A stretch of 64,000 nt of DNA. Source: Tahibacter soli (GTDB lineage: Bacteria; Pseudomonadota; Gammaproteobacteria; Xanthomonadales; Rhodanobacteraceae). Shown one piece after another: positions 1-64,000 of the stretch (the first letter of the stretch is position 1; every line of letters starts with the position of its first letter). Position numbers and translations under genes: made by a program. The notes under the pieces were generated by a model, which saw only the letters and a program-made list of their open reading frames with translations, had not been told where the DNA came from and ran no database searches. The stretch is taken from the NCBI RefSeq assembly GCF_025717065.2, contig NZ_JAOVZO020000020.1, forward strand, positions 806,001-870,000, read 5' to 3'.

Positions 1-279
1 CCGCCGGTCGCCGAGGACGGCGCGATCGACGATCCCCTACGCGTGAGCTACCTCAAGAAGCACCTGCGCGCCGTGCACGCCGCGATCGAGGCCGGCTGCA
101 ATCTGCGCGGCTACTACGCGTGGTCGCTGCTCGACAATTTCGAGTGGTCGCTCGGCTATTCCAAGCGCTTCGGCATCGTGCACGTCGACTACGCGACACA
201 GCAACGCACGATCAAGGCCAGCGGAAAACTCTACGCCGAAGTCATCGCCTCGCACGGCGCGGTGCTCGACGGTCAATAG
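1..279 (+). CDS. GH1 beta-glucosidase, C-terminal part (truncated by window edge)
   Basis: Open from the first base in frame 1, so only the last 92 residues of the protein are visible. The segment [10 protein letters not shown] followed by [13 protein letters not shown] is the typical C-terminal substrate-binding stretch of family GH1 beta-glucosidases. Such enzymes release glucose from the non-reducing end of beta-linked glucosides and disaccharides. The gene ends 36 bases before the start of glucokinase on the same strand, which makes a glucoside-to-glucose-6-phosphate path likely: hydrolysis, then phosphorylation. The N-terminus, signal peptide if any, and the acid/base glutamate lie outside the window. 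The family call is firm; substrate linkage is inferred from the neighbouring GH144 gene. Confidence 0.9.
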
Positions 280-315
280 CCGGCTATCCTAGGCGCTTTG
301 CCGATCGGGGGATTC

Positions 316-1323
316 ATGGATCGCGCCTTGCCCGAGTTGATCAAGCCTGATTCGATCAGGCCCGTGCTCCTCGCCGACATCGGCGGAACGAACCTGCGCT
401 TCGCCCTCGGCGAAGGACCGTCGCAGCCGCTGCGCGCCGACAGCATCCGCCGCTACCGCGCCGCCGATCACGGCTCGCTCGGTGAAGCGGCGGCACGCTA
501 CGTCGACGAACTCGCCGTGCAGCCGCACGCCGGCGTGTTCGCGGTAGCCGGGCGCGTCGACGCCGGCGAGGTGAAGATCACGAACCTGCCGTGGACCGTG
601 TCGGCGCAGGCCGTCGCGAAGCAGCTGTCGCTCGCGTCGGTGCGTCTCGTCAACGACTTCGCCGCGCAAAGCCGCTGCCTGCCGCTGCTGACGTCCGACG
701 ATCTCGAAGTCATCGGCAGCGTACCGGCGCCGTCGCTCGCCGGCGGCGCGGCACGCACGGTCGCCGTGGCCGGCCCCGGCACGGGGCTCGGCGTCGGCGC
801 GCTGCTGATGCGCGACGGCCGCGCGATCGAACTCGAAACCGAAGGCGGGCACCTGAGCTTCGCACCGGGTTCCGACGAGGAAGTGGCCGTGCTCGCGCGG
901 CTACGTGCGCGCTTCGGCCGCGTGTCGAACGAGCGCGTCGTCTGCGGCAACGGGCTGTACAACCTTTACGTCGCGTTGTGCGAAATCGCCGGCGAGACAC
1001 CGCGCGCGCAGAACCAGGAAGCCGTGAGCCTCGCCGCGACCGACGGCGGCGACGCGCACGCGGTACGCGCGGTGGAACTCTTCTGCGAAATCTTCGGCGC
1101 GATCTGCGGCGACCTCGTGTTCGCGTTCGGCGCGTGGGACGGCGTGTATCTCACCGGCGGACTGCTCGAACCGATGCTGCCGTGGATACGCCGCGGCGGC
1201 TTCCGCCGTCGCTTTGAAGACAAGGGCCGTTTTTCGCCGACGATGGCGAAGATCCCGACGCTCGCGATCACGCACCCGCACACGGGGCTGCTCGGCGCGG
1301 CGGCGATCGCGCTGGACGGCTAG
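316..1323 (+). CDS. glk: Glucokinase
   Basis: 335-residue cytoplasmic ROK-unrelated bacterial glucokinase (Glk family), which makes glucose 6-phosphate from glucose and ATP. The phosphate-binding motif LLADIGGTNLRFAL lies near residues 18-31, VNDFAAQ carries the catalytic aspartate region, and GPGTGLGVG follows. The ATG at 316 is preferred over a TTG at 298 because a GGGGG ribosome-binding run sits 6 bases before it and the glucokinase core begins soon after. It follows the GH1 gene at short distance and meets the minus-strand hydrolase gene tail to tail with a 3-base overlap of stop codons (1321-1322 shared). Likely co-expressed with the glucoside locus. Confidence 0.95.
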   Translation: MDRALPELIKPDSIRPVLLADIGGTNLRFALGEGPSQPLRADSIRRYRAADHGSLGEAAARYVDELAVQPHAGVFAVAGRVDAGEVKITNLPWTVSAQAVAKQLSLASVRLVNDFAAQSRCLPLLTSDDLEVIGSVPAPSLAGGAARTVAVAGPGTGLGVGALLMRDGRAIELETEGGHLSFAPGSDEEVAVLARLRARFGRVSNERVVCGNGLYNLYVALCEIAGETPRAQNQEAVSLAATDGGDAHAVRAVELFCEIFGAICGDLVFAFGAWDGVYLTGGLLEPMLPWIRRGGFRRRFEDKGRFSPTMAKIPTLAITHPHTGLLGAAAIALDG

Positions 1324-4300
1324 CGGCGCTCGACGGTCACTGTCGCCGGCACGCGGGGAATCGCGAGTTCCCCGTCGCGCCACCGCGCGACGCGTCCGTC
1401 GATCGTGGTGCGGCCCGGCGCACCGTCTTCCGGCCACACGAGGCGTATTCCACCGGGCGCCGAAAATCCGGTGTCACGCACGACGAGGACGATCGCGTCG
1501 GCGTCTCGCTCGAGTGCGTAACTGAGAATGCCGTACGGCGTGCGCAACCCGTCGATCGCGACGCCGTCGCCGTCGAGCCAGTCGGCCGGCACGCCGGCGG
1601 CGATCACCATCGCCTGGTCCTCGCTGCGCTCGTACGCGAACAGGTCGAGCGCCGCGCGCAGGAAATCCGACGCGACCCACGCGTGCGGCATGTCGCCGAT
1701 GAAGCGCACTTCGCGCGGATCGCGGCCGACGACTTCGGCCCACTGATTCCACGCCGTCGGCCGGCGGTCGCGCATGAAGAAGTCGATGGCTTCCGTCGCG
1801 CGCTTGCGCCAGCCCAGTCGCACGAACGTGCCCACTGTTCGCCACTCGTACGGCGTGTAGTCGTTCCAGGCTTTCGCGCCGTCGCGGCGCGCGACGAATT
1901 CGCGCCAGTAGCGCTCGAACGTGTTGCGCAGCAGGTCCTGCGGCAATGCGCGCTGTTCGCCGGCCGGCGCGAGCGCGATCGTCGTCGAGGTCGCGTCGAA
2001 ATCGCCGAGTTCGGCCGCGCCGGGGATGAAATCGATGCCGTGCCGCGCCGTCGCCGCACGGATCGACGCGTGCAGGTCGTCGCGAAATTCGTCGCGCGAA
2101 CGCGCGATCGCCGCGGCGTCGCGGCCGAGCGCGAGCGCCGCGTTCGCGGCGTCCTTGTAGCCGGTCAGCGCCCAGAAGTCGTCCCAGTACGAATGCATCG
2201 GCTTCGCCGAATAGCCTTCGTGGCTGATCGACGCCGGCATCAGGCCGTACAGCGCGCGGCGTTCGGGCGTGCGGTTTTGTTCGCCTTGTTCACTGCGCCG
2301 CAACGTATCCATATACGCGACGGCGGCTTCGATGCGCGGCCACGTCGCCGCGAGCAGCGCCTTGTCGCCGCCGTAGCGGTAGACGAGCCAGGCCAGGTGG
2401 ACGAGTTCGCCGTGACTGTCGTTCTCGGGCACGGGATCGGCGCCGCGCGCGTCGACGCAGCACGGCACCTTGCCGTTCCTGAACTGGTACGGCGCGTACC
2501 AGTCGAGGTATTCGCGCGCGACCTGCGTATCGCCGAGTCGCAGCAGGCCTTCGGCGATCATCGCGCCGTCGCGTATCCACGAGCGCGCGTACGAGCGCGT
2601 ACCGGGCCGCAGCATCGGGCCGTCGCGCGAGATCAGGATGTGCGCGAGCGCCGTGCGTACGCTGTCGGCCAGCGCGCGCCCGGCCGGCGGCACCGCGATG
2701 CGCACGCGATCGAGCGTCGCGCGCCACCGCGCCGCGACGCGTTCGCGTTCGGCGGCGAGCCACGCGGGCGCGTCGGTCGTTTCGATACGCGGCGGCGCGC
2801 CGATCAGCGGCGCGGCGAAGCCGACCGTGCGCGATTCGCCCGGCGCGAGTTCGAACGTGTGGAGAAATGCGCCCGAGGCGAAGCCGGTGGGATCGTCGAC
2901 GCGTTGCGCCGCCGGTCGCGGCGTTTCGGCGAGCCGCGACGTCGCCATGCCGGCGTCGTAGCCGCTCGCGAAGAACGCGTCCGGCGCCACGAGCGGTCGC
3001 AGGCGCTCGCGGCCGTCGACGGCCAGCGCGCGTCCGTCCCACGCGAGCGAGCGGATCGGCGCGACGCCGCCCGGCGTCGACAGGAACTGCGCCGGCGGAT
3101 TGACCTGGAACGGCCGCACCGCGAGCGCGAGCGTCAGGCGCCGAGGGCGTTCGGACGAATTGCGCAACGTGTAGCTCGCGACGAGGTTCGCGGCGTTCGC
3201 GTCGCCGCTCGCGAAAGCGCCGACGTCGAGGTCGAAGCCGTCGCCGCGCCAGATCGCGTGCGGCAAAGGCAGATAGCCGTCGTCGAGCGTGTGCGCGATG
3301 CGCACGTCGGCCCAGCTCGCGACGTGCGCGCCGTCGAGCACGAACGGCTCTACCGAGAGGCCGCCGCGCGAAAGTTCGATCGCGCCGTCTTCGCCGAACA
3401 GGCCAGAATCGCGACCGCCGTCGACGCCGACGAGCGTCCAGTACGACTGCTCGCCGGAAAATCCGCGCGGATAGCGGCCGCGCGGCTCGCGCTTGGCGAG
3501 CGCCTGGAAGAACGCGTTCGGGTTCGCGCCGAACGCGAGGTCTTCGACCGCGACGTCGCGCAGGCCGAACGTCGCGCCCTGCCCGGCCAGCAGCCGCAAT
3601 CGGACGAGCCGCGCTTCCGACTCGGTCAGCAGCAGCGCGTCGTCGCCGCCGTCGCCGCCTTTCACTTCTCGCAGCGTTCTCCACGTTTTCGCATCGTCCG
3701 AGACCTCGACCGCGTAGCGCGTCGCCGCCTGGTCCGGCGCCCAGCGCAAAGTGAGCCCGCCGAATTCGCGCACGCGGCCGAAGTCGAGCAGGAGCTGCAC
3801 CTCGCGGCTCGTAACGGCACGCCAGGCCGAGGCCGTATCGCCGTCGACCGCGAACGTCGCCGGCGCGCCGCGCAGCGACGACGACGCGCTCGCCGTCGGC
3901 GTGCCGAACGGCAGCGGCGGATCGCGCTCGCGCAAGGTCAGCGCATCGACGCAGAACTCGCCCGCGCCGCCCTGATTCGCGTAGATCGTGAATTCGACGC
4001 TGTCGCTGCGCACGAGCGTCTTGTCCTTCGCCGGCCCCCACGCGAACGCGATCTGCCGCCGCTTGTAGCGCACCGGCTGCCAGTCGGCCGCAAACGTCGT
4101 GTTCGGCCGCTCGACCCACCAGACGTTCTCGCCGCTCGCATCGGCGAGCTTGAACTGGAACGCGTTCGGCGGGCCTTTGCCGCGCACGCGGAAGTCGAAT
4201 TCGTAGTCGTGCGGATAGTCGATCGCGAGCGCGCGCCGGATGCCGGCGTAACCCGAAACGCCGTTGAAGTCGTACGCGAGGCACAACGCGCCGTCGGCGC

Positions 4301-4439
4301 GACGCAGCGTCGCGCTCACCTGGTCCGACGCGACGGCCTGCCACGCCGACGTATCGGCGAAATCGTCGAGCACGCGCGCCTCGTGCGCGCCCGCGGCGCC
4401 GGCAACGAGAAGCGCGAGCGCGGCAAGCACGCCCTTCAT
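1320..4439 (-). CDS. Secreted discoidin-domain / six-hairpin-like glycosidase
   Basis: 1039 residues with an N-terminal signal peptide (hydrophobic stretch LAALALLVAGAAGAHA-like, residues 4-18). Residues about 20-190 look like a beta-sandwich carbohydrate-binding region; about 195-300 form a discoidin (F5/8 type C) domain, with the repeated pattern of an amino acid-change-rich sandwich and R/W residues for ligand contact. The C-terminal half (about 590-960) has an alpha/alpha-barrel feel: SWIRDGAMIAEGLLRLGD, then YWDDFWALTGYKDA and TPYEWRTVGTFVRLGW resemble amylo-glucosidase or GH15/GH63-type six-hairpin enzymes. No exact GH family is recognised. It is last in the minus-strand importer operon and its ATG overlaps the stop of the permease gene in reverse order (4436-4439), so it is made with the importer. 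Probably an exo-acting enzyme on beta-glucan oligosaccharides (inference). Confidence 0.7.
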   Translation of the reverse strand: MKGVLAALALLVAGAAGAHEARVLDDFADTSAWQAVASDQVSATLRRADGALCLAYDFNGVSGYAGIRRALAIDYPHDYEFDFRVRGKGPPNAFQFKLADASGENVWWVERPNTTFAADWQPVRYKRRQIAFAWGPAKDKTLVRSDSVEFTIYANQGGAGEFCVDALTLRERDPPLPFGTPTASASSSLRGAPATFAVDGDTASAWRAVTSREVQLLLDFGRVREFGGLTLRWAPDQAATRYAVEVSDDAKTWRTLREVKGGDGGDDALLLTESEARLVRLRLLAGQGATFGLRDVAVEDLAFGANPNAFFQALAKREPRGRYPRGFSGEQSYWTLVGVDGGRDSGLFGEDGAIELSRGGLSVEPFVLDGAHVASWADVRIAHTLDDGYLPLPHAIWRGDGFDLDVGAFASGDANAANLVASYTLRNSSERPRRLTLALAVRPFQVNPPAQFLSTPGGVAPIRSLAWDGRALAVDGRERLRPLVAPDAFFASGYDAGMATSRLAETPRPAAQRVDDPTGFASGAFLHTFELAPGESRTVGFAAPLIGAPPRIETTDAPAWLAAERERVAARWRATLDRVRIAVPPAGRALADSVRTALAHILISRDGPMLRPGTRSYARSWIRDGAMIAEGLLRLGDTQVAREYLDWYAPYQFRNGKVPCCVDARGADPVPENDSHGELVHLAWLVYRYGGDKALLAATWPRIEAAVAYMDTLRRSEQGEQNRTPERRALYGLMPASISHEGYSAKPMHSYWDDFWALTGYKDAANAALALGRDAAAIARSRDEFRDDLHASIRAATARHGIDFIPGAAELGDFDATSTTIALAPAGEQRALPQDLLRNTFERYWREFVARRDGAKAWNDYTPYEWRTVGTFVRLGWRKRATEAIDFFMRDRRPTAWNQWAEVVGRDPREVRFIGDMPHAWVASDFLRAALDLFAYERSEDQAMVIAAGVPADWLDGDGVAIDGLRTPYGILSYALERDADAIVLVVRDTGFSAPGGIRLVWPEDGAPGRTTIDGRVARWRDGELAIPRVPATVTVERR

Positions 4440-5272
4440 CCTTTCACGCCGCCGAGCATCAGGCCTTGCAGGTAGTGCCGCTGCAGCGCGAGGAACAGAA
4501 GGAGCACCGGCAGCACCGTGACGACCGCGCCGGCCATCATGAGTTCGTTGTCCTGCACGTGCTCGCGCGACAGCGACGCGAGCGCGACCGGCATCGTCTG
4601 CTGCGCATCGCCGCTCAGCACGATCAGCGGCCACATGAAATCGTTCCAGCACGTGAGAAACGTGAGGATCGCGAGCGTCGCGATAATGGGCCGCAAGAGC
4701 GGCAGCACGATCGAGAAGAAGATGCGCCATTCGCCGGCGCCGTCGATGCGCGCGGCTTCGATGAGTTCGTCCGGTATCGAGCGCGCGTACTGCCGCACGA
4801 GAAAAACGCCGAACACCGACGCGAGCGACGGCACGATCACGCCCCAGTACGTGTTGACGAGGCCGAGGCTCTTCATCATGAGAAACAGCGGCATCATCGC
4901 GACCTGCAGCGGAATCACGAGCGCGCCGAGCAGACCGCGGAACAGGGCGTCGCGGCCGGCGAAGCGCAGCTTCGCGAACGCGTAGCCGGCCGCGAGGTTG
5001 AACAGCAGCGACAGTGCGGTGACGGCACCCGCGAGCAGCAGGCTGTTGACGAGATGTCGGCCGACGCCGAGCACGGTGAAGAGTTCCACATAGTTCGCAA
5101 GCGTCGGCCGCGTGGGCACGAGCGGCGGCGGAAAAGCGGCCGCTTCTCCGCGCGTCATGAACGACACCGACAGCATCCACGCGAGCGGTGCGAGCGTCAG
5201 CGCGGTCGCGCCGATCAGCGCGCCGTTGACGAGCCAGCGCGACGCGCCTTGACTTGATTGGCGCCAACTCAT
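4436..5272 (-). CDS. Sugar ABC transporter permease, MalG type
   Basis: 278-residue inner-membrane protein with about six transmembrane segments and the cytoplasmic EAA loop EAARIDGAGEWRIFF that docks on the ATPase. It belongs to the binding-protein-dependent CUT1 permease family. The ATG at 5272 is chosen because it overlaps the stop of the preceding permease gene by four bases (5269-5272), the usual arrangement of MalF/MalG-type partners; longer upstream extension lacks support. With the MalF-type partner and the lipoprotein at 6144 it forms the importer channel. No ATP-binding (MsmK-like) gene is present in the locus, so a shared ATPase encoded elsewhere is expected. Confidence 0.93.
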   Translation of the reverse strand: MSWRQSSQGASRWLVNGALIGATALTLAPLAWMLSVSFMTRGEAAAFPPPLVPTRPTLANYVELFTVLGVGRHLVNSLLLAGAVTALSLLFNLAAGYAFAKLRFAGRDALFRGLLGALVIPLQVAMMPLFLMMKSLGLVNTYWGVIVPSLASVFGVFLVRQYARSIPDELIEAARIDGAGEWRIFFSIVLPLLRPIIATLAILTFLTCWNDFMWPLIVLSGDAQQTMPVALASLSREHVQDNELMMAGAVVTVLPVLLLFLALQRHYLQGLMLGGVKG

Positions 5273-6147
5273 GCGGCGCGACTCCCGCGCGCGAAGCGCA
5301 GCAGCCCCGCGGTGACCGCGAGTATCAGCGCGAACAGCAGGAACGCGATGGCGGAGGCGCGTCCGAGATTCCACCAGCGGAAGCCTTCCTCGTACATGTA
5401 GTACAGCACGCTCGTCGTGCTGCGTAGCGGCCCGCCGCGCGTCATCACGTACGGTTCGGCGAACAATTGGAAATAGCCCGCGACCGTGATGATCGCGACC
5501 AGCAGCAAGGTCGGCGCCAGCATCGGCAACGTGACGTGGCGCAGGCGCTGCCACGCCGACGCGCCGTCGATGCGCGCGGCCTCGTACAGCTCGCCCGGTA
5601 TCGCCTGCAGACCGGCCAGCAGGATGATCATGTTGTAGCCGAAGTTCTTCCACACGGCGAACAGGATGATCGTCGGCATCGACCAGTTCGCGTCGCCGAG
5701 CCAGTCGATCGCGCCGAAGCCGAGCGACGTGAGCGCGTAGTTCACGAGCCCATATTGCGTGTTGAAGAGATAGCGCCAGATCACCGCGACCGCGACGACG
5801 GTCGTCACGACCGGCGCGAACAGCGCGGTACGGAAGAAGCCCTTGAACCGCGCGAGCTTCGAATCGAGCAGCAGCGCCGTGCCGAGCGAAACGAGCATCG
5901 ACAGCGGCACGCCGACGCCGACGAAGTACAGCGTGTTGGCGAGCGCTTCCCAGAACAGCGGCGTGTGCAACGTGTCGATGTAGTTGCGCAAACCCGTGAA
6001 GCGCAGGTTCGACGTGTCGGCGAGCGCGTACAGGTCGAAGTCGGTCAGGCTCAGCAGCAGCGCCGCGATCACCGGCAGCACGAAGAACAGGCCGATCACG
6101 GCGAGCGCCGGCGCTACGAACGTCCAGGCGACGCGCTCGACCTTCAC
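5269..6147 (-). CDS. Sugar ABC transporter permease, MalF type
   Basis: 292-residue inner-membrane permease with six predicted membrane spans and the EAA loop YEAARIDGASAWQRLRHVTL. The start is taken as GTG at 6147, which overlaps the stop of the solute-binding gene by four bases (GTGA); the residues after it, KVERVAWTFVAPALAVIGLF, are a normal MalF-type N-terminus. It pairs with the downstream MalG-type subunit to import the sugar delivered by the lipoprotein. Same operon as GH144 and the discoidin hydrolase, which points to import of oligosaccharides made by those enzymes. Confidence 0.93.
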   Translation of the reverse strand: MKVERVAWTFVAPALAVIGLFFVLPVIAALLLSLTDFDLYALADTSNLRFTGLRNYIDTLHTPLFWEALANTLYFVGVGVPLSMLVSLGTALLLDSKLARFKGFFRTALFAPVVTTVVAVAVIWRYLFNTQYGLVNYALTSLGFGAIDWLGDANWSMPTIILFAVWKNFGYNMIILLAGLQAIPGELYEAARIDGASAWQRLRHVTLPMLAPTLLLVAIITVAGYFQLFAEPYVMTRGGPLRSTTSVLYYMYEEGFRWWNLGRASAIAFLLFALILAVTAGLLRFARGSRAA

Positions 6148-7424
6148 GGCTTGGGCGCCTGCCGCGCGAGCATCCAGCGGCGCTTTTCGAGGATCGCGTC
6201 GACCTGCGCGTCGAGCGCGGCGACGCCTTCGTCGAACGGCAGGCCGCCGCGCACGACGCGCTCGGCGGTCAGCTGCATCGTGTTCGCGATGCGCTCCCAC
6301 TCCGGCACTTTCGGCGCCGGTCGCACGCTTTCGAGCTGTTCGCGAAACGCGTGCGCGAGCGTGTCGCCGGCGAGCTGCGGATCGGCCCACACGCTGCGGC
6401 GCGGCGGCAGGTCGCCGGTCAGCGCGTGCAGGCGCAGCTGCGCCTCGCGCCGCGACAGGTATTCGACGAACTGCCACGCAGCCGCCTTGCGTTTCGACTG
6501 CGCGAACAGCACGAGGCTCGTGCCGCCGCCGACCCCGACGCCAGCGCCGTCCGGCCCAGGCAGCGGCGCGGTGCGCAATTCGGCCAGCGCCTCCGGCGGC
6601 AGTCGCTTCTTGAACTCGACGATGTTCCACGGCCCCGAAATGTAAAAGGTATAAAAACCCCGCCCGAGCTCGAACCACACGTTGGCGATCTGCGTGTCGC
6701 TCATCGGCGGCGCCCACGTCTCGCGGAACATCTCGACGTAGAACGCGAGCGCACGGCGAAAGCCGGTGCTGTCGAAATTGCCGCGCGTGCCGTGTTCGGC
6801 GAGCAGCGGATCGGACTGCTGTATCGCAAGGCCCAGCAGCGGCTCGAATTCGTCGAGCGGCAGCAGAACCGCGTACTTGTCGGCGCCGGCATTGCGCTTG
6901 ATCGCGGCGAGCATGCGGCGCCACTCGTCCCAGGTTCGCGGCGGCGCATCGAAGCCGGCCGCGGCGAGCAGGTCGCGCCGGTAGAACAACAATCGCGTGT
7001 CGACGTACCACGGCACGCCGAGCAGACGCTCGTCGACGACGTTCGTATCCCAGATGCCCGGGAAGTAGTCCGACGCGTCGACGACGCCGGATTTCGCGAC
7101 GTAGGCATCGAGCGGTTCGAGCGCGCCGAGCGCGGCGAATTCCGGCAGCCAGGTATTGCCGAGTTGGCACAGGTCCGGCAGCGAATCGCCGGCGAACGCA
7201 GTCAGGAGTTTCTCGTGCGCGGCGGTCCACGGCAGTTTCTGCAGATCGATGCGGACGCCGGGATGCGTGCGTTCGAAGTCGGCGATCAGCTCGCCGACGA
7301 CTTCCGCCTCGCGGCCCATCGCCCAGAAGCGAACGACGGTCGCATCGTCGGAACGCCCGCAACCGGCAAGGCCCAACGTGACCAGGCACGCGACGGCGAA
7401 GCGGCGCGCGAACGCGGCGATCAC
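6144..7424 (-). CDS. Sugar ABC transporter solute-binding lipoprotein
   Basis: 426 residues, family 1 extracellular solute-binding protein. A signal peptide ending in the lipobox LGLAGC (about residues 17-22) predicts lipid anchoring on the periplasmic side of the inner membrane. The body has the family features VVRFWAMGREAEVVGELIAD at the N-terminus and GGGTSLVLFAQSKRKAAAW near residue 290. The start GTG at 7424 overlaps the GH144 stop by four bases (7421-7424), and the stop overlaps the next permease start likewise, so GH144, binding protein and both permeases are translationally coupled. Ligand is probably a short beta-glucan oligosaccharide, inferred from GH144 alone. Confidence 0.92.
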   Translation of the reverse strand: MIAAFARRFAVACLVTLGLAGCGRSDDATVVRFWAMGREAEVVGELIADFERTHPGVRIDLQKLPWTAAHEKLLTAFAGDSLPDLCQLGNTWLPEFAALGALEPLDAYVAKSGVVDASDYFPGIWDTNVVDERLLGVPWYVDTRLLFYRRDLLAAAGFDAPPRTWDEWRRMLAAIKRNAGADKYAVLLPLDEFEPLLGLAIQQSDPLLAEHGTRGNFDSTGFRRALAFYVEMFRETWAPPMSDTQIANVWFELGRGFYTFYISGPWNIVEFKKRLPPEALAELRTAPLPGPDGAGVGVGGGTSLVLFAQSKRKAAAWQFVEYLSRREAQLRLHALTGDLPPRRSVWADPQLAGDTLAHAFREQLESVRPAPKVPEWERIANTMQLTAERVVRGGLPFDEGVAALDAQVDAILEKRRWMLARQAPKP

Positions 7425-8887
7425 GGCTTGCCCGCGGTGTCGGCGTCGAGCCAGCCGCCCGCGAAGCCCGCGCGTTCGAGCCCGCGCCGGATATGCGGAT
7501 TCTTGCGCATCACGCGCCAGACGAAGCCGTTGCGGTGATTTTCGATCATCGCGACGATCGGCCCCTGGTCGATGCCGAGCCAGTCGTCGGCCACCCAGCC
7601 GAAGCCTTCGACCTGCTTGCCGTACTTGAGCGGCGGCGAGGCATACGTGTAGCTCGGATTGAACGCGTCGAGAAATCCATAGGTGGAATAGATCGTCTTG
7701 CCGTAGCGATCGTACATCGCCTGGATCGCGGGCTTGACGATCTCCGGCGCGAACGGCAGCGACGAGACGGCCGCGGTCGGCGCGATCGTACCGTCGTCGT
7801 ACGCGTCGACGAGGCCCGCGCCGCGCGCCGAGTAGTGGCGAAATTCGCGGATCTGTCCGTTGTACGGCTGCTTGACGCCTTGCGGGCCGTCGCTCGCGGT
7901 GAGTCCCCAGACGTCGGCGCCGTAGCCCGCCCAGCCCATCGGATTCTCGATCGCGTACGCGCGCTGCGACAGCGTCGCGCGGCGGCTGTTCTCGAAATAG
8001 TCGATGCCCTTGCCGCGCATGTAGACGTCGCGGATGCCGCGAAAGTCGATCCACACGTGGGAATACTGATGGCCGAACAGCGGCCCGAAGCCCAAGTGTT
8101 CCTGACCGTAGAACGTGCCCCACGAACGCGCGTAGCCGCTCGTCCAGGCGCTCCACGCCTCGGCGCCGATCGGATGCGTCGGCGAGCCGAGCGCGAGCAC
8201 GTAGACGAGCATCGCCTCGTTGTAGCCTTTCCAGTCGTGCTGGATGAAGCCGCGAAACGGATACCAGCCCATCGAGATCAGCGGCGGGCGCACCTGCAGC
8301 CACGGCCATTCGACACGGCCGTAGATCGTTTCGGCGAGCGCGCGGATTTCTTTTTCCCCGGGCTCGTCGCGATCGTAGTAGCTCTGCGCGAACAGCACGC
8401 CACCGAGCAGCAGCGAGGTATCGACCGACGACAGCTCGACCCAGTCCGAATAGCGCGTGCCGTCCTCGAGCTTCAGGAAATGGTGGAAAAATCCCTTGTA
8501 GCCGGTAACGCCTTTTTCCTCCGGCCCCTGCTTTGCGTTCGCGAAGAAACGCAGCGTCGTCAGCGTGCGCTCGCGCGCCGCCTCGCGCGTGATCCAGCCG
8601 CGCTCGACGCCGATGCCGTACGCCGTGAGGCCGAAGCCGATCGCGGCGATGCTCGAGAACGCCTCCTGGTACGGATAGCGGTCGGGCACGAGGCCGTGCG
8701 GCCGGTTGCCCGTTTCCCAGAAATACAGAAAGGCGCGTTTCTGCACGTCGTCGACGAGCGCCTGTCCCGACAGCGCCGGTTGCGCGGCGGGTGTCGGCGC
8801 GACGCGCGTATCGGCGCCGGCGCAAGCGGCGAACGCGACGGTGAAGACGAAGGCGATGGTGGCGAGGAAGCGATCGAACTTGCGCAT
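7421..8887 (-). CDS. GH144-type (glycoamylase-like) endo-beta-1,2-glucanase
   Basis: 488-residue exported protein; the first 25 residues are a signal peptide with a possible lipobox-like FAAC. Residues 45-480 match the glycoamylase-like fold (Pfam Glycoamylase, the CAZy GH144 group): QKRAFLYFWETGN at the start of the first hairpins, VELSSVDTSLLLGG, YNEAMLVYVLALGSP, and QYSHVWIDFRG. Characterised GH144 enzymes cut beta-1,2-glucan inside the chain, releasing sophorose-type oligosaccharides. Length matches the family. First gene of the importer operon; it follows a strong hairpin after the TonB receptor gene, so it may have its own promoter in 8888-8990. Enzyme family is well supported, the exact linkage is from family knowledge. 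Confidence 0.85.
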   Translation of the reverse strand: MRKFDRFLATIAFVFTVAFAACAGADTRVAPTPAAQPALSGQALVDDVQKRAFLYFWETGNRPHGLVPDRYPYQEAFSSIAAIGFGLTAYGIGVERGWITREAARERTLTTLRFFANAKQGPEEKGVTGYKGFFHHFLKLEDGTRYSDWVELSSVDTSLLLGGVLFAQSYYDRDEPGEKEIRALAETIYGRVEWPWLQVRPPLISMGWYPFRGFIQHDWKGYNEAMLVYVLALGSPTHPIGAEAWSAWTSGYARSWGTFYGQEHLGFGPLFGHQYSHVWIDFRGIRDVYMRGKGIDYFENSRRATLSQRAYAIENPMGWAGYGADVWGLTASDGPQGVKQPYNGQIREFRHYSARGAGLVDAYDDGTIAPTAAVSSLPFAPEIVKPAIQAMYDRYGKTIYSTYGFLDAFNPSYTYASPPLKYGKQVEGFGWVADDWLGIDQGPIVAMIENHRNGFVWRVMRKNPHIRRGLERAGFAGGWLDADTAGKP

Positions 8888-8991
8888 GCGATTCCAGCGT
8901 CGTTGTTGCGGACTTCAAAAAGCGGCCGGGCGGTCGACGTCGACCTGCTTGAGGAGGGGGAGCGCCGTCGCCCCGCCCGGCCTTCGACAAA

Positions 8992-9023
8992 GCCGGGAAA
9001 CGGGTTGCAGCCCGTTCCCCGGC
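8992..9023 (-). terminator. Hairpin after the Oar-like receptor gene
   Basis: Inverted repeat GCCGGG/CCCGGC (8992-8997 with 9018-9023) continued by AACGGG-type pairing around a TTGCA loop, just past the stop codon at 9030 of the receptor gene. Read on the minus strand the stem is followed by CTTTGTC, a short T run, so it is a plausible but not classical rho-independent terminator. A second long-range stem (GGCCGGGCGG near 8923 with CCGCCCGGCC near 8973) lies further on. Confidence 0.55.
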
Positions 9024-9029
9024 GTCAGC

Positions 9030-11864
9030 TCAGAACCGGTAGCGCGCGCTGACCTGGAAGCTGCGGGTCGGGCCCTTCGTGCAGAAGCCCTTGCCGTAGG
9101 TCGGCTCGTTGAAGTTCTGGTTGTAGCAGTCGTAGTTGGTGAAGTTGAAAATATTGAACGCGTCGGCGCGCACTTCGAGCGCCTGTTCCTTGCCGAACCG
9201 GAACTCCTTCGACAGCGCGAGATCGACCTGGCGGTACGCCCAGAAGTTCGGCAGGATGAAGTCGTAGCGCTTCGGATACGACCCGCCGAGGATGATGCCG
9301 CCGTTGTAGCGGTAGTCGGTCGCGAGCGGATACGGATCGCCCGAATTCAACGTGATGAGACCGGTCAGGCGCATGTCCCACGGCATCTTCACGGTACCGT
9401 TGATGACGACGTTGTGCTTGGCGCCGACGTTGTTGCCGAGGTACATCGCCGGCGTCGAGTAGTCGAGCGAATACGCGTCGCCGCCCTGCTTCTTGGCGAG
9501 CTGGAACGTCCAGTTGAGTCCGAAGCCCCAGCCCGACTCGTCGGTGTAGGGCTTTTCCAAAGTCCAGAACACGCCCTTGGACGAGTACTTCTTCGTCGAC
9601 GACAGCAGCACCGGACCGTAGCCGTTCGGCAGCGGCGCGATGAAGTCGCCGTTCTCGCGGCGATTGCCCCAGATCCACGTGAACTGCCGGTAGCCGAGCA
9701 CGCGCGAGAGCGTCACCGACGTGATCCAGTCGCCGAGCACCTGCTTGACGCCGAGGCTGAACGCGTCGCTGTACGGCGGCTTCTGCTTGTTGTTGAGCAG
9801 GTTGATCTCGCCGCTGCCGGCGTTGCCGCTCTGGATCAGTTCCTGCAGACCCGCGGCCGTGAGATAGCGCGGGTCCCACGCGACCGACGGATTGCCGTCG
9901 ACCGGTGATCCGTCGCGAGAAAAGTAGATATTGTAATACGGATACTGCGAGTGGAACGACTCCTGAATCGGATTGTCGAGCGGCGTGCGGTCGTAGTAGC
10001 GGCCGGCGCCGCCGGTGATCGTCGTCGACTGGTCGGCATCCTTGCTGACGTCCCACGAGAAGCCCAGGCGCGGCTGGTACGCGTTCTTGAAGGCTTTGCG
10101 CTCGCTGCCGGTCGAGACGTAGTCGTGCGAGATGCCGAGCAGGTCGATCACCGCGAGCTGGGCCTGCGGCGTGACGTAGCCGTTGTTGTACGCGTCCGAT
10201 TCGTAGTCCCAGCGCAGGCCGAGATTTACCTGCAGGCGCTGCGTGACGTCCCAGTCGTCCTGGATGAAGAGGCCGGTCTGCTTGTTGTCGATGTCGGCGA
10301 ACTTGCCGCTCGGCGAGTACGACGCGCGGTACGGAATCTCGTAGCCGGTCGGGAAGCGGAAGCTGTACGAGTAGCGCGGGTTCGACGTGTTGTTTTCCAG
10401 AAGTCTCAGATTGTACTTGGCGAACTTGACGCCGAACTTGACCACGTGCTCGCCGTGCCAGTCGAGCGGATCGAGCGTCACGTCGTTGCGGAACGTCGTC
10501 GATTTCTGTTCCTTGTCCTGCAGGCTCGAGCCGCCGCCGATCACGCCGGCGCCCTCGTAGTCGGACGAGACGATGTCCGACTGCGCCGGCCGCGGCGAAT
10601 ACTGGTAGTAGCCGTGGTCGATCAGCATGTCGTTGACGAAGCCGTTGCCGCGGTACTGCCACTTGAGCAGCGTGTCGTCGACCTTGTTGTCGCGGTCCTG
10701 GCGCGCGGTGTACGCGGTCGTGTTCGTCACGCCGATCACCTCGGTGTCCTTGCGGCGCGAGAACGACAGGTCGACGCTGTTGTCGTCGTTGGGCTGCCAC
10801 GACAGCTTGCCGAAGCCGACCTTCTGCTCGAACGGGATATTGAAATTGCCGTTGAACTGCGTGAAGTCGGGCGTGCCGGTGTACGCGGGATTCGTCGGGT
10901 TGCGGAACAGCACTGTCTGGTTGCCGGTCTCCTCCTTCACCTCGTAGCTGACGAAGAAGTGCAGCACGTCCTTGACGATCGGTCCGCCGAGCGTCGCGCC
11001 GTACTGCTTGCGCGAATACTCGGGTTTCTCCAGGCCGTTGTCCTCGCTGATCTTGTCGAGGGCGACCATGTCCTTGTTCTGGTAGTAGCCGTACGCGGTG
11101 CCGTGAAACTCGTTCGTGCCCGACTTCGTCACGGCGGTGATGATCGCGGTGCCGGCCTGCTCGTACTCGGCCTTGTAGTTCTGCGTCAGCACGCGGAATT
11201 CCTGCACCGCCTCCTGCGAGAACGGATTGCCGCGGCTCGAATCCTGGCCGACGAGGCCGCCCTGCAGGATGTTGTTCTTGAGGTTCGCGCCGTCGATGAA
11301 GACGTTGGTCTGGTTCGCCGGCTGGCCCGCGGCCGAGATCGTCTTGTTGTATTTCTCGTTCGACACGACCACGCCCGGCGCGAGCGCCGCGAACGCGAGA
11401 AAGTTGCGATCGCTCTGCGGCAGCGTGCGCATCTGCTGCTGCGTGATATTGGTGGCGACTTCCGACGTGCGCAGCTCGATCGGCGCGGCGGCGGTCACGT
11501 TGACCGTTTCGAGTTCGGTCGTCGGCTTGCCGGCGCCGAGATCGATCGTCAGCTGCTGACCGACGAGCACCGTCACGACGCTCGACCCGAGCGACGTTCC
11601 CCCGGCGCTCGCGCTGATCTCGTAGGTGCCCGGCCGCAGGCTGGTCAGCACATAGCGGCCGTCGGCGCCGACGGCGACGCGCGTGGTGTAGCCGGTCGAC
11701 GTCTCGCGCGCGACGACTTCGGCGCCGGTCGTCGCCGATTCGACCTTGCCGCGGATCGTCGCGTTGACGTTCTGCGCCAATGCGCCGCCCGCGGCGAACG
11801 TCGCCAAGGCCGCGGCGACGGCGGTGATGAGCAGCTTGCGAGCGCTGCGATGTAAACGTTTCAT
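9030..11864 (-). CDS. Oar-like TonB-dependent outer-membrane receptor
   Basis: 944 residues. A signal peptide ends near residue 31 (AAGGALA-QNVNA). Residues about 35-110 form a carboxypeptidase-regulatory-like beta-sandwich (ATIRGKVESATTGAEV, YVLTSLRPGTYEISA), then a plug domain (residues 120-230) and a large beta-barrel ending in the aromatic C-terminus VSARYRF typical of outer-membrane proteins. This architecture is the Oar-like receptor group that in Xanthomonadales often sits with LacI regulators and sugar enzymes, so uptake of the glucan or its oligosaccharides across the outer membrane is likely. ATG at 11864 has a strong GGGGAGGGG site on the minus strand 8 bases before it. The first codons include the rare Leu codon TTA inside a LacI-type operator-like sequence. 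Confidence 0.92.
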   Translation of the reverse strand: MKRLHRSARKLLITAVAAALATFAAGGALAQNVNATIRGKVESATTGAEVVARETSTGYTTRVAVGADGRYVLTSLRPGTYEISASAGGTSLGSSVVTVLVGQQLTIDLGAGKPTTELETVNVTAAAPIELRTSEVATNITQQQMRTLPQSDRNFLAFAALAPGVVVSNEKYNKTISAAGQPANQTNVFIDGANLKNNILQGGLVGQDSSRGNPFSQEAVQEFRVLTQNYKAEYEQAGTAIITAVTKSGTNEFHGTAYGYYQNKDMVALDKISEDNGLEKPEYSRKQYGATLGGPIVKDVLHFFVSYEVKEETGNQTVLFRNPTNPAYTGTPDFTQFNGNFNIPFEQKVGFGKLSWQPNDDNSVDLSFSRRKDTEVIGVTNTTAYTARQDRDNKVDDTLLKWQYRGNGFVNDMLIDHGYYQYSPRPAQSDIVSSDYEGAGVIGGGSSLQDKEQKSTTFRNDVTLDPLDWHGEHVVKFGVKFAKYNLRLLENNTSNPRYSYSFRFPTGYEIPYRASYSPSGKFADIDNKQTGLFIQDDWDVTQRLQVNLGLRWDYESDAYNNGYVTPQAQLAVIDLLGISHDYVSTGSERKAFKNAYQPRLGFSWDVSKDADQSTTITGGAGRYYDRTPLDNPIQESFHSQYPYYNIYFSRDGSPVDGNPSVAWDPRYLTAAGLQELIQSGNAGSGEINLLNNKQKPPYSDAFSLGVKQVLGDWITSVTLSRVLGYRQFTWIWGNRRENGDFIAPLPNGYGPVLLSSTKKYSSKGVFWTLEKPYTDESGWGFGLNWTFQLAKKQGGDAYSLDYSTPAMYLGNNVGAKHNVVINGTVKMPWDMRLTGLITLNSGDPYPLATDYRYNGGIILGGSYPKRYDFILPNFWAYRQVDLALSKEFRFGKEQALEVRADAFNIFNFTNYDCYNQNFNEPTYGKGFCTKGPTRSFQVSARYRF
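11851..11863. promoter_or_regulatory. LacI-type operator-like sequence at the receptor start codon
   Basis: TGTAAACGTTTCA, nearly the same as the palindrome ahead of the lacI gene (TGTAAACGTTTTCA) but one base shorter. It overlaps the start codon and codons 2-5 of the Oar-like receptor gene, where a TTA leucine codon and CGT arginine codon stand out from the strong GC preference around them. Binding there by the neighbouring LacI protein would block transcription elongation or initiation; the site could also be chance from an MKRL start. Confidence 0.45.
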
Positions 11865-11950
11865 TTTCTGGCCCCTCCCCAACGTGGCTGTCTGTTGCTC
11901 GGTTTTCGGTGGACGCTCCCTGCGATTCGAATGCCGCGCGACTGCGCGAA

Positions 11951-12952
11951 TCAGGCGGTGCGTGCGCAGGACTGGCGCACGATCAGGTCGCAGCCGAGCG
12001 TCTCGGCGTGCGTCTGCGCGCTGTCCGGCTGCTCGACCAAGGAAATCAGACGCGCCATCGCGCGCTCGCCGAGTTCGGCGATGCGCACGCGCACCGTCGT
12101 CAGCCCGGGCGTGACGTAGCGCGCGATCGGAATGTCGTCGAAGCCGACGACGGCGATGTCCTGCGGCACGCGCACGCCGGCTTCGTTGAGCGCGAACAGG
12201 CAGCCGAGCGCCATCGTGTCGTTCGCCGCGAAGATCGCGTCGGGCCGCTCGCGCCGGGCCTGTACGGCCTGCGCGGCGCGGTAGCCGGCGCCTTCGGTGA
12301 AGTCGCCCGCCAGCACGATTTCCGCCGCGCCGGGCAAGAGCTGCGCGAGCGCCGTGGCATAGCCGCGACGGCGCTCCTGCGCATCGAAGTTCTGTTCCGG
12401 ACCGGCGATCAGCGCGATGCGCCGAAAGCCGCGCTCGACGAGATGCCGCACCATCGCGTAGGCGCCGGCGTAGTTGTCGATGATCAGCGACGGATAGCCG
12501 TTGCCGCGCACGCGCGTGTTCATCAGCACGGCCGGCAGTCGCGTCGGCAGGTTTTCGGCGAGGAGATCGGCGTCGGCATGCGGCGACATCACGAGCAGAC
12601 CGTCGACGCGGCCCTGCAGCATGCGCAGCGCCTGCGCCGTTTCCGATGCCGAGCCGTGCGAGCTCGACACGAGCAGATGCAGGTTGTTGCGCCGGGCCGC
12701 GACGTCCATGCCGCGGATCAGTTCCGAAAAGAACTCGCCGTAGAGATCGGGCAGCACGGCGCCGATCGTCTGCGTGCGTTTCGTGATCAGGCTGCGCGCC
12801 GCGCCGTGCGGCATGTAGCGCAGTTCGCGCGCGACGCCTTCGATGCGCTCGCGCGTTTCGGGCGTGACGTTGTCGTGACCGTTGAGCGCGCGCGAGACCG
12901 ACGCGACCGAAACGCCGGCGGCGCGCGCGACATCCTTGATGGTGACGGTCAT
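11951..12952 (-). CDS. LacI-family transcriptional regulator
   Basis: 333 residues. N-terminal helix-turn-helix TIKDVARAAGVSVASVSRAL (residues 3-22) with the hinge region near RSLITKRTQTIGAVL, then a periplasmic-binding-protein-like sensor domain (VVGFDDIPIARYVTPGLTTV is the usual conserved stretch near residues 265-285). It would bind DNA as a dimer and release it when a sugar ligand is bound. It is encoded upstream of the Oar-like receptor on the same strand, 87 bases apart, and a good palindromic operator lies 41 bases before its own start, so autoregulation and control of the glucan locus are likely. Confidence 0.95.
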   Translation of the reverse strand: MTVTIKDVARAAGVSVASVSRALNGHDNVTPETRERIEGVARELRYMPHGAARSLITKRTQTIGAVLPDLYGEFFSELIRGMDVAARRNNLHLLVSSSHGSASETAQALRMLQGRVDGLLVMSPHADADLLAENLPTRLPAVLMNTRVRGNGYPSLIIDNYAGAYAMVRHLVERGFRRIALIAGPEQNFDAQERRRGYATALAQLLPGAAEIVLAGDFTEGAGYRAAQAVQARRERPDAIFAANDTMALGCLFALNEAGVRVPQDIAVVGFDDIPIARYVTPGLTTVRVRIAELGERAMARLISLVEQPDSAQTHAETLGCDLIVRQSCARTA

Positions 12953-12992
12953 GGCGACCTCTGACGACGCATGCGTTGCCCGTTCACGGTGA

Positions 12993-13006
12993 TGTAAACG
13001 TTTTCA
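12993..13006. promoter_or_regulatory. Palindromic LacI-family operator
   Basis: TGTAAACGTTTTCA, a 14-base near-palindrome centred on CG with one mismatched pair, of the form bound by LacI-family proteins. It lies 41-54 bases upstream of the lacI start at 12952, where a promoter should be. The receptor gene has a near copy at 11851-11863. Confidence 0.7.
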
Positions 13007-13115
13007 TTCTGTCTGCTGAGTGGGGGAATGTCATGCTGCGGTACAGCAGGAAGGTTTCTATCCGTGGAGGCGAATGCGCCGCTTTGGCAAGAACTCGATG
13101 CCCGGATTGGGCATG

Positions 13116-13406
13116 TCACTCGACAACGTTCGTCCAGTCCTGGCGCCCGTGCCAGACTCTGACTACCTGCAGCGTGTCGTCAACGACACGATAGACGATG
13201 ATGTAAGGGCTGCGCTGTACGACGCATTCGCGAGTGCCGGAGTAAATGCCTTTGCGCCCGCTGTCGGGCAATACACGCAGACGGAGCAGCGCGGAGTTCA
13301 CACGCATGGCAAGCAGGCGCGCGACCTGACGATCGATGTGGTTGTAGTAGCGCTGATTCTTCTTGAACTGGACAGCCGCCTTGGCCGTCCACTCAAGCTT
13401 CAACAT
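13116..13406 (-). CDS. Type II toxin, RelE/ParE family
   Basis: 96 residues with the RelE/ParE fold pattern: LEWTAKAAVQFKKNQRYYN at the N-terminal helix, LRVLPDSGRKGIYSGTRECV, then strands SPYIIVYRVVDDTLQVVRVWHG. RelE members cut mRNA in the ribosome, ParE members poison gyrase; the sequence does not decide which. Start ATG at 13406 overlaps the end of the antitoxin gene by 14 bases, normal for antitoxin-first modules. Longer in-frame extension upstream would merely read antitoxin DNA in another frame. Confidence 0.88.
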   Translation of the reverse strand: MLKLEWTAKAAVQFKKNQRYYNHIDRQVARLLAMRVNSALLRLRVLPDSGRKGIYSGTRECVVQRSPYIIVYRVVDDTLQVVRVWHGRQDWTNVVE

Positions 13407-13593
13407 CGACGCCCCATTCGGCGAACATTGCACGGATTTCTTCTGCGCTCGCAAATTCGCGCCGATCAGCCTCTTTGACACCGTCCTCGACTTCGGCAAG
13501 GAAGCGAACGCGTTCGGCGAGATCGCTCCATGAAGCATCGTCCGGCAGTTGATCGATCAATTTATGAGCTTCTTGCTTGAACGGGTCGGCCAT
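13393..13593 (-). CDS. Antitoxin of the RelE/ParE module
   Basis: 66 residues, acidic, with WSDLAERVRFLAEVEDGVKEAD in a helical region and a C-terminal stretch AEEIRAMFAEWGVDVEA that would wrap the toxin. It precedes and overlaps the toxin gene on the same strand. Antitoxins of this short type usually repress their own promoter, which would lie in 13594-13882; that gap of 289 bases has no other convincing gene. Confidence 0.82.
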   Translation of the reverse strand: MADPFKQEAHKLIDQLPDDASWSDLAERVRFLAEVEDGVKEADRREFASAEEIRAMFAEWGVDVEA

Positions 13594-13882
13594 GGGGGTG
13601 CTCCGGAGTCTGGGGCGATCCTAGAACGTTTTTTTGCATGCGGCGTAGTCTTTTCTACGTCGGCGCCAGGACATCGTAACGACGCCGCTTACAGCACGGA
13701 CGTGCGAAGAAGTACTGACGTGCTGCGCGCCGATCGCAGCGGCAAGGCCGTCGATCAAAAGACCGGCAAGCCCCTCCTCAGTCGTAGACGGAAAATTTCT
13801 TCGGAGAAGATGTCGATCCCCACCACCCCCATTCGTCGGAGTCAATGAGGCACATTCGCCTCCCAACCCAAGGAGCTTCACC

Positions 13883-14326
13883 ATGCCCGGCACCGTCCGC
13901 CTGCACCGCGTATTCACCTGCCCGCCCGAGCGCGCCTATCGCGCGTTTCTCGACGCCGCCGCGCTCGCCAAGTGGCTCCCGCCCGACGGCTTCACCTGCA
14001 CCGTGCACGAGCTCGACGCGCGCGTCGGCGGCCGCTATCGCATGAGCTTCACCAATTTCTCCGCCGGCGGCAGCCACAGCTTCGGCGGCACCTATCTCGA
14101 ACTCGTGCCGAACGAGCGCATCGTCCACGACGACCGCTTCGACGATCCCAACCTGCCCGGCGTCATGGTCACCACGATCACGTTTCGCGAAGTGACGTGC
14201 GGTACCGAAATCCACATCGTCCAGGACGGCATTCCGGACGTGATTCCCGCCGAATCGTGCTACCTCGGCTGGCAGGAATCCCTGACGCTCCTCGAACGCA
14301 TCGTGGAACCGTCGATACCGGGCTGA
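13883..14326 (+). CDS. SRPBCC (AHSA1-like) family protein
   Basis: 147 residues matching the START-like AHSA1 group: FTCPPERAYRAFLDAAALAKWLPPDGF near the N-terminus, GGRYRMSFTNFSAGG, GTYLELVPNERIVHDDRF, and GWQESLTLLERIVE at the end, the usual closing helix. Such proteins have a hydrophobic ligand pocket; their roles vary and no specific function is claimed. An AAGGAGC ribosome site lies 7 bases before the ATG. Stand-alone gene on the plus strand, divergent from the toxin-antitoxin module. Confidence 0.88.
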   Translation: MPGTVRLHRVFTCPPERAYRAFLDAAALAKWLPPDGFTCTVHELDARVGGRYRMSFTNFSAGGSHSFGGTYLELVPNERIVHDDRFDDPNLPGVMVTTITFREVTCGTEIHIVQDGIPDVIPAESCYLGWQESLTLLERIVEPSIPG

Positions 14327-14511
14327 CCGCCCCGCCGCACGGCCGGAACGGTGGCTCGCAAACCGGGCCACCGTTCCGACGTGCATTGCGCTCGCGCCCG
14401 CCTTGATGAGGGCCGACCGATCCCCACGTCGTCAGCGCAGTGACCTTGCGCACTGACGGCGTGCGCGCGCCTGCCGTAAACGACAAGCCACACGATCACG
14501 GAGTGCAACGC

Positions 14512-15129
14512 ATGTTCGATCCGGAACGCCTGCTCGGCCAGATGCTCTCGGGCTCGCTCGGCAATATTTTCGGCGGTCGCGGCCGCTCGCTGCTCGGCGG
14601 CGATCTCGGCGGCAAGACCGCGCTCGGAATGGGCGCGCTCGGCGTCGCGATCGCCGCGTACGAGCATTACACCGAAAGCCAGAAGCAGCCGGCGTCCGGC
14701 GGACCGCCGCCTCCGCCGCCGCCCTCGGCAGGACCGCCGCCGCCCCCGCCGCCGACACGCGCGGCGACGCCGACCACGCAGGCAAAGGACGATGCACTCC
14801 TGCTCGTACGTACGATGATCGCCGCGGCCGCCGCCGACGGCCGCATCGACGACGACGAACGCCAGGCGATTCTTTCGCGCGCGGCCGGCATCGACGCGGA
14901 CGAGCGCCGCCTGCTCGAGACGGAGCTCGCGTCGCCGCGCACGCCCGCGCAGATCGCCGCTGCCACGCGTCCGGGCTTCGCGCCGCAGGTGTACGCGGCG
15001 GCGCTGCTCGCCGTGCGCGTCGACACGCTCGAAGAGAGCGACTGGCTCGAACAGCTCGGCTTCGCGCTCGGCCTCGACGGCGGCACGCGCGCGCAGATCG
15101 CGCAGCAGCTCGCCGGCGGCGCGCGGTGA
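14512..15129 (+). CDS. DUF533 (TerB-like) protein with proline-rich linker
   Basis: 205 residues from the ATG at 14512. N-terminus MFDPERLLGQMLSGSLG is typical of DUF533 proteins, followed by glycine-rich helices (KTALGMGALGVAIAAYEHY), a linker with two runs of seven prolines (about residues 66-84), and a C-terminal TerB-like helical domain (LLVRTMIAAAAADGRIDDDE). DUF533 proteins are widespread, of unknown role, thought membrane-associated. The ORF can be extended upstream to 14440, but a GGAG-like site before 14512 and family fit favour the shorter form. Stop codon overlaps the start of the VOC gene by four bases, so they are co-translated. Confidence 0.87.
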   Translation: MFDPERLLGQMLSGSLGNIFGGRGRSLLGGDLGGKTALGMGALGVAIAAYEHYTESQKQPASGGPPPPPPPSAGPPPPPPPTRAATPTTQAKDDALLLVRTMIAAAAADGRIDDDERQAILSRAAGIDADERRLLETELASPRTPAQIAAATRPGFAPQVYAAALLAVRVDTLEESDWLEQLGFALGLDGGTRAQIAQQLAGGAR

Positions 15130-15524
15130 TTCACCACCTCGATCTCACCGTCGCCGACCGCGAACGTTCGACGCGGTGGTACGACCTCGTGCTCGGCCGC
15201 CTCGGCTACGCTCGGATCGGCGACTACGAAGGCGACGTGCCGTGCTGGGCGCCGCCCGCCGATGGCCCGTGGCGCTGGAGCCTCGGGCTGCACCAGGCGC
15301 GCAGCGCGACGCCGCACGACCGCTACGCGCCCGGCCTGCATCACCTCGCGCTCGCCGCGCGCAGCCGCGAACAAATCGACGAATTCCACAAATTTCTCGT
15401 CACGCACGACGTGACCGTGCTCGACGCGCCGGCCGAATACGACTACTCGCCCGGCTACTACGCCGTGTTCTTCGCCGACCCGGACGGGCTCAAGCTCGAA
15501 CTCGTGCACGAGCCGGCGGCATGA
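15126..15524 (+). CDS. VOC (glyoxalase/bleomycin-resistance fold) protein
   Basis: 132 residues starting with GTG (GTGA overlap with the DUF533 gene). The N-terminal IHHLDLTVADRERSTRWYD and the later APGLHHLALAARSREQIDEF and FFADPDGLKLELVHEP give the two paired beta-alpha-beta-beta-beta modules and the metal-ligand His and Glu positions of vicinal oxygen chelate enzymes. Reaction is unknown. Its stop overlaps the phosphatase start (ATGA), the second coupling in this three-gene set. Confidence 0.92.
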   Translation: MIHHLDLTVADRERSTRWYDLVLGRLGYARIGDYEGDVPCWAPPADGPWRWSLGLHQARSATPHDRYAPGLHHLALAARSREQIDEFHKFLVTHDVTVLDAPAEYDYSPGYYAVFFADPDGLKLELVHEPAA

Positions 15525-16021
15525 GACCGGACGTCTACTGGGTCAGCGACGTCGCCCCGCTGCGGCTGGCGATCGCGCCGCGCCCGCGCGCCGGCGAGTG
15601 GCTGGAAGACGAATTCGCCGGCTGGCGCCGCGACGGCGTCGACGTCGTCGTATCGCTGCTGGAAGCGCACGAGGCGCGCGATCTCGATCTCGCCGACGAG
15701 GCGCGGCTGTGCGCGCGGTACGATATCGACTACATCGGGTTTCCGATCCCCGACCGCGGCGTGCCCGAGCGCCACGACGCCGTGCGCGATCTCGCCGACG
15801 CGCTCGTCGCCGAGCTGCGCGCGGGGCGCGGCGTCGTCCTGCACTGCCGCGCCGGCATCGGGCGATCCGGCCTGATCGCCGCGTGCGTGCTGTCGCGGCT
15901 CGGCCATGCGCCGCCGTCCGCGTTCGCGATGCTCGCGCGGGCGCGCGGCACGCTCGTGCCGGACACCGATGCGCAGTCGCAGTGGGCCGCGGCGTTCCAT
16001 CGGGCCGGATTGAACGCGTAG
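15521..16021 (+). CDS. Cytoplasmic protein-tyrosine/dual-specificity phosphatase
   Basis: 166 residues with the phosphate loop HCRAGIGRSG (CX5R) at about residues 107-116 and an upstream general-acid loop IPDRGVPERHD. No signal peptide. The sequence fits the small dual-specificity phosphatase group rather than low-molecular-weight enzymes, because the CX5R motif is in the C-terminal half. It is the third gene of a set joined by four-base overlaps with DUF533 and VOC genes, which implies a shared but unknown process. Confidence 0.9.
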   Translation: MRPDVYWVSDVAPLRLAIAPRPRAGEWLEDEFAGWRRDGVDVVVSLLEAHEARDLDLADEARLCARYDIDYIGFPIPDRGVPERHDAVRDLADALVAELRAGRGVVLHCRAGIGRSGLIAACVLSRLGHAPPSAFAMLARARGTLVPDTDAQSQWAAAFHRAGLNA

Positions 16022-16048
16022 CAGACTGCTGAGAAACCGAGCGCCAAC

Positions 16049-16129
16049 GCGATCCAGGGATGGATCGCCCGAGAATCGATCGCGCAAGCGATTGAATCTC
16101 GTCAGAAGGTGCGCAAGCTTTGCTTGCGC
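16049..16129. repeat. Multi-hairpin element, copy A
   Basis: Three consecutive perfect stems between the phosphatase gene and cstA: GCGATCC/GGATCGC (16049-16055 with 16062-16068, loop AGGGAT), ATCGC/GCGAT (16079-16083 with 16088-16092, inside an outer CGAGA/TCTCG), and GCGCAAGC/GCTTGCGC (16111-16118 with 16122-16129, loop TTT). An 8-base direct repeat TGAGAAAC flanks the set at 16030 and 16138. No T tract follows. Other copies are at 32503, 50269 and 62488. Confidence 0.7.
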
Positions 16130-16256
16130 CGTTCGATTGAGAAACTCAAACATCCGGCCAGTTCGACCAATGTCCATCCGTTTTTCCCGCACTGCGGCTT
16201 GACCGGCGCGCGGTCGCGGAACGACGCTTGCGGCCGGAGTCCAACGGGGTCGGCGC

Positions 16257-18335
16257 ATGAACGGCATGGTGAGCAAACTGGGCTGGGGAGCCTTCGCGAT
16301 CTTCGGGGCGGCCTGCCTCGGCGTGGTCGCGCTGGAACGCGGCGAATCGATCAACGCGATCTGGCTGGTGTCGGCGGCGATCGCCGTGCTGACGATCGCC
16401 TATCGCTTCTACAGCCGCTACATCGCGGTGACCGCGCTCGGTCTCGACGCGAATCGCGCGACACCGGCCGTGCGCCGCAACGACGGCCTCGATTTCGTGC
16501 CGACGAACAAGTGGGTCGTCTACGGCCACCATTTCGCCGCGATCGCCGGTGCGGGTCCGCTGGTCGGTCCCGTGCTCGCCGCGCAGATGGGCTATCTGCC
16601 TGGCACTTTGTGGATTTTATTCGGCGTCGTGCTCGCCGGCGCGGTGCAGGATTTCATCATCCTGTTCTGCTCGCTGCGCCGCGACGGCCGCTCGCTCGGC
16701 GACATGATCCGCAGCGAACTGGGGCCCGTCGCCGGCGCCATCGCGATGGTCGGCATCCTGATGATCATGATCATCCTGCTCGCCGTGCTCGGCCTCGTCG
16801 TGGTCAAGGCGCTCGCCTCGACCGGCACGCAACCGGGCAGCCCGTGGGGCACGTTCACGGTCGCGATGACGATACCGATCGCGCTGTTGATGGGCCTTTA
16901 TCTGAAGTTTCTGCGCCCGGGCCGCGTGCTCGAGATGTCGATCATCGGCTTCGTGCTCTTGATGCTGTCGATCTGGCTCGGCGGCGTCGTGGCCGAAGAT
17001 CCGGTGTGGGGTCCGCGCTTCTCGTTCGACGGCAAGGCGCTCGCGTGGATGATGATCGCCTACGGCTTCGTCGCGTCGGTGATTCCGGTGTGGCTGCTGC
17101 TCGCGCCGCGCGACTATCTGTCGACGTTCCTGAAGATCGGCACGATCCTCCTGCTCGCGCTCGCGATCTTCGTCGCCGCGCCGAACCTGCAGATGCCCGC
17201 GGTGACGAAGTTCATCGACGGTTCGGGCCCGGTCTGGTCCGGCAGCCTGTTCCCGTTCCTGTTCATCACGATCGCATGCGGCGCGGTGTCGGGCTTCCAT
17301 GCGCTGATCTCGTCGGGCACCACGCCGAAGCTCGTCGCGAACGAAACCGAGGCGCGCTTCATCGGCTACGGCGGCATGCTGATGGAAGCGTTCGTCGCGA
17401 TCATGGCGCTGATCGCCGCGTGCGCGCTGCAGCCGGGCGTGTACTTCGCGATGAACGCGCCGGCGGGAATCGTCGGCACGACGGTCGAGTCGGCGGCTCA
17501 GGTGATCAGCAGCTGGGGGTTCGTGATCACGCCCGAAATGCTGACGCAGACCGCGAAGGAAATCGGCGAGCCGAGCATCCTGGGACGTGCCGGCGGCGCG
17601 CCGACGCTCGCGGTCGGCATGGCGCAGATTCTCCACGGGCTCGTCTCCGGCAACGGCATGATGGCGTTCTGGTACCACTACGCGATCCTGTTCGAAGCGC
17701 TGTTCATCCTGACGACGATCGACGCCGGCACGCGCGTCGGCCGCTTCATGATCCAGGACCTGCTCGGCACCGTGTATCCGCCGATGCGCCACACCGAATC
17801 GTGGACCGGCAACCTCGTCGCGACCGCGCTGTGCGTCGCCGGCTGGGGCTACTTCCTGTACCAGGGCGTGGTCGATCCGCTCGGCGGCGTCAACACGCTG
17901 TGGCCGCTGTTCGGCATCGCCAACCAGATGCTCGCGGCGATCGCGCTCGTGTTCGCGTGCGTCGTGCTGATCAAGATGAAGCGCGAAAAATACCTGTGGA
18001 TTCCGGCGCTGCCGACCGCGTGGCTCGTCATCTGCACGGTTACCGCGGGCTGGCAGAAACTGTTCCACGAGAACCCGAAGATCGGTTTCCTGTCGAACGC
18101 GAAGCGCTTCTCCGATTCGCTCGCGAAGGGCGAGCTGCTCGCGCCGGCCAAATCGGTCGCCGAGATGGAACGCATCGTGTTCAACCAGTACGTCGACGCG
18201 GTGTTGTGCGCGCTGTTCCTGCTGGTGGTCCTGTCGGTCGTCGTGTTCGGCCTGCTCGCGGCGCTCAAGGCGCGCCGCACCGACCAGCCGACCGCGCAGG
18301 AAACGCCGTTCGTGGCGCTGGCGCCGTCGTCATGA
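16257..18335 (+). CDS. cstA: Carbon starvation protein A, pyruvate/peptide permease
   Basis: 692-residue inner-membrane protein with about 16-18 hydrophobic spans; recognisable CstA stretches are GHHFAAIAGAGPLVGPVLAAQ (near residue 85), GCGAVSGFHALISSGTTPK and the long C-terminal hydrophilic loop. CstA/BtsT proteins take up pyruvate, and earlier work linked CstA to peptide uptake under carbon starvation. Start ATG at 16257 is used, with another ATG three codons later. It is coupled to the ybdD gene by ATGA overlap. Upstream gap holds multi-hairpin copy A. Confidence 0.95.
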   Translation: MNGMVSKLGWGAFAIFGAACLGVVALERGESINAIWLVSAAIAVLTIAYRFYSRYIAVTALGLDANRATPAVRRNDGLDFVPTNKWVVYGHHFAAIAGAGPLVGPVLAAQMGYLPGTLWILFGVVLAGAVQDFIILFCSLRRDGRSLGDMIRSELGPVAGAIAMVGILMIMIILLAVLGLVVVKALASTGTQPGSPWGTFTVAMTIPIALLMGLYLKFLRPGRVLEMSIIGFVLLMLSIWLGGVVAEDPVWGPRFSFDGKALAWMMIAYGFVASVIPVWLLLAPRDYLSTFLKIGTILLLALAIFVAAPNLQMPAVTKFIDGSGPVWSGSLFPFLFITIACGAVSGFHALISSGTTPKLVANETEARFIGYGGMLMEAFVAIMALIAACALQPGVYFAMNAPAGIVGTTVESAAQVISSWGFVITPEMLTQTAKEIGEPSILGRAGGAPTLAVGMAQILHGLVSGNGMMAFWYHYAILFEALFILTTIDAGTRVGRFMIQDLLGTVYPPMRHTESWTGNLVATALCVAGWGYFLYQGVVDPLGGVNTLWPLFGIANQMLAAIALVFACVVLIKMKREKYLWIPALPTAWLVICTVTAGWQKLFHENPKIGFLSNAKRFSDSLAKGELLAPAKSVAEMERIVFNQYVDAVLCALFLLVVLSVVVFGLLAALKARRTDQPTAQETPFVALAPSS

Positions 18336-18532
18336 GCGCGGCGGCGTCGGTGCGTTCCGCCTGGCGCTGGCTGCGCGAGCTCGGCCGCCTGATCGTCGGC
18401 GTGCCGAGCTACGAGGCGTACGTGACGCATATGCGCGCGCAGCATCCCGACGCGACGCCGATGACGTACGAGCAGTTCTTCGAAAACCGGCTCGAAGCGC
18501 GTTACGGCAAGGGCCGTTCGCGCTGCTGCTGA
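18332..18532 (+). CDS. ybdD: YbdD/YjiX family small protein
   Basis: 66 residues. The pattern GVPSYEAYVTHMRAQHPDAT followed by PMTYEQFFENRLEARYG and a C-terminal CC pair is the YbdD/YjiX (DUF466) signature; the family is nearly always encoded after cstA or yjiY and is thought to aid the transporter. Start overlaps the cstA stop by four bases. Function beyond this partnership is not known. Confidence 0.92.
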   Translation: MSAAASVRSAWRWLRELGRLIVGVPSYEAYVTHMRAQHPDATPMTYEQFFENRLEARYGKGRSRCC

Positions 18533-18538
18533 CGGAAG

Positions 18539-18568
18539 GTCGCGACGCCTCGAACGAGGCGTCGCGAC
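18539..18568. terminator. Perfect 13-bp hairpin after cstA-ybdD
   Basis: GTCGCGACGCCTC pairs with GAGGCGTCGCGAC across a GAAC tetraloop. It starts 7 bases after the ybdD stop. No T run follows, so it may end transcription weakly, or protect the 3' end of the cstA transcript. Confidence 0.6.
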
Positions 18569-18620
18569 GCTGCAACGTTGCGCGCGCACCGTACGCGTTT
18601 TCCCTGCGAACGCCGCGGCC

Positions 18621-19784
18621 ATGAACTTGTTCCTGCCCACCTGCCTTGCGATAGTCGCGACGACCGTTCTCACCGCGACGCTACCGATGGCCGATTCGCC
18701 CGCCGACGCGCACCGCCATCCCGATCCGATCGTGATCGGACATCGCGGCGCGAGCGGCTATCGGCCCGAGCACACGCTCGCGTCGTACCGGCTCGCGATC
18801 GAACAGGGCGCCGACGTCATCGAACCCGATCTCGTCGTCACGCGCGACGGCGTGCTGATCGCGCGCCACGAGAACGAGATCGGCGGCACGACCGACGTCG
18901 CGCAGCACGCCGAATTCGCTTCACGCCACACGACCAAGACGGTCGACGGCGTCGCCGTGACCGGCTGGTTCGCCGAAGACTTCACGCTCGCCGAGATCAA
19001 ATCGCTGCGTGCGCGCGAACGCCTGCCGCAACTGCGCGGCACGGCATACGACGGACAGTTCGACGTGCCTACGTTCGACGAAGTGATCGCGCTGGCGCAG
19101 GCGTCGCCGCGCAAGGTCGCGATCTATCCGGAAACCAAGCATCCGACGTACTTCGCGGTCGAAGGCCGCTATCTCGACGGCAAGCCGATCGGGCGTTCGC
19201 TCGGGCGGCTGCTGATCGACGCGCTCGTCAAGGCGAAGTTCGTCGAGCGCGAACGCGTGTACATCCAGTCGTTCGAGATCGCGAACCTCGTCGAACTCAA
19301 GCGCGAGATCATGCCGCAGGCCGGCGTCGATTTTCCGCTGATGCAGCTCATGGGCGATCTGTCGCGCAGCGGCGGCGACGCCGATTTCGCGATGCCTTAC
19401 GACCTGCGCTGGAACGCCGCGCACGGCGGCGATTTCGCGGCGCTCTATCCCGGGCTGACGTCGCGGCCCTCGCGCTATGCCGACCTTGCGTCGCCCGCAA
19501 CGCTCCGGTGGATGCGGCAGTCGTATGCGACCGGCATCGCGCCGTGGAAGGACGACCTGCTGCGCGAGGCCACGGTGCACGGCATCGTCGCGGCGGCGAA
19601 GGCGCAGGGGCTGCGCGTGCATGCGTACACGCTGCGCACCGAGACGCAGTACCGCACGCGCGGGCTGTCGTACGACGAGGAAGTGCGCGCGCTGCTCGAC
19701 GGCGGCGTGGACGGGTTCTTTACCGACAATCCGGACAAGGGTGTCGCGGCGCGGGATGCCTGGGTGAAGGGGCGCAACCCGTGA
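18621..19784 (+). CDS. glpQ: Periplasmic glycerophosphodiester phosphodiesterase
   Basis: 387 residues with a signal peptide (MNLFLPTCLAIVATTVLTAT region). IVIGHRGASGYRPEHTLASY near residue 37-56 and IEPDLVVTRDGVLIARHENE give the catalytic HRG/HD and metal-binding Glu-Asp of GlpQ. The C-terminal DGVDGFFTDNPDKGV closes the TIM barrel. It hydrolyses glycerophosphodiesters to glycerol 3-phosphate and an alcohol in the periplasm. No glpT partner is near. Followed by a CCCTCTCCC repeat cluster. Confidence 0.93.
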   Translation: MNLFLPTCLAIVATTVLTATLPMADSPADAHRHPDPIVIGHRGASGYRPEHTLASYRLAIEQGADVIEPDLVVTRDGVLIARHENEIGGTTDVAQHAEFASRHTTKTVDGVAVTGWFAEDFTLAEIKSLRARERLPQLRGTAYDGQFDVPTFDEVIALAQASPRKVAIYPETKHPTYFAVEGRYLDGKPIGRSLGRLLIDALVKAKFVERERVYIQSFEIANLVELKREIMPQAGVDFPLMQLMGDLSRSGGDADFAMPYDLRWNAAHGGDFAALYPGLTSRPSRYADLASPATLRWMRQSYATGIAPWKDDLLREATVHGIVAAAKAQGLRVHAYTLRTETQYRTRGLSYDEEVRALLDGGVDGFFTDNPDKGVAARDAWVKGRNP

Positions 19785-19792
19785 CACAAGAC

Positions 19793-19975
19793 TCCCTCTC
19801 CCCCGACAACCGTCAGGGGAGAGGGGGCGACGCTCGGCACTTCCTCGACATCGACGAAGTACGACGCGTCCTCCCCCTCACCCCAGCCCTCTCCCCCAAG
19901 CGAGCTTGGGGGAGAGGGAGCAAAGCAGAAACGAGGGACTCTCTCTCTCGCCAACGGCCGTCGGGAGAGGGAGCA
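19793..19975. repeat. CCCTCTCCC/GGGAGAGGG inverted repeat cluster, copy 1
   Basis: Between glpQ and the S9 peptidase gene, which converge here. Contains at least three hairpins whose arms are CCCTCTCCC-type and GGGAGAGGG-type, with a spacer GGCGACGCT...GACGAAG...GCGTC that recurs at 61266, 63341 and in part at 50012. Each hairpin could fold in RNA from either strand and serve as a two-way terminator. Confidence 0.75.
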
Positions 19976-19980
19976 AAGCC

Positions 19981-22098
19981 TCACTGCCCGATATGCTTCT
20001 TCAACCACGCATTGACGGTGTCATGCCACTTCACGCTGTTCTGCGGCTTGAGCACCCAGTGGTTTTCGTCGGGGAAATACAGGAACTGGCTCTCGATGCC
20101 GCGGCGCTGCAGCGCCGTGAACGCGCCCAGGCCCTGCTCCAGCGGAATGCGGAAGTCGAGGCCGCCCTGCACCACGAGCATCGGCACTTTCCACTTCGCC
20201 ACATGGTTCACCGGGTTGAACTTCTCGTAGCTCTCGGGCTTGTCGTACGGCGTGCCGCCGTGTTCCCACTCGTCGAACCACAGCTCTTCGGTCGAATAGC
20301 CCATCATGCGCGCATCGAACACGCCGTCGTGGTTGACGAGGCACTTCCACGGCTGCTGCCAGTTGCCGGCGATCCAGTTGATCATGTAGCCGCCGTACGA
20401 CGCGCCGAGCGCGCACGCGCGAGTGCCGTCGAGGAAGTCGTACTTCGCCAGCGCCGCCGTCCAGCCCTTCTGCAGGTCTTCGAGCGGCTTGCCGCCCCAG
20501 TCGCCCGAGATCGCGTCGGTGAACGCCTGACCGTAGCCGGTCGAACCGTGGAAGTTGATCGTCACCACCGCGTAGCCCTGGCCCGTGTACGTCTGCGGGT
20601 TCCAGCGGTAATGGAAATCGTCGGTCATCGCGCCCTGCGGCCCGCCGTGAATGATGAAGGCGACCGGGTACTTCTTGCCTTTTTCATAGTTCCACGGCTT
20701 GACGACGTAGCCCTGCACGCGCTCGTCGTTCGCACCCTTGAAGTCGAAGAACTCGACGTCGCCGAACGCGACGTCTTTGAGCTTGTCGGCGTTGTAGTTC
20801 GTGATCTTCCTGCCCTTGCCGCTCTTGGCGTCCGCGAGGTAGAGATCGGCCGGCGCCTTCAGCGTGTCGCGCGCGTAGACGAGCGTCTTGCCGGCGACGT
20901 CGTAACCTTCGACGTGGCCGGTGCCGACGATCGCCGCGGCCTTGCCGCTCGCGACGTCGATGCCGAACAGGCCGTGGTTGCCGTTGTCGTCGGCGGTCGC
21001 GTAAATCGTTTTTCCGTCCGGCGACAGCTTGATCGAACCGGCCGAGCGATCCCACGCCGCGTTGATCTCGCGCGTGGCGCCGGTGGCGAGATCGAGCGCC
21101 ATCACGCCGAAGCGGTCGGCCTCGAACGTCGGACGCTTCATCGCGAGGTAATACAGCGTCTTGCCGTCGTGCGACGGCACCGGATACGAGTCCCAGGCCT
21201 GATTGCCGGGCGTCAGGTTCTTCGGCGTCGCCTTGCCTTCGGTCGCGACGGAATACAGATCGAAGTTCGTCGACCACGCCTCGGTGCGGCCGGCGATGCG
21301 CGCGCCGAAGTACACGGTCTTGCCGTCGGGCGAGAACGCGTATTCGCTGTCGTCGCCGAACGGCTTGGACGGCACGTCGCCGTCGATGCCGCGCGACATC
21401 AGCGTGAGCTTGCGGTCGAGCCGGCCGTCGTCGGTCAGCGAGGCGAGGTACAGCTGGTTGCGGCGGCCGTCGGCCCACGTGTCCCAGTGGCGCACGAACA
21501 GCTGGTCGTACACCTTGCCGGTGACCTTGCTCGCCGCGGCGTCGTCGAGGCGCTTCTTCGTGCAGTCGAGATCGGCGCAGTCGGTGAACACTTCGAGCGA
21601 CAGCAGCACGTGTCTGCCGTCCGGCGACAGCTTGAAAGAGCCGATGTCGAGCGGCAGCCCTTCGCTGATCTGCACCGGCGCCTGCGGCGACGCCTCGAAC
21701 GTGGCGCTCATGACGCGCGCCTTGTCCTGCGAGGCGAGCGCCGGCGCGATGTCGACGCGCCACAGATGGCTCTGTCCGTCCTTCGCGGCGGTGTAGAACA
21801 CGCTGCGGCCGTTCGGCGCCCAGCGCGGCGTGGTGCTGCTCGCACCGGTCGCGCTGATCTTCACCGGCGTCGACTTGCCGTCGAGCTTCTGCAGCCAGAT
21901 GCCGTTGACGCCCTTGTTCGCGTCGAAGTTCGTTTCGCGCAGCTGGAACGCGACGTAGCGGCCGTCCGGCGACACCTGCGGATCGGAAACGCGGTCGAGA
22001 TTGACGAGATCGCTGGCGTTGAAGCCGCGCGTCGCGGCGTGCGCGGACGCACCGGTGGCGGCGAGCAGCGCGAGCGTCAGTGTTGCGGTCGATTTCAT
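19981..22098 (-). CDS. S9 family prolyl oligopeptidase-like peptidase (secreted)
   Basis: 705 residues: signal peptide to about residue 22, then an N-terminal beta-propeller with WD40/PD40-like repeats (DPQVSPDGRYVAFQLRE, RWAPNGRSVFYTAA, LSPDGRHVLLSL), and a C-terminal alpha/beta-hydrolase. Nucleophile motif GASYGGY (serine near 530), the acidic residue in GGLDFRIPLEQG, and the histidine in DENHWVLKP are all present. Likely cleaves dipeptides or acylated peptides in the periplasm. It is 21 bases downstream of an OPT transporter gene on the same strand, a peptide-use pair. Confidence 0.93.
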   Translation of the reverse strand: MKSTATLTLALLAATGASAHAATRGFNASDLVNLDRVSDPQVSPDGRYVAFQLRETNFDANKGVNGIWLQKLDGKSTPVKISATGASSTTPRWAPNGRSVFYTAAKDGQSHLWRVDIAPALASQDKARVMSATFEASPQAPVQISEGLPLDIGSFKLSPDGRHVLLSLEVFTDCADLDCTKKRLDDAAASKVTGKVYDQLFVRHWDTWADGRRNQLYLASLTDDGRLDRKLTLMSRGIDGDVPSKPFGDDSEYAFSPDGKTVYFGARIAGRTEAWSTNFDLYSVATEGKATPKNLTPGNQAWDSYPVPSHDGKTLYYLAMKRPTFEADRFGVMALDLATGATREINAAWDRSAGSIKLSPDGKTIYATADDNGNHGLFGIDVASGKAAAIVGTGHVEGYDVAGKTLVYARDTLKAPADLYLADAKSGKGRKITNYNADKLKDVAFGDVEFFDFKGANDERVQGYVVKPWNYEKGKKYPVAFIIHGGPQGAMTDDFHYRWNPQTYTGQGYAVVTINFHGSTGYGQAFTDAISGDWGGKPLEDLQKGWTAALAKYDFLDGTRACALGASYGGYMINWIAGNWQQPWKCLVNHDGVFDARMMGYSTEELWFDEWEHGGTPYDKPESYEKFNPVNHVAKWKVPMLVVQGGLDFRIPLEQGLGAFTALQRRGIESQFLYFPDENHWVLKPQNSVKWHDTVNAWLKKHIGQ

Positions 22099-22119
22099 GC
22101 GGTTTTCTCGCTGAGTTGA

Positions 22120-24084
22120 TCAGTGGCGGTTCGGCGTGGCGAGCGGCGGCGTGCCTTCGGAATGCGGCTTCGTCGCCACGCGGTACAGGAGCCAGCCGGT
22201 GAACGCGAGCACGCCGAGGCCCACCCACATGCCGAGGTGCAGGCCGACCGACAGCACGTCGGCGCGCTGCGACACGACGATCGGAATCGCGATGAGGATG
22301 CCCGTCAGCGCCTCGCCGGTGATGAGGCCGGCCGAGAACAGCGTGCCGGGACGGTGCACGCGGTCCTTGTCTTCTTCGCTGCCGTTGACGACGCCGTGGT
22401 AGCGCTCGACGACGTGCGCGAGCAGACCGCCGAGGAAGATCGGCACCATCAGTTCGAGCGGCAGGTAGATGCCGATCGCCGCGCCGAGCACCGGCACGCG
22501 GAACGACGACTTGCGCGACTTGAGCCATTCGTCGAGCGCGATCACGAACGCCCCGACGACGGCGCCGAGGCCGATCATCGTCCACGGCAGATCACCGCCG
22601 AACAGGCCGCGCGCGACCGACGCCATCAGCATCGCCTGCGGTGCCGCGAGCGAGTTCGGATGTTCCGGCGTCGGCGCGCCGATGCCGTAGGCGGCCGCGA
22701 GCAGGTTCAGCACCGGCGCCATCACGAGCGCGCACGAGAACGCGCCGATCGCGAGCATCACCTGCTGTTTCCACGGCGTCGCGCCGACGAGATAGCCGGC
22801 CTTGAGATCCTGCAGGTTGTCGCCGCCGACCGCGGCCGCGCAGCACACGACCGCGCCGATCATGATCGCGGCGACCGGGCCGATCGTCGACGCCTTGCCG
22901 AGCAGCAGCATCAGCACCAGCGAGGCGAACAGGATCGTCGCGATCGTGATGCCCGACACCGGGTTGTTGCTCGATCCGACGAGGCCGGCGAGATAGCCCG
23001 ACACGGACACGAACAGGAAGCCCGCGACGATCATGATGATCGTCATCGGAATGCTCACGGCCCAGTTGCCGACGATGGCCTGGTACAGCGCGCCGAGCGG
23101 CAGCACGAAAATCACGAGCGCGATCAGCATCCACTTCATCGGCAGGTCGCGTTCGGTTTCCGGCACGTCGGCATTGGTGCCCTTGCGCGCCGCGGCGATG
23201 CCGCTGCGAATGCCCGACAGCAGCGACTTGCGCAGCGAGAACAGCGTCCACACGCCGCCGATCAGCATGGCGCCGACACCGAGGTAGCGCACTTTCGCCG
23301 ACCAGATCGCGAACGCGATCGGCGTGGCGTCGGTCATGGTCGCCAGACGCGCGGCGAACGTCGGATCGGAATCCTGGAACCACGCGTAGTAGGCCGGAAT
23401 CGCGATGTGCCAGGACAGGATCGAACCCGACAGCACGACGATGCCGACGTTGAGGCCGACGATGTAGCCGACGCCGAGCAGCGCCGGCGACAGGTTCGTG
23501 CCGATGTAGCCGATCCACTTGCCGAAGAACGCGCCGCCGGCGGCGGTGTCGGGAATCAGGCGCATGCCGCTTTCGGCGGCGAGCTTGACGAACGCGCCGA
23601 GCGCGCCGGCCATCGCGAGGATCTTCACGCCAGGACCCGGGTTTTCGCCGGCCTTGAGCACTTCGGCCGCGGCCTTGCCTTCGGGGAACGCGAGCGGTTC
23701 TTCGACGATCATCGTGCGGCGCAGCGGCACCGAGAACAGCACGCCGAGCAGGCCGCCGAGGCCGGCGATCGCGAGCACCCAGGAGTAGCGGAAGTCCTGC
23801 CAGTATTCGAGGATGATCAGCGCCGGGATCGTGAAGATCACGCCGGCGGCGATCGACGAGCCGGCCGACGCGCCGGTCTGCACGATGTTGTTCTCGAGAA
23901 TGCTGCCGCCGCCGAGCAGGCGCAGCACGGCCATCGAAACGACGGCGGCCGGAATCGCGGTCGCGATGGTCAGGCCGGCGAACAGGCCCAGATAGGTATT
24001 GGCGGCGGCGAGAATCATCGCCAGCACTACCGACAGTACGACGGCGCGTACGGTCAGCTGCGGGACGGCGGCAGGTTGGCTCAT
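22120..24084 (-). CDS. OPT family oligopeptide transporter
   Basis: 654 residues with about 14-16 hydrophobic spans, including the OPT signatures NTYLGLFAGLTIATAIPAAV near the N-terminus and GDNLQDLKAGYLVGATPWKQ in the middle (the QDLKxGYLVGATP motif of prokaryotic OPT proteins). Inner-membrane uptake of oligopeptides, possibly with protons, is the known role. First gene of the pair with the S9 peptidase. Divergent from the POT gene at 24366, with a 281-base gap that holds a mirror-arm repeat. Confidence 0.95.
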   Translation of the reverse strand: MSQPAAVPQLTVRAVVLSVVLAMILAAANTYLGLFAGLTIATAIPAAVVSMAVLRLLGGGSILENNIVQTGASAGSSIAAGVIFTIPALIILEYWQDFRYSWVLAIAGLGGLLGVLFSVPLRRTMIVEEPLAFPEGKAAAEVLKAGENPGPGVKILAMAGALGAFVKLAAESGMRLIPDTAAGGAFFGKWIGYIGTNLSPALLGVGYIVGLNVGIVVLSGSILSWHIAIPAYYAWFQDSDPTFAARLATMTDATPIAFAIWSAKVRYLGVGAMLIGGVWTLFSLRKSLLSGIRSGIAAARKGTNADVPETERDLPMKWMLIALVIFVLPLGALYQAIVGNWAVSIPMTIIMIVAGFLFVSVSGYLAGLVGSSNNPVSGITIATILFASLVLMLLLGKASTIGPVAAIMIGAVVCCAAAVGGDNLQDLKAGYLVGATPWKQQVMLAIGAFSCALVMAPVLNLLAAAYGIGAPTPEHPNSLAAPQAMLMASVARGLFGGDLPWTMIGLGAVVGAFVIALDEWLKSRKSSFRVPVLGAAIGIYLPLELMVPIFLGGLLAHVVERYHGVVNGSEEDKDRVHRPGTLFSAGLITGEALTGILIAIPIVVSQRADVLSVGLHLGMWVGLGVLAFTGWLLYRVATKPHSEGTPPLATPNRH

Positions 24085-24221
24085 GCGGACTCCGAAGGTC
24101 TAGGCCCGCGCGGCTGACGCGGGGGCGCCAAGCATACCTGACGAATCCGCCCTGATTGTCCCTGAATGGTTCCGGGACAGTCGTCCGCGGCGCAGGGGTT
24201 GCGTTTCCTGCGCGGATCTTT

Positions 24222-24252
24222 GCTCGTCATCCCGGCGAAAGCCGGGATCCGG
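24222..24252. repeat. Mirror-arm repeat (GTCATCCCGGC/GCCGGGAT), single copy
   Basis: ATCCCGGC and GCCGGGAT pair across a GAAA loop, flanked by CTCGT and CC. Same family as copies at 29266, 36483, 51746 and 57989. Lies in the 281-base gap between divergent OPT and POT genes, about 115 bases before the POT start. Confidence 0.8.
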
Positions 24253-24365
24253 CCTTTACTCTTCGTTTTCGCGCCTCCAAAAGCTGGAACGGCGAGCCAA
24301 AAAGCGCAAGCCTCGGAGCGGTCCCGCCCTATACTCCCCGCCCCGCCCAAGTGCCGGAACCGCGC

Positions 24366-26186
24366 ATGTCCGCCGCCCTCCCGCTCGCCGAACGCTACGA
24401 CGAGACCGACACCTTCCTGGGCCACCCCAAAGGCGTCTACGTCTGCTTCTTCACCGAGATGTGGGAGCGCTTCTCGTTCTACGGCATGAAGGCGCTCCTG
24501 CTGCTGTATCTGCTGCAGCACCACAAGTTCGGCGACAAGACCGGCTACGACCTCATCGGCGCCTACGGCGGCCTCGTCTACTGCATGCCGGTGATCGGCG
24601 GCATGCTCGCCGACCGCTGGCTCGGCATGCGCAAGGCCGTCGTGTTCGGCGGCCTCCTACTCGTGTTCGGCCATATCGGCATGGCGATCGAGGGACACGC
24701 GGCGACGGTCGTCGACGGCGTCGTCGTGCGCGACGGCGGCGCGCTGCTCGCGTTCTACTTCTCGCTGTCGCTGATCATCATGGGCGTCGGTTTTCTCAAA
24801 CCGAACATTTCCACGATCGTCGGCAAGCTGTACGCACCGAACGATCCGCGCCGCGATTCGGGCTTCGCGCTGTTCTACGCCGGCATCAATCTCGGCTCGC
24901 TGTTCTCGGCGATCATCTGCGGCTATCTCGGCGAAACGCTCGGCTGGAGCTGGGGCTTCGGCGTCGCCGGCATCGGCATGCTGCTCGGCCTCGCGCAGTT
25001 CCTGTGGGGCCAGAAGTACCTGCGCGGCCACGCCGAGGCGCCGGCGCCCGAGCGCCTGCGCGAACACGTCGCCGGCCTGCCGCGCGAAGCATGGATCTAC
25101 ATCGCCGCGGTCGCGGGCCTCGTACCGGTCGCCGCGCTCATGTGGTCCGTCGCGAACGGCGCGTTCAAGCTCGGCGACGAGATCACGCCGGCGCTCGCGC
25201 TGATGATCCTCATGATGCTGGTCGTGCTCGGCTGGTTCGTCTGGTTCGTCGTCACGCAGTGCACGAAGGTGCAGCGCGACCAGATGATCGCGCTGATCTG
25301 CCTCATCGCGATGTGCCTCGTGTTCTTCACGCTGTACGAGCAGACGTACGGCTCGTGGGTGACGTTCAACGACCGCCTCCTGACGAAGAACGTGTTCCCG
25401 TCGCTCGTGCAGGAAACGCCGCCCGTCGTGTGGGGTTCGGACTGGCTCGCGAACCTCGCGCTGTTCGCGCGCACGGCACCGTGGTCGAGCGCGTCGGTGC
25501 TGCTCGCGCCGCTGATCTTCGTCGTCGCGGCGAAGCTGTCCGACCGCGATCCGGCGTCGCGCGCGCCGCAGCTGATGTTCGCCGTGTCGTTCGCGCTGAT
25601 GCTCGCGGTGCTGATCCGCGATCTCGTCGTGCTGCCGCAGACCGCAAGCTCGCTGACCTATCTCGGCGCGTTCTTCCTCGTGCTGCTCGCGCCGCTGTTC
25701 AGCGGCCTGTGGGGCTGGCTCGACCGGCGCGGCATGGACCCGTCCAAGCCTGCCAAGTCGGCGCTCGGCCTGATGCTCGCGGGCGTGTCGTTCGTGCCGC
25801 TGATCTTCGCCGCCGACATCGCGGGCGCAAGCGGCGCGATGGCGAGCGTGTGGTGGATCGTGCTGGCGTATCTCATCCTCGAACTCGGCGAGATGTGCCT
25901 GTCGCCGGTCGGCTTGTCGGCGGTGACGCAGTTGTCGGTGCCGCGCGTGGTGAGCCTCATGATGGGCACGTGGTTTCTCGCCACGGCGTTCTCCGAAACG
26001 CTCGCCGCGCAGTTCGGCAAGCTCGCGGCGATCGAGATTCCCGAGGGCACGGCGCTGTCGTTCGCCGACGCCGCGCCGAAGTACGCGCACCTCTTCACCG
26101 TGATGCTGTGGATCGGCGTCGGCTGCGGCGTCGCCGCGTTTCTGGTCGCGCCGTGGCTCAGGCGGTGGATGCACGGGGTCAAATAG
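24366..26186 (+). CDS. POT family proton-dependent peptide transporter
   Basis: 606 residues, about 14 membrane spans. The N-terminal ECFTEMWERFSFYG-like motif (here FFTEMWERFSFYGMKALLLL) is the classic POT signature near residues 25-45, and LIIMGVGFLKPNISTIVG follows near 145. It imports di- and tripeptides with protons. ATG at 24366 is used because the ORF extended to 24156 has no POT homology upstream. A TATACT box at 24331-24336 may be a -10 element. It converges with the LysR gene, overlapping by 8 bases. Confidence 0.96.
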   Translation: MSAALPLAERYDETDTFLGHPKGVYVCFFTEMWERFSFYGMKALLLLYLLQHHKFGDKTGYDLIGAYGGLVYCMPVIGGMLADRWLGMRKAVVFGGLLLVFGHIGMAIEGHAATVVDGVVVRDGGALLAFYFSLSLIIMGVGFLKPNISTIVGKLYAPNDPRRDSGFALFYAGINLGSLFSAIICGYLGETLGWSWGFGVAGIGMLLGLAQFLWGQKYLRGHAEAPAPERLREHVAGLPREAWIYIAAVAGLVPVAALMWSVANGAFKLGDEITPALALMILMMLVVLGWFVWFVVTQCTKVQRDQMIALICLIAMCLVFFTLYEQTYGSWVTFNDRLLTKNVFPSLVQETPPVVWGSDWLANLALFARTAPWSSASVLLAPLIFVVAAKLSDRDPASRAPQLMFAVSFALMLAVLIRDLVVLPQTASSLTYLGAFFLVLLAPLFSGLWGWLDRRGMDPSKPAKSALGLMLAGVSFVPLIFAADIAGASGAMASVWWIVLAYLILELGEMCLSPVGLSAVTQLSVPRVVSLMMGTWFLATAFSETLAAQFGKLAAIEIPEGTALSFADAAPKYAHLFTVMLWIGVGCGVAAFLVAPWLRRWMHGVK

Positions 26187-27093
26187 GCTCCGGCACCGGC
26201 GGCAGGTGCGCGCAACGCTCGCTGACGAACTCGCGCAGCTTCTGCAGCGCGGGACTGAGCAGGCGCCGGTCGGCGCAGACGAAGTGGAGCGGTGCCGCCT
26301 CGCCGCGCCAGTGCGGCAGCAATACTTCGAGCCGGCCCGCGCCGACGTCGGCCGCGACGTCGGCCCACGACTTGTACGCCACGCCGCGTCCGGCCAGCGC
26401 CCATTGCCGCACCACGTCGCCGTCGTCGCTGACGCGGTCGCCGTGCACGGTCACGGCGATCTCGCCGCCGTCGCCGGCAAAGCGCCAGCGCGCGTGCACG
26501 TCGTCGCTGAGCAGAAAGCGCAGGCAGTTGAGCTTTTTCAGATCGTTCGGATGCGACGGCCGGCCGTGCGCGGCGATCCACGCCGGGGAGGCGACGACCA
26601 CGCGCCGGTTGTGCGGCAGGAGCGGCAGCGCGACCAGCGACGAATCGGCCGGCGCGCCGTAGCGCACCGCGAGATCGACCGGCTGGCGATACACGTCGGC
26701 GACGCGGTCGGACGCCTGCAGGCGCAGGAGCAGCGCCGGATGCCGCGCGAGGAATTCGTCGAGCCACGGCGCCAGCACGTGCCGGCCGAAATCCGACGGC
26801 ACCGACAGCTGCACGGCGCCCCGCAGTTCGGTCGCATCGCCGCGCAGCGCCTGCTCGCCCTCGTCGAGCGCCTGCAGCGCGATGCGGCAGTGCGCGAGAA
26901 AACGCTCGCCCTGCGGCGTCAGGCGCAGGCTGCGCGTCGAGCGCACGAACAGCGGCGCGCCGAGTTCGGCCTCGAGCCGCTTGATCGCCGCGCTCGCCGC
27001 GGCGGGGCTGAGATCGAGCGTCCGCGCCGCGGCCGACAGGCTGCCGTGATCGGCGGCGCGCACGAAGAATTCGAGTTCCAGCAACGCTTTCAT
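26179..27093 (-). CDS. LysR-family transcriptional regulator
   Basis: 304 residues. The winged helix-turn-helix lies in FFVRAADHGSLSAAARTLDLSPAAASAAIKRLEAELG (residues 9-45) and the effector-binding part uses AVQLSVPSDFGRHVLAPWLDE onwards. Diverges from the polysaccharide deacetylase gene, and a palindrome GTTTCAA-N7-TTGAAAC lies between them at 27115-27135, so it very likely controls that gene and itself. Ligand unknown. Its 3' end overlaps the POT gene by 8 bases. Confidence 0.93.
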   Translation of the reverse strand: MKALLELEFFVRAADHGSLSAAARTLDLSPAAASAAIKRLEAELGAPLFVRSTRSLRLTPQGERFLAHCRIALQALDEGEQALRGDATELRGAVQLSVPSDFGRHVLAPWLDEFLARHPALLLRLQASDRVADVYRQPVDLAVRYGAPADSSLVALPLLPHNRRVVVASPAWIAAHGRPSHPNDLKKLNCLRFLLSDDVHARWRFAGDGGEIAVTVHGDRVSDDGDVVRQWALAGRGVAYKSWADVAADVGAGRLEVLLPHWRGEAAPLHFVCADRRLLSPALQKLREFVSERCAHLPPVPEPI

Positions 27094-27114
27094 AACCGCT
27101 CCGGCGGCGCGTCG

Positions 27115-27135
27115 GTTTCAACCGATCGTTGAAAC
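27115..27135. promoter_or_regulatory. LysR-type binding palindrome
   Basis: GTTTCAA then 7 bases then TTGAAAC, an exact inverted repeat of 7 bases. It sits 22 bases before the LysR start and 74 bases before the deacetylase start, between divergent genes. The spacing matches T-N11-A type LysR sites. Confidence 0.7.
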
Positions 27136-27208
27136 TGATTCTAGCCCGGCCCGGTTTTTCTCGCGGCGTCGACAGGCGAGCATGCCTCACCCCGAAACGG
27201 AGCGCCGC

Positions 27209-28177
27209 ATGAACCCGTCAAGCCGATTGTCCCGCCGTGACTTCCTCGCCGCGAGCGGCGCGATCGCCGCCGCCGGCGCCGCGGGCTCGCTCGTTGCCGC
27301 GCCGAAACCCTCCGCGCCGGTCGATGCCGGCCGCTGGCCGATCGACGCGCGGCTGGTGCTGTCGATCTCGATGCAGTTCGAAGCGGGCGGCGAGCCGGAC
27401 ACCGGCGCCGACAGCCCGTTCTCCGGCCAGCCGCTGCCGGCCGGCGTGCCCGACCTGCCGGCGCGCACCTGGTTCCAGTACGGGTATCGCGAAGGCGTGA
27501 CGCGCCTCCTCGATCTGTGGGACAAGCACGGCGTCAAGGTCACGTCGCACATGGTCGGCTCGGCCGTGCTCAAGTCGCCCGAACTCGCGCGAGAAATCGT
27601 CAGGCGCGGCCACGAAGCCGCCGCGCACGGCATGGACTGGAAGTCGCAGTTCGGAATGAGCCGGGCCGAGGAAACCGCGTTCGTGCGCGCCGGCGTCGAG
27701 GCCGTCGAGAAGACCACCGGCGTGCGCCCGGTCGGCTACAACTGCAACTGGCTGCGTCGCAGCGTCAATACCTTGTCCATCTTGCAAGAACTCGGCTTTC
27801 TCTACCACATCGACGATCTGAGCCGCGACGAGCCCTTCGTCGTGCCGGTCGACGGAAAGGATTTCGCGGTCGTACCGTATACGCTGCACTGCAACGACAT
27901 CGTCCTGGTCGAGGGACGGCATTTTTCCAGCCGGCAGTTCTTCGAGCAGCTCAAGGACGAGTTCGACCAGTTGTACGCCGAGGGCGGCAAGCGCCGGCGC
28001 ATGATGTCGATCAGCACGCACGACCGCATCGGCGGGCGTCCCGCTATCGCACGCGCGCTCGACGACTTTCTGACCTACGCGCTCGCAAGGCCGGGCGTCG
28101 TCTGCGCACGCAAGGACCAGATCGCGCGCTGGGCGCTGAGCGATACGAAGACGCGCCGCGAAGCTGCGGCAACATAA
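27209..28177 (+). CDS. Tat-exported polysaccharide deacetylase-like protein
   Basis: 322 residues. The N-terminal SRRDFLAASGAIAAAG is a twin-arginine signal with h-region, so export folded and perhaps metal-bound. The NodB/CE4-like region covers about residues 45-300: LVLSISMQFEAGGEP, REIVRRGHEAAAHGMDW (metal-binding H and D positions) and VGYNCNWLRRSVNTLSILQE. The pattern is nearer the PuuE-like deacetylase group than the chitooligosaccharide enzymes. A GGAG site fits ATG at 27209 better than ATG at 27182. Divergent LysR gene and the oxidoreductase gene downstream suggest one small regulon. Substrate unknown. Confidence 0.82.
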   Translation: MNPSSRLSRRDFLAASGAIAAAGAAGSLVAAPKPSAPVDAGRWPIDARLVLSISMQFEAGGEPDTGADSPFSGQPLPAGVPDLPARTWFQYGYREGVTRLLDLWDKHGVKVTSHMVGSAVLKSPELAREIVRRGHEAAAHGMDWKSQFGMSRAEETAFVRAGVEAVEKTTGVRPVGYNCNWLRRSVNTLSILQELGFLYHIDDLSRDEPFVVPVDGKDFAVVPYTLHCNDIVLVEGRHFSSRQFFEQLKDEFDQLYAEGGKRRRMMSISTHDRIGGRPAIARALDDFLTYALARPGVVCARKDQIARWALSDTKTRREAAAT

Positions 28178-28226
28178 GCGCCGTCGCGCCGATTTAGAGC
28201 CATTCTTCTCACCACAGGAACCCCCC

Positions 28227-29246
28227 ATGAAAGCGATCGGCTACTACCGGAACCTTCCCGTCGACGACGCGCAGGCGCTCGTCGACCTCGAACTGCCCGA
28301 ACCCGTGCCCGGCGCACGCGATCTGCTCGTCGAAGTGCGCGCGGTGTCGGTCAACCCCGTCGACACGAAGGTGCGCCGCCATGCCGCGCCGCCACCGGGC
28401 GAGGCCCGCGTGCTCGGCTTCGACGCGTCGGGCGTCGTCCGCGCGATCGGCGCCGATGTCACGCTGTTCAAGCCCGGCGACGCCGTCTACTACGCCGGCT
28501 CCATCGCGCGGCAAGGTTCGAACGCGCAGTATCAGGCGGTCGACGAACGCATCGTCGGGCGCAAGCCGGCGTCTCTCGACCATGCGCATGCCGCGGCGCT
28601 GCCCCTGACGGCGATCACCGCGTGGGAACTGCTGTTCGACCGTCTCGGCGTCGCGCAGGAGGGCGGCGCCGGACAGACGCTGCTCGTGACCGGCGCCGCC
28701 GGCGGCGTCGGCTCGATCCTCGTACAGCTCGCGCGCCAGCTGACGCGGCTCACCGTGATCGGCACCGCGTCGCGCGCCGAAACGCGCGCGTGGGTCGAAG
28801 CGCTCGGCGCGCATCACGTGATCGACCATTCGCGCCCGCTCGGCGACGAGCTTGCGCGCATCGGCTTGCAACAAGTGGACTATGTCGCAAGTCTCACGCA
28901 TACGCACGAGCACTACGACGCGATCGTCGAAGCGCTGAAGCCGCAGGGCCGGCTCGGCCTGATCGACGATCCGGCGACGCCGCTCGACGTGATGAAACTC
29001 AAGCGCAAGGCGCTGTCGCTGCACTGGGAAATGATGTTCGCGCGACCGGTGTTCGAAACGCCCGACATGATCGAGCAGCACAAGCTGCTCGACGAAGTGG
29101 CCGCGCTGATCGACGACGGCACGTTGAAGACGACGTTCGGCGAACACTACGGCACGATCGACGCTGAAAACCTGCGCCGCGCACATGCGTTGATCGAGAG
29201 CGGGAAGGCGAAGGGGAAGATCGTGCTGGAGGGGTTCGGGGGCTGA
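28227..29246 (+). CDS. Zinc-type alcohol dehydrogenase-like quinone oxidoreductase
   Basis: 339 residues, medium-chain dehydrogenase/reductase family. N-terminal GroES-like catalytic domain (VSVNPVDTKVRRHAA) and a Rossmann domain with GAAGGVGSILVQLAR near residues 155-170 for NADPH. It lacks the structural-zinc cysteines of true alcohol dehydrogenases, so quinone reductase-like (ZinT/QOR group) chemistry is expected. Follows the deacetylase by 49 bases on the same strand. A well-known family; the exact substrate is not predictable. Confidence 0.9.
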   Translation: MKAIGYYRNLPVDDAQALVDLELPEPVPGARDLLVEVRAVSVNPVDTKVRRHAAPPPGEARVLGFDASGVVRAIGADVTLFKPGDAVYYAGSIARQGSNAQYQAVDERIVGRKPASLDHAHAAALPLTAITAWELLFDRLGVAQEGGAGQTLLVTGAAGGVGSILVQLARQLTRLTVIGTASRAETRAWVEALGAHHVIDHSRPLGDELARIGLQQVDYVASLTHTHEHYDAIVEALKPQGRLGLIDDPATPLDVMKLKRKALSLHWEMMFARPVFETPDMIEQHKLLDEVAALIDDGTLKTTFGEHYGTIDAENLRRAHALIESGKAKGKIVLEGFGG

Positions 29247-29265
29247 TCTTTTGCCGGTCGCTTTG

Positions 29266-29470
29266 GCTCGTCATCCCAGCGAGGAGCGAAGCGACAACGG
29301 CGCAGCCGGCCCGAAGGGCGAGCGACATAGTCGCGAGTCAAGCTGGGATCCAGTTTTTTTGCTTTCTGCGCTTTTTTCGTCTCAGCCCGGCTCGTCATTC
29401 CGGCGCACCGGAATGACGAGCAAAAAGCAACATCAAAGGCTGGATTCCAGCTTTCGCTGGAATGACGAGC
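29266..29470. repeat. Mirror-arm repeat composite, two or more copies
   Basis: First element: GCTCGTCATCCCAGC at 29266 with its mirror GCTGGGATCCAG near 29341, parted by a longer GC-rich centre. Second: a palindrome GCTCGTCATTCCGG/CCGGAATGACGAGC at 29390-29421. Third: GGCTGGATTCCAGC-TTTC-GCTGGAATGACGAGC near 29438-29470. They lie between convergent genes and could work as terminators. Confidence 0.75.
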
Positions 29471-29510
29471 AAAGAGCACGAAAGCGACAAAGCACTCCGA
29501 GCCGAAAACC

Positions 29511-31547
29511 TTACTCCGACTTCGCCGCCGCCGGCGCGGCCGTCGCCGCCCCCGCGTTCGCCCCGATGTTCGCATCGAGAAACGCGACGAGCTTCGTATA
29601 CATGTCTTCGCGGTTCTTCTCGTCGTAGTAGCCGTGCGCTTCGTTGCGCTGATACAGCCATTCGTGCGCGATGCCCTTCTTTTCGAGCGCGATGCGCAGG
29701 TCCTGCGAATGTACCGGCGGCACGCGCTTGTCCATGCCGGCGGCGACGATCATGATCTTCGCCTTGATCCTGTCGACGTAGTTCACCGGCGAACGCTGCG
29801 CGAGCACGGTCTGATCCTCGCCGAGCACCGTCTTCAGATAGTTTTCGCCGTACAGCGACTGCTGGATGTCGCCGCGCGAGAACATCAGCGGCAGGCTGTA
29901 CACGCCGACGTAGCCGATCGTGCAGCGGTACAGGTCCGGTTCGCGCACCGCGCCGTTGAGCGCCGCATAGCCGCCGTAGCTCGCGCCGTAGATGCAGATG
30001 CGCTTGGGATCGGCCGCGCCCTGCTCGATCGCCCACTTCGTCGCGTCGGTCACGTCGTCCTGCATCTTGGCGCCCCACTCGCGGTAGCCGGCGGCTTCGA
30101 AGCTCGCGCCGTAGCCGCCCGAGCCGCGGAAGTTCACCTGCAGTACCGCGTAGCCGCGGCTCGCCATGAGCTGCACGTCGGGATCGTATTCCCACAGGTC
30201 GCGAATGCCGTACGGGCCGCCGTGCACGTAGACGACGAGCGGCAGGTTCTTTTCGGCTTCCTTGCCGAGCGGCTTCGTCAGGTATCCGTGCAGCGGCAGG
30301 CCGTCGCGCGACTTGATCGCAAACGGCTCCTTCGATGCCATCTTCTCCGGATCGATCCACGGCGCCGACTTGAGCACGGGCTGCATCTTCTTCGCCTTGC
30401 TGTCGACGAGGAAGAACTCGGCCGGATTGATGTCGCTGGCCACCTTGACGATGCAGCGGTTGCCGGCCTTGTCGCACGACGTGATCGTCACCTGCTCGCC
30501 CGGGAACTGCTTCATCAGCTCGATCAGCGTCTTGATCGTGTCGGAATTCTTGTCGAGCGGGTTGACCGCGGCGCGGCCCGGCATCGACGTGATCGCGACG
30601 ACGTCCTGCTCGTCCAGGCTCGTCACGAGATCCGTCAGATCGACGTCCTTGCTGCTCCACACCGGCTTGAACGTACGCTCCTTGACGTTCCAGGTGCACA
30701 CGGCCGCGACCGCGCCTTCCTTCTCGCAGCGCCAGTAGACGATTTCGTTCGTGCGGTCGAACGCGAGCGGCCGCTCGGCGCCGGTGCGATCTTTTGCCTT
30801 GTATACCTCTTCCCAGTTCTTGCCGTCGCCGTCGCGATACATCACGCGCATGAAATTGTCGGCGCCCGGCGCGTACGCGAAGCGCACGACGCCCTTGTGG
30901 TCGGTGAGAAACCGCGCGTTGCGCAGCGGCGCGGAGAACAGCTTCGACTTCGAACCGTCCTTCACGTCGAGCTTGAACACTTCGGGCATCGCGCCCTCGT
31001 AGCCGCTGTCGAACGGGATCGTCGAGATCAGCACGTGCTCGTCGTCGTCGCGCAGCGTATCGATCAGTGTCGCCGACGCGAGCTCGCTCTTTTTCTTCTT
31101 GATGTGCGAGCCGGCTTCCTGGCCGTCGACGCGCCGGCCGAACAGGATGTCGTTCGCGCTGCCGTCGGCGTCGACCGCGAGCAGTTCGCCGGTGCCGAGC
31201 GGCTGTTCGAGGCCGCCGTCTAGCGTCGAGAGCGTGTACACGACGCGGTTGGGCCCGACCCACCAGAAATCGTCGACTTCGTCGTCGCCGCGCGGACGGA
31301 TATTGATGCCTTTGGAATTGGCCAGATCGATCATCGTCAGATGACGCTTGCCGTCGATCATGCTGTCGGTGGCGATGTGGTTGCCGTCCGGCGAAATCTT
31401 CACCGTGCGGTATTGCAGATGCTTGGCGAAATCGGCGACGGGCAGCGGCTGCGCGGCCTGCGCCTGCGCGACGGCGGCGAGGCCGCAGACGGCCATGAGA
31501 GATTGAACGAGAAAACGCGGACGCAAGACGTTACTACGCAGCAACAT
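29511..31547 (-). CDS. S9 family prolyl oligopeptidase-like peptidase (secreted)
   Basis: 678 residues from the ATG at 31547, which has a GGAG site 7 bases away; a TTG further up is less likely. Signal peptide near residues 8-30 (LVQSLMAVCGLAAVAQAQA). N-terminal beta-propeller followed by an alpha/beta-hydrolase: YVHGGPYGIRDLWEYDP as oxyanion region, GASYGGYAALNG holding the serine, DKRVPPVHSQD the aspartate, NEAHGYYDEKNRED the histidine. Likely a periplasmic dipeptidyl or acylaminoacyl peptidase. Second S9 enzyme of this window (other at 19981) with different sequence. Confidence 0.93.
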   Translation of the reverse strand: MLLRSNVLRPRFLVQSLMAVCGLAAVAQAQAAQPLPVADFAKHLQYRTVKISPDGNHIATDSMIDGKRHLTMIDLANSKGINIRPRGDDEVDDFWWVGPNRVVYTLSTLDGGLEQPLGTGELLAVDADGSANDILFGRRVDGQEAGSHIKKKKSELASATLIDTLRDDDEHVLISTIPFDSGYEGAMPEVFKLDVKDGSKSKLFSAPLRNARFLTDHKGVVRFAYAPGADNFMRVMYRDGDGKNWEEVYKAKDRTGAERPLAFDRTNEIVYWRCEKEGAVAAVCTWNVKERTFKPVWSSKDVDLTDLVTSLDEQDVVAITSMPGRAAVNPLDKNSDTIKTLIELMKQFPGEQVTITSCDKAGNRCIVKVASDINPAEFFLVDSKAKKMQPVLKSAPWIDPEKMASKEPFAIKSRDGLPLHGYLTKPLGKEAEKNLPLVVYVHGGPYGIRDLWEYDPDVQLMASRGYAVLQVNFRGSGGYGASFEAAGYREWGAKMQDDVTDATKWAIEQGAADPKRICIYGASYGGYAALNGAVREPDLYRCTIGYVGVYSLPLMFSRGDIQQSLYGENYLKTVLGEDQTVLAQRSPVNYVDRIKAKIMIVAAGMDKRVPPVHSQDLRIALEKKGIAHEWLYQRNEAHGYYDEKNREDMYTKLVAFLDANIGANAGAATAAPAAAKSE

Positions 31548-31851
31548 GCGCGGCTCCAATGCGGATGGTGGACTACGTCCAGCGCCCAGAGCCGGACCCC
31601 CGCGCGGATTCTAGCGAGATTCCTCGCCAAATTTGCACTTCGGACCGGAACGATTCGTGGAAATTTTCCAGTCGCAGGCGCACGGAAAACACAGGCGGCC
31701 GGCGCGCGGATGTCGTTGCCGACGATCGACGAGCCGGCACCGGCTTCGATGCCGATCGCCGCCTGCGTGCGTGAAGCCGCCGATCGCGATGCCGCTTCAA
31801 TCGCGCACTTAAGAAGATGGTGGTCGCGATGGCCGAACCCGGACCGCCGTA

Positions 31852-32508
31852 ATGCCGGACGAAAAACCGACGATCGAGCGACTGGTCGCGCGCATGCTCG
31901 GCGACGAACCGGTCGTCGCGACGGCGGAGGAAGCGAGCGAGCTGACCTGCTTGTCGCCCGTCGAGGCGGCGCATCTGAATGCGATCGAGCGCGTGTTCAC
32001 CGGCTTCGAAGCGTTGCGCAACGAGCGCGGCGCAGACCGGGCGGCGCCAAGCGGGCGAACGCGTCGGCGCGTTCGTGCTGGTGCGCCCGCTCGGCACCGG
32101 CGGTATGGGCGAGGTGTGGCTCGCCGAACGCGACGACGGCAAGGTGGAGCAGCGCGTCGCGATCAAGTTCCTGCGCGTGAGCCGCACGCGCTTCGCCGAG
32201 TGATTTCTGCGCGAGCAGAACCTGCTGGCGCGGCTCGAACACTCCGGCGTCGCGCGCTTCATCGACACCGGGCACGCCGATACCGGCACGCCGTACCTGG
32301 CGATGGAACACGTCGACGGCGAACCGATCGACGCGTGGTGCGACGCGCACAGGCTCGACCTCGACGCGCGGCTCGCATTGTTCCCGGGCGCGTGCGAGGC
32401 GGTCGACTACGCGCACCGGCACCTCGTCGTGCCTCGCGACATCAAGCCCGCGAAGAGGGATCGCGAAGGACCGGTCGTGCAGGACGCCGCTGCGGAGCGA
32501 CGCCGATA
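31852..32508 (+). pseudogene. Broken serine/threonine protein kinase gene
   Basis: Remnant of a bacterial Hanks-type Ser/Thr kinase. Frame 1 from ATG 31852 gives an N-terminal region (DEKPTIERLVARMLGDEP) lost after about 60 residues; then frame 2 gives GAFVLVRPLGTGGMGEVWLAE (glycine loop) and QRVAIKFLRVSRTRFAE (lysine), ending in TGA at 32201-32203; the same frame resumes with FLREQNLLARLEHSGVARF and EHVDGEPIDAWCDAH, and reaches HLVVPRDIKPAKRD, a damaged version of HRDIKPxN in which the catalytic-loop His is Pro. The rest of the kinase is missing; sequence passes into multi-hairpin copy B. So one frameshift, one stop, one altered catalytic site and a lost C-terminus. The 304 bases before it (31548-31851) hold no convincing gene. 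Confidence 0.82.
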
Positions 32509-32617
32509 GCACTCGCTATCGGCCGAGTGAGCAGCAAGTCCTGCGCGGCCAGGACGAGCGAGCTGCTTTCGATTTGTCCGCTACGGGCCACCAGGACCCT
32601 ACTTGCGCCCGTAGCGG
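32503..32617. repeat. Multi-hairpin element, copy B
   Basis: Three stems: CCGATAGC/GCTATCGG (32503-32510 with 32515-32522, loop ACTC), GTCCTG/CAGGAC (32538-32543 with 32550-32555) inside AGCAGC/GCTGCT (32530-32535 with 32562-32567), and CCGCTACGGGC/GCCCGTAGCGG (32578-32588 with 32607-32617). The last stem covers the stop of the xanB gene at 32599, and could end its transcription. The set also marks the point where the kinase remnant breaks off. Confidence 0.65.
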
Positions 32618-34026
32618 TCCTCGAGGCGCACGATGTCGTCCTCGCCGAAGTATTCGCCGCACTGCACCTCGATGAGGTGGATGTCCTCGGTCGTCGGATT
32701 TTCGAGCCGGTGCAGCGTGTTCATCGGGATGTACGTCGACTGGTTCGCGTGCAGGAACTTCTCGTCGTCGCCGACGCGCACCTTCGCCGTGCCCTTGACC
32801 ACGGTCCAGTGCTCGCTGCGCCGGTGATGCAGCTGCAGGCTCAGCACATGGCCGGGCTTCACGACCAGACGCTTCACTTTGCAATCCGCCGCATCTTCCA
32901 GAACGGTAAAACTGCCCCACGGCCGGTGCACGGTCTGGTGGAACGCGGCGGCGTCGTGCTTGTCGGCGCGCAGGCGGTCGACGACGAGCTTGACCTGCTG
33001 CGCGCGTTCGCGGTCGGCCACGAGCACGGCGTCGTCGGTGTCGACGATCACGAGATCCCTCACGCCGACGGCCGCGACCATGCGCTTGTCGCTCTGGATG
33101 TAGCAGTTCTCGCTTTCGATCAGGATCGCGTGGCCGCGCACGCGGTTGCCGTGCTCGTCCGACTCGGCCTCGAGATCGCTGATCGCCTTCCACGAACCGA
33201 TGTCGCTCCAGTCGAAGCCGGCCGCGACGACGGCGCGCCGCGCAGCGCGCTCCATCACCGCGTAGTCGATCGAGATATCGGGCTGCGTGAGAAACGCCTC
33301 GCGCGCGTACTCGACCGGGCTTTCGTGGCTCGTCGCCGCATCGTGGCATGCGCGCGCGGCGGCGAGCACGTCCGGGCACGCGGCCTGCGCGGCGGCGATC
33401 AGCGCGTCGGCGCGAAAACAGAACATGCCGGAATTCCACACGTAGTCGCCCGACGCGACGTAGCCTTCGGCGACCTCGCGCCTGGGCTTCTCGACGAACG
33501 CGTCGATTTGCCGTCCGTCGCGCCCGGCGATCGCATCGGCCATGCGGATGTAGCCGAAGCCGGTTTCCGCGTGCGAGGGCACGATGCCGAACGTCGCGAG
33601 CCAGCCGTCCTGCGCGAGCGCGCGGGCGCGCACGACGTCGGCCGCGAACGCGTCGAGATCGCGAATTAGATGGTCGGCCGGCAGCACGAGCAGCACGGCG
33701 TCGGCGCTGATGTGCGCGTGCGCGTGCAGCGCCGCGAGCAGGATCGCCGGCGCGGTGTTGCGCCCGGCCGGCTCGAGCAGAAACGGCAGTCGGTCGAGGT
33801 TCGCGCGCGGGTGCGTCGCGTATTCGTCGCGCGTCAGAAAATAGTAGTCGCGGCCGGTCACGGTCAGCACGTGGCCGTCGTCGGCGACGGCGAGCGCGCG
33901 ATCGAGCGTCTTGTACAGCAGCGTTTCGCCGTCGCCCATGCGCATGAACGGCTTCGGATACGCGCTGCGCGAGACGGGCCAGAGACGGGTTCCGGCGCCG
34001 CCGGAAAGAATGACAGGAATCAACAT
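32599..34026 (-). CDS. xanB: Mannose-1-phosphate guanylyltransferase / mannose-6-phosphate isomerase
   Basis: 475 residues, bifunctional type II enzyme (XanB/ManC/AlgA family). N-terminal pyrophosphorylase motif VILSGGAGTRLWPVSR near residues 5-20, FVEKPRREVAEGYVASGDY near 180, and the C-terminal cupin isomerase part with RPWGSFTVLEDAADCKVKRL and QLHHRRSEHWTVVKGTA. It makes GDP-mannose. Last gene of the rmlBACD-xanB set on the minus strand; xanA, which follows in Xanthomonas, is absent here. Confidence 0.95.
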   Translation of the reverse strand: MLIPVILSGGAGTRLWPVSRSAYPKPFMRMGDGETLLYKTLDRALAVADDGHVLTVTGRDYYFLTRDEYATHPRANLDRLPFLLEPAGRNTAPAILLAALHAHAHISADAVLLVLPADHLIRDLDAFAADVVRARALAQDGWLATFGIVPSHAETGFGYIRMADAIAGRDGRQIDAFVEKPRREVAEGYVASGDYVWNSGMFCFRADALIAAAQAACPDVLAAARACHDAATSHESPVEYAREAFLTQPDISIDYAVMERAARRAVVAAGFDWSDIGSWKAISDLEAESDEHGNRVRGHAILIESENCYIQSDKRMVAAVGVRDLVIVDTDDAVLVADRERAQQVKLVVDRLRADKHDAAAFHQTVHRPWGSFTVLEDAADCKVKRLVVKPGHVLSLQLHHRRSEHWTVVKGTAKVRVGDDEKFLHANQSTYIPMNTLHRLENPTTEDIHLIEVQCGEYFGEDDIVRLEDRYGRK

Positions 34027-34069
34027 GGGTACTTTTCCACCAGATGCGGACCGACGTGCGGCGAGCGGC

Positions 34070-34987
34070 TCAGGCCATCTCGCCGATCACGCAGGCCAGG
34101 CCCTCTTCCCAGGACGGCAAACGCAGTCCGAACGTTGCGGCGAGGCGCGCGGTATCGAGTACCGAGTAGGCGGGCCGACGCGCCTTCGTCGGAAATTGCG
34201 CGGTCGTGATCGCGGCGACTTCCGGCGCGCGTTCGACGAGCCCCGCGGCGTGCGCGCGCGCGACGATCGCGCTCGCGAAGTCGTGCCACGAGCATTCGCC
34301 CGCGCTGACGAGGTGATACGTGCCGCTCGTGGCGCGGCGGCGCGCGTCGTCCCATCCGAGCCACCGCACGAGCGCGGCGGCCGTGACGTTCGCGATCAGC
34401 CGCGCCGGCGTCGGCGCGCCGCGCTGGTCGGCGACGATCGTCAGGCGATCGCGCTCGCGCGCCAGACGCAGCATCGTGCGCAGGAAGTTGGCGCCGCGCG
34501 CGCCGTACACCCACGCGGTGCGGAAGTTCAGATGCATCGCGCCGCTCGCGCGCAGCGCGTCTTCGCCGGCGAGCTTGGAGCGGCCGTACGCGCCGAGCGG
34601 CGCGGTTGCGTCGTCTTCGCGATACGGGCGCATGCCGGCGCCGTCGAACACGTAGTCGGTCGAGTAATGCACGACGCTCGCGCCGCGGTCGGCGGCCCAG
34701 CGGCCGATGTCGCCGACGGCGTCGCCGTTGGCGCGCGTCGCCTGCGCTTCTTCGTCCTCGGCGCGGTCGACCGCGGTGTACGCGGCCGCGTTGACGATCA
34801 GATCCGGCGCGACGCGATCGAGCAGCGCTGTCAACGCGTGCGCGTCGGCGAGATCGGCGACTTCGCACGGCGCGCCGCCGGGCAGCGCGCCGCTGCGCGT
34901 CGCCGCGACGAGTTCGCCGAGCGGCGCAAGGCTGCGCTGCAGTTCGAAACCGACCTGGCCGTTCGCGCCGAGCAGCAGGATCTTCAT
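34070..34987 (-). CDS. rmlD: dTDP-4-dehydrorhamnose reductase
   Basis: 305 residues. Rossmann NAD(P)H motif LLLGANGQVGFELQRSL near the N-terminus and the SDR catalytic pair in APLGAYGRSKLAGED (Tyr-X3-Lys). Final step of dTDP-L-rhamnose synthesis. Start overlaps the rmlC stop (4 bases, 34984-34987). A gap of 43 bases precedes xanB. Confidence 0.95.
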   Translation of the reverse strand: MKILLLGANGQVGFELQRSLAPLGELVAATRSGALPGGAPCEVADLADAHALTALLDRVAPDLIVNAAAYTAVDRAEDEEAQATRANGDAVGDIGRWAADRGASVVHYSTDYVFDGAGMRPYREDDATAPLGAYGRSKLAGEDALRASGAMHLNFRTAWVYGARGANFLRTMLRLARERDRLTIVADQRGAPTPARLIANVTAAALVRWLGWDDARRRATSGTYHLVSAGECSWHDFASAIVARAHAAGLVERAPEVAAITTAQFPTKARRPAYSVLDTARLAATFGLRLPSWEEGLACVIGEMA

Positions 34988-35544
34988 CGGCCGCGATACT
35001 CGGGCAGGCGTTCGGGCGCGATGTCGGCGAGGAACGGCGCCTTCGTATCCTTGTCGGACAACAGCGGCGCGCTCACCGGCCAGTCGACGCCGATGTCCGC
35101 GTCGTTCCAGCGCACGCCGGCGTCGGCCTTGCCGTCGTACAGCGCGGTGCACTGGTAGCAGAAGGTCGCGTAGTCGCTGAGTACGACGAAGCCGTGCGCG
35201 AAGCCTTCGGGCACGTAGAAGTGGCGTTTGTTCTCGGCCGAAAGAACGACGCCGGCCCACTGGCCGAACGTCGGCGAGCCGCGGCGGATGTCGACGCCGA
35301 CGTCGTACACCTCGCCTTCGAGCACGCTGACGAGCTTGCCTTGCGGATTGGGCCACTGGTAGTGCAGCCCGCGCAGCACGCCGCGCGCCGAACGCGACAC
35401 GTTCGACTGCACGAATGAAAGATCGAGCCCCGCCTCTTTGAACTTCGCCGCGTTGTAGCCTTCGTAGAAAAAGCCGCGCGCGTCGCCGAACACGGCGGGT
35501 TCGATCACGACGCAGCCCGGCAGCCGGGTTTCGACGAACTTCAC
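34984..35544 (-). CDS. rmlC: dTDP-4-dehydrorhamnose 3,5-epimerase
   Basis: 186 residues with the RmlC cupin motifs: [36 protein letters not shown]-like [20 protein letters not shown] (catalytic His) and [23 protein letters not shown] start at 35544 overlaps the rmlA stop by four bases. Third enzyme of dTDP-rhamnose synthesis. Confidence 0.96.
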
Positions 35545-36428
35545 GCGATCACCCCGTGTTCCGCGATCTGCAGCAGATAACGGCCGTAGCCGTTCTTGGC
35601 GAGCGGCTTGGCCAGCGCGCGCAGCTGGTCGGCGTCGATCCAGCCCTGCGAGAACGCGATCTCCTCCGGGCAGCAGACTTTCAGGCCCTGGCGGTTCTCG
35701 ATCGTCTCGATGTAGTTGGACGCTTCGACCAGCGATTCGTGCGTGCCCGTGTCGAGCCATGCATAGCCGCGGCCGAGTTTTTCGAGCATCAGCGAGCCGT
35801 CGTCGAGATAGCAGCGGTTGAGATCGGTGATCTCGAGCTCGCCGCGCGACGAGGGCTTCAACTGCGCGGCGTAGTCGCACGCGCGGCCGTCGTAGAAGTA
35901 CAGGCCGGTGACCGCGTAGTTCGACTTCGGCTGCGGCGGCTTTTCCTCGAGGCCGATCACCTTGCCGGCGGCGTCGAACTCCGCGACGCCGTAGCGCTCG
36001 GGATCGTGCACGTAGTAGCCGAACACGGTCGCGCCGTGCTCGCGTCCGGCCGCGCGCTTGAGCACGTCGGTCAGGCCGTGGCCGTAGAAGATGTTGTCGC
36101 CGAGGATCAGGCACGACGGATCGCCGGCGACGAAGTCGCGGCCGATGAGGTACGCCTGCGCCAGACCGTCGGGCGACGGCTGCACGGCGTAGCTGATCGA
36201 GATGCCCCACTGCGAGCCGTCGCCGAGCAGCTGCTTGAACAGCGCCTGCTCGTGCGGCGTGTTGATGACGAGCACTTCGCGGATGCCCGCGAGCATCAGC
36301 ACCGACAGCGGGTAGTAGATCATCGGCTTGTCGTACACGGGCAGCAGCTGCTTGCTGACGACCTGCGTCAGCGGGTACAGCCGCGTGCCGGAACCGCCGG
36401 CGAGGATGATGCCTTTCTTGCTGGACAT
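35541..36428 (-). CDS. rmlA: Glucose-1-phosphate thymidylyltransferase
   Basis: 295 residues, opening [20 protein letters not shown] (nucleotide-binding loop), with [20 protein letters not shown] and [20 protein letters not shown] as family marks. Couples dTTP with glucose 1-phosphate to give dTDP-glucose. ATG at 36428 has an AAGGGC site on the minus strand; the longer ORF to 36467 lacks family residues. The gap to rmlB (36429-36611) holds two mirror-arm repeats. Confidence 0.96.
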
Positions 36429-36482
36429 GTTTTGCCCTTCTATTTGCAAGGACGGTTGTTCGCGCAACGTCTGCCCCTGGCC

Positions 36483-36563
36483 GTCATCCCGGCGAAAGCC
36501 GGGATCCAGCCTTTGCCGTTCGACCTCAAGAGCTGGATTCCAGCTTTCGCTGGAATGACGAGC
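36483..36563. repeat. Mirror-arm repeat pair between rmlB and rmlA
   Basis: First copy GTCATCCCGGCGAAAGCCGGGAT at 36483, second GCTGGATTCCAGC-TTTC-GCTGGAATGACGAGC ending at 36563, in opposite arm order. They stand between two genes of one operon-like set on the minus strand and may lower readthrough from rmlB into rmlA. Confidence 0.75.
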
Positions 36564-36611
36564 AAAAGACGACAGCCGCCGTTTTCGTTCGCGCCGAATC
36601 GGCGCGGACGC

Positions 36612-37667
36612 TCAAACGCCCCCCAACCGCTCCATCCGGTACGACCCGTCGAGCACGCGCCCGCACCATTCCTGGTTCGCGAGGTACCAGTCGACCGTGC
36701 GCGCGATGCCGGTTTCGAACGTCTCCTGCGGCGCCCATCCCAGCTCGCGCTTGAGCTTCGACGCGTCGATCGCATAGCGGCGGTCGTGTCCGGGGCGATC
36801 CTTCACGTACGTGATCAGCGCTTCGTGCCGGCGCCCGTCGGCCAGCGGCCGGCGCTGGTCCAGAAGTGCACAGATGGTTTTCACCACATGAATATTTTCG
36901 CGCTCGGAATCGCCGCCGACGTTGTACACCTCGCCCGGCCGCCCCGCTTCGAGCACGCGCGCGATCGCGCGGCAGTGGTCGCGCACGTACAGCCAGTCGC
37001 GCACGTTGCGTCCGTCGCCGTAGACCGGCAGCGGCTTGCCTTCGATCGCCTTCTGGATCATCAGCGGAATGAGCTTTTCCGGAAACTGGTACGGGCCGTA
37101 GTTGTTCGAGCAGTTCGTCGTCAGCGTCGGCAGGCCGTACGTGTGATGGAACGCGCGCACGAGATGATCGGACGAGGCCTTCGACGCCGAATACGGCGAA
37201 TTCGGCGCGTACGCGGTTTCTTCGGTGAAGTAGCCGACCGGGCCGAGCGAGCCGTAGACCTCGTCGGTCGAGACGTGCAGGAAGCGGAAGCCGTCCTGAC
37301 GGTCGAGCGGCAGACCGCGCCAGTAGCCCGTCGCGCGCTGCAGGAGGTTCAGCGTGCCGACGACGTTCGTCTGTACGAAGTCGCCCGGCGCGTCGATCGA
37401 GCGGTCGACGTGCGACTCGGCCGCGAAGTTCACGATCGCGTCGGGCTTGTGTTCGTCGAGGATTTTTTCGAGCAGCGCGGCATCGCCGATGTCGCCCTGC
37501 ACGAAGACGTGATCGGCGTTCGCACGCAGCGGCGCGAGCGTGTCGAGGTTGCCCGCGTAGGTGAGTTTGTCGAGATTGACGACGCGCCAGCCGCCTTGGC
37601 CGAGCGTGTCGAGCACGAAGTTGCCGCCGATGAAGCCGGCGCCGCCAGTCACGAGTACGGTTTTCAT
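36612..37667 (-). CDS. rmlB: dTDP-glucose 4,6-dehydratase
   Basis: 351 residues. NAD-binding VTGGAGFIGGNFVLDTL at residues 6-22, catalytic stretch HVSTDEVYGSLG with PYSASKASSDHLVRA (Tyr-X3-Lys), and the typical C-terminal YVKDRPGHDRRYAIDASKL. Second enzyme of dTDP-rhamnose synthesis. First gene of the minus-strand set rmlB-A-C-D-xanB, an order known in Xanthomonas LPS and EPS loci. Confidence 0.97.
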   Translation of the reverse strand: MKTVLVTGGAGFIGGNFVLDTLGQGGWRVVNLDKLTYAGNLDTLAPLRANADHVFVQGDIGDAALLEKILDEHKPDAIVNFAAESHVDRSIDAPGDFVQTNVVGTLNLLQRATGYWRGLPLDRQDGFRFLHVSTDEVYGSLGPVGYFTEETAYAPNSPYSASKASSDHLVRAFHHTYGLPTLTTNCSNNYGPYQFPEKLIPLMIQKAIEGKPLPVYGDGRNVRDWLYVRDHCRAIARVLEAGRPGEVYNVGGDSERENIHVVKTICALLDQRRPLADGRRHEALITYVKDRPGHDRRYAIDASKLKRELGWAPQETFETGIARTVDWYLANQEWCGRVLDGSYRMERLGGV

Positions 37668-37951
37668 GCGTTTCGCGTCGCTCCGTTGACATCCGCTCCC
37701 GTGCCGGAAGCGGCCCAGGAAATGCGAAAGGTTACCAGAAGGTCGCCGCACCTGCCGCCGGACCTCGCCGTATTCCCATGGCGACCCGGGCAGCGCGTCC
37801 GGAAACCGCGTCGACGGAAACACGTCGCTGTCTACGGGACAAAAACGCCAAAGTTCAGTGACTTACAGCCCCTCGGTTCGCGGGGGTCCAAAACTGGCCA
37901 TTGTCCTTACCTGCGCGTATAGTCGATGTCAAACAGGGAGGGGGAGCCGGA

Positions 37952-39196
37952 ATGGCCTCTCTATTCGACAACGTGCATGTGCTGGGTCTGACGATTCAGG
38001 CGATGGGCGCGGGACTCATCGGCATGCTGTGTCTGATGCTCAACCGCGTCGTGCAGCGGCCCGCGCTGTCGGCCTGGAGCGCCGGCTGGCTGAGCCTCGC
38101 GTTCGCGCTCATCGCGATGCTCGTGCAGCAGGCGGCGCCGAAGACGTCGGCGTTCACGCTGCCGATGTACATGTTCGGCGAATACCTTTACGGCTATTTC
38201 CTGATCGCCGGGTGCGCGCACTTTGCCGGACGGCGCTGGCCGGCCGGACTGCTGCAGCCGCTCCTGACACCCGCCGCGGTCGTCGCGATCGCGATGCCGC
38301 AGCTGATCGGCTACGAATTCCGCAACGTGTTTCTCGTGCAGGCGACGCTCCTGTCGGGCTTCTTCATCGTCGCGTTGCTCGCGCTGCGGCCGGCCGTGAA
38401 GCGCTATCCGTCGAGCCCCGGCCTGCTCGCGATGCGCATTGCGCTCGCGCTCCTGATCGTCAATTTCCTGTACTACATCCCGATCTTCGGCGCGAACCTC
38501 CTGTTCAACGAACCGCTGCCGATGACGGCGCTCAAGCTCAGTTCCGCCGCGCACCTCGTGTTCGAATTCGTGCTCGGTTTCGGCGGCGCGGTGCTGGTGC
38601 TCGAACAGAGCCACCGTTCGCTCGCGGTGCGCAACCGCGACCTGCTCGCCGACAATCGCCGCTTCCGCATCGAAGCCGAGCAGGACGCGCTGACCGACGC
38701 GTGCAACCGCCACGCGTTCTTCCATCTGCTCGACGAGCTGGCGGTGCAGCAGCACACCGCGCACGGCTGCGTCGCGGTGATCGACGTCGACGACATGAAG
38801 ACGATCAACGACCGCTTCGGCCATGCCGCCGGCGACGCCGCGCTCGTGCGCGTGGCGAACACGCTGCGCGGCCTCGTGCGCCGCGACGATCACCTGTTTC
38901 GCTGGGGCGGAGACGAGTTCCTGCTGATCACGATCGCGCTCGACGGCGTCGAATTCCGCTCGCGGCTGGAGTCGCTGAACGCGAAGCTGCGTGGCGGCGA
39001 CCCGTCGGTGCAGGTGTCGCACGGCTATGCCGAGTTCACGCGCGCCGACCAGTTGCTCGACGCCGTGCGCCGCGCCGACGTGGCGATGTACGCGCAGAAG
39101 CGCGAGCGCGCCGCGCTACGCCGCCGCGCCGGCATCAATGTCATCGAAGGCGGCTCGCGAGGCGCGGCGGGCGGGCCGCGCGACGCGACGATCTGA
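37952..39196 (+). CDS. Membrane-bound diguanylate cyclase (GGDEF)
   Basis: 414 residues. About seven hydrophobic segments fill residues 5-215, an unclassified membrane sensor; a C-terminal GGDEF domain follows (residues 225-390). WGGDEFLLI is the active-site motif; RRDD at 5 residues before it (RxxD-X5-GGDEF) is an intact inhibitory site for cyclic-di-GMP feedback. Makes cyclic di-GMP from two GTP. ATG at 37952 has an excellent GGGAGGGGGAG site. No other GGDEF or EAL partner in the window. Upstream 284 bases hold only a weak TATAGT box at 37918. Confidence 0.93.
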   Translation: MASLFDNVHVLGLTIQAMGAGLIGMLCLMLNRVVQRPALSAWSAGWLSLAFALIAMLVQQAAPKTSAFTLPMYMFGEYLYGYFLIAGCAHFAGRRWPAGLLQPLLTPAAVVAIAMPQLIGYEFRNVFLVQATLLSGFFIVALLALRPAVKRYPSSPGLLAMRIALALLIVNFLYYIPIFGANLLFNEPLPMTALKLSSAAHLVFEFVLGFGGAVLVLEQSHRSLAVRNRDLLADNRRFRIEAEQDALTDACNRHAFFHLLDELAVQQHTAHGCVAVIDVDDMKTINDRFGHAAGDAALVRVANTLRGLVRRDDHLFRWGGDEFLLITIALDGVEFRSRLESLNAKLRGGDPSVQVSHGYAEFTRADQLLDAVRRADVAMYAQKRERAALRRRAGINVIEGGSRGAAGGPRDATI

Positions 39197-39227
39197 GTTC
39201 GCGCGGCACACTGTCGACTGTCGAAAG

Positions 39228-39587
39228 CTACGGAGCGGTCGGCGTCTCGCCCTCGAACCCGTCGACGAACACCCGATCGAGCACCGTGATCGACCCGCGC
39301 ATGCCGATCATCGTGTCGCCGTGCTGCTCGCAGAAATACCCGAACGTGCCCAGGCGCGTGAACTGCACGTTCGCGCTCCACGCGAGCGCGCTCGGCGTGT
39401 TGTTCGTATTGCAGTTGACCGAGCACTTGAAGCGCCGGTCGTCGGCGACGACATTGTGCACTCCGCCGCCATTGCGAAAATTCACCACGTCGTACTGGTA
39501 GATCGTCAGGTGCGTCGGCGTGAACGTCAGATCGGGGTTGGCGATCACGATGTGCGTGCGCGCGTGCGCGGCGCCGGCAAGCGCCAT
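39228..39587 (-). CDS. Cupredoxin-like periplasmic protein, start uncertain
   Basis: The mature part HIVIANPDLTFTPTHLTIYQ, NGGGVHNVVAD, SCV-like CSVNCNTNN and FGYFCEQHGDTMIGMRG has the plastocyanin fold with the His-Cys-His-Met copper ligands (H in GGVHN, C and H in FCEQH, M in DTMIGM). The only in-frame ATG is at 39587, within the signal peptide; the hydrophobic core IALVACMALAGAAHA begins before it. No ATG, GTG or TTG is in frame just upstream. So the true start is an unusual codon, or a longer form begins inside the DUF1501 gene. The C-terminus VFVDGFEGE carries a DGFE motif seen in other secreted Lysobacterales proteins (recollection). Downstream of DUF1501 with coupled translation likely. 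Confidence 0.75.
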   Translation of the reverse strand: MALAGAAHARTHIVIANPDLTFTPTHLTIYQYDVVNFRNGGGVHNVVADDRRFKCSVNCNTNNTPSALAWSANVQFTRLGTFGYFCEQHGDTMIGMRGSITVLDRVFVDGFEGETPTAP

Positions 39588-39609
39588 GCACGCGACGAGC
39601 GCGATCGCG

Positions 39610-41070
39610 CTAGCCGAGAAACCGCAGGTTCGGCGCGGCGAAGCGGCCGAGGTTCGGCAGGATGTCGGCGATGCCGCCGGCGTCGACGCCGAACCAGCTC
39701 GCGAGCGTGGCGGCGTACTGGTCGACCGCGGTCGTCGGAATGATCTGGCCATAGCCGGTGTCGTCGGGGTTCGCATGGGGGTTCGCGTTCGTATTCTGCG
39801 CCAGCGACGGCATCGTGCCGTAGAAACGCCGGCCGCGCACGGCGCCGCCGACGACGAAGTGGTGGCCGCCCCAGCCGTGGTCCGTGCCGTCGCCGTTGAC
39901 CGCGAGCGAACGGCCGAAGTCCGACGACGTGAACGCCGTGACGTTGTTGGCGAGGCCGAGCTCGACGGTCGCGTCGTAGAACGCCTTCGTCGCGTTCGCG
40001 AACTCCGTGAGGTTGTAGGCGTGGTCGGCGATCTGGCTGCCGTGCGTGTCGTACGCGCCGGCCGACACGAAGAACACCTGCCGGCTCATGCCGAGCGCCG
40101 CGCGGATCTTGATCAGGCGCGCGACCATCTTCAGCTGGTTGCCGAGATCGGTGTCGGGAAACGCCGTCGCGAGCGGCGGCGAGCCGTCGAGCGCGGCACT
40201 GAGGATCTCGTAGTTGTCGATCGCGCTGCCGGCCGCGTTCGCGAACGCGCGTTCGAGCACGTGCGTCTGCGTGCCGTGCGCGATCAGCGCTTCGTACGCG
40301 GTCTTGCCGCTCGGGTTGTCGCCCTGGATCCACGACTCCGATCCGTCGCCGAGATAGCTCATCTTGTCGACGCCGCCCGGCGACATCGAATACTGGTTGA
40401 TCACCGCGCCGCGCTGGAAACGGTTTTCGCCCGACAGCGAAATGCTCATCGGCATCAGGCCGGTGTTCGCGCCGTACAGCAGGTCGGCGATGCGTCCGCC
40501 CCACCCGTTCGCGTTCGGATCGTCGGGGCGCGACGTCTGCCAGTACGTGGTCTGGTCGTCGTGCGAGAACAGCTGCGGCGGCGTCGGCACGGTGCCGTTC
40601 TGGTACTGCGACTGCGTGATCGGATGCAGCAGCGTGCCGACGTTCGCGACGACCGCCATTTTTTCGCCGTTGAACAATCCGCGCAGCGGCGCCAGCGACG
40701 GATGCAGGCCGTACGTGCTGCCGTCGCCCGGCAGGCCGCCGGGCAGGCCGCCGGACGCGGCGAGCGGGTTCAGGCTCTGCGCCTGGATCGCGGCCTGCTC
40801 GAGCGCGAGGCCGCCGGCCGAGACGAGGCCGTTGCGCGACTGCCGGTAGCGCGCGTAGTTCGTCGTGTCGTACGGCACGATCGTGTTGAAGCTGTCGTTG
40901 CCGCCGTAGAGAAAAATGCAGACGAGCGCCTTGTAGTCGCCGAACGCGTAGCGTTTCTGCGTCGCGGCAGCGGCGATCGCCGAGAGGCTGCCGAACGCCG
41001 AATACAGGCTGGCGCCGCCGAGCGCCGCGGCGATGCTGCGCTTGATGAAATCACGTCGGTTCACGCGCAT
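39610..41070 (-). CDS. DUF1501 secreted protein (Tat)
   Basis: 486 residues. N-terminus VNRRDFIKRSIAAALGGASL is a twin-arginine signal. DUF1501 marks: LVCIFLYGGNDSFNTIVPYD, GLHPSLAPLRGLF, and FVSAGAYDTHGSQIADH with DFGRSLAVNGDGTDHGWGGHH near the end, an alkaline-phosphatase/sulfatase-like metal-binding pattern. Function unknown; it nearly always pairs with DUF1800, as here (10 bases apart). Confidence 0.94.
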   Translation of the reverse strand: MRVNRRDFIKRSIAAALGGASLYSAFGSLSAIAAAATQKRYAFGDYKALVCIFLYGGNDSFNTIVPYDTTNYARYRQSRNGLVSAGGLALEQAAIQAQSLNPLAASGGLPGGLPGDGSTYGLHPSLAPLRGLFNGEKMAVVANVGTLLHPITQSQYQNGTVPTPPQLFSHDDQTTYWQTSRPDDPNANGWGGRIADLLYGANTGLMPMSISLSGENRFQRGAVINQYSMSPGGVDKMSYLGDGSESWIQGDNPSGKTAYEALIAHGTQTHVLERAFANAAGSAIDNYEILSAALDGSPPLATAFPDTDLGNQLKMVARLIKIRAALGMSRQVFFVSAGAYDTHGSQIADHAYNLTEFANATKAFYDATVELGLANNVTAFTSSDFGRSLAVNGDGTDHGWGGHHFVVGGAVRGRRFYGTMPSLAQNTNANPHANPDDTGYGQIIPTTAVDQYAATLASWFGVDAGGIADILPNLGRFAAPNLRFLG

Positions 41071-41080
41071 GGCCGCGGCC

Positions 41081-42913
41081 TCACTTCTGGATCGAGTATT
41101 CGGGCGAATTGACGATGAGGTACAGCGCGTTCTGCACGCGCACGCGGCCGTAGGCCGAGCCGTGCGTCGACTGCGTGATCGTCGCGAGCTGCGTCGCCAG
41201 CACGTTGCGCATGAACGGCGACATCTGCCCCGACATGAACAGCACATTGTATTTTTCGATCAGCTGCGCGGGATTGCTCGCCGCGAGCGGCGCGTCGCGC
41301 GCGAGGTTCATCTGGATCGTGTCGGCGTCTTCGCTGTCCCAGCAGCGGTCGCTGCCGGTGTAGTAGCAAAAGACGTTGTAGTAGAGATTGTTCGGCGTCG
41401 AAACGACCATCGTGTCCGACAGGATCTGAAATTCCGGACTCACGAGGCCGAGCGTGCGCACTTCGCCGGGATAGCGAAAATCCGGCTTGAAGAAATTGAA
41501 CACCGTCGGCGAGCGCAGCGGCGCCTGGCCGTACCAGTCCTCGATCGGCGGCCACGGCGCAAGGCTGCCGATGCGCCCGCCCGTCGAACGGCCTTCCATC
41601 GCGCGCCACAGGTGCGTGAGTTTCAGGAGCGGTTCGCGCAGCTTGCCGAACGTGTCCTGCCGCGACCACTGGCCGTAGCGCGCTTCCGGATCGAGCAGAA
41701 TCGCGCGAATCACGGCCTTGAGATCGCCGCGCACGCCCTGCCCGTTGTCGTCGAACGCGCCCGCGACGCGCTGCACGTAGGCCGGCGTCGGATTGCTCGT
41801 GACGAGACGCTGGATCAGGCGCCGCGCCATGAACGGTCCGACGTTCGGGTGCTTTGCGATGTTGTCGAGCGCCTTGCCGAGTTCGACCTGCGCATTGCCG
41901 CCGTGCACGAGCAGGCCGTTCGGCAGCACCACGTTGTCGTAGACGAGCAGCTGCTTGTCGGTCGTCGTGTCGTGATACGCGTCGACCGGTTCCATCGGCC
42001 GCTGCCACGGGGCCTCGTCGGGATTGCTCGGCCCGCACCAGTGGAACGTTTCCTCGTCGCAGCACGTATACGTGTTCTCGCCGCAGCCGACGTTGCTCCA
42101 GTTCCAGCCGGTGAATACCGCGGCGAAGCCGCGCACCGTCGTCTGCGTATATGTCGCCACCGGCTGGCCGTCCGACAGCAGCACCGTGCCGTCCGGATTG
42201 AGCTGCACGAGGCCCACCGAGAACAGCTGCAGCACTTCGCGCGCGTAGTTCTCGTCCGGATGGATGTTCTGCGCTTCGTCGGCCTTCTGGTTCTGGATCG
42301 AATTGAGATAGATGCCCATCGCCGGATGGCGCGTCACCTGTTCGAGCAGCGTGCGGTAGTTGCCGAACGCGTTCGCGGCGAGCATGTCGTGATAGCTCGC
42401 GAGCGACCACGGGCTGTAGGCGAGCGTGCCGTTCTCGCTCGACACGACGAAGATTTCCGACAGCGCGAACGCGACACGCTGACGCAGCTGGTCGGTCGCG
42501 ACGCGGTTGCCGCGGCTCGGATCGGGCGAACCGACGACGTTGATCGCCCAGCTTTCCAGCCGCGTATCGTCGGTGACGTAGTTGTTGCCGTCGGGTTCGT
42601 CCGGCAGGCCGGCGACCCAGTCGAGATACGGCTCGCTCGTGGTGGTCGACGCGGCGAACTGCTCGTCGAGCCACGCCTGGTAGCCGATGGCGCGCAGATG
42701 CGCGATGTCGGCGAGCGTCGGACCGAACGTCGCCTGCGCGAGAAACCGCGCGGCGGCGGCGTCGCCGACCGGACCCGCGCTTGCCGCTTCGAAACCGTGC
42801 TGCAGCATCGCATCGGGGCGATGACTGAGCTGCGCATTCGCCGCACCCGCGGCGCATACGCCCAACGCGCACGCGACACGCGCGAGCGCACCCGCAAAAA
42901 ACGACCGCTGCAT
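41081..42913 (-). CDS. DUF1800 secreted protein
   Basis: 610 residues with a signal peptide (FFAGALARVACALGVCAAGA). Mature part starts QLSHRPDAMLQHGFE, then AARFLAQATFGPTLADIAHLR as the DUF1800 opening, and HPDENYAREVLQLFSVGLVQ (the conserved ENYARE motif). ATG at 42913 is used rather than 42919 because a GGGG run is 6 bases upstream. Encoded ahead of DUF1501 and a cupredoxin on the same strand; probably one secretion-linked unit of unknown role. Confidence 0.93.
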   Translation of the reverse strand: MQRSFFAGALARVACALGVCAAGAANAQLSHRPDAMLQHGFEAASAGPVGDAAAARFLAQATFGPTLADIAHLRAIGYQAWLDEQFAASTTTSEPYLDWVAGLPDEPDGNNYVTDDTRLESWAINVVGSPDPSRGNRVATDQLRQRVAFALSEIFVVSSENGTLAYSPWSLASYHDMLAANAFGNYRTLLEQVTRHPAMGIYLNSIQNQKADEAQNIHPDENYAREVLQLFSVGLVQLNPDGTVLLSDGQPVATYTQTTVRGFAAVFTGWNWSNVGCGENTYTCCDEETFHWCGPSNPDEAPWQRPMEPVDAYHDTTTDKQLLVYDNVVLPNGLLVHGGNAQVELGKALDNIAKHPNVGPFMARRLIQRLVTSNPTPAYVQRVAGAFDDNGQGVRGDLKAVIRAILLDPEARYGQWSRQDTFGKLREPLLKLTHLWRAMEGRSTGGRIGSLAPWPPIEDWYGQAPLRSPTVFNFFKPDFRYPGEVRTLGLVSPEFQILSDTMVVSTPNNLYYNVFCYYTGSDRCWDSEDADTIQMNLARDAPLAASNPAQLIEKYNVLFMSGQMSPFMRNVLATQLATITQSTHGSAYGRVRVQNALYLIVNSPEYSIQK

Positions 42914-43188
42914 GGCCATCCCCGGCGCCGAACTGCGCACACTGTATTTGTGACCGTCGCGACAAACCATGACGGAGCGCTCAATCGCGCGGCGTCCCGA
43001 CGCGCGGGATGCACGATTGATCGGCGTCGCAACGAAGACGTTTCTTTCAACCCTTTCGTCGCGGCGCGCATCAAGCATCGGCTGCGTCGGCGTTCGCCCG
43101 ACGCGCACGCAAGATTCGCGACACGCGCGGCCCGTCGACGCGTCGATCCGGATCGACAGTCCCGACGTCATACCTTGAGGTACGTGCA

Positions 43189-43950
43189 ATGCATCATTCG
43201 ACGAAATTTCCGGCGTGGATCAATGCGATCGTCGTCGTCGCGGTACTCGGCATCGGTTTGCAGGTACGGGACATCGGCAAGGCGCTGGGCCTGCGCATAC
43301 CGGGCCTGCCGATGCCGTACGGCGGCGCGATTCTCGACAACGCGATCGCCGTCGCGCTCGCGCTGATCGCGGCGTTCGTGCTGTCGGGTCGCGGCGCGTC
43401 GCTCGTACGCGGCCTCGGACTGCATTGGCCGGGCTGGAAAGGCCCGGCGCTGACACTCGCGGCGACGCTGCCGTTCTGGATCGGCCTCGGCGCGACGAGC
43501 GCGCTGTCGACGGAAGGTTCCGCGCTGTCACTCCTGATGCTCGCCGTCGTGTTTCCGTTCGCCGAGGAAATCGTTTTCCGCGGATTCGGCTTCGTGTTCG
43601 CGCGGCGTACGCTCGGCTGGCGCATCGTGGCGGCGGTGCTGGTGCAGGCGCTCGCGTTCGGGTTCGTACACTGGTACGGCATGGGCGGCGGCAGCGGCAT
43701 CGCGCTGCAGGTGCTGGCAATCACGGCGTTCGGCGGCGTCGTATTCGCGATACTCGACGCGCTCGACGGCTATACGATCTGGAGCGGCTGGATATTTCAC
43801 GTTTCGCTCAACGCGGCCTGGAACGCGTTCGCGGTGTCGGAATCGGCGGCGACGGGCTGGTACGGCAATTCGCTGCGGATCGCGAGCGCGGCGCTGGCGG
43901 TGGGATTGTTGTGGGCGTTGCATCGGCGCCGTGCGGCGAATCGCGGTTGA
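43189..43950 (+). CDS. CPBP family intramembrane metalloprotease
   Basis: 253 residues, six or more hydrophobic spans. [21 protein letters not shown] (EExxxR motif) followed by AFGFVHWYG (FxxxH-like) and [11 protein letters not shown] gives the three conserved CAAX-protease/bacteriocin-processing (CPBP) motifs. The role may be peptide maturation or membrane protein turnover. GAGG site 8 bases before the ATG. No bacteriocin gene is next to it. Confidence 0.92.
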
Positions 43951-43964
43951 GGCGGCCCGGCCCG

Positions 43965-44465
43965 CTACGTGCGCAGATCCAGGCCGACCAGATGCATTTC
44001 TTCGGTTGTGAAATACGTGACATCGGAGCCGACGCCGAACGCCCGCCGCGCCTCGTCGAAACCGAAGCCGACCATCAACCGGCCGGGGCTACGCCACACC
44101 TGCACGTCCCTTCTGACATCGACGCCGCGCGGTATCACGCGCGCGACCGACGCGGTGTCGAGCGCTTCGAGCGCCAGCAGCGGATGCGCGTCGAGCGCGA
44201 CGCGGGTGATCGACCGCGCGGCGTCGAACAATCCCGGCGTCGCGCGGCCGATCAGGCAATCGACGGAGCGCAGGCGCCCGCCCGCGATTTCGATTTCGAG
44301 CAGATGCGGCTCCGCTCGCCCGACGGCGCGGTAATACCAGCTGTCGTGGATCGGCGCGCCGTCGTTCCAATCGAACGCGGCGTAGTCCCTTTCGTCGTCG
44401 CTACGGATGTCGATCGCGCGCAACGCATTCGGTCCGGGCGGTTGTGCAAATAGGGCGAGGCGCAT
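43965..44465 (-). CDS. Unrecognised protein, 166 residues
   Basis: I do not recognise the family. Soluble, no signal peptide or membrane span, rather acidic; a mixed alpha/beta look with RLALFAQPPGPNALRAIDI at the N-terminus and GRATPGLFDAARSITRVALD in the middle. Start ATG at 44465 is chosen over 44504 because of an AAGG site. It lies alone on the minus strand between the CPBP gene (convergent, 14 bases) and prfH (100 bases upstream), so it could belong to the rtcB2-prfH transcript. Confidence 0.7.
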   Translation of the reverse strand: MRLALFAQPPGPNALRAIDIRSDDERDYAAFDWNDGAPIHDSWYYRAVGRAEPHLLEIEIAGGRLRSVDCLIGRATPGLFDAARSITRVALDAHPLLALEALDTASVARVIPRGVDVRRDVQVWRSPGRLMVGFGFDEARRAFGVGSDVTYFTTEEMHLVGLDLRT

Positions 44466-44565
44466 GTCGATGCCTTGTTCCGGTGATGGGAGCACGCACG
44501 GCAATCGGATGCCGCGCGCTTGAGTAACACGCGCACGGTCCGATTACCGCACGCCGTCAGGAAAG

Positions 44566-45180
44566 CTATGCCGCCTCGAACCGCTCCCCGCGAAACACGA
44601 GCACCGCGGCGCCGCGTTCGAGCGCGTGATGCGCGAGGCGCCGCTGCGCGCGCAGGTCGTCCTCGTTGCGCTGCGCGGCCTGCGCGAGTTTCTGCGCGAT
44701 CAGCGCGACCGCGACGCGCTTGTTCGCGTGCTGGCTGCGCTCGGACTGCACGCGCACGACGATGCCGCTCGCGACATGCGTCGCGCGCACCGCCGATTCG
44801 GTCTTGTTGACGTGCTGGCCGCCGGCGCCGGACGCGCGCGCGGTCTCGAAGCGGATTTCGCTTTCGAGCGCGGCCGGCGGCGGCGCGTAGCGGCGGCCGC
44901 CGATGAACCAGTTCTTGCGGCCGTGCTGCGGGCGGTAGGGGCTGGCGCAGATCCATTGCACCGTGCCGTTCCAGCGCGCCGCGAGCCCTTCGGCGCCGTC
45001 GCCGTCGAGCGCGACGAGCACCGATCGCCACGTGCCGGCGCGCGCACCGGCGTCGCGCTCGATCACGTCGAGCGCGACGCCGGCCTCGTGCGCTTCGGCC
45101 TCGACGCGCGCGAGCGCCTTGGCGACGGCAAGGCAGCATTCGTCCGGCCCCTGCGCCGCGGAAAGTTGCAAAAGGATCAT
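44566..45180 (-). CDS. prfH: Peptide chain release factor homologue PrfH
   Basis: 204 residues, with the peptidyl-tRNA-hydrolysis motif [20 protein letters not shown] (GGQ) near residues 110-125 and a basic tail [16 protein letters not shown]. It lacks the codon-recognition SPF/PxT domain of RF1/RF2. PrfH is known to free ribosomes whose 16S rRNA has been cut at the decoding centre, after which RtcB rejoins the RNA. Start overlaps the stop of the rtcB2 gene by four bases (45177-45180), so the two are made together. Confidence 0.93.
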
Positions 45181-46313
45181 TCGCAACACTCCCGCGTCTT
45201 GTACGTGAGCACCGGTCGCAGCCGCGCGAGCAGGCGCACGAGGCCGGCCGCGCGCAGCGCCGCGACGACCGAGTCGATGCTCTTGTACGCCTCGGGCGCT
45301 TCCTCGTAGATCAGCGCGCGGTCGTCGCAGACGACGCGGCTGCCGAGCGCCGTGCGCGCGAGCTGCGCGACGCTGTAGCGCGCCGAGAGGCGATCCTTGC
45401 ACTCGGTGCGCATCCACTTGCGACCCGCGCCGTGCGCGAGCGAGTAAAGGCTGCGCGCGTCGGCGACCGGTTCGACGAGATAGCTGTAGTCGCCGCGCGA
45501 ACCGGGAATGACGACCGGCCCCGCGTCCGACGGCGTGGCGCCCTTGCGGTGCAGCCAGCCGGCGAGACCGTCGACGATCGCCGGCGCCACCAGGTTGTGG
45601 TCGACGTCGATCGCGGTCGAGCCGCTCGCGCGCAGGCGCATGAGCATGCGCTGCGCGATCAGGCTGCGGTTCGCCCGCGCGAAACGCAACGCCTGCGCGT
45701 GGCGGTCGAGGTACTGCGCGCAGTCGGCGCCGCCGCGTTCGAGGCCGGCATGTCCGTGACGGGCGACGTGGTCGCGCAGGATCGCCTCGCCGAGTCCGCG
45801 CGAGCCGCTGTGCACGAGCAGCAGCAGATGCCGGCGGTCGATGCCCATGCGCGCCACGGCATCGTCGTCGTAGCACTCGTCGAGCGCCTGCAGTTCGGCG
45901 AAGTGGTTGCCGCCGCCGATCGTGCCGAGCGCGCGCTCGTGTCCGGTCGGCGGCAGGTCGAGCGCGGCGACGACGTCGTTCCACGCCGGATCGAGCGGCG
46001 CGTCGATCGAGCCCAGGCGTTTTTCGAGCTTGTCGATGTTGAGCTTCGCCGCGGCGATGTCGGTGCGCCACAGCGCCATGCCGCAGCCGATGTCGTTGCC
46101 GACCAGCGCGGGATACAGGCGGTTGGTCGAGAAGAACGCGGCGCCGACCGGATAGCCGCGGCCCGGATGCAGGTCGGGCATGCCGACGACGCGATGCATG
46201 CCCGGCAGCCGGGCGGTGGTTTCAAGCTGCTGGATCGCTTTGCCTTCGATCCACGTGTCGTCCACGGCGATGACGCTGACGCCGTCGGACGGAATCCGAA
46301 TGGAGTTGCCCAT
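45177..46313 (-). CDS. rtcB: RtcB-family RNA ligase of the PrfH-linked (RtcB2) type
   Basis: 378 residues, close to the short RtcB form. Metal and GTP sites: [14 protein letters not shown] (Cys), [12 protein letters not shown] (His), [13 protein letters not shown] (His), [12 protein letters not shown] (His) and [13 protein letters not shown], where the last His takes the guanylate. Ligates RNA 3'-phosphate or cyclic phosphate to 5'-OH ends, here presumably cut 16S rRNA. Operon partner prfH follows. Upstream, a 13-codon ORF and hairpins suggest regulated translation. An AAAGG site before ATG 46313 sits in its own hairpin. Confidence 0.93.
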
Positions 46314-46379
46314 TGTACCTTTCCAAAAGGGAAGAAAGCCTTGGAACGGCAGGCGCAAGGCCAGGGGCAACACGCGAAA

Positions 46380-46399
46380 GCGGCGTCGGACGACGCCGC
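46380..46399 (-). promoter_or_regulatory. Hairpin between leader ORF and rtcB2
   Basis: GCGGCGTCG and CGACGCCGC (46380-46388 with 46391-46399) pair perfectly across GA. It is in the 93-base spacer between the end of the 13-codon ORF and the rtcB start. No T run follows. Likely a pausing or attenuation element (inference). Confidence 0.55.
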
Positions 46400-46406
46400 G
46401 GGCGAA

Positions 46407-46448
46407 TCAACCCAGGCTGAGCCTGCAAAGGCAAGTGACCAGTTTCAT
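46407..46448 (-). CDS. Putative 13-residue leader peptide ahead of rtcB2-prfH
   Basis: ATG at 46448, product MKLVTCLCRLSLG, TGA stop at 46407-46409. An AAAGGAG ribosome site lies 8 bases before the ATG. The site (GCAAAGG, 46459-46465 on the minus strand) can pair with CCTTTGC inside the ORF (46425-46431), so the leader can hide its own start. A weak promoter (TTGCAA at 46519-46524, 17 bases, TACTCT at 46497-46502) would fit. No homologue is known to me. Two Cys, two Leu-rich codons near the end would give a stall or damage-sensing role; speculative. Confidence 0.45.
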   Translation of the reverse strand: MKLVTCLCRLSLG

Positions 46449-46606
46449 GGCGCGTGCTCCTTTGCGGTCGAGGGTGGAAGGGAAAGAAGGCGCGGAGAGT
46501 AGTCCGAAAAAACGAGGCTTGCAACAGGCGAAGGTCGAGTCTGCTTTGCACCGCTTCAGCGCGGGTCTAAACTACGAGCCCGTTCGTATGACTGCGGAGA
46601 ACGCGC

Positions 46607-48409
46607 ATGATCCGCCGCTGCGTCGTACTTCTGTTCTGTCTCGCGTCGTTCCTCGCGCACGCGCATCACACCGCGCTGCACGATCGCGAAGACTCCGATC
46701 CCGTGCCGGCCGGCGGGGAATACTGGGCCGGCCCCGCGCTCAGCGGTTCGTGGTTCGATCCGGCGCGCAACGGCGAGGGTTTCGTGCTCGAAGTGCTCGC
46801 CGACGGCAGCGCCGTCGTCGTGTGGTTCACCTACCCCGCCGCCGGCGAACCGGGCGAACAGGCCTGGCTGATCGGTCAGGGCGGACGCCTCGCCGGCAAC
46901 CGCATCCGCTTCGACCTCGTCACGCGTACGCGCGGCGGCGTCTGGGGCGATGCGTTCGACCCCGCCCGCATCGAAAACGTGCCGTGGGGCACGCTCGAAT
47001 TCGAATTCCACAGTTGTACGAGCGCGACGGTGCGCTACGCCGGCACGCCCGCCTACGGCAGCGGCACGTTCGAACTGTCGCGGCTGACCGAACTCGACGA
47101 ACTGCGCTGCGACGGCGCGCGCGCGACGACGCCGAACGGCGCGCGCTCGCTCGCCGGCCTGCGCAGCAAGAGCGGGCCGTGGTTCGTCGCCACGCGTTCG
47201 GGCGAAGGCTGGTTCGTCGAGGAACTCGCCGGCGGCGTCACCGTCGTGTACTGGTTCACCTACGATCCGCAGGGCAATCAGGCGTGGACCGTCGGCGCCG
47301 GCGTGCGCGACGGCGAGCGTCTCGTCGTCGACCAGCAGACCATCACGCGCGGCACGCGCTTCGGCAGCGGCTTCGATCCCGCCGCCGTGCAGCGCACGCG
47401 CTGGGGTTCGATCGAGTTCACGTTTACCGAATGCAACAAAGCGGACTTTCGCTACGCATCGGTGCTGCCGGGGTACGATGCGAACGCACGCACGGCGACG
47501 CGCCTGGGCATGCTCGCGTCGGCGCCGTGCATCGACGGCACGCCGCAGCTGCGGCGAAGCGGCACCTGGACCGAAGTCGCGGCGACGCCGGCGCCGGGGC
47601 AGTCCGAACACGCCGCGACCGTGCTCGACGGCAAGATCTACGCGCTCGGCGGCTACGGCGACGGCAACGGCTTCAAGCGCTACGACCCGGCCGCGAACCA
47701 GTGGACCGAACTGCCCGACCTGCCGTCGGGGCGCCATCACCTCGCCGCGTTCGCGATCGACGGCGGCGTGTACTTCGTCGGCGGCGACGCGATCGGCAGC
47801 GCCGGTCAGGACGTATCGGCGTACCGCTACGATGTCGCGACGAACGCGTGGGAGCCGCGCCCGGAGATGTCGTTCACGTTCGGCAGCCAGGCCGCGGTGA
47901 TGCACGGCCGCGCGTACGTCGGCGCCGGCGACGGCAGCGTCGAGGAATACGACCCGCGCGCGCGCAGCAAGCGGCGCATCGAGGCGCCGAACCTCACGGA
48001 GCGCGATCATGCGCAGGTCGTCGCGTTTCTGGGCGAGCTGTGGGTGATCGGCGGTCGCAGTCCGGAAACCGACACGGTCGCGATCTACGACCCGGCCGCG
48101 CAGCGCTGGCGCGCCGGTCCGCGCATGGGCAATACGCGCGGCGGCTTCGCCGCGGCGGTCGTCGGCGACCAGATCGTCGTCGGCGGCGGGGAGCTGATCA
48201 ACATCACGCCGTTCCGGCTCGAACCGACGGTCGAGGTGATCGTCGCCGGCGGCGACCGCTGGGCGTTCGCGCCGAACCTGCCGGTGCCGGTGCACGGCGT
48301 CGCCGGCGCCGCAGCGAATGGACGCTTCTACGCGATCAGCGGCTCGACGAGTGCCGGCTCGCGGTTCGGCGCGACCGGGCGGGTGTTTGCGATCGAGCTC
48401 GTGCCTTAG
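46607..48409 (+). CDS. Secreted Kelch-repeat protein with duplicated N-terminal domain
   Basis: 600 residues with signal peptide (residues 1-20). Residues about 45-175 and 185-310 are two copies of one domain (SGSWFDPARNGEGFVLEVL and SGPWFVATRSGEGWFVEEL; then WFTYPAAGEPGEQAW and WFTYDPQGNQAWTV). This GEG/WFTY module is common in Lysobacterales secreted proteins. From about 318 onwards five or six Kelch repeats (DGKIYALGGYGDGNGFKRYD, GELWVIGGRSPETDTVAIYD) form a beta-propeller. Four Cys may form disulphides. Function unknown; predicted outside the inner membrane. Divergent from rtcB2 and convergent with the ADP-ribosylglycohydrolase gene, stops overlapping. Confidence 0.85.
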   Translation: MIRRCVVLLFCLASFLAHAHHTALHDREDSDPVPAGGEYWAGPALSGSWFDPARNGEGFVLEVLADGSAVVVWFTYPAAGEPGEQAWLIGQGGRLAGNRIRFDLVTRTRGGVWGDAFDPARIENVPWGTLEFEFHSCTSATVRYAGTPAYGSGTFELSRLTELDELRCDGARATTPNGARSLAGLRSKSGPWFVATRSGEGWFVEELAGGVTVVYWFTYDPQGNQAWTVGAGVRDGERLVVDQQTITRGTRFGSGFDPAAVQRTRWGSIEFTFTECNKADFRYASVLPGYDANARTATRLGMLASAPCIDGTPQLRRSGTWTEVAATPAPGQSEHAATVLDGKIYALGGYGDGNGFKRYDPAANQWTELPDLPSGRHHLAAFAIDGGVYFVGGDAIGSAGQDVSAYRYDVATNAWEPRPEMSFTFGSQAAVMHGRAYVGAGDGSVEEYDPRARSKRRIEAPNLTERDHAQVVAFLGELWVIGGRSPETDTVAIYDPAAQRWRAGPRMGNTRGGFAAAVVGDQIVVGGGELINITPFRLEPTVEVIVAGGDRWAFAPNLPVPVHGVAGAAANGRFYAISGSTSAGSRFGATGRVFAIELVP

Positions 48410-49347
48410 GAAAGTCGAGAAAGCAGCGGCGCGACGAGTTCGCGGCCGCGCAACGCCTCGCGCCAAGCACGCGGAATACCGGCCTCGCCGTGACGGATGC
48501 CGGCGATGCCGCCGGCCACGGCGGCGGTGGTGTCCGTGTCGTTGCCGAACGCGATCGCGGCGCGCACCACCGCGTCGAACGACGCGCCGGCGGCCAGCGC
48601 GTGGCGCGCCGACCACAACGTATCGACGACGTAGCCCGAGCCCGCGACGCGATCGGCGTTGCGCGTGTCGAGAACGATATCGATTTCAGCGGCCGGCAGG
48701 CCGGCGGCCGGCGCGTGCTCGCGCAGCCGTGTCGCGGCGGCGGACCAGGCGTCGGCCGCGCCGTCGAGTTCCGCGCGCGCCCACAGGCACGCGAACGCGC
48801 AAGCGGCCTGCGAGCGCGCGTGACCGTGCGTGGGCAGCGACTGCCGCGCGGCGAGTTCGACGAGTTCGCGATCGCCGCCGCGATGCCACAGCGCGAGCGG
48901 CAACACGCGCATCAGCGAACCGTTGCCGTTGTCGCGTTCACCGCTCGGGCCGGCCAGGTGCGGCGGCACGCCGTTGCGCAGGTTCGCGATCGCGCGGCTC
49001 GTCTGGATGCCGACGTCGAACACGTCGTAGTCGACCGCGAGATAACCCACGTCGCGCCAGTTGACGAGGCGATGCGCGAAGTCGTCCAGGTCCAGGCCGC
49101 CGGCGTGCTGCAGCGACGCGAGGAGGCACAGCGCCTGCGCGCCGTCGTCGGACCAGGTGCCGGGCGGCACCTGCGGGTGGCTGCGCGCGAAATCCGGCGG
49201 CGGCACGAGGTCGATCTGCGCGAGCGGCGGCAGGCGCCCGGGCGGATTGAACTCGTACGGCACGCCGACGGCGTCGCCGATGAGGAGGCCGAGCAAGCCG
49301 CCGGCGAGGCGGCCGTGGCGGTTGATCGGCGTGTGATCGGCGGTCAT
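48406..49347 (-). CDS. ADP-ribosylglycohydrolase (DraG/ARH fold)
   Basis: 313 residues from the ATG at 49347, which has a GGAGA site 8 bases before it; a GTG at 49428 gives an unsupported 27-residue extension. GLLGLLIGDAVGVPYEF (N-terminal metal-binding helix), GTWSDDGAQALCLLAS (SDD metal ligands) and GNDTDTTAAVAGGIAG near the C-terminus are classic. It removes ADP-ribose from proteins or nucleic acids. Stop overlaps the Kelch gene stop. Whether it reverses a local ADP-ribosyltransferase is unknown; none is in the window. Confidence 0.93.
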   Translation of the reverse strand: MTADHTPINRHGRLAGGLLGLLIGDAVGVPYEFNPPGRLPPLAQIDLVPPPDFARSHPQVPPGTWSDDGAQALCLLASLQHAGGLDLDDFAHRLVNWRDVGYLAVDYDVFDVGIQTSRAIANLRNGVPPHLAGPSGERDNGNGSLMRVLPLALWHRGGDRELVELAARQSLPTHGHARSQAACAFACLWARAELDGAADAWSAAATRLREHAPAAGLPAAEIDIVLDTRNADRVAGSGYVVDTLWSARHALAAGASFDAVVRAAIAFGNDTDTTAAVAGGIAGIRHGEAGIPRAWREALRGRELVAPLLSRLS

Positions 49348-49492
49348 GGATGCGTCTCCGGCAGGGGTGCAACCGGTCGCAAGCGCAAGTGCCAAGGCAT
49401 CGTCGAGCCGGTTCGGGATCGCGGTCACTCTAGCAGGATCGACCCGCAGCGGAGGGCCGAGCCACGATGCGGGAATGAGTGCCCGACGCGGT

Positions 49493-49521
49493 GCGGAAGC
49501 CTCGACAGGCGAGGCTTCCGC
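49493..49521. terminator. 12-bp hairpin after the symE-like gene
   Basis: GCGGAAGCCTCG pairs with CGAGGCTTCCGC across ACAGG. It begins 10 bases past the stop of the symE-like gene (stop at 49531). No T run on the minus strand side, so a weak or rho-linked terminator. Confidence 0.55.
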
Positions 49522-49530
49522 GATGTTGGC

Positions 49531-49749
49531 CTATGCGCGGGTGATGACGAGGCGGCCGGCGGTGACGCGGATGGCGAGGGTGTCGCCGGGGGCGAAGCCG
49601 GCGTAGATGAGCCAGATGCCGCGAAGACGGATGTAGGGGACTTCGCGGGGAAGATGTGCGATGTCGACGGGTGGGTAGTAGGCCGTACTGACGCGGATGC
49701 GCTTTGTGGAAGATGCGGATGATTTATGCTGGTGCTTAGCATGATCCAC
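49531..49749 (-). CDS. SymE-like type I toxin
   Basis: 72 residues if it starts at GTG 49749 (72 codons; a TTG at 49791 would add 14). RIRVSTAYYPPVDIAHLPRE leads into VPYIRLRGIWLIYAGFAPGD and TLAIRVTAGRLVITRA, the SymE pattern (IRLRGxWLxxAGFxxG). SymE is an SOS-linked RNA-cutting toxin whose mRNA is silenced by an antisense RNA; in this case no antisense gene is visible, though a nested hairpin lies upstream. An AGAGG site could serve either GTG 49749 or an ATG in another frame, which encodes only low-complexity sequence. Confidence 0.72.
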   Translation of the reverse strand: MDHAKHQHKSSASSTKRIRVSTAYYPPVDIAHLPREVPYIRLRGIWLIYAGFAPGDTLAIRVTAGRLVITRA

Positions 49750-49859
49750 CTCTATGCAGTGGGTTGTGGTTAGCGAACGGTGTGGGGCCAACCACGCCGT
49801 TCGCGCTTTGCCCTTGAGCGATTGGTCGCTGCGGGCGACCTTTCAGAGCGCCGCGCGCA

Positions 49860-49909
49860 GGCACGTCAAGGATTCGGTTTTATCGAACTTGCGCAGTCCT
49901 TGACGTGCC
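49860..49909. other. Nested hairpin upstream of the symE-like gene
   Basis: GGCACGTCAAGGA (49860-49872) pairs with TCCTTGACGTGCC (49897-49909), 13 bases without mismatch, and the loop holds an inner stem TTCG/CGAA. Lies about 110 bases before the symE-like start, within the 740-base gene-poor stretch 49792-50522. Could be part of an antisense RNA or a remnant insertion end. Confidence 0.6.
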
Positions 49910-50011
49910 GAGCACGGTGCTAGGCTGAGACGACCGCAGCGAGCAAGAAGTATTGCGCTGCACGCGGCGAGCTTTGGCTTCTCGCTGGACGAAACGGCAA
50001 CGAAGACCGAA

Positions 50012-50063
50012 GCGTCGCCCCCTCACCCAACCCTCTCCCCCAAAGGCGTTTGGGGGAGAGGGC
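50012..50063. repeat. CCCTCTCCC/GGGAGAGGG inverted repeat, half copy
   Basis: CGTCGCCCCCTCACCC followed by CCCTCTCCCCCAAA-GGCG-TTTGGGGGAGAGGG. Matches the right half of the composite at 19793, 61266 and 63341. Lone half copy next to multi-hairpin copy D. Confidence 0.75.
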
Positions 50064-50268
50064 TATGCGTGGCGTGGCGCGATGTATCCGTGTTTACTTT
50101 GCAAAAAAAGCTAGAGGCCGGCCTGCGTCGGGATGACGGCTGCGTAGGACCGCCACGCTTTGGCTGTTGCCCGTGCCGTGGCCGTTGCTTCTGGCGGCAG
50201 GAAGCCGCCCGCTCTCCCCGGGGCCCCATCTGCCGCGAGCAAGTGGCCGGCGATAAGGCCCGTAAGGG

Positions 50269-50424
50269 GGCGCACAGGATGTGCGCCGTCCGCCGTGGTC
50301 CATGGATGGACCTTCGGCGGACCCCGCCGGGCGCTTGCGGTCCCGGAGGGCAGGATGCCCGGAGGGCGTGGCAGTTGGGGTGGTTTTCTTTGCTTACTTT
50401 CTTTGTCCACTACAAAGAAAGTAA
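50269..50424. repeat. Multi-hairpin element, copy D, with CTTTCTTTG palindrome
   Basis: Stems: GGCGCAC/GTGCGCC (50269-50275 with 50281-50287, loop AGGAT), GTCCGCCG/CGGCGGAC enclosing GGTCCA/TGGACC (50288-50322), a GGGC/GCCC stem with loop AGGAT near 50348-50360, and TTACTTTCTTTG/CAAAGAAAGTAA (50394-50405 with 50413-50424). The last is a palindrome I recall as frequent in Xanthomonadales intergenic DNA. Stretch 50094-50520 has no credible gene. Confidence 0.65.
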
Positions 50425-50522
50425 GACGGCCGCCGGCAGGCGGGCGGAACGCTTTGTCTAAGGCCAGGCGTAACCAACGAAGCGACCGTCAACGACAACA
50501 GCCAGATCAAGAGCTGGATCCC

Positions 50523-51745
50523 GGTGGTCTCAACCGGTCATTGCAACGCCTGTGCGAGTTTAAAAGCAGGCGTTCTGAATGCCAGCGTCTCTCGTGGACG
50601 TTGGTTCAGTCGTCGCGAAATCGCGTCGAGTTGAGTCTGTGTAAAGAGCGATAAATCGGCCTTGCGCGGCAAGTATTGGCGCAATAGCCCATTGGTGTTT
50701 TCGTTGGATCCGCGTTGCCACGGACTGCGGGGATCGCAAAAGTATACCGCCATGTCGGTGGCGAGAGTGAAGCGGGCATGGGCGGTCATTTCCGCACCAC
50801 GGTCCCAAGTCAGCGAACCTCTGAGGGTTGCCGGCAAGCGCTTCATGCGACGAGCAAGGGCACGCACCACGGTCTGCGTGTCCTTGCCGGCCAGCTTGAC
50901 CAGCATCACAAAACGAGAGTGGCGCTCCACCAGGGTACCGACATAGCTGTTGTTCGCCCCGCAGATCAAATCGCCTTCCCAGTGTCCTGGTACTGCCCGA
51001 TCTTCGATCTGTGCGGGACGCTCGCTGATCGAAACCGCATCGGGAATCTGTCCTCGACCTTGCGGCACACGCTCGGCGTTGCGTGAGCGGCGCAGTTGTC
51101 GCTGTGATCGCAGATGCGTCATCAACTCCTTTTTCAGCGCGCCCCGCGCCTGAATGAACAAGGATCGGTAGATCGTCTCGTGCGACACACGCTGCTCCGG
51201 CTCATGCGGATGCTCAAGCTTAAGCCATTGGGCAATCTGGTTCGGCGACCAATCCTGTCGCAGCTTTGAGGCAACCTGATGCCGTAGTCGATGTGAGCGC
51301 GCCAGACGGCACACCTTCGGACGACGAGCCCGCTGCCACGCTCGCTCGTCGGCCAGCACCGCGCGATAACCCTGGCGTCCGCCGTGACGACCCACTTCGC
51401 GACTGATCGTGCTCGTTGGCCGGCCCAACTCGCACGCGATCTGTCGGAATGAGTCACCGGCAACAAGCCCTCGCGAAATGTGTTCGCGATCATGCAATGT
51501 CAGCGTACGGGCCGAGCGGCGCGACGCCATCGGCGCCACGCCACCGCGTGCTTTGACCAGATCCGTCACCGACGAGGCGTTGCGCGACAGTCCTCGGGCA
51601 ATCTGCCGCAACGACTCACCGGCGCGAAATCGGCGCCAAACCTCCTGTCGCTCCGCTTGACTCAAGGTGCGTGACCGCGACCTCTCCATGCCTTCTCTCC
51701 GATCGAAACAACATGCCTATGTTGCATCGACCGGTTGAGACCACC
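50523..51745. mobile_element. Complete IS30-family insertion sequence
   Basis: 1223 bases. Terminal inverted repeats of 25 bases (GGTGGTCTCAACCGGTC..TGCAAC at 50523-50547, and its reverse complement at 51721-51745) with two mismatches. One transposase gene fills the space. Outer bases read GGATCCC on the left and CCAGCTTTCG on the right, which join to GGATCCCAGCTTTCG with a 2-base CC duplication: the element has cut a mirror-arm repeat. IS30 elements duplicate 2-3 bases, which fits. Confidence 0.9.
50538..51689 (-). CDS. IS30-family transposase
   Basis: 383 residues. Two N-terminal helix-turn-helix stretches (RFRAGESLRQIARGLSRN and VAGDSFRQIACELGRPTSTI), followed by the DDE core: HWEGDLICGANN (first Asp), LTWDRGAEMTAHARF (second Asp), GSNENTNGLLRQYLPR (Glu), all intact. 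The stop codon lies inside the left terminal repeat (50538). Length is normal and no frameshift is seen, so it is probably active. Confidence 0.96.
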   Translation of the reverse strand: MERSRSRTLSQAERQEVWRRFRAGESLRQIARGLSRNASSVTDLVKARGGVAPMASRRSARTLTLHDREHISRGLVAGDSFRQIACELGRPTSTISREVGRHGGRQGYRAVLADERAWQRARRPKVCRLARSHRLRHQVASKLRQDWSPNQIAQWLKLEHPHEPEQRVSHETIYRSLFIQARGALKKELMTHLRSQRQLRRSRNAERVPQGRGQIPDAVSISERPAQIEDRAVPGHWEGDLICGANNSYVGTLVERHSRFVMLVKLAGKDTQTVVRALARRMKRLPATLRGSLTWDRGAEMTAHARFTLATDMAVYFCDPRSPWQRGSNENTNGLLRQYLPRKADLSLFTQTQLDAISRRLNQRPRETLAFRTPAFKLAQALQ

Positions 51746-51903
51746 CCAGCTTTCGCTGGGATGACGAGCTATGGAACCAGTGTCGTCCGTGCTCAAGCGA
51801 ACACCGAACGGACAAGCTGGATCCCGGCCTCCGCCGGGATGACGAGCTTTAAAGCGGGAGCAACGTCAAAGGCTGGATCGCAGCTTTCGCCGGGATGACG
51901 ATC
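51746..51903. repeat. Mirror-arm repeat cluster right of IS30
   Basis: Right half of the cut copy (CAGC-TTTC-GCTGGGATGACGAGC to 51769), then GCTGGATCCCGGC-CTCC-GCCGGGATGACGAGC near 51812-51847, and GCTGGATCGCAGC-TTTC-GCCGGGATGACGATC near 51871-51903, a divergent copy with mismatched arms. The left half of the cut copy (GAGCTGGATCCC) precedes the IS at 50511. Confidence 0.8.
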
Positions 51904-51961
51904 AAAAAAAGATACAAGGAAAAACATTCACAAGAACCGCAGGCCCCATCGAAAGACAACA

Positions 51962-51985
51962 AAAAGCCCGCAACAGCGGGCTTTT
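51962..51985 (-). terminator. Rho-independent terminator of ssb
   Basis: AAAAGCCCGC pairs with GCGGGCTTTT across AACA, a perfect 10-base stem. On the minus strand it lies 21 bases past the ssb stop and ends in CTTTTT, the textbook form. Symmetric A and T arms allow use from both strands. Confidence 0.9.
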
Positions 51986-52006
51986 CATCGAAACAAAAAA
52001 GCGACC

Positions 52007-52549
52007 TCAGAACGGAATATCGTCATCATCAAACCCGGTGTTCTGCACCGGCGGCGGCGCGCTGCGCTGCGGCGCCTGCTGCGGTCCGCGCGCCGGACCG
52101 CGTTCCTGACGACCGCCGCCTCCGCCGCCATAGCCGCCCCCACCGCCGCGGCCTTCGCCGCCGCCGTAACCGCCACCGCCGCTGCGGCCCTCGCCGCCAC
52201 CTTCACCCCCGCCGCCGCGTCCGCCGAGCATCTGCATCTCGTCGGCGATCACGTCGGTCGAATAGCGCTTGACGCCGTCTTTTTCCCATTCCTCGGTGCG
52301 CAGCTTGCCTTCGATGTACACCTGCGAACCCTTCTTGAGGTATTCGCCAGCGATTTCGGCAAGGCGGCCGAAGAACTTCACGCGATGCCACTCGGTGCGC
52401 TCCTGCTGCTCGCCGGTCTGCTTGTCCTTCCAGGCTTCCGACGTCGCGATGCGAATGCTCGTGATCGCCGCACCGCCCGGCGTGTAGCGGGTTTCGGGAT
52501 CGGCGCCGAGATTGCCGACGAGGATGACTTTGTTGATGCCGCGTGCCAT
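52007..52549 (-). CDS. ssb: Single-stranded DNA-binding protein
   Basis: 180 residues. OB fold with [41 protein letters not shown] and [18 protein letters not shown] in residues 3-110; a glycine-rich disordered linker (residues 115-155, many GGGGYGGG runs); and the acidic tip DDDDIPF that binds partner proteins. Protects ssDNA in replication and repair. ATG at 52549 has AAAAGGAGC eight bases before it. Strong terminator follows. Confidence 0.97.
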
Positions 52550-53128
52550 GGCTGCTCCTTTTGGCGGGCGGGCGCGTCTATCGCGGCCCTGCTTCGTATG
52601 GGTCGGCCGGAACCCCGCAAGGGCGCCGGCAAGGCCTCGCATCATACCGCGACGGACCGGCTCCGCAGCCAGCCGACCGCGGCGGCCGCGCAAACGGCCA
52701 TTCGCGGACGCACGCCGCCCGGACCGTCGCAGCCCGGGCGGCGAGAATGGCGGCCGGCGGTCTCAAATCGTGAGATGCAGCCACGTCGAAATCGCGGCTG
52801 CCGGAAGCCGGCGCGGAATACGGCGGCATGGCGCCGGACCGGAAACTGCAGCGGCGGACGATGCAGGGCGCCGCGCCGGCCGCAGGGCGCTGCGACCGGC
52901 GCGACTGCCTGCCGGTCCCGTCAACCGTCAGGCACTCCAAAAGGAGCCGCACGACCGTAACACCGCGCGTCCGGGGACGGGATTGGCGAATCGGCGAACG
53001 AGGGCGAACGGCACGATCGTGTGGAGGAAAGTACGATTCGGCGTGCGTATCGACATACGCGACCGTTGCGTCGCATCGGGAGGGTCGGTTCGAGTATCGT
53101 CGGCGCGATCCCGCGACGCGTCGAACGC
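52550..53128. other. 579-base gap between divergent ssb and S41 peptidase genes
   Basis: Several open frames exist on both strands because of the high GC content, but none has a ribosome site together with recognisable protein character. Arginine/alanine-rich translations are the usual antisense noise. It should hold the promoters for both genes; no clear -35/-10 pair was picked. A hairpin GCCGGAAGCCGGC is near 52799. Confidence 0.55.
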
Positions 53129-54952
53129 ATGACCCCGTATCGCTGCGAAAAACCTCGTCGACGGCGGTACGCGCTGCTTTTCGCCGCGGCTACGCTCGCT
53201 CTGCTGCAAGGCTGTGCGACAGTCTCGACGACGGCAGATCGCGCCCCCGCGCGCAACGTCGCCGCGTTCGCGAAACTCTACGGCGTCGTGCGCTATTTCT
53301 ACCCCGGCGACGCGGCCCGGACGATCGACTGGGAGCGCTTCGCCGTCGCCGGCGTTGCGCAGGCGAGTGCGTCGAAATCGTCCGACGAACTCCTGCGAGC
53401 GCTGCGTACGTTGTTCGCACCCATCGCTCCTCACGTACAGATTCTCGCGATCGAAGACGCGTTCGCGGACGGCACTCCCGATCGCGGCGAACAACGTGTC
53501 GCGTGGCTGCACCGCGGACTCGGCGTGGACGTCTACCGCCAGCCTGAAGCCACCTATCTGAGCCTGCGCATCGGCCGCGCGCCACCGGACGACGCGGCGG
53601 CGCAGGCTCGCGACCTGATCGAACGGTTCCCGCAAGCCGTCGCCGCCGCGACGCAACCCGATCGCGTTGCCGCGTTCGAGCTGGGTGAGGGACTCAAGGC
53701 ACGCGTGCCGTTGTCGCTGTCCGCCACCGAGGCGGCAACACCAGAAGACGCCGAGGCCGTCGACGCGTTGCGCGAGCGGCTGCGAGCGACGGATCTCGAC
53801 GCTTCGCTGACGGCCGTACGAGCCGCCGATGTCGTGGTCATCTGGAACGTATTGCGGCACTTCTATCCGTACTGGCAAGAAACCCGCGTCGACTGGGACG
53901 CGGTCCTGGAACCGGCCATCGCCGAAGCCTTCACCGATGGCGAGCGCGCAGCGCACAAGAAGACACTCAAACGACTCGTCGCACGGATCGTCGACGGACA
54001 CGGCCAGGTCGACGACACCGTGCTGCGCGGCCGGCGACGCTGGCTGCCGATCGGCGTTGCGCCGGCCGGCGGCGACTTCGTCGTCAATGCAAGCGGGATT
54101 CCCGAGCGTGTCGCCGTCGGCGACGTGGTGAGGCGTATCGACGGCATCGATGCGCACCGCTGGTTCGCCGACACGCGAGCGCAGATTTCCGGCTCCGCGC
54201 AATGGAAAGCATGGATGGCCGCCGACACGTTCGCGACGGGCGAGGAGAACGCGAGCGTGACGCTGCAACTCGACGGCGTGCACGGCGAGCATGAAGTCGT
54301 TCTCGCCTTCGACCGTCCCTCGCCGGCCGCGGAAAAGCGACCGCCCCCGATCGCCGAAATCGCGTCCGGCGTCTGGTATGTCGATCTCGAACGCGCATCG
54401 ATGTCCGACGTAACCCCGAAGCTGACCGCTCTGGCGCAGGCGAAGGCGACGATTTTCGACCTGCGCGGCTATCCGACGGATGCGGGGTTCGGTGTATTGC
54501 CTCATCTGATCGACGCGCCGGAGCGCGACCGCTGGATGCGGACGCCGATCCGCATTGCGCCGTACGACGAACCGGTCGCGTTCGAGCGATACGGCTGGGA
54601 TCTCGACCCGAAACCGCCGCATTTCGCCGGCAGGCGCTACGTATTGCAGGACGGCCGCGCCTTGAGCTACGCCGAATCGGTGCTCGGTTATTTCACCGAC
54701 CTCAAGCTTGCGACGACCATCGGCGCCGCCAGCGCCGGCGCCAATGGCAATGTAAACATGTTCACCACACCCGGCGGATTCACCGTTCGATTCACGGGCA
54801 TGCGGGTAACGTGGCACGATGGCATCGGCAGTCTGCACGGCATCGGTATCGCGCCGGACATCGCGGTCGAGCAAACGGCACAGGCATGGCGTGAAGGTCG
54901 AGACCTTGCGCTCGAGCGCGCATTGGCGCTGGCTGCGCGTGAGGGACGCTGA
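53129..54952 (+). CDS. S41 family peptidase lipoprotein
   Basis: 607 residues. A basic N-terminus (KPRRRRYALLF) and lipobox LLQGC (Cys 29) predict a lipoprotein. N-terminal helical part, a PDZ-like middle (residues 305-400; VNASGIPERVAVGDVVRRID) and a tail-specific-protease-like C-terminal domain: DLRGYPTDAG, LQDGRALSYAESVLGYF (Ser nucleophile) and GAASAGANGNVNMFTTPGG. Cleaves C-terminal regions or tricorn-like peptides. Ends 13 bases before the convergent RiPP-like gene. ATG at 53129 is used because the upstream in-frame ATG at 53021 has no signal peptide before it. Confidence 0.88.
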   Translation: MTPYRCEKPRRRRYALLFAAATLALLQGCATVSTTADRAPARNVAAFAKLYGVVRYFYPGDAARTIDWERFAVAGVAQASASKSSDELLRALRTLFAPIAPHVQILAIEDAFADGTPDRGEQRVAWLHRGLGVDVYRQPEATYLSLRIGRAPPDDAAAQARDLIERFPQAVAAATQPDRVAAFELGEGLKARVPLSLSATEAATPEDAEAVDALRERLRATDLDASLTAVRAADVVVIWNVLRHFYPYWQETRVDWDAVLEPAIAEAFTDGERAAHKKTLKRLVARIVDGHGQVDDTVLRGRRRWLPIGVAPAGGDFVVNASGIPERVAVGDVVRRIDGIDAHRWFADTRAQISGSAQWKAWMAADTFATGEENASVTLQLDGVHGEHEVVLAFDRPSPAAEKRPPPIAEIASGVWYVDLERASMSDVTPKLTALAQAKATIFDLRGYPTDAGFGVLPHLIDAPERDRWMRTPIRIAPYDEPVAFERYGWDLDPKPPHFAGRRYVLQDGRALSYAESVLGYFTDLKLATTIGAASAGANGNVNMFTTPGGFTVRFTGMRVTWHDGIGSLHGIGIAPDIAVEQTAQAWREGRDLALERALALAAREGR

Positions 54953-54965
54953 TACGTTGCCGAAC

Positions 54966-55259
54966 TCAAGGCGTCGTTGTCGCCGTTCCCGTCGTGTCGG
55001 TGAGCGTAGGGCAGCCGGTTGTCCACGCGCAACGCTCGCTCGGCCTGCATCGAACGGTTTCGCCGGCACAGCGATTCGTCGGGAAATTACACGCCTCCGA
55101 ACCTGGGTTGCATCGCCTCGTAACGCAAGTAAAGAAATCTCCCGGGTTCGCCGACTGGCAGCCGACACTGGCGCCGCCAACCTGTGCCGCTTCCGGCGAA
55201 GTCAATTCTCTGAGTACCGACTTATCAAGAACGATCTTCTTCCCTCGCAGCTTCGACAT
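54966..55259 (-). CDS. Orphan RiPP-like precursor: cysteine-rich peptide with lanthipeptide-type leader
   Basis: 97 residues. The leader KKIVLDKSVLRELTSPEAAQ ends in VGG (residues 27-29), which matches the L-x-K-x-x-L-R-x-L ... V-x-GG pattern of class I lanthipeptide-type leaders cut after GG. The core has eight cysteines (34, 45, 50, 57, 64, 71, 77, 83), the last five spaced 7, 7, 6, 6, with a threonine-rich tail TDTTGTATTTP. A GGAGG site 8 bases ahead fixes the start at 55259. No LanB/LanC, LanM, radical SAM, YcaO or peptidase-exporter gene is in the window. Convergent with the S41 peptidase gene. Surrounding 55275-55394 is AT-richer than average. A RiPP is likely; the modification type is open. 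Confidence 0.68.
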   Translation of the reverse strand: MSKLRGKKIVLDKSVLRELTSPEAAQVGGASVGCQSANPGDFFTCVTRRCNPGSEACNFPTNRCAGETVRCRPSERCAWTTGCPTLTDTTGTATTTP

Positions 55260-55394
55260 GACACGACCCTCCATTGACCTTCTTCGATCGTGCAGAAGAT
55301 CGATCGTGGAGCGCCACTGCGCTGTCCACCCAAATTACCTATTGCTACAAATATTTTCCGTGGATCCTGGTACGCACGCTTGAGTTTGACAGCG

Positions 55395-57806
55395 TCAATC
55401 GAACCGATACCGCACCCGCCCGTAGTAGTACGCGCCGTTGAGCCCGATCGGCGAAATCACGTCATACGGAAAATTGCCCGCGTAGCTGATGTCCGGAATC
55501 GAGCGGTCCGGATACTGGTCGGTGAGGTTGTAGCCGCCGAGCGCGAGCGACAGCGACGGCGTCAGGCGGCGTTCGACTTCGGCGTCGAGCTGCCACTTCG
55601 CCGCGTACGTCTGGCGCGGTTCGAAACCGCCGCCGAAGTTGAACACGCGCGTCGTCGAGCCCTGTCGCGTCACGCGGCCGAGCAGCGAGAAGTCCTCGCC
55701 GTCCCACTTCGTCGTGACGAACGCGCGCTGCCGCGGCGCCGCGTCGGTCAGCGTGTTGCGCTCCTCGACGCCGAACAGCACGTTGTCGGCGCCGAGTTCG
55801 GTCAGCTCGCGCGGCGTCGGCCTCACTTTGCGGATCTTCGTGTCGGCATAGCTGTACGCGCCGGTCGCCGTGAACGTGCCGCCCGCGAGCGGCGCGCGCC
55901 AGTTCGTCACGAGTTCGGCGCCGCGCGTGCGCGTGTCGACCGCGTTCGTGAAGAAGCTCGCGCTCTGCACGCCCGCCACGCCGAAGCGCTGCTCGATGAA
56001 CGCTTCGAGCGCATCGCCCGTGATGCGTTCGGACAACGTCACGCGATCGTCGACGTCGATGCGGAACAGGTCGAGCGACACGTCGAATGCGTCGGTGACC
56101 TGCGCCGTGAATCCGAAACTGACGTTCGTCGACTTCTCCGCATCGAGCGGTTTCGCGCCGAGCGCACGCGCGATCGGGTTGTTGACCGACAGCAGGCGCC
56201 CTGTCGTCAGCACGCCGTCGGCGCCGTAGCCCGTCGTCGTCGATTCGAAGCCGACCTGCGACAGCGACGGCGCGCGGAAGCTGTTCGATACCGCGCCGCG
56301 GAACGCGTAGCCCGGCGCGAACTCCCAGCGCGCACTGGCCTTGCCGGTCAGCTCGCCGCCGAAGTCGTCGTAGTGTTCGTAGCGCGCGGCGACGTCGACG
56401 AACACCTGCGCGCCGAGGTTGCCGGCGAAGTCCGCATACGCGCCGAACACGTCGCGCGCGAGATCGGCCGCGTCCTGCGGCGTCAGCCCGCCGCCGGCCT
56501 GCGCGCCGGTCGGCGCGCCGATCACCGGACCGACCGCGTACGACGCCGGGTCGCCGGGCTGCGTCTCGAACGATTCGCGGCGCGCCTCGCCGCCGAGCGC
56601 CAATGTGAAACTGTTGCCGATTCCACGAATGAAATCGAGATTCGCGAGCGTCTGCCGGTTGCCGTATTCGCCGACCTTGAACCGCGTGGGGCTCGCCGCG
56701 CCGAGCGACACGTTGAGCGAGTTGCGCAGGCGATACTCGAAATCGTTGCGGCCGTGCGTGAGGCTCGCGTCGACGTCCCATTCGCCCGCGCGCCCGCGCA
56801 CGCCGCCGGTCGCCGAAAGATCGCGGTTGCTGCCGAGCGAATCGGGCCGATAGCCGTTCGGGTAGATCGCCGGTACGTTCGCGCTCGAGTCGGGATAGCG
56901 AAAATAGTTCGCGCCGATCGAGTGCCGCGCGTTGAGCGTCGCGAACGCGTAGCCGGTCCACGCCGGCGAGAACGGCACTTCGGCGTTGATCCACGCGTTG
57001 TAGTTTTCGGTTTCCGGATCGCCGGCGCGGTAGTTGCGTTTGCCGCGCAGCGCGACGTTTTCCGGCGAGTCGTTTTCCCACGGCGGCAGTTCGTCGTAGC
57101 CGGCGCGATGGGTCGCGGCGCGGCGGTCGAGTTCGACGCCGAAGCGCGCGAAGCCGCCGTCGCCGAGCTTCGTGCCGAACTTCGCGCTCGCGAACGCGCC
57201 CTGCCCGTCGGTCAGCGTGTCGCCGGTCGGATCGAAATCGGTGTGGTACGCGCCGTAGTTCGCGGTCACTTCGCCGCCGTGGTCGGCGTCGTCGAGAATG
57301 ATGTTGATCACGCCGGCGATCGCGTCCGAGCCGTACTGCGCACCGGCGCCGTCGCGCAGCACTTCGATGCGCTTGATCGCGCTGATCGGTATCGAATTGA
57401 AATCGACCGGCGTCGTGCCCTTGCCGATCTTGGTATCGGTGTTGACGAGCGCGGTGGTGTGGCGGCGCTTGCCGTTGACGAGTACGAGCACCTGGTCGGG
57501 GCTCATGCCGCGCAGTTGCGCCGCGCGCACGTGGTCCGAGCCGCCGGAATTGGACTGGCGCGGAAAGTTGAACGACGGCAGCAGCACGGCCAGCGCCTGG
57601 CCGAGTTCGCCGTTGATCGCGCCGGCGGCGCGCAGATCGTCGGCCGTGAGCACGTCGACCGGCACCGGCGAATCGAGCACTGTGCGGTCTTTCGCGCGCG
57701 TGCCGGTGACGATGACCTGGTCGAGCGTCGACTCGGGCGTGTCGGCGGCGAAGGCCGGCGCGGCGAGAGATGCGGCAATGGCCGCGGCAAGCGAAAAGCG
57801 GTGCAT
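55395..57806 (-). CDS. TonB-dependent receptor
   Basis: 803 residues: signal peptide to about residue 21, plug with TLDQVIVTGTRAKDRTVLDS, then MSPDQVLVLVNGKRRHTTAL and RIEVLRDGAGAQYGSDAIAG (the usual plug motifs), and a beta-barrel ending in YYYGRVRYRF. No TonB box is certain. Transports an unknown ligand into the periplasm. Neighbour genes do not name the ligand. Confidence 0.93.
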   Translation of the reverse strand: MHRFSLAAAIAASLAAPAFAADTPESTLDQVIVTGTRAKDRTVLDSPVPVDVLTADDLRAAGAINGELGQALAVLLPSFNFPRQSNSGGSDHVRAAQLRGMSPDQVLVLVNGKRRHTTALVNTDTKIGKGTTPVDFNSIPISAIKRIEVLRDGAGAQYGSDAIAGVINIILDDADHGGEVTANYGAYHTDFDPTGDTLTDGQGAFASAKFGTKLGDGGFARFGVELDRRAATHRAGYDELPPWENDSPENVALRGKRNYRAGDPETENYNAWINAEVPFSPAWTGYAFATLNARHSIGANYFRYPDSSANVPAIYPNGYRPDSLGSNRDLSATGGVRGRAGEWDVDASLTHGRNDFEYRLRNSLNVSLGAASPTRFKVGEYGNRQTLANLDFIRGIGNSFTLALGGEARRESFETQPGDPASYAVGPVIGAPTGAQAGGGLTPQDAADLARDVFGAYADFAGNLGAQVFVDVAARYEHYDDFGGELTGKASARWEFAPGYAFRGAVSNSFRAPSLSQVGFESTTTGYGADGVLTTGRLLSVNNPIARALGAKPLDAEKSTNVSFGFTAQVTDAFDVSLDLFRIDVDDRVTLSERITGDALEAFIEQRFGVAGVQSASFFTNAVDTRTRGAELVTNWRAPLAGGTFTATGAYSYADTKIRKVRPTPRELTELGADNVLFGVEERNTLTDAAPRQRAFVTTKWDGEDFSLLGRVTRQGSTTRVFNFGGGFEPRQTYAAKWQLDAEVERRLTPSLSLALGGYNLTDQYPDRSIPDISYAGNFPYDVISPIGLNGAYYYGRVRYRFD

Positions 57807-57988
57807 GATGGCCCCCGGGTCATGAGTTCGGAAATATCGACATGGCGCGAACTCCTTGCCCGCGACGATGCCGGCCGCTCGAACGGCGGCGCTTTCGATT
57901 AGGATCGGGGCGAACGGTTTGGACGTCCATACGGAAGGCAGGGGTTTGCTCATGACGATTCGGTTGTCGCTTATAAGCGCGTTCTTTT

Positions 57989-58151
57989 GCTCGCCATCCC
58001 AGCGAAAGCTGGGATCCAGCCTTTCGGGCGTCGGAAGCACCGGCTGGATGACTCGCTGCTTCCGCAGCTCGCCCTTCGGGCCATTCGCTACGCGAATGTT
58101 CGCTTCGGCGTCCTGCCTCCGCAGTCCAGCTTTCGCTGGAATGACGAGCAA
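57989..58151. repeat. Mirror-arm repeat composite overlapping the DUF3574 start
   Basis: GCTCGCCATCCCAGC-GAAA-GCTGGGATCCAGC at 57989-58021 and GTCCAGC-TTTC-GCTGGAATGACGAGC ending at 58149. The centre (58022-58125) has shorter inverted repeats such as ATTCGCTACGCGAAT. The last bases ATGACGAGCAA supply the apparent start codon of the DUF3574 gene. Confidence 0.75.
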
Positions 58152-58593
58152 GAGCGTCGCCGCATTGATGTTCGTCGCCGTGCTGACCGCATGTACGACA
58201 AACGCGCAACGCCCAGCCACCACCGCCACCTTCTCCGGCGACCCAGCCCACCCCGCCGAGACCGCCGGCTGGGTCCGCACCGAGCTGTACTTCGGCACCG
58301 GCCCCGCGGACGACGCGAACGCCGGCGTCGGCGAAGCGCAGTGGCGCGAATTTCTCGATGCCGAAGTCTCCACACGCTTCCCCGACGGTCTTTCGGTCAG
58401 CGACATCTACGGCCAGTGGCGCGACAAAGGGGCCGTCAAACCCGAGCGCCTGCGCTCGAAGGTGCTGATCCTGCTCTACCCCGACAAGCCCGAGCAACGC
58501 GCCGCGATCGACGCGATCCGCGCCGCGTGGAAAAAGCGTTCGGGCGACGACTCGGTGCTGCGCGTGACGCAGCCGGCCGACGTGTCGTTCTAG
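58141..58593 (+). CDS. DUF3574 lipoprotein
   Basis: 150 residues from the ATG at 58141. VAALMFVAVLTACTTNA is a lipoprotein signal (Cys 18). The body WVRTELYFGTGPADDA, FLDAEVSTRFPDGLSVSDIY, GQWRDKGAVKPERLRSKVLI matches DUF3574. The start codon comes from the repeat's ATGACGAG end and lacks a ribosome site; ATG at 58168 would cut the signal peptide. NCS2 gene follows 10 bases later on the same strand. Confidence 0.85.
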   Translation: MTSKSVAALMFVAVLTACTTNAQRPATTATFSGDPAHPAETAGWVRTELYFGTGPADDANAGVGEAQWREFLDAEVSTRFPDGLSVSDIYGQWRDKGAVKPERLRSKVLILLYPDKPEQRAAIDAIRAAWKKRSGDDSVLRVTQPADVSF

Positions 58594-58603
58594 GCCGCGC
58601 ACG

Positions 58604-60187
58604 ATGACCACGACAGCACACCCGCGCCGCATCGTCGCCGGCGACGTCAACGGCCTGTTCGGCCTCGTCGTCGACAATCTTTCCATTCTCGCTTTTGTCG
58701 CCACCGCGCTCGTCGGCTTCTTCGGCTTTCCGGCCGAAGTGCTGTTCACGCACATGTTTCCCGGCAGCGCGCTCGGCGTGCTCGTCGGCAATCTCATCTA
58801 CACGCGCATGGCGCGCTCGCTCGCGCGGCGCACCGGCCGCGACGACGTCACCGCGATGCCGCTCGGCCTCGACGCGCCGACGTCCATCGGCATGGCGCTG
58901 CTCGTGCTCGGCCCCGCGTTCGTGAAGTTCAAGCAGGGCGGCATGGACGAACACGCCGCCGCGATCGCCACGTGGCACCTCGGCATGGCCGCGCTCGTCG
59001 TCATGGGCGTGTTGAAATTCGTGCTGTCGTTTTTCGGCGACGCGGTGCAGCGCGCCGTGCCGCGCGCGGGCCTGCTCGGCTCGATCGCCGGCATCGCGCT
59101 CGTACTGATGGGCTTCTTTCCGCTCGTGGAAATCCTGCGCCACCCGATCGTCGGTCTCGCCGGCCTCGGCATCGTGTTCTATGCGCTGATCGCGCGCGGA
59201 CGTCTGCCGGGGAACCTGCCCGGCGTGCTCGTCGCGATCGTCGTGGGTGCCGCGCTGTACTACGGGCTCGGCGCCGCGGGCCTCGGTGCGCCGGGCTTCC
59301 ACGCGCCGGCCGCGCCGACGTGGCGCTTCGCGCTGCCCTGGCCGAACCTCGGCTTCGTCGACGGCCTGCCGCTCGTGGTGCCGTATCTGCCGCTCGTGCT
59401 GCCGTTCGGCCTGCTGATGGTGATCGGCGGCATCAACGTGACCGAAAGCGCGCGCGCGGCCGGCGACGACTATTCCACGCGCGACATTCTGCTGACAGAA
59501 GCGTTTTCGACGCTCGTCGCGGGCGTCTGCGGCGGCGTGGTGCAGACCACGCCGTACATCGGCCAGCCCGCCTACAAGGCGATGGGCGCGCGCACCGCGT
59601 ATACGTGGCTCACCGGCGTCGTCATCGGCCTTGGCGGCGTGTTCGGCTATCTGTCGAACCTGATCGAGCTCCTGCCGCTGCCGGTGCTCGCACCGATCCT
59701 CGTCTACGTCGCGATCACGATCACCACGCAGGCGTTCGAGGCGACGCCGCAGCGCCACTACGCGGCCGTCGTATTCGCGTTCTTTCCGGCGGTCGCGCGC
59801 ATGGTCGCGATCAAGCTCGGCGACCCCGGCGTGGTTCCGCCCGACCGTTTCGCCGAGCTGTTCGCCAGGGCCGACCACGGCCTGCCGGAACTCGCGACCA
59901 TCGTCGTGCTCGGCAACGGTTTCATCATCACGTCGATGATCTGGGCCGGCTACGCCGCGGCGCTGATCGACGGCAGGCTGCCGCGCGCCGCGGTATTTCT
60001 CGCGGCCGGCGGCGTGCTGACCCTGTTCGGGCTGATCCACTCGGTCGATCCGAACGGGGCGCTGTACCTGCCGTGGAACCTCTCCGGGCTCGGCGCGACG
60101 CTCGCGGGGCAGTTCGCCGCGGCCTACGGCGTGCTTGCGCTGCTGACGCTCGCGCTGACGCCGTTCAACCGGGAGACGAAAGGCTGA
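58604..60187 (+). CDS. NCS2/AzgA-like permease
   Basis: 527 residues, about 12 or more membrane spans. GDVNGLFGLVVDNLSILAFV, RDDVTAMPLGLDAPTSIGMA and FSTLVAGVCGGVVQTTPYIG are typical of nucleobase/xanthine-uracil permeases, in particular the AzgA-like branch. Substrate not predictable; there is no purine or pyrimidine gene beside it. Same strand and 10 bases after DUF3574. Confidence 0.86.
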   Translation: MTTTAHPRRIVAGDVNGLFGLVVDNLSILAFVATALVGFFGFPAEVLFTHMFPGSALGVLVGNLIYTRMARSLARRTGRDDVTAMPLGLDAPTSIGMALLVLGPAFVKFKQGGMDEHAAAIATWHLGMAALVVMGVLKFVLSFFGDAVQRAVPRAGLLGSIAGIALVLMGFFPLVEILRHPIVGLAGLGIVFYALIARGRLPGNLPGVLVAIVVGAALYYGLGAAGLGAPGFHAPAAPTWRFALPWPNLGFVDGLPLVVPYLPLVLPFGLLMVIGGINVTESARAAGDDYSTRDILLTEAFSTLVAGVCGGVVQTTPYIGQPAYKAMGARTAYTWLTGVVIGLGGVFGYLSNLIELLPLPVLAPILVYVAITITTQAFEATPQRHYAAVVFAFFPAVARMVAIKLGDPGVVPPDRFAELFARADHGLPELATIVVLGNGFIITSMIWAGYAAALIDGRLPRAAVFLAAGGVLTLFGLIHSVDPNGALYLPWNLSGLGATLAGQFAAAYGVLALLTLALTPFNRETKG

Positions 60188-60211
60188 AATCGCCGGACGG
60201 CGCTGCACGGC

Positions 60212-60217
60212 TATAAT
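60212..60217 (+). promoter_or_regulatory. -10 box ahead of ispB
   Basis: An exact TATAAT, 36 bases before the ispB ATG at 60253. A convincing -35 hexamer was not found at 17 bases. Confidence 0.4.
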
Positions 60218-60252
60218 CGGCGAACGAGTTCTTAACCAGGTTCGGTTATCCG

Positions 60253-61257
60253 ATGTCCAGCGTCGCCGCGGCAAAGCCGCAAGGTCCCAGGGATTTCGCA
60301 TCGGTCCAGGCGCTCGCCCGGCCCGACATGGAAGCGGTCGATCAGCTGATCCGCACGCGGCTCGCGTCCGACGTCGTGCTGATCAACCAGATTTCGGCCC
60401 ATATCGTCGGCGGCGGCGGCAAGCGGCTGCGGCCGATGCTGCACCTGCTCGCCGCGCGCGCGGCGGGCTACGCCGGCAAGGATCACGTGCAGCTCGCCGC
60501 GACGATCGAGTTCATCCACACGGCGACGCTGCTGCACGACGACGTCGTCGACGAATCGGACCTGCGGCGCGGCCGCCGCACCGCGAACGCGCTGTGGGGC
60601 AACGCCGCGAGCGTGCTCGTCGGCGATTTTCTGTATTCGCGCTCGTTCCAGCTCATGGTCGAACTCGAGCGCATGCGCGTGATGCAGATTCTCGCCGACA
60701 CCACGAACGCGATCGCCGAAGGCGAAGTGCTGCAGCTGCTCAACATCGGCAACGCCGACGTCGACGAGGCGGCGTACCTGCGCGTGATCGAGCGCAAGAC
60801 CGCGGTGCTGTTCGGCGCCGCCACGCGCCTGGGCGCCGTGCTCGCCGGCCTGCCGCCGGCGCAGGAGGAAGCGCTGTTCCGCTACGGCATGGATCTGGGC
60901 CATGCATTCCAGATCGCCGACGATCTGCTCGACTACGTATCGGACGCCGACACGCTCGGCAAGAACATCGGCGACGACCTCGCCGAAGGCAAGCCGACGC
61001 TGCCCCTGATCTACGCGATCGAGCGCAGCTCGCCCGAACAGGCCGCGAGCCTGCGCCGCGCGCTGGAATCGGGCGGGCTCGATTCGCTCGACAACATCGT
61101 CGCGGCGATCCGCGATTCGGGCGCGCTCGAGCGCACGCGCGACCGCGCGCTCGCCTACGCCGACTCGGCGCGCGCGAGCCTGTCGCTGCTGCCGCCGTCG
61201 ACGGCGCGCGACGCGCTCGAAACGCTGGCGCTGTATTCGGTCGACCGCTCGCACTGA
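60253..61257 (+). CDS. ispB: Octaprenyl diphosphate synthase
   Basis: 334 residues, trans-isoprenyl diphosphate synthase. First aspartate-rich motif HDDVVDESDLRRGRRTAN (DDxxD) near residue 97, second IADDLLDYVSD near 225, GGGGKRLRPML near residue 55. Makes the polyprenyl side chain of ubiquinone. Has its own promoter box. CCCTCTCCC repeats follow. Confidence 0.95.
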   Translation: MSSVAAAKPQGPRDFASVQALARPDMEAVDQLIRTRLASDVVLINQISAHIVGGGGKRLRPMLHLLAARAAGYAGKDHVQLAATIEFIHTATLLHDDVVDESDLRRGRRTANALWGNAASVLVGDFLYSRSFQLMVELERMRVMQILADTTNAIAEGEVLQLLNIGNADVDEAAYLRVIERKTAVLFGAATRLGAVLAGLPPAQEEALFRYGMDLGHAFQIADDLLDYVSDADTLGKNIGDDLAEGKPTLPLIYAIERSSPEQAASLRRALESGGLDSLDNIVAAIRDSGALERTRDRALAYADSARASLSLLPPSTARDALETLALYSVDRSH

Positions 61258-61265
61258 TCGAAAAC

Positions 61266-61404
61266 TCCCTCTCCTCCAAGGCACAGCCTTGGGGGAGAGG
61301 GCTGGGGGTGAGTGGGCGGCGCCGGGAACTTCGTCGAGATCGAGGATGACCCAGGCGTCACCCCCTCACCCTGCCCTCTCCCCAGGCAAAGCCTGGGGAG
61401 AGGG
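61266..61404. repeat. CCCTCTCCC/GGGAGAGGG composite, copy 3
   Basis: Two hairpins, CCCTCTCCTCCAAGGC-ACA-GCCTTGGGGGAGAGGG and CCCTCTCCCCAGGC-AAA-GCCTGGGGAGAGGG, with the recurring centre GGGCGGCGCC...GTCGAGATCGAGGATGACC...GGCGTC. Lies between ispB and the SET-domain gene, in the same strand direction. Confidence 0.75.
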
Positions 61405-61423
61405 TTCAAGCAAAAGGAACAAA

Positions 61424-61888
61424 ATGATTCTTCCCAAATACCACGTCGCGCCGTCGCGCATCCCCGGCGCGGGGCAAGGCCTGTTTCTCGACGAACCCGT
61501 CGCGCGCGGCAAGCTGATCACCGCGCCCGACGCGATTCCGCAGGTCTACCGCTTCGACGAAATCGCCGCGATGCCGAACGCGCAGGAACTCCTGCCCGCG
61601 ACGGTGCGCTGGTTCGAGGACCGCTACACCGTCACGCCGGAATGGCCGGACGAGTGCTACATCAACCACGCGTTCGCGCCGACCGGCCTGTGGCACCTGG
61701 GCTTCGTGTTCGCGCTCGCCGATCTTCCCGCCGGCACCGAGATCACGGTCGACTACCGCCACCTGCTCGCGCCGGGCCAGGAAGAGGATTTCCGCGACTC
61801 GGCGACCGGCGAGGCCATCGTCGGCTACACGTGGCACGAAAGCGTGTCGTCGTCGACCGAACAGCTGCGGGCGATTCTCGCGCCATGA
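61424..61888 (+). CDS. SET domain protein-lysine methyltransferase-like
   Basis: 154 residues: SRIPGAGQGLFLDEPVARGK near the start (SET-N), ECYINHAFAPTG (the NHxC-like motif, here NHAF) and LPAGTEITVDYRHLL (GEELTxDY-like) near the end. It lacks pre-SET and post-SET cysteines. Bacterial SET enzymes modify own proteins or host histones. ATG at 61424 follows an AAAAGGA site. It is joined by ATGA to the HutD gene. Confidence 0.82.
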   Translation: MILPKYHVAPSRIPGAGQGLFLDEPVARGKLITAPDAIPQVYRFDEIAAMPNAQELLPATVRWFEDRYTVTPEWPDECYINHAFAPTGLWHLGFVFALADLPAGTEITVDYRHLLAPGQEEDFRDSATGEAIVGYTWHESVSSSTEQLRAILAP

Positions 61889-62475
61889 CGGACGTGCGAC
61901 GCCTGCGCCCCGCCGACTATCGCCGCATGGCATGGAAGAACGGCGGCGGCATCACCACCGAAATCGCGCGCGAGCCAGCCGACGGCGACGCGTTCGACTG
62001 GCGAATCTCGATCGCGCAGATCGGGCAGGACGGCGACTTCTCGATGTTCCCCGGCGTCGACCGCGAGCTGATGCTGCTCGACGGCGGCGGCGTCGAACTC
62101 GTGATCGGCATCGACGAACCCGTCGCGCTGACGCGGCGCTACCAGAAGCACGCGTTTCCCGGCGAGGCGCCGGTCTCGTGCCGCCTGCTCGACGGACCGA
62201 CGAGCGACTTCAACGTCATGACGCGCCGCGGCGCCGTGCGCGCCGAACTGATCGCACGCACGATCGTCGGCTCAATGGTGTTTTTCGCCGGCGACGCCGC
62301 CGTCACGTGGCTGATCCACGTCGCGAACGGCCATGTCGAATTCAAGGACCGGCCCGAAGCGCCGCAGGCCGACGCCGGCGATACGCTGATCCTCGCGATC
62401 GCGCCTGGCGAATCGCGCGGGCTCGTCCTCACGGGACACGGCGAACTCGTGCTGGTGAAGCTCGAGAGGATTTAG
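61885..62475 (+). CDS. HutD/Ves-like cupin protein
   Basis: 196 residues. DYRRMAWKNGGGITTEIARE (HutD signature), FDWRISIAQIGQDGDFSMFP, DRELMLLDGGGVELVI, and DFNVMTRRGAVRAEL. A small double-stranded-beta-helix fold linked to histidine use in some bacteria, or cold-shock in others; no hut gene is in the window. ATG overlaps the SET gene stop by four bases, so they are co-expressed. Convergent with piuC. Confidence 0.9.
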   Translation: MTDVRRLRPADYRRMAWKNGGGITTEIAREPADGDAFDWRISIAQIGQDGDFSMFPGVDRELMLLDGGGVELVIGIDEPVALTRRYQKHAFPGEAPVSCRLLDGPTSDFNVMTRRGAVRAELIARTIVGSMVFFAGDAAVTWLIHVANGHVEFKDRPEAPQADAGDTLILAIAPGESRGLVLTGHGELVLVKLERI

Positions 62476-62487
62476 GGATGGTCTGGA

Positions 62488-62629
62488 CAAGTCCATCCTG
62501 GACTTGCCAGCCCGCGCCGAGTCCGGCTCAGGTCCGGACTCGACTCACGCCGCATCAAGCACTGGCGTGCTTGATGCGCGAGCGAGCCATCCATGGCTCG
62601 CGGAAACTCTGAACTTGTTCAGAGTTTCC
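62488..62629. repeat. Multi-hairpin element, copy C
   Basis: Five consecutive hairpins: CAAGTCC/GGACTTG (loop ATCCT), CGAGTCCGG/CCGGACTCG (62518-62542), CGCATCAAGCAC/GTGCTTGATGCG (62551-62578, 12 bp), GCGAGCCA/TGGCTCGC (62582-62601) and GGAAACTCTGAAC/GTTCAGAGTTTCC (62602-62629, 13 bp). Lies exactly between convergent HutD and piuC genes; the last stem abuts the piuC stop at 62630. Confidence 0.75.
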
Positions 62630-63316
62630 TTAAGTCTCGGTCCAGCGGCGCAGCAGGTTGTGGTACACGCCGACCAGCTGCACGAGCGCCGGATGATCGG
62701 CGGCGGCCTGGTTCAGGCTCTGGATCGACACGTCGAGGTCGAACAGCAGGCGCCGTTCGCCGTCGTCGCGCACGAGGCTCTGGATCCAGAAGAACGACGC
62801 GACGCGCGCGCCGCGCGCGATCGGTTCGACGCGGTGCAGGCTCGACGCCGGATACAGGATCAGGTCGCCCGCCGGCAGTTTCACGGCGTGCGTGCCGAAC
62901 GTGTCTTCGATCGTCAGCTCGCCGCCGTCGTATTCGTCGGGGTTCGACAGGAACAGCGTCGCCGACAGGTCGGTGCGCACCGGCGAGCGGTCGTCGCCGG
63001 TACGCGGATAGCGCACGGCGTTGTCGACGTGATAGCCGAACGACTGCCCTTCGCGATAGCAGTTGAACAGCGGCGGAAAGATTCGGCGCGGCAGCGCACC
63101 GGCCATGAACATCGCGTTGCGCTGCAGGCCTTCGAGCACGATCGCGCCGAGCTCGCGCGCGACCGGATGATCGTCCGGCAACTGCAGATTGTTCTTCGCC
63201 TTGGCCGACTGATAGCCGGCCGTCAGGCGGCCGTCGGCCCACCCGGCGGCGTCGAGCTTGCCGCGGCAGTGCGCGACCTGCTCGGCGGTGAGGATGTTCT
63301 GGATGTGCAGCAGCAT
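62630..63316 (-). CDS. piuC: PiuC-type Fe(II)/2-oxoglutarate-dependent hydroxylase
   Basis: 228 residues, PKHD-type 2-oxoglutarate oxygenase. [15 protein letters not shown] gives the HxD iron ligands, [23 protein letters not shown] the distal His and the Arg that binds 2-oxoglutarate. N-terminal [19 protein letters not shown] is typical. PiuC is linked to siderophore receptor genes, as here: the receptor gene lies 185 bases upstream on the same strand. ATG at 63316 used. Confidence 0.93.
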
Positions 63317-63340
63317 GAATCCGACTCCGCGACGCTCAAG

Positions 63341-63469
63341 CCCTCTCCCCCGGCGCCGCCGGGGAGAGGGTTGGGTGAGGGGGCGACGCTGGAATACGCA
63401 TCGACGAACGACCTGGCGTCGCCCCCTCACCCCGACCCTCTCCCCCAAGCGAGCTTGGGGGAGAGGGAG
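63341..63469. repeat. CCCTCTCCC/GGGAGAGGG composite, copy 4
   Basis: CCCTCTCCCCCGGC-GCC-GCCGGGGAGAGGG and CCCTCTCCCCCAAGC-GA-GCTTGGGGGAGAGGG with the shared centre GGGGGCGACGCT...CGACGAACGACC...GGCGTCGCC. Lies between the siderophore receptor and piuC genes. Confidence 0.75.
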
Positions 63470-63501
63470 TTCGAACGTCGCGAGCTTAGACCGATCCGCG
63501 C

Positions 63502-64000
63502 TCAGAACGAATACGTCGCCGACAGCACGACTTGACGCGCATCACCCGGCGTCGACCAGCCGTTGTTGCGCACGCGCGAGTAGTACTCCTTGTCGAACAG
63601 GTTGTTCGCATTGAGCTGCAGGCGCAGGTCGCGGTTGACGTTGTAGGCCACCATCGCGCGATGCACCGAATAGCCTTCGGCCTTGACCAGCGGGCCGTTG
63701 ATATTCGTCGCGCTGTGCTGCGTGACGTAGTAGTCGCCCTGGTAGGTGAGGCCGTAGCCGAACTGCCACTGGTTCCAGTCGTAGGTCGTCCACAGGCTCA
63801 GCGAGTGTTCGGGCACGTTCAGGAGCGGATCGCCCTTCGTGTAGTCGCGATTGTTGCCCGCTTCGAAGTTCGACGCGCCCTGCAGCACTTCGCTGTCGAG
63901 GTAGGTGTAGTTCGCGTAGACCGCCCAGTGGTCGGTCAGAAGGCCGGTCGCGCCGAGCGTCACGCCGTCGACGCGCGCCTGCCCGTCGAGCTGCTGCTCC
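63502..64000 (-). CDS. TonB-dependent siderophore receptor, C-terminal part (truncated by window edge)
   Basis: 166 residues of the beta-barrel end visible. [59 protein letters not shown] and the closing SATYSF mark a TonB siderophore receptor. The piuC partner suggests a catecholate receptor of the Fiu/PiuA kind. The plug, signal and TonB box lie outside the window. Iron/Fur control is likely but no Fur box can be seen. Confidence 0.9.

Follow-up and report, generated by a model that had tools for sequence, protein, structure and literature searches.

The DNA analyzed here (hereafter the window) is a stretch of 64,000 nucleotides, C20:806001-870000 of a source assembly of 6.65 Mb in 23 contigs. 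It carries a gene for a small cysteine-rich peptide whose leader resembles those of lanthipeptides, and there is no gene for a modification enzyme beside it. The question that this locus raises is, then, what machinery could mature such a peptide, and whether the peptide is as isolated as it appears.

The peptide gene and its flanks

The gene is located at 54966-55259 on the minus strand (the first-pass annotation had given no strand), its stop codon being at 54966-54968, and the 97-residue product with a VGG leader and an eight-cysteine core previously described was confirmed. The leader (residues 1-29; 55173-55259, minus strand) is IVLDKSVLRELTSPEAAQVGG, which follows the pattern I-x-L-x-K-x-x-L-R-x-L ... 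VGG with the VGG at residues 27-29, and presumably serves for recognition by LanB and for C39 cleavage after GG. The core (residues 30-97; 54969-55172, minus strand) comprises 68 residues, of which 8 are Cys, 14 Thr and 4 Ser (18 Ser/Thr in all), and has a Thr-rich tail. The Cys-to-Cys steps in it are 11, 5, 7, 7, 7, 6 and 6; the regular spacing of 5-7 residues that had been reported holds for all steps but the first one, which is 11. A ribosome-binding site, GGAGGG, is present at 55267-55272 (minus strand), 7 nt before the ATG.

Upstream of the gene and on the same strand there is a TonB-receptor gene, and from the stop codon of the latter to the start of the peptide runs an AT-richer stretch of 135 bp (55260-55394, minus strand), with 51.9% GC vs 67.4% for the whole window; only 0.4% of the 135-bp windows are as low in GC. 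Neither a sigma-70-like promoter nor a terminator-like site was found in 54700-55700 and, given the upstream gene on the same strand, read-through from the TonB-receptor gene is therefore possible. The GC3 of the peptide gene is also low, 0.65 vs 0.78-0.92 in the 12 related precursors presented below, and because of this the gene could be a newcomer or could be decaying. The composition is compatible with the separate history that had been proposed for the AT-richer stretch.

On the other side, an S41 peptidase gene (53021-54952, plus strand), whose family match spans only residues 532-616, converges on the peptide gene end to end with 13 bases between them, as the first-pass annotation had stated. 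A transposase gene with HTH_38 and rve domains, presumably IS30-like, is found at 50538-51689 (minus strand; 61.3% GC), 3.3 kb from the peptide, and it is a possible mobile context of the segment formed by the S41 and peptide genes. The reported lack of modification genes nearby was also borne out: PF04738 and LANC_like had no match inside the window, and none of the 14 window proteins scanned with Pfam is a RiPP enzyme (YcaO, radical SAM and C39 were covered in these 14 proteins only).

A leader shared by 13 precursors at four sites

When the peptide was compared with its own genome, it matched itself and, more weakly, eight further places on C15, C17, C19, C20 and C23 (E 9e-4 to 2.9). On C19, C20 and C23 the weaker matches turned out to be small ORFs whose leaders resemble MKKIxLSKETLRVLTAQExxxVAGG. 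When six 20-kb stretches and the window were scanned for the motif, 13 precursors were counted: seven at C20:704.6-716.8 kb on both sides of the enzyme genes described below, three at C23:14.2-15.1 kb, a pair at C19:50.0-50.5 kb and, isolated at its own site, the window peptide. These make four sites on three contigs. A genome-wide search with a leader model, in which the window peptide was included, returned the same 13 precursors, with E between 3.8e-17 and 3.2e-12; the three matches that follow them have E 2.7-9.0. With a leader HMM made from the 12 other precursors, the window peptide was the sole significant match among 1,092 six-frame segments of the window (E 3.5e-7; next 4.2), and its score of 26.4 bits is to be compared with a maximum of 8.9 in 20,000 shuffles.

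These values bear on the idea that the ORF exists by chance in GC-rich DNA and that the real gene is on the opposite strand. Plus-strand ORFs of 152 and 129 codons do overlap the peptide gene, whose codon composition is atypical, but a leader that is found in this way, together with the well-placed GGAGGG, makes such an origin very improbable.

The DNA comparison showed that the starts of the precursor genes resemble one another across the cluster, C23 and C19. The window peptide is the most distant member of the set. Its leader scores the lowest of the 13 with the genome-wide model, has a mean identity of 0.50 with the other 12 (vs 0.69 of these among themselves) and bears five extra N-terminal residues with respect to its paralogs; it retains eight of the nine columns invariant in the 12 paralogs, the remaining one being an invariant Thr replaced by Val. 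At the DNA level, the 10 kb around the window peptide shared with the other precursor loci only two elements, a repeat at ~50012-50064 and, within the TonB gene, a single match of 36 bp. This repeat, of ~53 bp and with many copies, is common to the window and to an array at L010 ~2668-3404, between the exporter and HlyD genes.

The search of RiPP leader family models that had been recommended gave nothing for the window peptide itself, which had zero matches in Pfam and NCBIfam even at E<=10. The model NF038153, named 'class I lanthipeptide', was matched at E<=1 by 11 of the 13 precursors, the window peptide being without a match. At E<=0.1 there were seven matches in the genome, again without the window peptide, and three of these seven were above the curated cut-off (lant_leader_L1a, 22 bits), which three paralogs pass and the window peptide does not.

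The sequences show that the 13 precursors have a common leader and divergent cores, and that they are placed at four genomic sites. The lanthipeptide-like leader claimed for the window peptide is accordingly supported by 12 paralogous precursors in the same genome, and the label 'orphan' that had been given to it applies by location only. It could still be asked whether the gene is a relic or a captured precursor, now unexpressed or no longer recognized by the resident LanB. Its having the most divergent leader, the low GC3, the AT-rich flank, the IS30-like transposase 3.3 kb off and a neighboring S41 gene without a close same-genus relative would all agree with this. We consider it unlikely, since the ORF is intact, the ribosome-binding site is well placed, eight of the nine invariant leader positions and the VGG have been retained, and the core is rich in Cys and Thr like those of the other precursors.

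The distant class I enzymes as candidate partners

The class I enzyme genes are located on the window's own contig, between the two groups of precursors at C20, where PF04738 plus PF14028 and PF05147 gave matches at C20:709.7-714.3 kb. By arithmetic, the window peptide is 144 kb away from the nearest precursor of the cluster and 148 kb away from LanB. As scanned in the stretch L010, and all on the minus strand, the genes encode LanC (7936-9309; LANC_like, with WCYG and CHG motifs), LanB (4676-7933; Lant_dehydr_N and Lant_dehydr_C), HlyD (3414-4670; Pfam) and a C39-peptidase ABC exporter (502-2646; Peptidase_C39 with 4.9e-35, and ABC); an outer-membrane partner gene does not appear in this cluster as scanned. 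LanB is similar to the solved chains 9g04 and 5ehk and to NisB, and LanC to 8byk and NisC. In the whole genome PF04738 had one match, which is this LanB, and LANC_like had two, one being this LanC and the other a LanM, the only one found, at C23:300.6 kb. Hence, the search of the genome for LanB and LanC that had been advised found both, ~145 kb away on the same contig, and the distant modifying enzyme that had been proposed has a candidate in a single LanB/LanC/HlyD/C39-ABC cluster.

The LanM is a class II enzyme (DUF4135 and LANC_like; L173:7526-10357, minus strand) that adjoins a DUF6229 precursor (L173:10429-10620, minus strand); a radical SAM gene lies near it, at L173:3864-5750. On sequence context only, LanM was set aside as modifier of the window peptide, as its neighbor precursor belongs to DUF6229 and has a different leader, and the kin of the window leader flank LanB/LanC. 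For Lysobacter, PMC11451712 reports lanthipeptide clusters of classes II and III in 24 genomes, and class II lanthipeptides with DUF6229. The present genome likewise has a LanM with a DUF6229 precursor; leader and enzyme class differ from those of the window peptide, and that system is not a likely partner.

The ORF, the common leader, the enzyme cluster, the single LanB and the dispersal of the precursors can be read directly in the DNA. In our opinion there is a good probability that the window gene is a class I lanthipeptide precursor, one of 13, that acts in trans with the distant cluster. The only LanB of the genome would recognize its leader and dehydrate Ser/Thr residues of the core; the eight Cys would be joined into thioether rings by the LanC of that cluster, and cleavage behind VGG and secretion would fall to the C39-peptidase ABC exporter and its partner HlyD. 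The genome has both LanB and LanC, the leader is homologous to those of the cluster precursors, and the 68 core residues include 18 Ser/Thr as well as 8 Cys, as expected for a class I LanA; moreover, the leader ends in GG and there is a C39-ABC exporter in the genome, as for a double-glycine/C39 substrate. The VGG site agrees with the C39 exporter encoded next to the cluster precursors; export by another exporter is possible. That the window peptide is expressed, recognized by this LanB, closed into rings and exported is an inference, and it would probably be an extracellular bioactive peptide.

The surroundings of the other precursors allow two further readings to be weighed. The pair of precursors on C19 sits between a purL-like gene and two genes of DsbC-type disulfide isomerases (L012:10674-11387 and 11512-12309, minus strand), and the three precursors on C23 are beside genes of an outer-membrane efflux protein and an AcrB-type pump (L011:15241-15906 and 17872-19998, minus strand). 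The DsbC-type genes beside C19 and the eight Cys of the window peptide would suit a double-glycine-leader peptide that is exported by C39 and matured by disulfides instead of LanB/LanC, an alternative close to the disulfide-rich peptide suggested previously. This is rather improbable: the leader is of the type of the precursors that flank LanB/LanC, the core contains 18 Ser/Thr against 8 Cys, and the two neighbors of the window gene are the S41 and TonB-receptor genes and not DsbC.

The other reading, also raised in the first-pass annotation, assigns the processing of the precursor to the neighboring S41 peptidase or to a CPBP protease. The S41 gene is only 13 bases off, and a CPBP/Rce1-like protease is indeed encoded in the window (43189-43950, Pfam). 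However, the two adjacent genes are convergent and do not form an operon, and a Pfam scan of 22 proteins encoded near the other 12 precursors revealed no S41 peptidase. In the seven other genomes of the same genus, the S41 protein had matches of only 27-32% identity in six and none in one. We found no link between the protease at 43189-43950 and the peptide, and an exporter suited to GG sites is present in the distant cluster. Processing by either of these proteases is thus extremely improbable, and a precursor served by the distant LanB/LanC cluster continues to be our preferred explanation.

Known systems resemble this one in part. For class I precursors of Bacteroidetes, Walker et al. 2020 (PMC7268733) describe a leader LxLxKx5L that in many of them ends in GG, and clusters that often include a C39 protease. 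The precursors of this kind gathered in NF038153 lant_leader_L1a are like the window precursor in the motif I-x-L-x-K-x5-L (with Ile for the first Leu) ending in GG, in the Ser/Thr/Cys core and in the presence of LanB, LanC and C39-ABC in the genome. They differ in that they were reported from Bacteroidetes and looked for at no more than seven genes from LanC, whereas the window precursor is separated from the enzymes by ~145 kb, belongs to a genome with 67% GC and does not itself match the family model. The window gene also shares with prochlorosins, one-LanM, many-precursor systems (class II) covered in PMC10783134 and PMC12328550 and mentioned in PMC7268733, the use of one synthetase for many precursors of related leaders and variable cores, many of them far from the enzyme. 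Prochlorosins involve a LanM, Nif11-type leaders and cyanobacteria, while the present system pairs LanB with LanC, has a short leader of the L1a type and counts 13 precursors. Precursors with a shared leader dispersed from one enzyme are found here (13 on three contigs, one LanB); modification by one promiscuous LanM is not indicated by the sequence context.

A comparison with nisin is also of interest. Its enzymes NisB and NisC are homologs of LanB and LanC, but the window leader is without FNLD, and a C39 exporter and HlyD are encoded in the cluster, while nisin is cut by NisP.

We regard as about equally likely to be right or wrong the broader proposal of a class I counterpart of prochlorosins, in which one LanB/LanC/C39 machine would modify and export at least 13 unlike cores by means of a common leader, from four sites and including the compositionally foreign, perhaps horizontally captured, window peptide. 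Among the titles and abstract openings listed, none described a class I LanB with genome-dispersed precursors, the condition being known for class II (prochlorosins). If the proposal is true, substrates dispersed in the genome are also within the reach of class I lanthipeptide enzymes, and this single LanB would be a naturally tested class I enzyme of many substrates, useful for learning leader requirements. Mining limited to the neighborhood would then miss such precursors. In PMC7268733, precursors were sought within seven genes of LanC, a limit by which prochlorosin precursors far from LanM were missed, and some nisin-like class I precursors were noted at more than seven genes from lanC.

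Distribution in other genomes

Among eight genomes of the same genus, the peptide, LanB and the leader had matches in the own genome only, the other seven being without them. In the family (233 genomes), LanB matched in seven (six above the cut-off) and the leader in three; both were found together in the own genome and in G182, which belongs to another genus and has the LanB-type and leader genes side by side on one 12-kb contig. The order there is HlyD, C39-ABC, precursor, an ORF without family match, LanC, the N part of the dehydratase, an unmatched ORF and the C part of the dehydratase. The G182 precursor has the leader KKLTLSKETLAILTDEETKMVGG and 8 Cys. As to the conservation in relatives that had been proposed as a check, a leader of this type with eight Cys was seen in another genus but not in the seven other same-genus genomes, and an orthologue of the window peptide was not found. 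In the G182 contig (L049:7640-12035, plus strand) the N and C domains of the dehydratase are in separate frames with the unmatched ORF between them; this LanB may therefore be a split protein, or an assembly error may have interrupted it. G104 presented a partial leader match (E 0.0046) and no LanB match.

In 369 genomes drawn from the class, the leader model had two matches, the own genome and one in G369 that was judged to be chance, as it falls inside a 650-aa frame; LanB also had two, the own genome and G520 at 33%. A contig scan with LanB alone as query gave zero relatives, and one with a six-LanB alignment gave at least 531, the best 80 of which were kept; the top one is from Myxococcus, at 39% identity. 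Leader matches at E<=0.1 were present in 4 of these best 80 loci. NF038153 was compared with 44 genomes (the own one, those of G182 and G520, and the genomes that carry 41 of the best 80 LanB loci): 20 were matched at E<=0.1, 17 above the cut-off, G520 was unmatched, and in a few of the 44 the matches are on more than one contig. In plasmids, LanB matched 77 records, each at <60% identity; the protein P0002 had zero matches in plasmids and one in phages (E 0.2). Near a LanB cluster of G209 (L051:478-864, plus strand) there is a peptide whose GG leader is of another type and in whose core eight Cys follow one another at steps of exactly 5 residues, and then at wider ones.
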